From assembly GCF_000485595.1 (NCBI RefSeq), contig NW_014577707.1, forward strand, positions 84,149 to 110,053: DNA of 25,905 nt, in the 5' to 3' direction. Both the position numbers and the translations under genes were made by a program. The stretch is from Priapulus caudatus. Its lineage: Eukaryota > Priapulida > Priapulimorpha > Priapulimorphida > Priapulidae. A model generated the notes under the pieces. The model searched no databases. It worked only from the letters and a program-made list of their open reading frames with translations, and was not told the DNA's origin. Positions 1 through 25,905 of this stretch are shown here, in pieces. Position 1 is the stretch's first letter; each line of letters begins with the position of its first letter.

Positions 1-75
1 CCTTTGTTAGCTCTAGTACTATAGCCCTTCGCTCCTTCCTCCTGCGACGGAGCAAAGGGCTATACTATAGGATGA
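1..75. repeat. Short hairpin repeat (MITE-like), copy 1
   Basis: The 20-base string TAGCTCTAGTACTATAGCCC at 8-27 recurs identically at 25640-25659. Here it is followed by an inverted partner: bases 21-36 pair with about 52-67 (GGAGC, then GGGCTATA) with one G-T mismatch, giving a stem of about 16 bp. The same architecture, CTATAGCCC then GGGCTATAG, is seen at the other end of the window. I read this as a non-autonomous foldback or MITE-type dispersed repeat. The class is inferred and no coding capacity is present. Confidence 0.5.
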
Positions 76-509
76 GTACGTATACGTACGTATAACCCAA
101 CCATGCAAGCTGTGTGAATAACGTCAATATACAATATTCTAACCCTAGCAATACCGTTTCTTGGAGCTAACGTACGTATGTAGTAAGTGTTACGAAAACC
201 CAGACCCTCTCATAACTTAACGTTAACGATGAAAATAACACATTTACACAAATAATTGTAATTATAGTGATATTATATTTTATATTAATGAGTAAAATGT
301 GTGTTTTTCATGAAAAATACATCAGAAAACTTACTTATCTACGGATCATAAACCATAATAAATGTTTACAAATGGCGTTTGTTCCCTTGTTTTGAATGTT
401 TGTTGAGTCAAAGCAAATCAAAGCAGCCAATCAGAGGAGCCCAAAACTCTGCAATGGATATAACGTGTAGGGAAAAAAAATTCGCCCCCCGGGCCGTGGT
501 AGTAGGCAG
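76..509. other. Non-coding stretch, no gene seen
   Basis: AT-rich DNA with a poly-A run near 473-480 and a C run near 484-490. I see no exon-like reading frame with splice signals and no RNA gene. If the GPCR has a further 3' exon or a long 3' UTR, it would lie here or beyond the window. Confidence 0.4.
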
Positions 510-960
510 AGTGATATGTGACACTACCAAGCACGACCTGACGTAAAAACATGACAGTGCCACTCGACATTGTGACGCGTGACGTTATCAACCATCATAA
601 TCTGACGCAGAAACATGGCAGTGCGACTCAACATTGTGACGCGTGACGTTATCAAACGCTTCATGATATGACGCAGACACAACGGTGCCTGTCGACATGG
701 TGACGCGTGACGTTATCAAACGTATCATGATCTGACGCAGACACGACGGTACCTGTCGACATTGTAAGCGTGACGTTGTCAAACGTATCATGACCTAAGG
801 CAGATACACGGCGGTGCCTGTCGACATTGTGGGCGTGACGTTATCAAACGTATCATGATCTGACGCAGACACGGCGGTGCCTGTCGACATGGTGACGCGT
901 GACGTTATCAAACGTATCATGACCTAAGGCAAAGGCATGGCGGTGCCTGTCGACATGGTG
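510..960. repeat. 64-bp minisatellite at the 3' end of the GPCR
   Basis: About seven tandem units of roughly 64 bp. Each contains GTGACGCGTGACGTTATCAA, then a CTGACGCAGACAC block, then GGTGCCTGTCGACAT. Copies differ mainly by substitutions, and neighbouring copies share variants, so this array looks genuine. Its gene-proximal edge (about 960) lies 30 bp from a possible splice donor (GTAAGC at 990-985) of the TM7 exon. If that donor is not used, the array edge encodes the receptor's last residues and its stop codon. Each unit has TGACGTTA, which resembles a CREB/ATF half-site; that role is speculative. Confidence 0.85.
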
Positions 961-1074
961 ATGTTGGACGCTGCTGACGACGAGGCTTACATATGCCCGT
1001 GAACGTCAGGTAGATGAACGGATTCACTGCGCTTTCCATTGCTGCTAGAAGCACGAAGATCACGACGTATCCGG
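917..1074 (-). CDS. GPCR exon 2: TM7 and tail
   Basis: Begins after TTTGCAG (1076-1075 is the AG) and takes one base from exon 1 to keep frame. It reads AGYVVIFVLLAAMESAVNPF and then IYLTFTG, a TM7 with the NPxxY motif intact. Reading on gives ICKPRRQQRPTSP and a stop at 919-917 inside the first 64-bp repeat unit. Alternatively the exon ends at 991 (ATAT|GTAAGC, phase 1), and the tail lies in a further exon outside the window. TM7 identity is firm; the 3' end is not. Confidence 0.75.
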
Positions 1075-2510
1075 CTGCAAATGACCATAGAATATTTTAA
1101 AATGATAACCAACTCGTCCAACTAGCAACTGTTACATTATACGTCCTATTTTAACGTTCCGTTCGATGTAAGCAGACGTGAAAAAAATCGCCATTCCTAC
1201 ACAGCTTATGGTGCGCATGAAAAGCCGTTTGGCTTACAATAGCAAATTGACAACTCGTTAAAACCAATCTTATCAGCTCAATGTTTGCCGATGTAATTAG
1301 TGCTAACACTAAGTATTTTTTCCTAGAAAAATTCCAACGAAATCTTTACAAATATACACTTCGGGAAACACCTGGCCCAATGAGATTAACTAGTTAATTG
1401 TCATGCTCGGTGGCATTTAGGGTAGAAAGCGTCGGCGAAGCTGAGAAGTGTTGAACAGGTCTCACCCTCTTCGTTACTTTCGTACACAGTACGCTGTAGC
1501 GACATGTAGAGAACGCCGAGGAAAAATGGCGACCAGCAGATGACGTGGCACGTGACGACGGCCAGCGTCAGCATCACCGTCCTCTTCATCGCCCTGCCCA
1601 TCGTGCCGTCGCAGGCCGTCGCATGGCCGCCGTTCGTGTCGCCGCGCGTCGCATTGCCGACGGCCTCGAACGTAACGCACTCGTGCATGACGCGTGGCGA
1701 CTCGGTGCCGCTGTCCAGCGAGCGAGAGTTGGTGAACACGATCGACACCCGCCTGAGCGTCGAGCCGCCCTGCTCGCTCACGCGCACGCCGCGGCGGATC
1801 GTGCAGCAGATGCGACCGTAGCAGAAGAGCAATAGGGCTAGCGGGAGGACGTACACGGCGGCGGTGAACCAGAGCACGTAGGCGAGTTCTCCCCATCGAT
1901 GCGCAAACACCGCCCAACAGTCAGTGACTGCGCCACCGTCGGCCGTCGGCCACGTGTGCCGCCGGAAGATGACCGCCTGCGGAATGCTGAGCAGGACCGA
2001 CGTCGCGTAGGCGACGGCGACCATGGCGCGACCGTGCCGCAGCTTCCAGACGCTCTTCGTCCACGACGACGCGCCGCAGATGGCGAGGTAGCGGTCGATC
2101 GCCATGGCAACGAGCATGCACGTCGACAAGTACATCGAGTAGATCTGCGCGTATTTGATCGCCTTGCAGAGCACGTCGCCGCCGTGGAAGCGGTACGTTA
2201 TCTCCCAGCCAAGCTGCGGCAGCGTCTGCAGGAAGGCGACCTGGAGGTCGGCGGCGGCAAGGTGCGCGATGAAGAACAGCATGCGCGTGAGGCGCTTGTG
2301 TCGCACGCAGACGACGAGCAGCACGAGCGCGTTGCCGACGACGCTCGTGGTGAAGAGCAGCGCCAACACGGCCACCTCGATGCGAGCCACACGCTCGTCG
2401 CGCGCTTCCTGCGGACCTGCGTCAGCGCTGCCGTTACGGGTCATGTTCACCGAATCCAGTGTCGCGATTACCGTCATGTCGAAACTAGCGTCTGTCGACA
2501 CGGGACACAT
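917..2510 (-). CDS. Oxytocin/vasopressin-type neuropeptide GPCR (two exons)
   Basis: A class A seven-helix receptor of the vasopressin/oxytocin-like peptide family, expected at the cell surface and coupled to G proteins. Exon 1 is 2510-1466 and exon 2 is 1074-917, about 400 residues. The start is the first Met after an in-frame TAA. Seen directly: N-glycosylation sites NMT and NGS before TM1; GNALVLLV in TM1; LAAADL in TM2; LPQLGWEITYRF and the Cys of DVLCKA before TM3; DRYLAIC at the end of TM3; DCWAVF plus RWGELAYV in loop 2, a hallmark of this family; a long third loop; VICWSPFF in TM6; and NPFIY in TM7. The intron (1465-1075, GTGAGA...TTGCAG, phase 1) lies between TM6 and TM7, where I recall vertebrate oxytocin and vasopressin receptor genes also being split. 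The C-terminal end is uncertain, because GTAAGC at 990 could be a donor. The ligand cannot be told from sequence. Confidence 0.88.
1466..2510 (-). CDS. GPCR exon 1: N-terminus to TM6
   Basis: Encodes residues 1-348 plus one base. It holds the glycosylated N-terminus, TM1-TM6, the DRY motif and both conserved disulfide cysteines. The donor is AGAGG|GTGAGA, ending at 1466 in phase 1. If the intron is retained, the frame runs on to a stop at 1401-1403 and gives a 369-residue protein without TM7. GC content is much higher than in the flanking DNA, as expected of constrained coding sequence. Confidence 0.88.
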
Positions 2511-3217
2511 ATACGGGGTTTACTAGCGACCCAACCGACGAGAGCTACGTAAATTGCATCCACGCGAGTGCGAAGAATCTAGTTAATGTATTCGCCGAGC
2601 GAATCAGAGCGCGACTAGTCGCAGCGACATGCGGGCCAAATTCTAGGCGGCGTGGATTAGCGGTGGCCAGATGCGAACGGTGGGACTCACGCTGGGAAAG
2701 TGATGTGGCGCGTACCGACGAGAGAGAAGCCATGCGGGCTACAGCTGCTGCCTCATAATGCGGCTTCACGCGGGAGCCTTGACTTCCGGATTCAGGTTTT
2801 ATGATCTCCGAGAGCCAGATTGTTGACGGCGCTCTACTGACCCCGGACTGCTTCCGCGCGAAATCGATCTCACCTTACCGTCGATTCATCAATGCTCGTC
2901 AGCTGACCTATCAACGCATCGTGGGCGTGGAGGATGAGGTTGTGTTGGCAAGTGTGTTTGTTGAATTTCGCTCTTAACGTGATGCGCTTGTTTGTTTTTG
3001 CAGCGGGCCGTGAGTACGTGATTTACGATGCGTTGCGGCAAGAACTGCCATAATGTTTTCCGTCGCACATGTGAACTGTCACTGCCGAAAATGCACACCC
3101 TCCATGTGATGCATGCGCTAACATATGGCTTGTTTGTAATGCACTTCCACGAATATATACGTCGCCAATACTGCGCAAATGCTACCACAATAGCGGCAGC
3201 AGTAGAGGCAGCAATAA

Positions 3218-3249
<32 letters not shown>

Positions 3250-4590
3250 GTAGCAATAACAATAAGAGCAACACTAAACACGACAACGACGACGATGACA
3301 ACAATACCGAGACCTAATACGACAACACACGTACTTCGTGGAATGAAACGCGCACAAAAATAGTGGGAATCGAAAAGGAGGATGCCACAGACAGATATTT
3401 TGGATTTTAGATTTTTTAACTCTTACCACGAATCGAAATCAGATCTTGTTAATGACACGTGCAGTATTGTACGTATTGTATTGTGAGAACTGTGAGTATT
3501 GTGTATTGAGTATTGTGTAAAAAAGTCCATTTCAGGTTGCACTTCTAATGAAATGGATGGTGAAAGGGCAGCTGCCTCACTCATGTTTTAGGGGAAAATA
3601 AGTCGCCCAATAACCTTAAATAACCATAACAGATCTGACAACAGAGCAAAATGATCTCTTCAGTCTAACGTTCTCCTACGTGGGGTATATTCTTCAATCG
3701 TGAAAAAAGGTGTTTCCGCGTGTTATTCCAACAAATTCCCCCCCTCATGTATGCAGGGTGCGGCTCTGATGACACGCACACCAATTCATTTAAAAATTAT
3801 ATGCGTTTCCACGATAAAGGTAAGATATTCCTGCCGTTCTAACGAGTGGAGGCAAAAGTAAGCATGTGTGGTATTTCTTCACAAGAACTTTATTCACAAT
3901 GGACGTCTCATCGCGTAACAATTGAGTTGCGCACAATGTATAACAAGATGTTCGAAATGTAAGCCAATTACGAATAATAAATCCATCACCACCAAATCCA
4001 TCGAATGAAAACAACAAGATCGACAGTGAAAGTGAAAGTCACCAACAATTTCCTAACTGGCCAAGAACCGAAACAATGCAAGTGCCAACTGAAGAGGACT
4101 CTGTCGTACGACATTTGGCACTAATGCGTATCGAGATCCCTCTAAGCTACCCCCGCCTTCCTACGTGTTAAAATGATTCTACTTTACAATGATGATCACA
4201 TCTATTTACTAGACGTTCGAGTCGGAACGCAGCAGCGTTACGTGGTTGTTCACGAGTCTTGGGAGACGCTTATAAGCTGAGTATACCACACGTAATGCAT
4301 AAAACGAATTTGAACTACGCGCTCTCATTTTATTTGGCATTACGTACACGGGAAACTTTCACAGGATTCATAAATATACACTGTATAGTCCGACCAGAAA
4401 ATACTGTCATGATGCAACGCGTCACTTTCCGTTACTACGCAACATACTGCAATAACAGAAATAAAAAAAACTTCTGTGTAACTTACAGTAGACTTAGACT
4501 CAGTACACTTGTAGTAAATTGCAATAAAAAATAATCAAGTGTAAGTATGCCTATGGTGTCAGTATACACGCACATAGCACTTTACGGCAT
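2511..4590. other. Intergenic spacer upstream of the GPCR
   Basis: Holds the GPCR 5' flank (presumed promoter and 5' UTR; no convincing TATA box or initiator could be picked) and the trinucleotide repeat at 3184-3305. Short open frames on both strands have no splice logic or recognisable domains. No RNA gene was seen. Confidence 0.4.
3184..3305. repeat. CAG/AAC-type trinucleotide microsatellite
   Basis: An imperfect trinucleotide tract dominated by GCA/CAG (about 3212-3250), passing into ACA and CGA triplets. It yields Ala/Thr-rich or poly-Ala frames on both strands, which I do not consider genes. Confidence 0.85.
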
Positions 4591-4657
4591 ATATATATAT
4601 CAGAAGTAGATAATAGGTAATTCCCTATTATCTACTTCTGATGTATATATATATATA
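4591..4657. repeat. Long hairpin / palindromic element with TA arms
   Basis: CAGAAGTAGATAATAGG at 4601-4617 is exactly inverted at 4624-4640 with a 6-base loop, and (TA)n runs extend both outer arms. This perfect 17-bp stem plus AT arms is typical of a foldback MITE or a young palindrome. Confidence 0.75.
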
Positions 4658-6506
4658 TCCAGCAAGATATGTGCCTTAACATAACGACGGTAGACTAAAA
4701 TCTATTAATGATTGGCAGCTAACCGGCTAGCCGGCAGTTGGGAATGTCATTTTACATTGTGGTTAGTCACTTTACATCGATATTGATTAGACTGTAATTA
4801 ATTAAAATTATTACAGTGAACCTATAAATTGCACCACATGAGTCGAATAAAAGCTTTGCTATTTTGCTCGTGATGAAAAATATGGCGTGATCATTTTCTA
4901 TACTTCCCACAGCATCAAATACTTTTGGTAAGTTAGCTTACCACCACAAATTCCTACTAATTTCCTCTTATTCTTTAACCCACACCTCCTCTCGTGAATG
5001 CATGAGTATTACTTAATCTTACTTATATAAACTCTACACTATACTCTATATCACTATAACGCATGCCTCTCACTATGACTCCCAAACGATTTCAACATTT
5101 TTTTTCTACAATTACCCCTTCATTTTCCCGAGCGGCCAACAAAACAATTTCACATAGATATGACTCGGCAACTTTGCCATAAGCTCGCATAATACTCCAG
5201 ATTAACAACTAGTGATTAAATTACGCTGATAAACAACTGCCAACATATATGTGCGCATCGTTTGTGAAACCTCCGCCAAGCGGACGAGAGAATAGGCGCC
5301 AATAGTAGCTGCAAATAACGCTGGGTGAATCACCAATGCAATTGTTCCGCTACACCTATTCGTATATTTTGATACTCAAAATCAGTCGTTTGTTACTCAT
5401 GTTACTTGCTTCGGAAACCCGACGACTGGGGACAATCACGTAACGCGATACACTACACTACGATTATTATGACATTTTGTTGGTATTAGTTTGAAAGATA
5501 CGAGAATTTTCTCTCTAAACCGAGGCCAATACTCTTGCCTGCAGCACGAGCCATCGCACGACGGTTGCCTACGATTATCTGTACGCAAATTCTGACCAGA
5601 ATTATACAAAAGATGTAGCCTGGGTTGGAATCCAAGTGGCTAATGCACGCTCTCTACCTTCCCGAGCAATATAAGCATACAACATGCACTCACTGCACAC
5701 GTTTATTCCCACTCCGCGAGTAAGTATATCTGCTTTTTTTTTTACCGTTGTTGATCTTGTAGATAAGAACAGATGATAAATAAACAAGTAAAATTTGAAA
5801 CATTTTTGAGTATAGATGTCCGATACCGGTGACAAACTCTCGTGTCCGATATCCCAAGCTCTACAGTAAGGTATCTACTTTTCGTAGTTTCAGTTTATCC
5901 AGCGGGTTACATTAGGATATGAGGGTACTGTGCAAATGCACAATAACTCATTGAATCACGCAGAAGGAAGAAGTTCCCAATGCAAGTTTTCCCACTGCCT
6001 GCATAACCATCGAACTAACGGCCGACATTTAAAACTCACCAACGCATTAATAATAAGTTTAGTCGGCTGTAACACGGCAGCAATATATTAAAATCATGTG
6101 CGTACCTGACTACGAAAATAATCTTCATTCCGCATCACAGTTGTTATATTAATACATTTTCATATATATACATACTGACTTCACTCGACCTGCTGTTTGC
6201 TAATGAGTGACTGAGTGCGCACGCAGGACAAGTGACCTGCGGCTATTACATCACCGTAAAGTAATCTCTAGAAAACACCTCGGTCATGCCTCTGCTCGCT
6301 GCACTTCAAAGCAGCCAGCTTGCGGCGTTATCTATCACACACCACACATCGTGCGCGACGATTCGTTTATTGCTGAGTAACTCTTGAATAACGGAGTGCG
6401 TGCATTTTCGTTGTGCCGCAATTACCTATCCCGCAATTACACTTACAGCTCCCGACCGCTGTCCCCGCCCGTCGCGGGACGATCGGACGTGGGCGCACTG
6501 CACCGA
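4658..6506. other. Intergenic spacer, no gene seen
   Basis: AT-rich DNA between the two genes. Short frames occur, but none has homology I recognise or paired splice sites. The part nearest 6500 presumably contains the TRPM 3' UTR and polyadenylation region. Confidence 0.4.
6366..6371 (-). terminator. Possible TRPM polyadenylation signal
   Basis: TTTATT on the plus strand is AATAAA on the gene strand, about 585 bases past the TRPM stop codon. I found no AATAAA nearer to the stop. No transcript evidence is available, so this is only a candidate. Confidence 0.25.
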
Positions 6507-6599
6507 TTAAAGGCCCGTCTCCACACACGCGGCGCGGCACGGAACGCCACAGAAACGGCGCCGTTCACCCCTACTGGCAAAGTTCAAATCTATTATATC
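6507..6599. mobile_element. Partial MITE copy, left end only
   Basis: After a TTAA at 6507-6510 comes a terminal block containing CCCGTCTCCACACACG and then GGCGCGGCACGG. It resembles the left end of the complete element at 6604, and the interior (AAAGTTCAAATC) also resembles that element's AAAGTCAAATGAG. No right end follows, so it looks truncated, perhaps by insertion of the second copy. Confidence 0.55.
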
Positions 6600-6925
6600 T
6601 TAAGGCGCTGTCTCCACTGACACGGCACGGCGCCAGCCCGGTTTCACGGCGACGGCGAAAGTCAAATGAGTTTGACTTTTGTCGGATGCCATGTACGGAG
6701 AAAGACAGTTGAACCAATCAATGCGATTCTTTTTTATCACGTGTTCTGCTCGCGCCACCATCAGCCAATGGAAAACAAGCACATGCATGATTTCTAATCA
6801 CTGAACCCGAGTGAACACAATGCGCTCAGATACAATGCGCTAAATCACAATGCATTTTTTTTCAGCACAACGGCGCTGCGTTTTGCTGTGCCGTGCCGTG
6901 CTGCGTGTGTGGAGACATAGCTTAA
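6600..6925. mobile_element. TTAA-flanked MITE in the TRPM 3' UTR
   Basis: TTAA at 6600-6603 and 6922-6925 bracket a 318-bp element with imperfect terminal inverted repeats of about 30 bp. The left end reads GGCGCTGTCTCCACTGACAC then GGCACGGC; the right end, inverted, reads GCTATGTCTCCACACACGC then AGCACGGC. A TTAA target duplication is characteristic of piggyBac-type transposition. The element has no coding capacity, so it would be a non-autonomous derivative. It sits 28 bases past the TRPM stop, so it should be transcribed in the 3' UTR. Confidence 0.75.
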
Positions 6926-6953
6926 AGCGTGCAATCCCGCCCATGTTGCGCCG

Positions 6954-8434
6954 CTAACATGACGTCTCCTTGGCCTCGCACGGCGCCTCCGAATCGAGAT
7001 CTGGGGCAAACTTGACGCGCGGCGCCGTGTCCCTGCGCTGGCGTGCAATCGGCGGCACCGCGCCGTGCTTGTCGTCCTCGCCAGGGCCAGGCATCATCAC
7101 GCTCGGTGCGCTGAGCGACGATGCCAGCACACCCTGCTCCCACACGCTGGCCAGCAACCGCGGCAGCTGCGCGCGCGTGTCGCTGCGCTCACCCGCGGCT
7201 CCCAACCTTTGACCTGCGCTGCCGCTGGTCTGGTGGTCATCGATGCACGACCTTTGACCTGCACCGCCGCTGGTCTGGAGGTCGTCGGCGCACGACCTTT
7301 GACCTTCGGCGCTCACACCCCCAACATTCTGGAGGTCGTCGGTGCGCAACCTTTGACGCTCGCCGCTACTAGCGCCGCTGTCGACGCGGTCTCGGGAGTC
7401 GACGACCGTGTCCGTCGTTGACTGAAGACTGGCCTGGTGCATCAGCATGCCGGCCGGCGGCCGCGAGTTGACGGTGTTGCCGCCCTGCTGGTGGAACTGG
7501 AGCAGGCCGAACTCGAGGTCGACCGTGCCGAAGTCGAACGCGACCCCGTCGTCGTCGCTGCCGGCCGCCGCCGCGTCCTCGTTTAGCTCGGTGATGTCGC
7601 TGACCGCTGACACACTGCGCACATCGTCGAGGCTCGCCGACAGGTTCTCCGAGTCGCGGTGGATGCGCCGCTGGATGAGGCCCTCGAGGATGCGGTAGTC
7701 GCGCTCCTCAGCATCCCGCAGCACCTCGGCAGCGGCGTTCCCGCCCGCCGACGCCGGCCCACCCACCGTCTCGGTGGTCGGGGCGTCGAGCGAGGGGCTC
7801 GCGGGCGGGCTCTCGGGGCTGCCGACGATGGTGAGAAGGCACGACGTGTCGATGTTGTCCGTGATGCTCGTGTAGTCGTGCCGCAGCTGGCTGAGCAGCG
7901 TCGTCACGTTCACGTTGAACGGCGTCTGCGCGCGAGCGCCCAAGCTGTCCGCGCGCACCATCGCCGCCGGGGTGGCCCCGCCCGCTGCAGCCGCGGCCGC
8001 GGCGGTTGGGATCGTCACGGACAACTCGAGCAGGTCGGCATGCGGCGGCGACTCCTGCTCGCCGTCCGCCGGCTGCTGCCTCGCCAGGCGGCGCTGCAGT
8101 AGGCTCGGCCGGCCGGGACCGCGGCGCGCCGGCACGTCCAGGTAGGGGGCGCCGGCGATCGCGCTGCGCGATCGCGCCGACACGGAGCGGCGCAGGCCGC
8201 CGCCGCCGGACGGCATTGACTGCCGGAGCGGCGTCGGAGTCTTCCCGCTCGCCGCGAGATCTGATCCGGACGACCAGGTCGCGGTCAACGTGGGCTTCTC
8301 TGCGGGCTCTTCCTGCGCTGCCCACCTCGCGCCATCTTCCTCCAGCGTCTGCTTTGCGTTGAAAGCACCGTCAGAGGCTGCGGCGACGACGTCTGCGGCA
8401 TAGCGAAATCTCTCCTCATCCTCAACAGTGCGAT
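6954..8434 (-). CDS. trpm: TRPM exon K: long C-terminal tail and stop
   Basis: 1,481 bases after CAATTTTTAG, encoding 492 complete residues, then TAG at 6956-6954. GC-rich and mostly disordered: a poly-Ala run (TAAAAAAAGG), Pro/Ser-rich stretches, a three-unit coding repeat, and one conserved island, [12 protein letters not shown], that matches the vertebrate TRPM1/3 tail (YTSITDCIDTRC). No kinase or NUDT9 domain. Antisense open frames over this exon are by-products of its high GC content. Confidence 0.92.
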
Positions 8435-11400
8435 CTAAAAATTGCAGGCAACACACTGTTACAGAGGTGCGGTGGTGGCTAAAAATTGCAGGCAACACAC
8501 TGTTACAGAGGTGCGGTGGTGGCTAAAAATTGCAGGCAACACACTGTTACAGAAGGCGGTGGTGGCTAAAAGATTGACAGGCAACACTACATGTTTACAG
8601 ATGTGCGGGTGGTGTGCTATAAACTGCAAGGCAGATCACACTGTATACCAGAAGTGCAGATGGTCGGCTAAAAACTGAGACAGCACACTGTTATCAGAGT
8701 GTGCGTGTGTGGGCTAAAAAATGAGGTCAGACACTATGTACAGAGTTGCACGGGGTGGCCTAAAACTGCAGGCAGCCCACTGATTACAGAGGTGGCGGTG
8801 GTGGCGAAAACTGCAGCAGCACACTGTTACAGAGGTGCGGGTGCTCGGCTAAAATGACAGGCCAGCACACTGTTACAGAGTGCGGTGGTGGCACTAAAAA
8901 TCAGCAGCACACTGTTACAGAGGTGCGGTGGTCGCTAAAAATTGCAGGCAGCACACTGTTACAGAGGTTCGGTGGCTGAAAAAAAAGCAGCATACTGTTA
9001 CAGAGGTGCGCTGATGGTCTAGAGGATCGCACATTTGCCTTCAGGCCGAAAGCTCTATCGTTCGAGTACGAGCGTGACTACTACCATTCCGTGATTTAGT
9101 AATCTGATGTAACCGTAATCTAACAGTACGGGGGAGGTACCACCCCTTCTCTGCTACAGCTGCTTACCATGATCTACAGGTAGGAGGTACCACCCCTTCT
9201 CTGCGACAGCTGCCTTACCATGATCTAACATGTACGAGAGAAGGTACCACACTTCCTCTGATCGCAGCTGAACTTACTCATGATCTACAGTTACTGAGGA
9301 GCGTACACCCTTCTGCTGCTACAGCTGTTTACATGATCTAACAGTCGAGGGAGGTACCACCCTTCTCTGCTACAGCTGACCCTTACTATGAATAAACGTA
9401 CGAGAGGAGGTACGACCCCTTCCTCTGCCTACAGATGGCTTACATGATCTAATCAGTAACGAGGGATGTACACCCTTTCTCTTACAGCTGCTATATTTTT
9501 CCAGTGAATCTGACATACGAGGAGGGTACCACCCTTCTCTGCTACAGCTACTTCACACCAATCTACAGTAGGGGAACCAACCTTCTCTGCTACAGCTATT
9601 ATCCGTGAACCTAACAGTAACGGGGGAAGTACGCACACCTTCTCGGTTACAGCTGCTTAATATTAAGACGAGTACGAGGGAATTACATCACCTTTCTCTG
9701 CTACAGCCTATCTTACCACAAATTTAACAGATACCGGAATGTACAACACCTTCTCTTGCTACACTACTTACCACAATCTAACAGTACGAGGGAAGGTACC
9801 ACAACCTCTCTGCTAAGCTATTTACCACAATTAAACAGTACGAGGGAGGGTCCACACCTCTTAGCATACTGCTACTTACCGCGGGGCATATCTAAACAGT
9901 AGAGCGGAGGATACACCACCTTCTTTGCTACAAGCTAATCACCGTGATCTAACAGTACGGGAGGTACCCAACCTTCTCTGCTACAGGCTAATCTTACCAA
10001 ATTACAGTAGAGGAGGTTACCACAACTTCTCTGTACAGCTACTTATCTGATCTAACAGTTAGGGGAGGTACCATTCCTTCTTTGCTACAGCTATTATACA
10101 CAATCTAAAAACAGTACGAGGGATGTACAACACTCGGCTACAGCACTAATACGTTGAATTGGACAGGTACGGGATACACCAAACTTCTCTGCTACAGACG
10201 TACCGTGATCTAACTTACGGGGAGGTACTATCCACTTCTTGTAACAGTACTTTAACCGTTGATTTACAGTACGAGGGTGAGTACCTACCCCTTCTCTGCT
10301 ACAGCGACTTACCATAGATCACACAGTACCAGGAGTAACACCCTCGTGCCTACAGCCTAACTTACCGATGATCTAACAGTACGGCGGAGTACAACCCTTC
10401 TCTGCTACAGCTACTTAACGCTGACTTAACAGGTATTGAAGGAGGTACCTATCCTCTCTGCTACGCTGCCTTCCACAATCCTAACAGACCTGAGGGAGTA
10501 CACACACCTTACTTTGCCTACAGCCTACTGTACCGTGAATTAATTACTGCGGAAGGTACACCTCCTTCTCAGCTACAGTCTACTTTACCATGATATACAG
10601 TACGGGAGCGATACCAACTTCTTCGCTACAGTACTTACCGCTGAATCTTAACATTACGGAGGGATGTGACATACCCTTCTCTGCTAAGCTACTTTAGCCT
10701 GATCTAAACAGGTTACGGAGGGGAGGTACCACACCTCTCTGCATACAAGCTACTGACCGTGAAGCTAACAAGAATGAACACCACAATTCTACGGGGAGGT
10801 ATCCACCCTTCTTGCCTACAGGATCTTGACCAAATGATCTAACAGCTACGGGGAGTACACCCCTTTCTTTGTACAGCTACTTTACATATCTAACAGTACG
10901 GGGGAGGTACCACCCCTTCTCTGCTACAGCTACTTACCATGATCTAACAGTACGGGGGAGGTACCACCCCTTCTCTGCTACAGCTACTTACCACAATCTA
11001 ACAGTACGAGGGAGGTACCACCCCTTCTCTGCTACAGCTACTTACCACAATCTAACAGTACGAGGGAGGTACCACCCCTTCTCTGCTACAGCTACTTACC
11101 ATGATCTAACAGTACGAGGGAGGTACCACACCTTCTCTGCTACAGCTACTTACCGTGACCTGACAGTACGGGGGAGGTACCACCCCTTCTCTGCTACAGC
11201 TACTTACCGTGATCTAACAGTACGGGGGAGGTACCACCCCTTCTCTGCTACAGCTGCTTACCGTGATCTAACAGTACGGGGGAGGTGCATGCGGAGATCC
11301 TCTCCGTCATGTAGGTGTTCATAAAGCGGTGGATGCAGGCGAGCGAGTTGTTTGTCGTCATCGACAGCTCCTCGAGCTTCGACAGCCGATAATCGATCGT

Positions 11401-14400
11401 CTGCATCGTCAGCTTGATCGATCCCTCGCGATTGCCCATGTCCAACACGCGCGCACTCATGTTCTCAACCCTATGGAGGCAGGAAAGCACCGCGTCATCA
11501 TCAATGGCATGCATGCGTGCATCCACACGTGCATCCCTACTTGTATACCAATATGTAATCATCACCTTGTGTACTTATTAAGAACCAATGCATGTGTAAT
11601 AGGTGATTTAACATTAATTATCTGCACGTTAAAGTCTACCATTCCTTATAATAATAATTTATTAGAGAAAACCATGACATCAAAGCAAAACAAATAAATC
11701 CCTCTTCCCCAGAAATGGCATTTAATCACCACGTTTACCAATCTATTCGAGTTAATTAGACCAATTCATCTTTAACGCAGTGGCGTAAGGTTTCATACAT
11801 CAAAGGAATTGATTACATGCCAGACTAGGTAAGACTGGCTGTTAAGAAACGCTGATAGCAGTGTAAGACGAATTTAATGGTAAGAGATATCGATTATTTG
11901 TGTTTTTTGCACTGTAGAGCCTAAAGAGAAAAGCTATAATCAATGTGCACAGTTAGTTAGTTGGATTGACATACCATTAATGCAGAATAGAGTATCTAAA
12001 CTGCTGCTCTGCGTGTCATGACAACGATTCAATCACTTACCTTTCATTAATGAGACCTATCCGCTCTTCCTGTGAGTTGAGCTGACTCATTGCTCTCTCA
12101 CGGAACAGGTCTTCCAAACACTCCTCCTCAAAGTCGTGTACCTTCTCCACATCTTCCTCATCAAGAAATAGCTCTGCAATGGCGCAAATGTTTCTTTCAG
12201 CGAAATGCAAGACATTTTATATCTAGTTCAATTAGGAGATAAGAATTCGCAAGGATATAAAGAAGAGGTCTGAACGGTAGGATACTATCAGGAACACGCA
12301 ATATTAACACTGATATTGTTCCTACTATGTACTCCCAATGCTATGATTAAAATAAATCCAGTATGTATAATTTATTCAACATTAAAATGTATAACCACAG
12401 ATCTATTCCGATTGAAGGGCTTCTATTTGCAATTTATTTGTAAATGAAAGTGTCAATGACACTGCAGCTCACCACAAAAAAGGACACAAATGAGTGAGTG
12501 AGAAGAAGTCAGTTTTAATTGAGCAACCATCGACGTACATTATAGAAACAAAGAGTATATATGGGAGAACTCCCATTATATACTCTTGATAATTATGTGT
12601 AATTTTTTATGTGAAAATAAATGTTTGAGATGTGAGTCTGAGATGTGGGCGAGTGATGGTGTTACACCTAAATGATCGCCATTTAACGTTTTTATAATAT
12701 TCAGATTTAGGCACTGCCTAAAAGCGGCCCGATGTGTAACGTGTAAGATTGAGAGGATATGCTTATTTCACGTAGCTGCTATATACCACGTGACAATGGT
12801 GTTTCCCTGCCCATAACACAACTGTTCAAAGGTTAATTGGTTGCATGGAAGTGTTTACTTCATATGAGTTTTTCTAGGCAGTAGCACACGGTTGCCATCT
12901 GTATATCGCAATAATAATTTATAAACCAAAATGAATCACAATTTGTGACGGTAGATGGCGCTATACCCGCTTTGATGTTTCTTAGCGATGGCGTTCGAAA
13001 TAAATAGGTTATGCTGCGTTCCGACATGTTTTGTAAAACTTTACTCTAATATAGACGTTTTATCGGCAGGGTGGAGAGGAAATACCAATTTTGCATTAAA
13101 GATATTGTCAATGAAATCTTGTAAAATGAACCAGACGAGTGTGACACCACAGACTGTTATCTGCGTGTCTATAACATAATATGCAATATAATTGCCAAAA
13201 CCTACCTAATTTGCATAATATTTTTTTAAATATCAAAACCCCTGGCCCTTATTCATTCACATACCAAAAAAGAGCAAAATCCGTTGAACCTGAACTGACC
13301 AATGGCAATTCCCATTTTTGCCAAAATATTGCCGTGGCTCGAAAGTACGTCGACTGGCGTGCTCCAAAATAGGACGTTCAATATGGGAGCATAGCAGTAA
13401 CAACTATACCCAATTTCAAACATGTGGGTCAAACAGTTCCTGAGTTATCGTTGACCGTAGCCAAATGTTGACGGAAAGACGGACTGACAGACGTACGACG
13501 GACGACGACCCATGGCAATAGCTCATCTTGACGATGTCAGGGTGAGCTAAAAATCACGAATGGTTTTTAATAATGACTAATTAAACCTACTTATAATTAA
13601 ACCCATGTGAATACACGTTGATGATCAAACTTGTTGGAATTCAATGGTTTTCCGTGTAGAATGTTAAGGATGATGCAGTCAGGTGAGTGATCATCAGTGA
13701 CGGCCACGTTTATTGCTTAATTTCGCTTTTAATGTATTTATTAATTCAATGCACACTGTGCGCATTACAGGTGCTATTCCAGCACATACTTAGGCTACAG
13801 TCGAATGCTGTCTTCTGTCCCTTATAGCGTCGGTTGCAGTACTTGACGAGCTGGTACATGTGGCAGAGTATGATGAGAGGGGGCGCCAGCACTGGCCGTT
13901 GTTCATACTCGAGGATCACGCTGTAGCGCTGAAACTTCCACACTTGCTGTGCAACAGCATTCACCTTTGTGAAGGTTGAACTGCAATGGCACAGATTATG
14001 TCATCAGACATCAAAGAAAAGCATGAAAGAGCCACCAACACTGAATCTACAACACTGATCAACATACACTTTGGATCTCAAGCAGAGCACCAATCTGTCT
14101 CATTTCTACGTATAAATAAGTTGGGCAAATTACGCAGACGTCAAAAAATAAGAATTTCACTGGTTGATTAATAAAATAAATTTTGATTATTTTTTACAAT
14201 TAATTAGAAAACAATTGTGCAGAAGGTTCGGGTCACTCACTTGAACCGGGCAATGAGTAGGTTGACTAGAAGCACGTTGGTCACTAGGAGGTAGGTGGCC
14301 ATCACTGCAGGAACGATCCACTGACCGGGGACACACGACGGAAGAGGCCGCCCATCCTCTCCTAGTGTGCCCTCCTCTCCACACTCAGCTGCAAGCAGAG

Positions 14401-17400
14401 GCACAGAATTATGTCAGTATTGGTCGTGTACTCTCAAACATGTACATAAGGGTCACTTGAACATGTTGAAGGAAATCAGGAAAAGCCTTCGAAGAGTATC
14501 ATGTATAGGGAAAACCTTTCTATAGAGGTGGCTTCACTACGTGATTGCTATGCTAGGGAAACGTCGAAATCGTCCTATATAGACAGGTGTCTATTCTTTA
14601 GATGTGACTAATAGCACAGATTTGACTATAGGGAGAATGAGTGGTGACGTAGAACGTTTCGAATGTACTAAAAACACAACTGATTAACAACTCAAAAGGA
14701 ATATTTACCTAAAACGTTTCGAGGACAGCATCTAAATACACAGTCAATGTATGTATCGCTGAGGCTAACATGCAACTGGTAAGAAGGGCCAAGGAGTATG
14801 AGAAATGGGGCATCGAAGAAACACAGGCGATAACAGTATTATGTGCTAACAGTGAATCCCGGGTTGAGAACGAGCGAGTGAATAGTAGACGTACGGTTGA
14901 TGTCGCCAGCAAACACCTCCCCGTAGATCATCCAGTAAGGCTGGTAGAAGACGTCGCGTGCGAGCGTCCAGCTCGGCGGCGAGTCCGGATATCTGATCGC
15001 CTGCCTCACGACGCCAAAGCTCATCAGCACGACGCACATGATGACGACGAACACGCACATGTCCACTACCTGTGCAACAACATACAACATGTAATACGCA
15101 CATGTGCACTACCTGCGCAACAACATACAACATGTAACACACACATGTCCACTACTTGCGCAACAACATACAACATGTAACACACACATGTCCACTACCT
15201 GCGCAACAACATACAACATATAATACGCACATGTCCACTACCTGCGCAACAACATACAACATGTAATACGCACATGTGCACTACCTGCGCAACAACATAC
15301 AACATGTATACGCACATGTCTGCTGCCTGTGCAAAAACATACAACATGTGGTACGTACATGTCCACTACCTGCGCAACAACATACAACATGTAATACACA
15401 CATGTCCACTACCTGCGCAACAACATACAACATGTAATACGCACATGTCTGCTGCCTGTGCAACAACATACAACATGTAATACGCACATGTCTGCTGCCT
15501 GTGCAACAACATACAACATGTGGTACGTACATGTCCACTACCTGCGAAACAACATACAACATGTAATACGCACATGTCCACTACCTGCGTGACATGTGCG
15601 TATTACATGTTGTATGTTGTTTATGTTGTTGCACAGGCAGCAGACATGTGCGTATTACATGTTGTATGTTGTTGCGCAGGTAGTGGACATGTTCGTACCA
15701 CATGTTGTATGTTGTTGCACAGGCAGCAGACATGTGCGTATTACATGTTGTATGTTGTTGCACAGGTAGTGGACATGTGCGTATTACATGTTGTATGTTG
15801 TTGCGCAGGTAGTGGACATGTGCGTATTACATGTTGTATGTTGTTGCGCAGGTAGTGGACATGTGTGTGTTACATGTTGTATGTTGTTGCGCAGGTAGTG
15901 GACATGTACGTACCACATGTTGTATGTTGTTGCACAGGCAGCAGACATGTGCGTATTACATGTTGTATGTTGTTGCGCAAGTAGTGGACATGTGCGTATT
16001 ACATGTTGTATGATGTTGCGCAGGTAGTGGACATGTGTGTGTTACATGTTGTATGTTGTTGCACAGGCAGCAGACATGTGCGTATTACATGTTGTATGTT
16101 GTTGCGCAGGTAGTGGACATGTGCGTATTACATGTTGTATGTTGTTGCGCTGGTAGTGGACATGTGTGTGTTACATGTTGTATGTTGTTGCGCAGGTAGT
16201 GTGTACGTACCACATGTTGTATGTTGTTGCCCAGGCAGCAGACATGTGTGTATTACATGTTGTGTCTGCTACCTGCGCAACAACATACAACATGTAATAC
16301 ACACATGTCTGCTGCCTGCGCAACAACATACAACATGTAATACGCACATGTCTGCTGCCTGTGCAACAACATACAAGATGTGGTACGTACATGTCTGCTG
16401 CCTGTGCAACAACATACGCCACCTGCACAACAATATACAACATGTAATACGTATATGGCTACTACCTGTGCAACTATATACAGTGTTAAAAACGTGATGC
16501 ACGCACGTGATGCATGCTTTACAGCCACTAGTGCAGCAACGTTTCAACACGTGATGTGTACACATCTGCCACCAGTACAGCAACACTTCAACACGTGATG
16601 TGTACATGTCTGCCACCAGTGCAGCAACACTTCAACACGTGATGTGTACGTCTGCCACCAGCGCAACAGCAGCAACACTTCAACACGTGATGTGTACATG
16701 TCTGCCTCCAGTGCAGTAACACTTCAACACGTGATGTGCGCATGTCTGCCACCAGTGCAGTAACACTTCAACACGTGATGTGTACGTCTGCCACCAGCGC
16801 TGCAGCAACACTTCAACACGTGATGTGCGCATGTCTGCCACCAGTGCAGTAACACTTCAACACGTGATGTGCGCATGTCTGCCACCAGTGTAGTAACACT
16901 TCAACACGTGATGTGCGCATGTCTGCCACCAGTGCAGTAACACTTCAACACGTGATGCAAGCATTATCAGCGTGATTCAACTGTTATATTATTTCAACTG
17001 CTATATTGTGTCACTCCATGTTAGATTAATTTGCTGAAGCCAGTGTCACTACATGTGAATTTTGAAATTAAGTCAGTTCTTTGATGACGAAAAGACGTTA
17101 CAATTGCTGCCAATTACAATACCAACACAAATGCCAGCTCACCATTTTTCCTATCATTGTCACGTAAGGTCCCAAGTACTTGTTGATATTAAATATGTCC
17201 AGGATGCGAATATACCAGAAACCAACATTAAGACAATATATAACGCGGCCAGTAGTGTGTGTACTCGGATCCACTCTGAAAATACACAAAGCAAAAATGC
17301 TACCGGTAGAACATTCTTACAGCGACAACGAATCACGTGAACATAGATCACATGGAAAATAGGAAATTGCAAATTTCTGATATTTAAAACAGTATTAGCA

Positions 17401-20400
17401 TTTAATTACACTCATGTAAATAGGTTTAATATTTAATAGTGATAATAATTTGGATGTTGATAATGTAATAGATTATAGCAATAGTTTGATTGACAGTTTA
17501 AGAACCTTACCGTAAACCGACGCCAATTGTAAATAATACCACAGCTAGACAGTCGAATATATTCCACTTTGAAATCAACCATACCCGTATTTTCTGAGCA
17601 AAATTTGTTGGCTCTGATTGGATTATCTACAGAAAAACAAGAAGTAGATTATAACATATGCCACAAACAATTTTACAAGTCAAAAACATACTACAATGAG
17701 TATATTTAAAACACCTGCATACATTAAATTCAGTTCTGTATTTGTTCGTGCATGTGTTTCGCTGGCATTACTATAGTGGAACTCTATGCCTCGTATGATA
17801 CTGTAGAAAATGTCCGATGAAAATGCAAGTGTATTTCTGGATCATCACCTCTCTAATCTTTTCCAGACTGAGTGTCCACACATAGGCCATGACGTAGTAT
17901 TCTAGCCAAGACGGGTCTGGCTCCATGCGCACCAGCACCGTGTAGTTAAACATAACCATGAAAATGAGATATGCAAACTGCAAAAAAACGAACACAGCCA
18001 TTGCTGTAAAATTGGTATTTGCCGAAAGATACACACCAGGCCATCACGCACGAACAGCATTAGTTGCTGTTAGAATGATGCAAACGGCTGCACGCAATAA
18101 CCAGAGGTACACAACCTTTAAACTAGACAGAGGGCACTCACAGAAAGTGCATACCTCCGCGAGCGTGTAACATGTATGTGTATAACAGCTGGCTCGCTGC
18201 TGGCTGCTGCTGGCTGCTGCTGACTGAATGCCCTAAGGCGAGCTGCTGCTGAATCGATCACGCGAACACTAGTGGCTACACACACACACACAAAGGCGAG
18301 CTGCTGCTGAATCGATTGCGCGAACACTAGTGGCTACACACACACACGAACAGACACACGCGAGCGATTGCATGACCTCCCTGCAACTCCGTTGCGCGGA
18401 GGTAACAACCATCAAGAAACAGAGGTCGTGTGATATAATGCCAGGCAATATTGATGCTGGGCCAAAGTGATGTCCTCCTTTCGTTTTGCCCCCCCCTCCT
18501 CACCTGCCTCTTACAATGTCCATTTCTTTCTACACTCCTAGCTACTTCTTCTGCATGGTCCCCACCCGCCTTTGTATACCCTAGCTTTCACATTTTTTCC
18601 CAGCTCTCTTTCTCATTTACGACTCCCTCCCCTAGCCTCTGCCCCTCTTCTCTTCCTCTTTCCATCCCTCCCTCTTCTCTCTTTCACTTTCTGTTCTTCC
18701 TAATCCCTCTACACACCCATTTCCCATGAGGCCGAAAAGGTCTAATAACAACAGACGACACAAGTAAGGACAGCAAGAGTTACTATACATAAGTGCCTTA
18801 ACATGCTTGCTGTGACGAACATAAGTTACTATACAATCAACGACAACTCACTCGCGAACTAAAGTAACCTACACTAGAAAAAACTAAACTAAGGAACTAA
18901 ACTAAGAAACTAAAGTAACCAGGCTTCACCTCAGCGTTGTGTGTGTTGCTCACACTCACCGTGTATATCCAGAGAGACATGATACCAGATTGCGTGGCAC
19001 AGCTTTGCTGTTGATCCTGAGCGTTGCGCGCGGATAAGACGCGCAGTTCCGCGGGATATGCGCACGCGACCGCGGGGATGTTCAAGTATGAAGCATTGTC
19101 CGCAGTGGAGACGTGCGCCAAATTCGAGGCCCGGCGCACGTACGTCTCCACAGTGGTCAGCGGATGGTCTGTAGTTTTAGATAACACTGAAGACTTAGTT
19201 TGTTCTAAATAAGAACTATCGACAGCTAAATAAGAACTATCGACAGCTAAATAAGAGTAATATACAGACCTTTGAATTTCTTGACAGTCAGTCAAAGGGC
19301 TTATTGCGGGTCCATTATGCAGAGCTTCCAATTGAAATGGCCCATGAAATTGTCAAGTGGAATTGTGTTTTTCGGAACCCCAAAGAAAATGTCTCCCTCT
19401 TACATGCACCCCCTCCCTGATCAATCACGCATTCAGGCGTAAACAATAACAGAGATGAAATTGTGTTGAGTTTGTGGCTCTTGACGCACGTGCATTGGCG
19501 TACAAGACTGTTGAAAGCACAGGCCCTTGGAACGTCTCAATACAAATAAATATTCACACAATTTTTCACAATGATCGACCGCCTGTGTACAAAATAGGTG
19601 AACGTGTGTGATACATATACAGTTAGTACTTACTGTGACATATCCGTGAAGAACTGACACCACTAAATTGGTAAAATGTTCCATGCACCTTAAGAAATGC
19701 TGAGAAATTACGAGGTTATCATCGCAGAACTCCCGAACACCGTACGTCACAAAGCTATATGTAAACAAACACACGTGTTGCGAGGTGCCTGCCTCTGATA
19801 TCCATTTCGAGGCCCGCTAAGCCAAGCATAAAGCGCATGGTGCAAGACGTCACACACACAGCTAGTACGTTCATTGCCTAAAACAATCGAGTAGCGCGAT
19901 TAGGGATTTTCGGAATTATTTAATTTGAAGAAAAACTTCAATGTTCAATGAATGACGCACTCATTCACTTGCGACAGCGAGTGAAAATGCCGAAAATTTT
20001 CCACTTCGATGCGAAATGCATCGGCCGGGCATTTCATTATTTACGAAAAGTAAACAGGCTGGCGAAAGACAGTAGGTACAGTAACAGGTCACGTCGATGA
20101 CGCCCCATTCATGCCCATCAACGGAGAAGGCGGGGGGGTGCTTATTCTGATTACGGAGATGCGAAAATGCGATAGAAGGACGTAGCGCAGTGCGCTAAAC
20201 AGCGTGTTATTTTCGTATTTGTGCCAAACTCTATAGTAGGAAACCGTTCTAACATAGCAGAATGCCCTAGTTCCTGAGATTGGCGATTTGGTGGTCCAAT
20301 GGGTCCCCACCTATAAAAATATAAAAGACTTGGTGTGGCATAGGCTGTGCATTGGAAGAACACAAAGTGTCAATCTCGCGCGCCTCGTCCATCATGGCGC

Positions 20401-23400
20401 GCATTCAGCGTCAGAAAGCAGTGTACATCACTCGCGTATTGCTCACACTCACGTACGTGTACATCCACAGACTTGTACATCATTGGCTATTGCTCACACT
20501 CACACGTGTACATCCAGAACTTGTACATCATGCGTAATTGCTGTCACACTGAACGACCGTCGTACATCCAAAGCCTTGTACATCATTGCGTAATTGCTCA
20601 CTACTCAACACGTGTACATCCCAGACTTGTACATCCAATCCGGCGTATTGGCTCACACTCACCGTGTACATCCAGAATCATTGTACCATCATGGCGTATT
20701 GCTCACACTTCACCGTGTAGCATTCCACGAACGTTGTACATCATGCTATTCGCTCACAGACTCCACCGTGTACATCCAGAACTTGTACATCATGCGTATT
20801 GCTCACACTCACCGTGTACATCCAGAACTTGTACATCATGCGTATTGCTCACACTCACCGTGTACATCCAGAACTTGGTGATGGGCGACGTGTAGAACTC
20901 GTGCACCTTCTTGCCGAGCCGCAGCGGCGTTGGCTTCTTCTCCGTCAGCGTCTCGCTGAACCTGCACTCGTCGTGCGCCGACGTCTCGGGCGTCGCCACG
21001 CTGCTCAGTACAGTCTTCTCTGAGATGACTCCCTCCTGCCGACGAACGACAACGCGTAAGAGCCAACGACAGCGCGTTAGACCCGACGACAGCGCGTTAG
21101 AGCCGACGACAGCGCGTTAGAGCCGACGACAATGCGTTAGACCCGACGACAGCGCGTTAGAGCCGACGACAATGCGTTAGACTCGAAGACGACGACGCAG
21201 CTTCATGTGACGACGCATTAGACTCGACAACGACGACGCAGCTTCACGCGACGACGCGTTAGCGCCGACAACGACGACGCAGCTTCACGCGACGACGCGT
21301 TAGCGCCGACAACAACGACGCAGCTTCACGCGACGACGCGTTAGCGGCCCGACAAGCGATGACGCATGCTACACGGCGACGACGTGTTCACGCGCGACAA
21401 GCCGATGACGCATGCTCACTGCGACCACGCGTTAGCTCGCCGACAACCGATTGACCTCAGCTTCACGCACGACCGTTAGCGGCCGACAAGGGAACGATGA
21501 GCGGCAGCTTCACTGCGACGACGCGCATAAGCGCCGACAACTGACGGGAGCGTCAGCTCACGCGACGGACGCGTAGCGCGCGGACGAGACGGATGCCCGC
21601 AGCGTTCACGCAACGACGCCGTAGCGCGACAAACGACCCAGCAGCTCCACGCGTACGACGCGGTTAGCGCTGCGACACACAACGGACGCAGCTTCAGCGC
21701 GACGACGCGTTAGCGCCGACAACCGATGACGCAGCTTACGCGACGACCGCGTTAGCTGCCGACGAACGGACCGCGGGCAGCTCATCCGTCGGGGAGGCGA
21801 GCGTGTTAGCGGCGCGAACTCAACGACGCAGCTTCACGCGACGACGTATACTGCGCGCCGACCAACACGACGCAGCTTCCGCGACGTACGCGTTAGAGCG
21901 ACAACGATGACGCCGCTCTCACCGCGACAGACGCCGTAGCGCCGACCACGAGACGCAGCTCACGCGGACGACGCTGTTAGCTGCGCGACTAACGGATGAC
22001 GCCGCTCTCATTCGAGCGACGCGTTAGCGCCGACAACTAAGCGCCGCAGCTTCACGCTACGACAAGCGTTACGCCGACAAACAAACGACGTCAGCTTCAC
22101 GCCGACGACTGCGTTAGCGCGCGACTAACCAACGACGGGCATGCTTCACGCAATCATACGCGTTAGCGCCGACAACGAGAGACGCCGCTTCACGGACGGA
22201 CGACGTGTTAGCGCCGACAACAACGACGCAGCTTCACGCGACAACGCGTTAGCGCCGACAACAACGACGCAGCTTTCACGCGACAAGCGGTTAGCCGACC
22301 ACAACGATGACGCAGGCTTCACGCGACGAACGCGTTAGCCGCCGACCATAGATGACGCAGCTTCACGGCGTACGGGACGCGTTAGCGCCCGCGACAAAGC
22401 CGGTATGACGCTAGCTTCCAGCGACGAAACGCGTTAGGCCGACAACGCTGACCAGCTTCACGCGACGACGCTCTAGCTGCCGACAACTGGATGACGCAGC
22501 TTCACGCGACGACGCGTTTAGCGCCGTTACAAACCGATGCCGCAGCTTCACAGCGAACGACGTTTAAGCGCCGATCAACGAACCGGCAGCTAGCCTCACG
22601 CGACGACGCGTTAGGCAGCCGACGACAACGCAGCTTCACGCGACGACGCGTTAGCGCCGACGACAACGCAGCTTCACGCGACGACGCGGTCAACCACAAA
22701 CACTGATCCGTGGAGATCAGCGAGAATTTCAACCCCGCCAGGGAGCACACACAACCCCACCCCCCAGAAGGCGCATACCATGCAAACACTCAGTAGACAG
22801 TATCCCACCCCTCGAGGATAGAACACACCTGTCAACTGCACATGTGTAAGTGAATCGTAGCACGGGCTATTCTCATCCATCATGTCTATTCCTGAAATCA
22901 CCTGTCGCCCTATCTTCGCTTAGCAGATCACATAATCACGTGAATGTGCAGTGAAACGGCCATAACTGCCACAAACGTGTATTACCTATACCTTACAGTT
23001 ATGGTGGGGAAGATAAATATGTAGACAGTGCTCAGAATACGTTACGAGATGAGGGACTGAGTTCGGCCTAGAGTATATATATGGCCTAGAGTGCCATATT
23101 ATTAATTTCACATGGTGACATACTGGTTTCTACCTACTATTCTGCAGATAAAATCAACGTTCATTTAGATGAAAGATATTTCGTATTAAAGGGGTATCAA
23201 CCAAAGTTAACTCCTCTAAGCAGAAGATATCCATAAACCTACAATATTCAGGTCGAAGAAATGCAAAACTGAATAAGCAAACGAAACCGGAATCAAACAG
23301 GCAGATAGGAGAAATCATGCACTACTAGTTTTCGCTTCCACACGGTTACACAGCCACACGGAAGCAGTTAATGCCAACGAACAAGTGGGATGGCATTTGA

Positions 23401-25403
23401 CGGCCGCGTCTAAAACGCACCAGCTTAAACTAAGAATCAACGGAAAAAATATTCAGTCGGCAAAAGATGATGATAATACGTCGGCACAAACATCCGCAGT
23501 ACTAGCTGTTGAAGGATGTATGTCTTTTTAACCCTGTACGCGAAGCGAATATGACGAGTCAGCTATAAAAAAACATGCACGGCTTTAGGTATGCAGCTAT
23601 TCATAATTACGTGTATACATCCTAAACACGCCTGACTACCACAAAGCTCAGCAACAAACCATGGGCAGAAACAGGAGGGTCCCCTTGCAAATCATACCAC
23701 TTCACAACCATGAGTGGAAACTACTAGACTCACTCCATACAAGACTGAAACTCTGATACAAACGCCAACAGCCAAACCTCGCTGTAGGGGAGAGAAGAAT
23801 TTTGACATGTCTTGAGTATATATACATTCTTAAGAATGCCACCTTTTTTTTTCACACTAGCCCACCTGTGCCCCCGCCCATGGGCTGTTCTAGCACTGCT
23901 TTTAACATTAGCGCTGGGGAAATCTGCCAAACACTCACACCGATACACACAGCAAATTCAACTCGCCTTCTTGTGACCATGGGAGTGAAATGTGGAAGCT
24001 ACGCCCGCATTAGACGGGTTAGCTTCTGTATTTTTCCACTCCCATCCACCACTGTTGTCCTGCAACTGACTACTGGCTGACTGCAAAACGACAAATACAC
24101 ATGGGCGAGGCAATCACCATACCATCGCTGCTATAGAAACAGCGAGGCAGCAAGTGAGGACCTGTCATCGACATCTCGTTATTTCACCGGTAACTACACG
24201 CCGAGTTCTTTTTCTCCTTCTGACGAATTTGTCACGGATTTCTAAGACAAGAATTGAATGTAAAAACCGAAAATATCATTATTTTGCTACTTGTTAATAA
24301 AATCTATACACTCGTTGTCTTTTGTGCATGAATGTTAAAAATATCAACAGTAATTTGCTACTTTCTTGAATTTAAGGAGAAATTATGTACATGGAATCCT
24401 TGTAGGAGGCATTTTGACATGAGAAAGGTAATACCCTAACCCTAATGGTATACCTATTAGTAAACTAGTTTTTGTGTTATAATTCAATGAGTTGACTACG
24501 TCAGTTAACTACTTTAACCAAGCGAAATCAGGTACCGCACTAACCTGCACTTACTGACCATGCATATACACATATATGTGACAACAGGAAATAAACTGAC
24601 ACGACTGAACTTCCAAACATGCTACATAAAACATGAACAGATATAAGCGATTATTAAAAATCTGCATTGGCAGATTTGTGACATTTGTGTGCATTGCCCA
24701 AAAAACGCACGATTCAATGTGTAATTGCTAATTGTTAATTAATTAAAACGTTATTTTTATTCACTCCTGAACATATGTATAAAACTCTACATACACATGT
24801 TCCTGCGTATATTACATTTCCATCTACGTAAGTAAGCAGCCTTAGTAACTCATCAATAAATATTTAGGATATCTCCGTAGCATAAATTAATATTCAAATT
24901 CAGAAATGATTAGCAAGAAAAATGTGTAGACATAAACAAATTATGTACTCCCTTAATATACTCATCACCCTCTTATTTTATCTTCCTCTTTTTACAGCTA
25001 AATTTGATTAACAAACTTTTTTCTTCACTAATCAACTCATTAAGAGATTTTTAGTCTGCTATCATTTTTATTGTCCCATATTATAAACATTATTAACTCA
25101 GTACAATTAGAACGTTATCTCACTTATTAATTTTTACAGTTCATCACTAATGCCATTCTATCCGGCAGTGAGTGCTTGCGATTTCTTCCCAAATCCAGGC
25201 AGCACACTAACCACACTTCTCTCATTATCGACACCTACTTCATCCATCAGGTCCTCTGGGTTTTGGCTGCTCGCCTCAGAGGAAGTAGAGTCCTCCTCCA
25301 GCTCCAGGTGCTCCTCCTCTGTCTGTGGCATCAGCTGCAGCTCCTCTCTTGTCTTGAACTCGAGCATGAGGATTGTGGGAGGCATGAGCAGTCCCAGCAC
25401 GAC
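6954..25403 (-). CDS. trpm: TRPM1/3-type cation channel, C-terminal 11 exons
   Basis: A tetrameric plasma-membrane non-selective cation channel of the TRPM family; the window holds its last 1,018 residues. Exons (gene order): 25403-25239, 21035-20859, 17977-17849, 17626-17511, 17275-17143, 15069-14895, 14388-14241, 13980-13790, 12173-12041, 11470-11262, 8434-6954. All introns are GT-AG, phases agree at every junction, and the total of 3,057 bases is an exact codon multiple. Approximate fragment residues: pre-S1 LEFK helix 10-20, S1 109-132, S2 140-158, S3 177-194, S4 206-225, S5 241-262, pore GEVFAGDIN 290-298, paired pore-loop Cys, S6 323-347, TRP box WKFQRY near 355, coiled coil 415-500, then a long low-complexity tail with [12 protein letters not shown], a TRPM1/3 signature. 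There is no alpha-kinase domain, unlike TRPM6/7. The N-terminal homology region lies outside the window. Confidence 0.95.
7206..7363 (-). repeat. In-frame coding repeat in the TRPM tail
   Basis: Three tandem units of 54, 45 and 45 bases encode [33 protein letters not shown] and [15 protein letters not shown]. All are multiples of three and keep the frame, so the array is tolerated in a disordered tail. It is not related in sequence to the intronic arrays. Confidence 0.9.
8435..9015 (-). repeat. 44-bp minisatellite carrying the intron 10 acceptor
   Basis: Tandem units spaced exactly 44 bp near exon K (unit starts 8435, 8479, 8523). On the gene strand each ends in TTGCCTGCAATTTTTAG, which is the tract and AG actually used for exon K. 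TGTAACA, about 21 bases upstream, could serve as a branch point. The unit nearest the exon is perfect, the interior (about 8560-8900) is full of small indels, and the far end becomes cleaner again. Confidence 0.9.
9016..9107. other. Short unique segment between two arrays
   Basis: About 90 bases of non-repeated DNA, the only part of intron 10 not made of acceptor-type or donor-type repeats. It may be the original intron core. Confidence 0.5.
9108..11287 (-). repeat. 54-bp minisatellite carrying the intron 10 donor
   Basis: About 40 units of 54 bp. On the gene strand each unit contains the exon J tail (ACCTCCCCCGTACTGTTAG, then ATCACG) followed by GTAAGTAGCTGTAGCAG. GTAAGT is an optimal 5' splice site. 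Units at 10869-11287 and at about 9115-9215 are nearly perfect; those between are riddled with single-base indels. Because the unit is 54 bp, the plus strand has an open frame with an 18-residue period, which I reject as a gene. Reading through the genuine donor meets an in-frame TAG after four codons. Confidence 0.92.
11262..11470 (-). CDS. trpm: TRPM exon J: C-terminal coiled coil
   Basis: 209 bases after CTCCATAG. It reads [27 protein letters not shown] and IHRFM, which is the TRPM assembly coiled coil. The last 25 coding bases (encoding TSPVLLDH) and the donor CACG|GTAAGC are one unit of the 54-bp minisatellite, so the array has intruded into or grown out of coding sequence. Phase 1 agrees with exon K (GAT, Asp). 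Confidence 0.9.
11471..12040 (-). other. TRPM intron 9
   Basis: A 570-base intron from GTAAGT to CATAG. AT-rich, with no array, RNA gene or further exon seen. Confidence 0.7.
12041..12173 (-). CDS. trpm: TRPM exon [10 protein letters not shown] region
   Basis: 133 bases after [29 protein letters not shown] matches the TRPM KVHDFEEQC stretch, and the exon ends at EERIGLINE. The donor AG|GTAAGT is phase 2, giving Arg across the junction. Too short and phase-broken to stand out as an open frame; found by homology. Confidence 0.93.
12551..12587. repeat. Near-perfect hairpin in intron 8
   Basis: AAGAGTATATATGGGAG (12551-12567) is inverted at 12570-12587 with a two-base loop and a single one-base bulge. 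A very tight foldback of this kind often marks a MITE or a recent palindrome. Confidence 0.7.
13200..13556 (+). mobile_element. Interspersed SINE-like repeat (probable)
   Basis: The stretch ends in a GACGGAC-type run (about 13471-13510), then a 14-bp stem hairpin (TAGCTCA...TGAGCTA, 13519-13549) and a short A-rich tail. I associate this combination of GACGGAC run plus TAGCTCA/TGAGCTA hairpin with widespread non-autonomous repeats of marine invertebrates. The 5' boundary is a guess. Confidence 0.45.
13519..13549. repeat. Terminal stem-loop of the interspersed repeat
   Basis: TAGCTCATCTTGAC pairs with GTCAGGGTGAGCTA (two G-T pairs) around a GAT loop. It is a 14-bp stem immediately before an AAAAA tail, as expected of a 3' recognition structure for mobilisation. 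Confidence 0.7.
13790..13980 (-). CDS. trpm: TRPM exon H: TRP helix and post-TRP region
   Basis: 191 bases after CATTGCAG. It reads [20 protein letters not shown] (TRP domain with WKFQRY) and [17 protein letters not shown], then KYCNRRYKG. This wording is closer to the arthropod TRPM proteins I know than to vertebrate ones. The donor A|GTATGT is phase 1 and builds the Lys of KLFLDEED with the next exon. Confidence 0.94.
14241..14388 (-). CDS. trpm: TRPM exon G: pore loop and S6
   Basis: 148 bases after GCTTGCAG. With one base from exon F it reads PECGEEG, a loop with a second Cys (SSVCPGQW), then [20 protein letters not shown] (S6). The two cysteines match the paired pore-loop cysteines of TRPM channels. 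S6 ends NLLIARFN, with Arg where relatives usually have a small hydrophobic residue. The donor GTGAGT is phase 2. Confidence 0.94.
14389..14894 (-). other. TRPM intron 6
   Basis: A 506-base intron splitting the pore loop between exons F and G (GTACGT...TTGCAG). No repeat array or other feature was seen. Confidence 0.7.
14895..15069 (-). CDS. trpm: TRPM exon F: S5 and pore helix
   Basis: 175 bases beginning right after the most gene-proximal minisatellite acceptor (TTGCACAG). [20 protein letters not shown] is S5; [15 protein letters not shown] is the pore helix and filter, with the Glu of GEVFA kept as in divalent-permeable TRPM1/3/6/7 channels. The donor CC|GTACGT is phase 1. The exon's first 13 or so bases are part of the 43-bp repeat unit. 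Confidence 0.95.
15058..15590 (-). repeat. 43-bp minisatellite carrying the intron 5 acceptor, block 1
   Basis: About 12 units. Each unit on the gene strand is a TATTACATGTTG stretch, TTGTTGCGCAG, then GTAGTGGACATGTGCG. The last part is the first coding segment of exon F (VVDMC), so each unit repeats a complete 3' splice site plus exon head. Two variants alternate: TGCGCAG|GTAGTGG and TGCACAG|GCAGCAG. Clean throughout. Confidence 0.93.
15591..16264 (+). repeat. 43-bp minisatellite, inverted block 2
   Basis: The same 43-bp unit and the same two variants, but in the opposite orientation, about 15 units over 674 bases. Switch points are at about 15590 and 16264. Here the splice-site-like sequences lie on the plus strand, so these units offer no acceptor to the TRPM transcript. 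Blocks 1 and 2 together form a long inverted repeat. Confidence 0.93.
16265..16490 (-). repeat. 43-bp minisatellite, block 3 (original orientation)
   Basis: Five or so units back in the block 1 orientation, becoming more divergent toward 16490, where the 44-bp subfamily begins. Confidence 0.85.
16491..16960 (-). repeat. 44-bp divergent subfamily without the AG
   Basis: About ten units of 44 bp (CACTTCAACACGTGATGTG... then CTGCCACCAGTGCAG on the plus strand). They align along most of their length with the 43-bp unit. On the gene strand the splice position reads GCACTG|GTGG instead of GCGCAG|GTAG, so the AG is lost. Most units have an ACACGTGAT E-box-like core. Confidence 0.85.
16961..17142 (-). 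other. Intron 5, donor-proximal unique part
   Basis: Non-repeated AT-rich DNA between the 44-bp array and the exon E donor (GTGAGC at 17142). Nothing further was seen. Confidence 0.6.
17143..17275 (-). CDS. trpm: TRPM exon E: S4 and S4-S5 linker
   Basis: 133 bases after [28 protein letters not shown] is S4, and [14 protein letters not shown] is the S4-S5 linker, nearly identical to TRPM1/3. It ends ATG|GTGAGC in phase 0. Confidence 0.95.
17511..17626 (-). CDS. trpm: TRPM exon D: S2-S3 linker and S3
   Basis: 116 bases after TTCTGTAG. It reads [17 protein letters not shown] and then [19 protein letters not shown], the TRPM SEP-QKI-VWL linker and S3. It ends in phase 2 at the donor GTAAGG. Confidence 0.93.
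17849..17977 (-). CDS. trpm: TRPM exon C: S1-S2
   Basis: 43 codons starting after [29 protein letters not shown] completes S1, and [17 protein letters not shown] forms S2, matching the TRPM LEKIRE motif. The donor GAG|GTGATG is weaker than the others, but the phase and the continuation into the next exon are exact. Confidence 0.93.
17978..18234 (-). other. Intron 2, acceptor-proximal part
   Basis: Begins with the strong tract TTTTTTTGCAG of exon C. It contains CTG-rich triplets near 18190-18225. No exon was seen. Confidence 0.5.
18235..18345. repeat. Tandem duplication of about 56 bp with CA tracts
   Basis: Two copies of a unit starting AAGGCGAGCTGCTGCTGAAT and ending in (CA)n. They differ at two adjacent bases (CA versus TG before CGCG) and in CA-tract length. 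Confidence 0.85.
18460..18728. repeat. Long pyrimidine-rich tract
   Basis: About 270 bases, overwhelmingly C and T on the plus strand (runs of CCCTCC, TTCTCT, CCCCCCCC), hence purine-rich on the TRPM transcript. Such tracts can form triplex DNA. No gene is supported within it. Confidence 0.75.
18946..18973 (-). repeat. Stray copy of the exon B donor unit
   Basis: On the gene strand this reads TCTGGATATACACG|GTGAGTGTGAGC, differing at one position from the exon B end and donor (TCTGGATGTACACG|GTGAGTGTGAGC). It lies about 1.4 kb from the array at 20390-20877 and is embedded in an open minus-strand frame (19331-18897). It could be a dispersed repeat unit or the remains of a duplicated exon end. 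Confidence 0.7.
19105..19151. repeat. Inverted repeat with MITE-like ends
   Basis: GTGGAGACGTGCGCC (19105-19119) faces GGCGCACGTACGTCTCCAC (19133-19151), a stem interrupted by a 4-base insertion. GTCTCCAC with a CACG-type neighbour resembles the ends of the MITE at 6604-6921, so this may be a degenerate or internally deleted relative. Confidence 0.5.
19210..19251. repeat. 21-bp tandem duplication
   Basis: TAAGAACTATCGACAGCTAA plus A occurs twice, exactly adjacent, and a third partial copy follows (TAAG). Confidence 0.85.
20390..20877 (-). repeat. 46-bp minisatellite carrying the intron 2 donor and exon B tail
   Basis: About ten units, spaced exactly 46 bp near exon B (starts 20782, 20828, 20874). 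On the gene strand each holds CAAGTTCTGGATGTACACG, the last 19 coding bases of exon B, followed by GTGAGTGTGAGC, the donor used. Units near exon B are perfect, the interior (about 20530-20770) has many indels, and the far edge is moderately clean. Confidence 0.92.
20859..21035 (-). CDS. trpm: TRPM exon B: linker to start of S1
   Basis: 59 codons, phase 0 at both ends. The end reads [18 protein letters not shown], aligning to the TRPM EFYxAPIxKFW start of S1. Acceptor CGTCGGCAG; donor TACACG|GTGAGT. This exon is boxed in by two minisatellites: a 20/41-bp array abuts its acceptor, and a 46-bp array contains its donor plus its last 19 coding bases. Confidence 0.92.
21039..22690 (-). repeat. 20/41-bp minisatellite at the intron 1 acceptor
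   Basis: It starts with about seven 20-bp units (21041-21180), then passes into 41-bp units up to 22690. On the gene strand the 20-bp unit is CTAACGCGCTGTCGTCGGCT and the genuine acceptor is TCGTTCGTCGGCAG, so the array copies the segment just upstream of the AG, including CTAAC, a good branch-point match. The AG itself is not repeated. Very rich in CpG and ACGCGT. Clean at 21041-21345 and 22600-22690, noisy between. Confidence 0.92.
22691..25238 (-). other. Intron 1, donor-side remainder
   Basis: About 2.5 kb of AT-rich intron running to the exon A donor (GTAGGT at 25238). It holds the hairpin at 23979-24044. I found no additional TRPM exon, though a short phase-0 exon in the poorly conserved acidic linker could be missed. 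Confidence 0.5.
23979..24044 (+). repeat. 66-base imperfect hairpin
   Basis: ATGGGAGTG (23979-23987) pairs with CACTCCCAT (24036-24044), GGAAGCTA with TAGCTTC-, and GCCCG with CGGGT around a CATTAGA loop, with an internal loop midway. Size and shape would suit either a microRNA precursor or a foldback element. No homology to a known microRNA is claimed. Confidence 0.45.
25239..25403 (-). CDS. trpm: TRPM exon A: pre-S1 linker
   Basis: The acceptor TGGTACAG precedes 25403. The 55 codons open with [20 protein letters not shown], matching the TRPM PPxILxLEFK stretch before S1, and continue as an acidic Glu/Ser-rich linker. The chosen donor is GAA|GTAGGT (phase 0). A second phase-0 donor, GTG|GTTAGT, lies about 30 bases further downstream and would add ten residues. 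Confidence 0.85.
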
Positions 25404-25508
25404 CTGTACCACAAGAGTTGAAGAGACCCCATTAGCACAACCATTACCAATGCGTCCTACATTCTTGTCACAAGCGCACGTTAAGCCTAGCACAGACTTG
25501 CAACTTTT

Positions 25509-25545
25509 TCATGTGACTGGGCTGCCGATCAGCCGAGTCACATGA
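25509..25545. repeat. Palindrome with TCATGTGA/TCACATGA ends
   Basis: TCATGTGACT (25509-25518) is exactly inverted at the right end (AGTCACATGA), with an inner GGCTG/CAGCC stem. Each arm holds an E-box of the TCATGTGA type bound by MITF/TFE factors. Confidence 0.6.
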
Positions 25546-25639
25546 GAAATCGCTAGGTCTGCGGGAACGTGCAACTGCGATTCTGGTCGCTTGCATTGTT
25601 TGATTTTCAGCAACTCGTCGCTCCGAAATCGGTGCCGGG

Positions 25640-25690
25640 TAGCTCTAGTACTATAGCCCGCGTACAGTTGCCGCAGGGCTATAGAACATT
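25640..25690. repeat. Short hairpin repeat (MITE-like), copy 2
   Basis: Shares the 20 bases TAGCTCTAGTACTATAGCCC with 8-27 and again has a GGGCTATAG inverted partner (from about 25676). The loop differs entirely from copy 1. Same orientation as copy 1. Confidence 0.55.
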
Positions 25691-25905
25691 CTATTACGAA
25701 TGCTAGGGACCAACCCGCTGGTGGTGACTGGCACTGCTGCAGCACCACCAAAAATTGCCATTTGAAGTTCGTAAATATAATGTTCGTTCACAAGAAATAC
25801 TGCAAGCAGACCATTTCAACGATAGTTAGAGGTTAAATTTTAGTAGCTGATATAACTTAAAGGAACAGTAGCCTCTAGGTTCTAGGGTTATTTTCAGCTA
25901 ATTTA

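Follow-up and report, generated by a model that had tools for sequence, protein, structure and literature searches.

In the priapulid Priapulus caudatus, a TRPM channel gene, represented by its C-terminal portion, carries five tandem arrays with unrelated units at its exon edges. These arrays are probably junction-anchored minisatellites of the kind described as 'mirages' in lancelets, which would have originated from the duplication of an exon-intron border and subsequent amplification on the intron side. With five such arrays in one gene, the locus represents an extreme case.

The TRPM gene

The window, which is the whole analysed stretch of 25,905 nucleotides (assembly GCF_000485595.1, contig NW_014577707.1), contains the following gene, and all positions refer to the window.

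6954..25403, minus strand, TRPM channel gene of the TRPM1/3/6/7 type, C-terminal portion, from the exon model and the TRPM3 alignment
25403-25239, minus strand, exon E1
21035-20859, minus strand, exon E2
17977-17849, minus strand, exon E3
17626-17511, minus strand, exon E4
17275-17143, minus strand, exon E5
15069-14895, minus strand, exon E6
14388-14241, minus strand, exon E7
13980-13790, minus strand, exon E8
12173-12041, minus strand, exon E9
11470-11262, minus strand, exon E10
8434-6954, minus strand, exon E11

The exon borders are predictions from the DNA and the TRPM3 protein alignment. The 11 exons, separated by ten introns (10/10 GT-AG and 10/10 phase-consistent), join into one frame of 1018 codons plus stop, encoding 1018 residues with zero internal stops. 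Residues 1-520 align to TRPM3 with E = 2e-158, and 11 of the 13 matches in the genome fall inside this locus.

Arrays at the exon edges

The introns contain the following repeats.

21046..22688, minus strand, intron 1 array of 20-bp and then 41-bp units, beside the E2 acceptor with 9 bp between
20422..20877, minus strand, intron 2 array of a 46-bp unit, E2 donor side
18946..18973, minus strand, orphan of the 46-bp unit, matching its core including the donor, 1.5 kb into intron 2 (96% over 28 bp)
19205-19256, smaller intron 2 array, not at a junction
18235-18347, smaller intron 2 array, not at a junction
16524..16957, minus strand, second intron 5 array, whose 44-bp unit is unrelated; it touches no junction, the E5 donor being 185 bp away
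15053..16417, minus strand, intron 5 array of a 43-bp unit, E6 acceptor side
9117..11286, minus strand, intron 10 donor-side array of a 54-bp unit
8435..9017, minus strand, intron 10 acceptor-side array of a 44-bp unit

Six of these count as large arrays, defined as merged rows with at least 3.6 copies, a set of our own choosing. Five of the six are at most 10 bp away from a junction, in introns 1, 2, 5 and 10, with distances to the nearest junction of 10 bp for the 20/41-bp array and 0 bp for the 46-, 43-, 54- and intron 10 44-bp arrays. A previous sequence-only reading had described five arrays with unrelated units at exon edges in four of the ten introns, and this description is correct. 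The sixth large array and the two small arrays in intron 2, which it did not mention, lie away from junctions. Two null models, both uncorrected for the selection of this gene as a striking one, were applied: free placement put at least four of six arrays at junctions in 0 of 200,000 runs, and under the conservative model, in which arrays stay within their own introns, five of six and five of eight each had P = 5e-6.

The contents of the units are also as previously proposed. The 46-bp unit comprises 19 bp of the E2 tail, which encodes the conserved KFWMYT, the donor GTGAGT and intron sequence, and the 54-bp unit comprises 25 bp of the E10 tail, the donor GTAAGC/T and intron sequence. The 43-bp unit comprises the acceptor and 17 bp of the E6 head, and carries CAG|GTAG, which is readable as a 3' and a 5' site alike. 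The intron 10 44-bp unit is free of exon sequence and ends in TTTTTAG, the last AG of the array being the E11 acceptor. The 20/41-bp units are pre-AG-like segments with CTAAC-like motifs and scarce AG sites, and are likewise free of exon copies. When exon ends were aligned to the adjoining 150 intron bases, three of the five junctions with arrays yielded exon copies, with scores of 25, 19 and 18, and none were found beside the intron 10 44-bp and the 20/41-bp arrays. The two arrays of intron 10 have mutually unrelated units, as do the arrays at both ends of E2.

Within the window, matches of a unit beyond its own array were limited to the 46-bp orphan and to 13 bp attributed to chance. A search of the readable stretches of the assembly with window positions 8400-9400, which span the complete 44-bp array of intron 10 and the beginning of the 54-bp array, returned 10 matches, all in the TRPM locus (one candidate region scored), and a dispersed element or satellite was rejected as the origin of these units.

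The exon-proximal blocks of all five junction arrays have 0% indels. By contrast, the interior blocks of four arrays mostly contain 8-23% indels, with extremes of 3.4 and 32.5%, sharp edges and a long-read-like appearance, and the copy numbers and letters of these arrays are therefore approximate. Two exon-proximal units of the 46-bp array are clean and 20422-20789 is noisy; seven units of the 54-bp array beside E10 are clean and ~9226-10846 is noisy; the 20/41-bp array is noisy at ~21330-22630, and the 44-bp array of intron 10 also has a noisy interior. The 43-bp array has ~31 units with indels of 0-4.4% per block. Its segment ~15594-16263 is inverted between two blocks in gene orientation, and the two arms match at a raw 85% over 310 bp. 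A mirror-image read artefact is not favoured for this inversion, as the unit variants follow a different order in each arm.

Repeated splice sites

Four of the five junction arrays contain decoy splice sites comparable to the true site. Six further clean donors in the 54-bp array score 9.6-10.5 (true donor 9.0), two further donors in the 46-bp array score 10.1, equal to the true 10.1, and 14 of 15 further acceptors in the 43-bp array score 7.1-9.2 (true acceptor 7.4). The decoys of the 20/41-bp array are few and weak, the best listed being an AG site of 5.8 against the true 6.4. If used, the inner sites would shift the frame with the 43-, 44- and 46-bp units, or, by inspection, lead to an in-frame TAG with the 54-bp unit. 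The pre-mRNA is most likely spliced correctly, and exon definition might select the copy beside the coding exon even where inner copies are equally strong. The arrays offer a natural test of how the spliceosome chooses one site among many equal copies.

Probable seeding across the junction

Judged from their sequences, the 46-bp and 43-bp arrays are seeded across the junction, because 19 and 17 bp of conserved exon, respectively, recur in their units together with the splice site. KFWMYT and VDM, encoded by the exon parts of the units, correspond to KFWFYT and IDM in the aligned TRPM3 chain, and since these residues are conserved in TRPM, the exon is the original from which the array was copied. 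A border-crossing duplication is likely for the 54-bp array, although its splice site could have moved into an existing array because the E10 tail lies beyond the well-aligned TRPM3 domain. For the intron 10 44-bp and the 20/41-bp arrays, whose units lack exon sequence and therefore demonstrate abutment rather than seeding, we infer the same origin. A short tandem duplication spanning the exon-intron border might then have grown into the intron through slippage, unequal exchange or break repair. Selection for coding and splicing would keep the exon-proximal copy and thereby anchor the array, whereas the inner copies could drift. The earlier suggestion of a process that seeds duplications at exon-intron boundaries is thus upheld insofar as at least two arrays go back to a duplication across the junction; the genome-wide bias it implied has so far gained no support.

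Junctions elsewhere in the genome

Our wider tests were small or crude (24 sampled arrays, donor 8-mer pairs and 28 junctions), and a genome-wide junction bias is neither shown nor excluded. Among 24 arrays of sampled loci in the same assembly, there was no clear excess of units bearing splice sites: donors of at least 8.5, 9.0 and 9.5 occurred twice each (1.6, 1.2 and 0.7 expected), and acceptors of at least 7, 8 and 9 occurred 3, 1 and 0 times (2.2, 1.1 and 0.4 expected). Perfect donor 8-mer pairs 20-50 bp apart numbered 152, versus 304 in a reversed control that resembles a common satellite. Beside 28 array-free junctions of TRPM and two myosin gene pieces, the readable ones behind 88 myosin exon matches, exon-like sequence reached P <= 0.05 at 1/28, about the chance level. 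In the myosin pieces, a weak two-copy 20-bp repeat (16/20 bases equal) straddles one donor, and a weak AT-rich array begins one base inside another intron, touching the donor. One sampled array (L040) has a probable coiled-coil exon donor upstream that does not touch it. The window itself holds one further array outside the TRPM gene.

548..961, minus strand, 64-bp array, ~30 bp inside the intron after the putative donor of a vasopressin/oxytocin-type receptor gene

No splice site was noticed by eye in this 64-bp unit.

Relation to lancelet mirages

The sequence-only reading pointed to exon-boundary minisatellites in amphioxus, and these correspond to the 'mirages' of lancelets. In the portions of the literature consulted, these are border-spanning tandem units in the globins BflGb6 and BflGb9 and in Adh3, reported without disturbance of splicing and with a mechanism called unclear in 2010 (PMC3087553), and a further mirage in TnC is cited in PMC3902484; length polymorphism, even somatic, is also described for mirages. 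The mirages and the TRPM arrays share, as far as these accounts go, border-spanning units, splice signals in the units and an occurrence on both donor and acceptor sides. The described mirages affect one or two junctions per gene, compared with five in TRPM, and their units measure 150-160 bp in the globins and 10-72 bp in Adh3, compared with 43-54 bp here. Tandem repeats of 60 and 108 bp in lancelet PGBD5 also abut or overlap splice sites, but with only 2-7 copies against about 10-40 in the TRPM arrays (PMC3902484). Units uniting exon and adjoining splice site, as in mirages, occur in the 46-, 43- and 54-bp arrays and not in the intron 10 44-bp and 20/41-bp arrays; the splice signals are repeated in four of the five arrays.

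All the mirage cases we found in print come from cephalochordates, unlike the TRPM arrays. In a tree without lancelet rows, TRPM groups with molluscs (support 96/90), and the nearest named matches of the vasopressin/oxytocin-type receptor are Lingula and gastropods; of 14 matches the best five are without names, and the named ones include no lancelet. We treat the cephalochordate host as the range of mirages rather than as part of their defining mechanism. Judging by the literature consulted, in which border-spanning minisatellites were found only in lancelets, the TRPM arrays look like an extension of the kind beyond them, which suggests that such minisatellites are not a lancelet oddity.

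Alternative explanations

The arrays could instead have been born within introns and grown freely up to the exons, with splice sites recruited from them later. This possible but clearly less probable history would fit intron 10 and intron 5, of which 96% and 86% are array, the two units without exon sequence and the position of the E10 tail, but it does not account for the conserved coding sequence copied in the 46- and 43-bp units, nor for an array at the donor of intron 2, which is just 15% array (437/2881 bp). Chance in a minisatellite-rich genome, from which one striking gene was singled out, is improbable. The 26 arrays found cover 8.9% of 111,788 readable sampled bases, the sampled arrays lack a clear splice-site excess, and among an assumed ~20,000 genes an event of 5e-6 per gene is not impossible; the free-placement result speaks against it, and units that unite coding sequence with a splice site need no statistics. 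We give least credence to gap filling by uncorrected long reads as the creator or shifter of the arrays. The noisy, sharp-edged interiors would be expected from it, but the noise alters length and letters, not array presence or exon contact, the 43-bp array is nearly free of it, and an artefact is rejected as the whole story because the exon-proximal units are clean.

It is very unlikely that the introns themselves were made by tandem duplication of AGGT exon segments, the Rogers-type gain proposed for the lancelet globins (PMC3087553). The dual reading of the 43-bp motif would suit such a gain; however, intron 10 does not have both ends from one duplicated segment, since its units, like those flanking E2, are unrelated, and the units have no further matches in the window beyond those given above. 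A role in splicing, through backup sites, recursive or dual-specific splicing, or a hairpin of the inverted 43-bp block, is equally doubtful. The many strong repeated sites and the inverted block would be in keeping with it, and dual-specific sites of the AGGT type are described in tandem repeats of human UBC (PMC10809524), where the units are coding and not mostly intronic as in TRPM; the frame shifts and the TAG expected from inner sites argue against it.

GC content of the array-bearing exons

Under the preferred reading of border duplication, the choice of junction may go back to breakage or recombination where exon edges are rich in GC, a correlation seen in this one gene. More speculatively, and with considerable doubt, splice junctions, mainly those of GC-rich exons, might repeatedly give rise to minisatellites in distantly related animals: the border would be duplicated through breaks or recombination where GC content changes between exon and intron, the array would become a hotspot of recombination, and the GC3 of the neighbouring exon would be raised by biased gene conversion. 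If valid elsewhere, the link would tie array birth to recombination and make the mechanism testable. The four exons that carry arrays rank first to fourth in GC3 within the gene, with 0.85-0.97 versus at most 0.80 in the other seven, an arrangement found in 1 of 330 exact permutations in this post hoc comparison within one gene.

Tandem arrays at the exon borders of a TRPM gene

A TRPM channel gene lies on the minus strand of the window, which holds its C-terminal part in 11 exons (E1–E11); these were located from their reading frames, and their GT-AG borders served to refine the ends. Joined, they give a single frame of 1018 residues, of which residues 1–520 align to TRPM3 (E = 2e-158), and the model bears out the ten introns counted in the sequence-only reading. 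The protein had 13 matches in the assembly (385.2 Mb in 2952 contigs; window at C647:84149–110053): 11 fall in this locus, and the other two, outside it, are weak (23% and 39% identity). Tandem Repeats Finder rows, merged by hand, defined six large arrays within the minus-strand gene:

21046–22688, 20/41-bp array, intron 1
20422–20877, 46-bp array, intron 2
16524–16957, array away from the junctions, intron 5
15053–16417, 43-bp array, intron 5
9117–11286, 54-bp array, intron 10
8435–9017, 44-bp array, intron 10

Five of the six lie at most 10 bp from a junction and one lies farther, confirming the five junction arrays described from the sequence. When six arrays were placed freely among the introns, at least four reached junctions in 0 of 200,000 trials; with each array confined to the intron that holds it, P was 5e-6 for five of six, and again 5e-6 for five of eight with two smaller intron 2 arrays added, both placement figures being for one gene selected because it is striking, with selection not corrected for. 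An in-frame 45-bp repeat (7205–7305, 2.2 copies) also occurs in the coding part of E11, the last exon.

Unit content and splice sites

The units carry the splice signals that had been read in them: donor and exon tail in the 46-bp unit (GTGAGT plus 19 bp of the E2 tail) and the 54-bp unit (25 bp of the E10 tail), acceptor and exon head in the 43-bp unit (17 bp of the E6 head), and an acceptor alone in the 44-bp unit, which has no exon sequence and terminates at the E11 acceptor. The 20/41-bp array ends 9 bp ahead of the E2 acceptor and contains CTAAC-like motifs, as claimed, and few AG sites. Because the exon pieces of the 46-bp and 43-bp units encode residues aligned in TRPM3 (KFWMYT and VDM; KFWFYT and IDM in TRPM3), the exon came first in these two cases and the array was copied from it. 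The E10 tail lies outside the well-aligned domain, so for the 54-bp unit copying may have run either way. When exon ends were aligned blind to the adjacent 150 intron bases, strong matches appeared at three array junctions, consistent with the unit contents, and none at the other two; among junctions without arrays (15 TRPM, 13 myosin), 1 of 28 matched at P ≤ 0.05.

Within the 43-bp array, about 15 units (15594–16263) are inverted between two gene-orientation blocks, which gives intron 5 a large inverted repeat. A solitary 46-bp unit core with its donor (18946–18973), 1.5 kb away from the 46-bp array, may be the remnant of a longer array or have been split off by an insertion.

Scored with a generic donor/acceptor matrix, true splice sites are no stronger than most of their repeated copies. 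The E10 donor scores 9.0 and six further clean 54-bp units 9.6–10.5; the E2 donor (10.1) is equalled by two further copies; the E6 acceptor scores 7.4, and 14 of 15 further gene-orientation acceptors 7.1–9.2 (the remaining one, 4.4); the E11 acceptor (5.4) belongs to a set of 23 sites above 4. The 20/41-bp array is the exception, its true acceptor (6.4) exceeding the other sites printed. From coding need, we infer that the exon-proximal copy is the one used, since inner sites would shift the frame in the 43-, 44- and 46-bp arrays, or meet a TAG right after the E10 donor in the 54-bp array (by inspection).

Interior blocks of the 44-, 54-, 46- and 41-bp arrays mostly hold 8–23% indels, with extremes of 3.4 and 32.5%; in the 46- and 41-bp arrays most of these are insertions. 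Their exon-proximal blocks hold none; the 43-bp array has 0–4.4% per block. The noisy interiors presumably reflect unpolished long-read gap filling. Copy numbers and interior letters of the noisy arrays are untrustworthy; the contact with exons is independent of both.

Junction arrays elsewhere in the genome

The visible DNA of 22 loci of this assembly (111,788 bases, from fixed positions, from the window's surroundings or from match sites) contained 26 arrays covering 8.9% of bases; in the window, arrays cover 7056 of 25,905 bases. Among 24 arrays of the sampled loci L011–L027, a donor score of at least 9 occurred in 2 units against 1.2 expected from shuffles, and an acceptor score of at least 7 in 3 against 2.2. 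Genome-wide, AGGTAAGT pairs 20–50 bp apart numbered 152. The reversed pattern, used as control, gave 304, a count likely inflated by GGAAT-like repeats. Perfect-donor AGGTAAGT is repeated in units at C249:193.8–196.1k, C198:852098–852204, C43:206979–207084 and C130:370.7–371.5k, and these arrays are candidate junction arrays too.

Three repeat regions occur in two myosin gene pieces (9.5 kb), and two of the three are in contact with donors. At C484:20579–20618 (L043, 980–1019), a 2-copy 20-bp repeat straddles an exon end, the first 20 intron bases equalling the last 20 exon bases at 16 of 20 positions; the corresponding exon end of the paralogue, L044, is without this repeat, which is possibly an incipient border duplication. 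In L044, an AT-rich array begins one base inside an intron. Both repeats are weak and could have arisen by chance. Junction arrays are therefore not a feature of every gene. A general bias is neither established nor refuted by these samples and counts, and the TRPM case alone is no evidence for a genome-wide process.

Relatives and neighbouring sequences

The TRPM tree (33 rows: the window and 32 chosen from 120 matches listed) groups the window sequence with molluscs and two further rows (support 96/90) and has no lancelet row. The adjoining gene encodes a vasopressin/oxytocin-type receptor with 14 matches, the best five at 59–39% identity; the nearest with organism names are the Lingula anatina annetocin receptor (38%) and gastropod receptors, and no lancelet receptor is among the named entries of the 14. 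Lancelet proteins are included in the named protein sources searched. The tree and the receptor matches were read as pointing to a spiralian host for which the database has no annotated proteome. A 64-bp array (548–961) starts about 30 bp past a putative donor of the receptor gene and is a possible sixth junction-near array. By eye, a palindrome downstream of the TRPM gene (4601–4640; 17-bp arms, 6-bp spacer) resembles a small transposable element or hairpin, and the 15-bp motif CTAGTACTATAGCCC at both window ends (13–27 and 25645–25659) is probably a dispersed repeat.

The minisatellites at amphioxus exon boundaries mentioned in the sequence-only reading are indeed described in lancelets: these "mirages" span intron/exon borders, and their mechanism is called unclear (PMC3087553), with PGBD5 added as a further case and TnC cited (PMC3902484). 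Dual-specific splice sites within tandem repeats are treated in PMC10809524. Open-licence literature, mostly at title and abstract level, yielded no border-spanning minisatellites outside lancelets. The TRPM arrays are a real and striking example of a phenomenon that is known but has had little explanation, and they apparently extend it to a new animal branch.

In third-position GC the array-bearing exons E2, E6, E10 and E11 rank above all others (0.85–0.97; 0.44–0.80 in the other seven), computed after dropping 30 bp from each exon end. This ranking, a post hoc observation in a single gene, is reached in 1 of 330 permutations (8 of 330 for overall GC) and offers a testable lead on the cause of the arrays.
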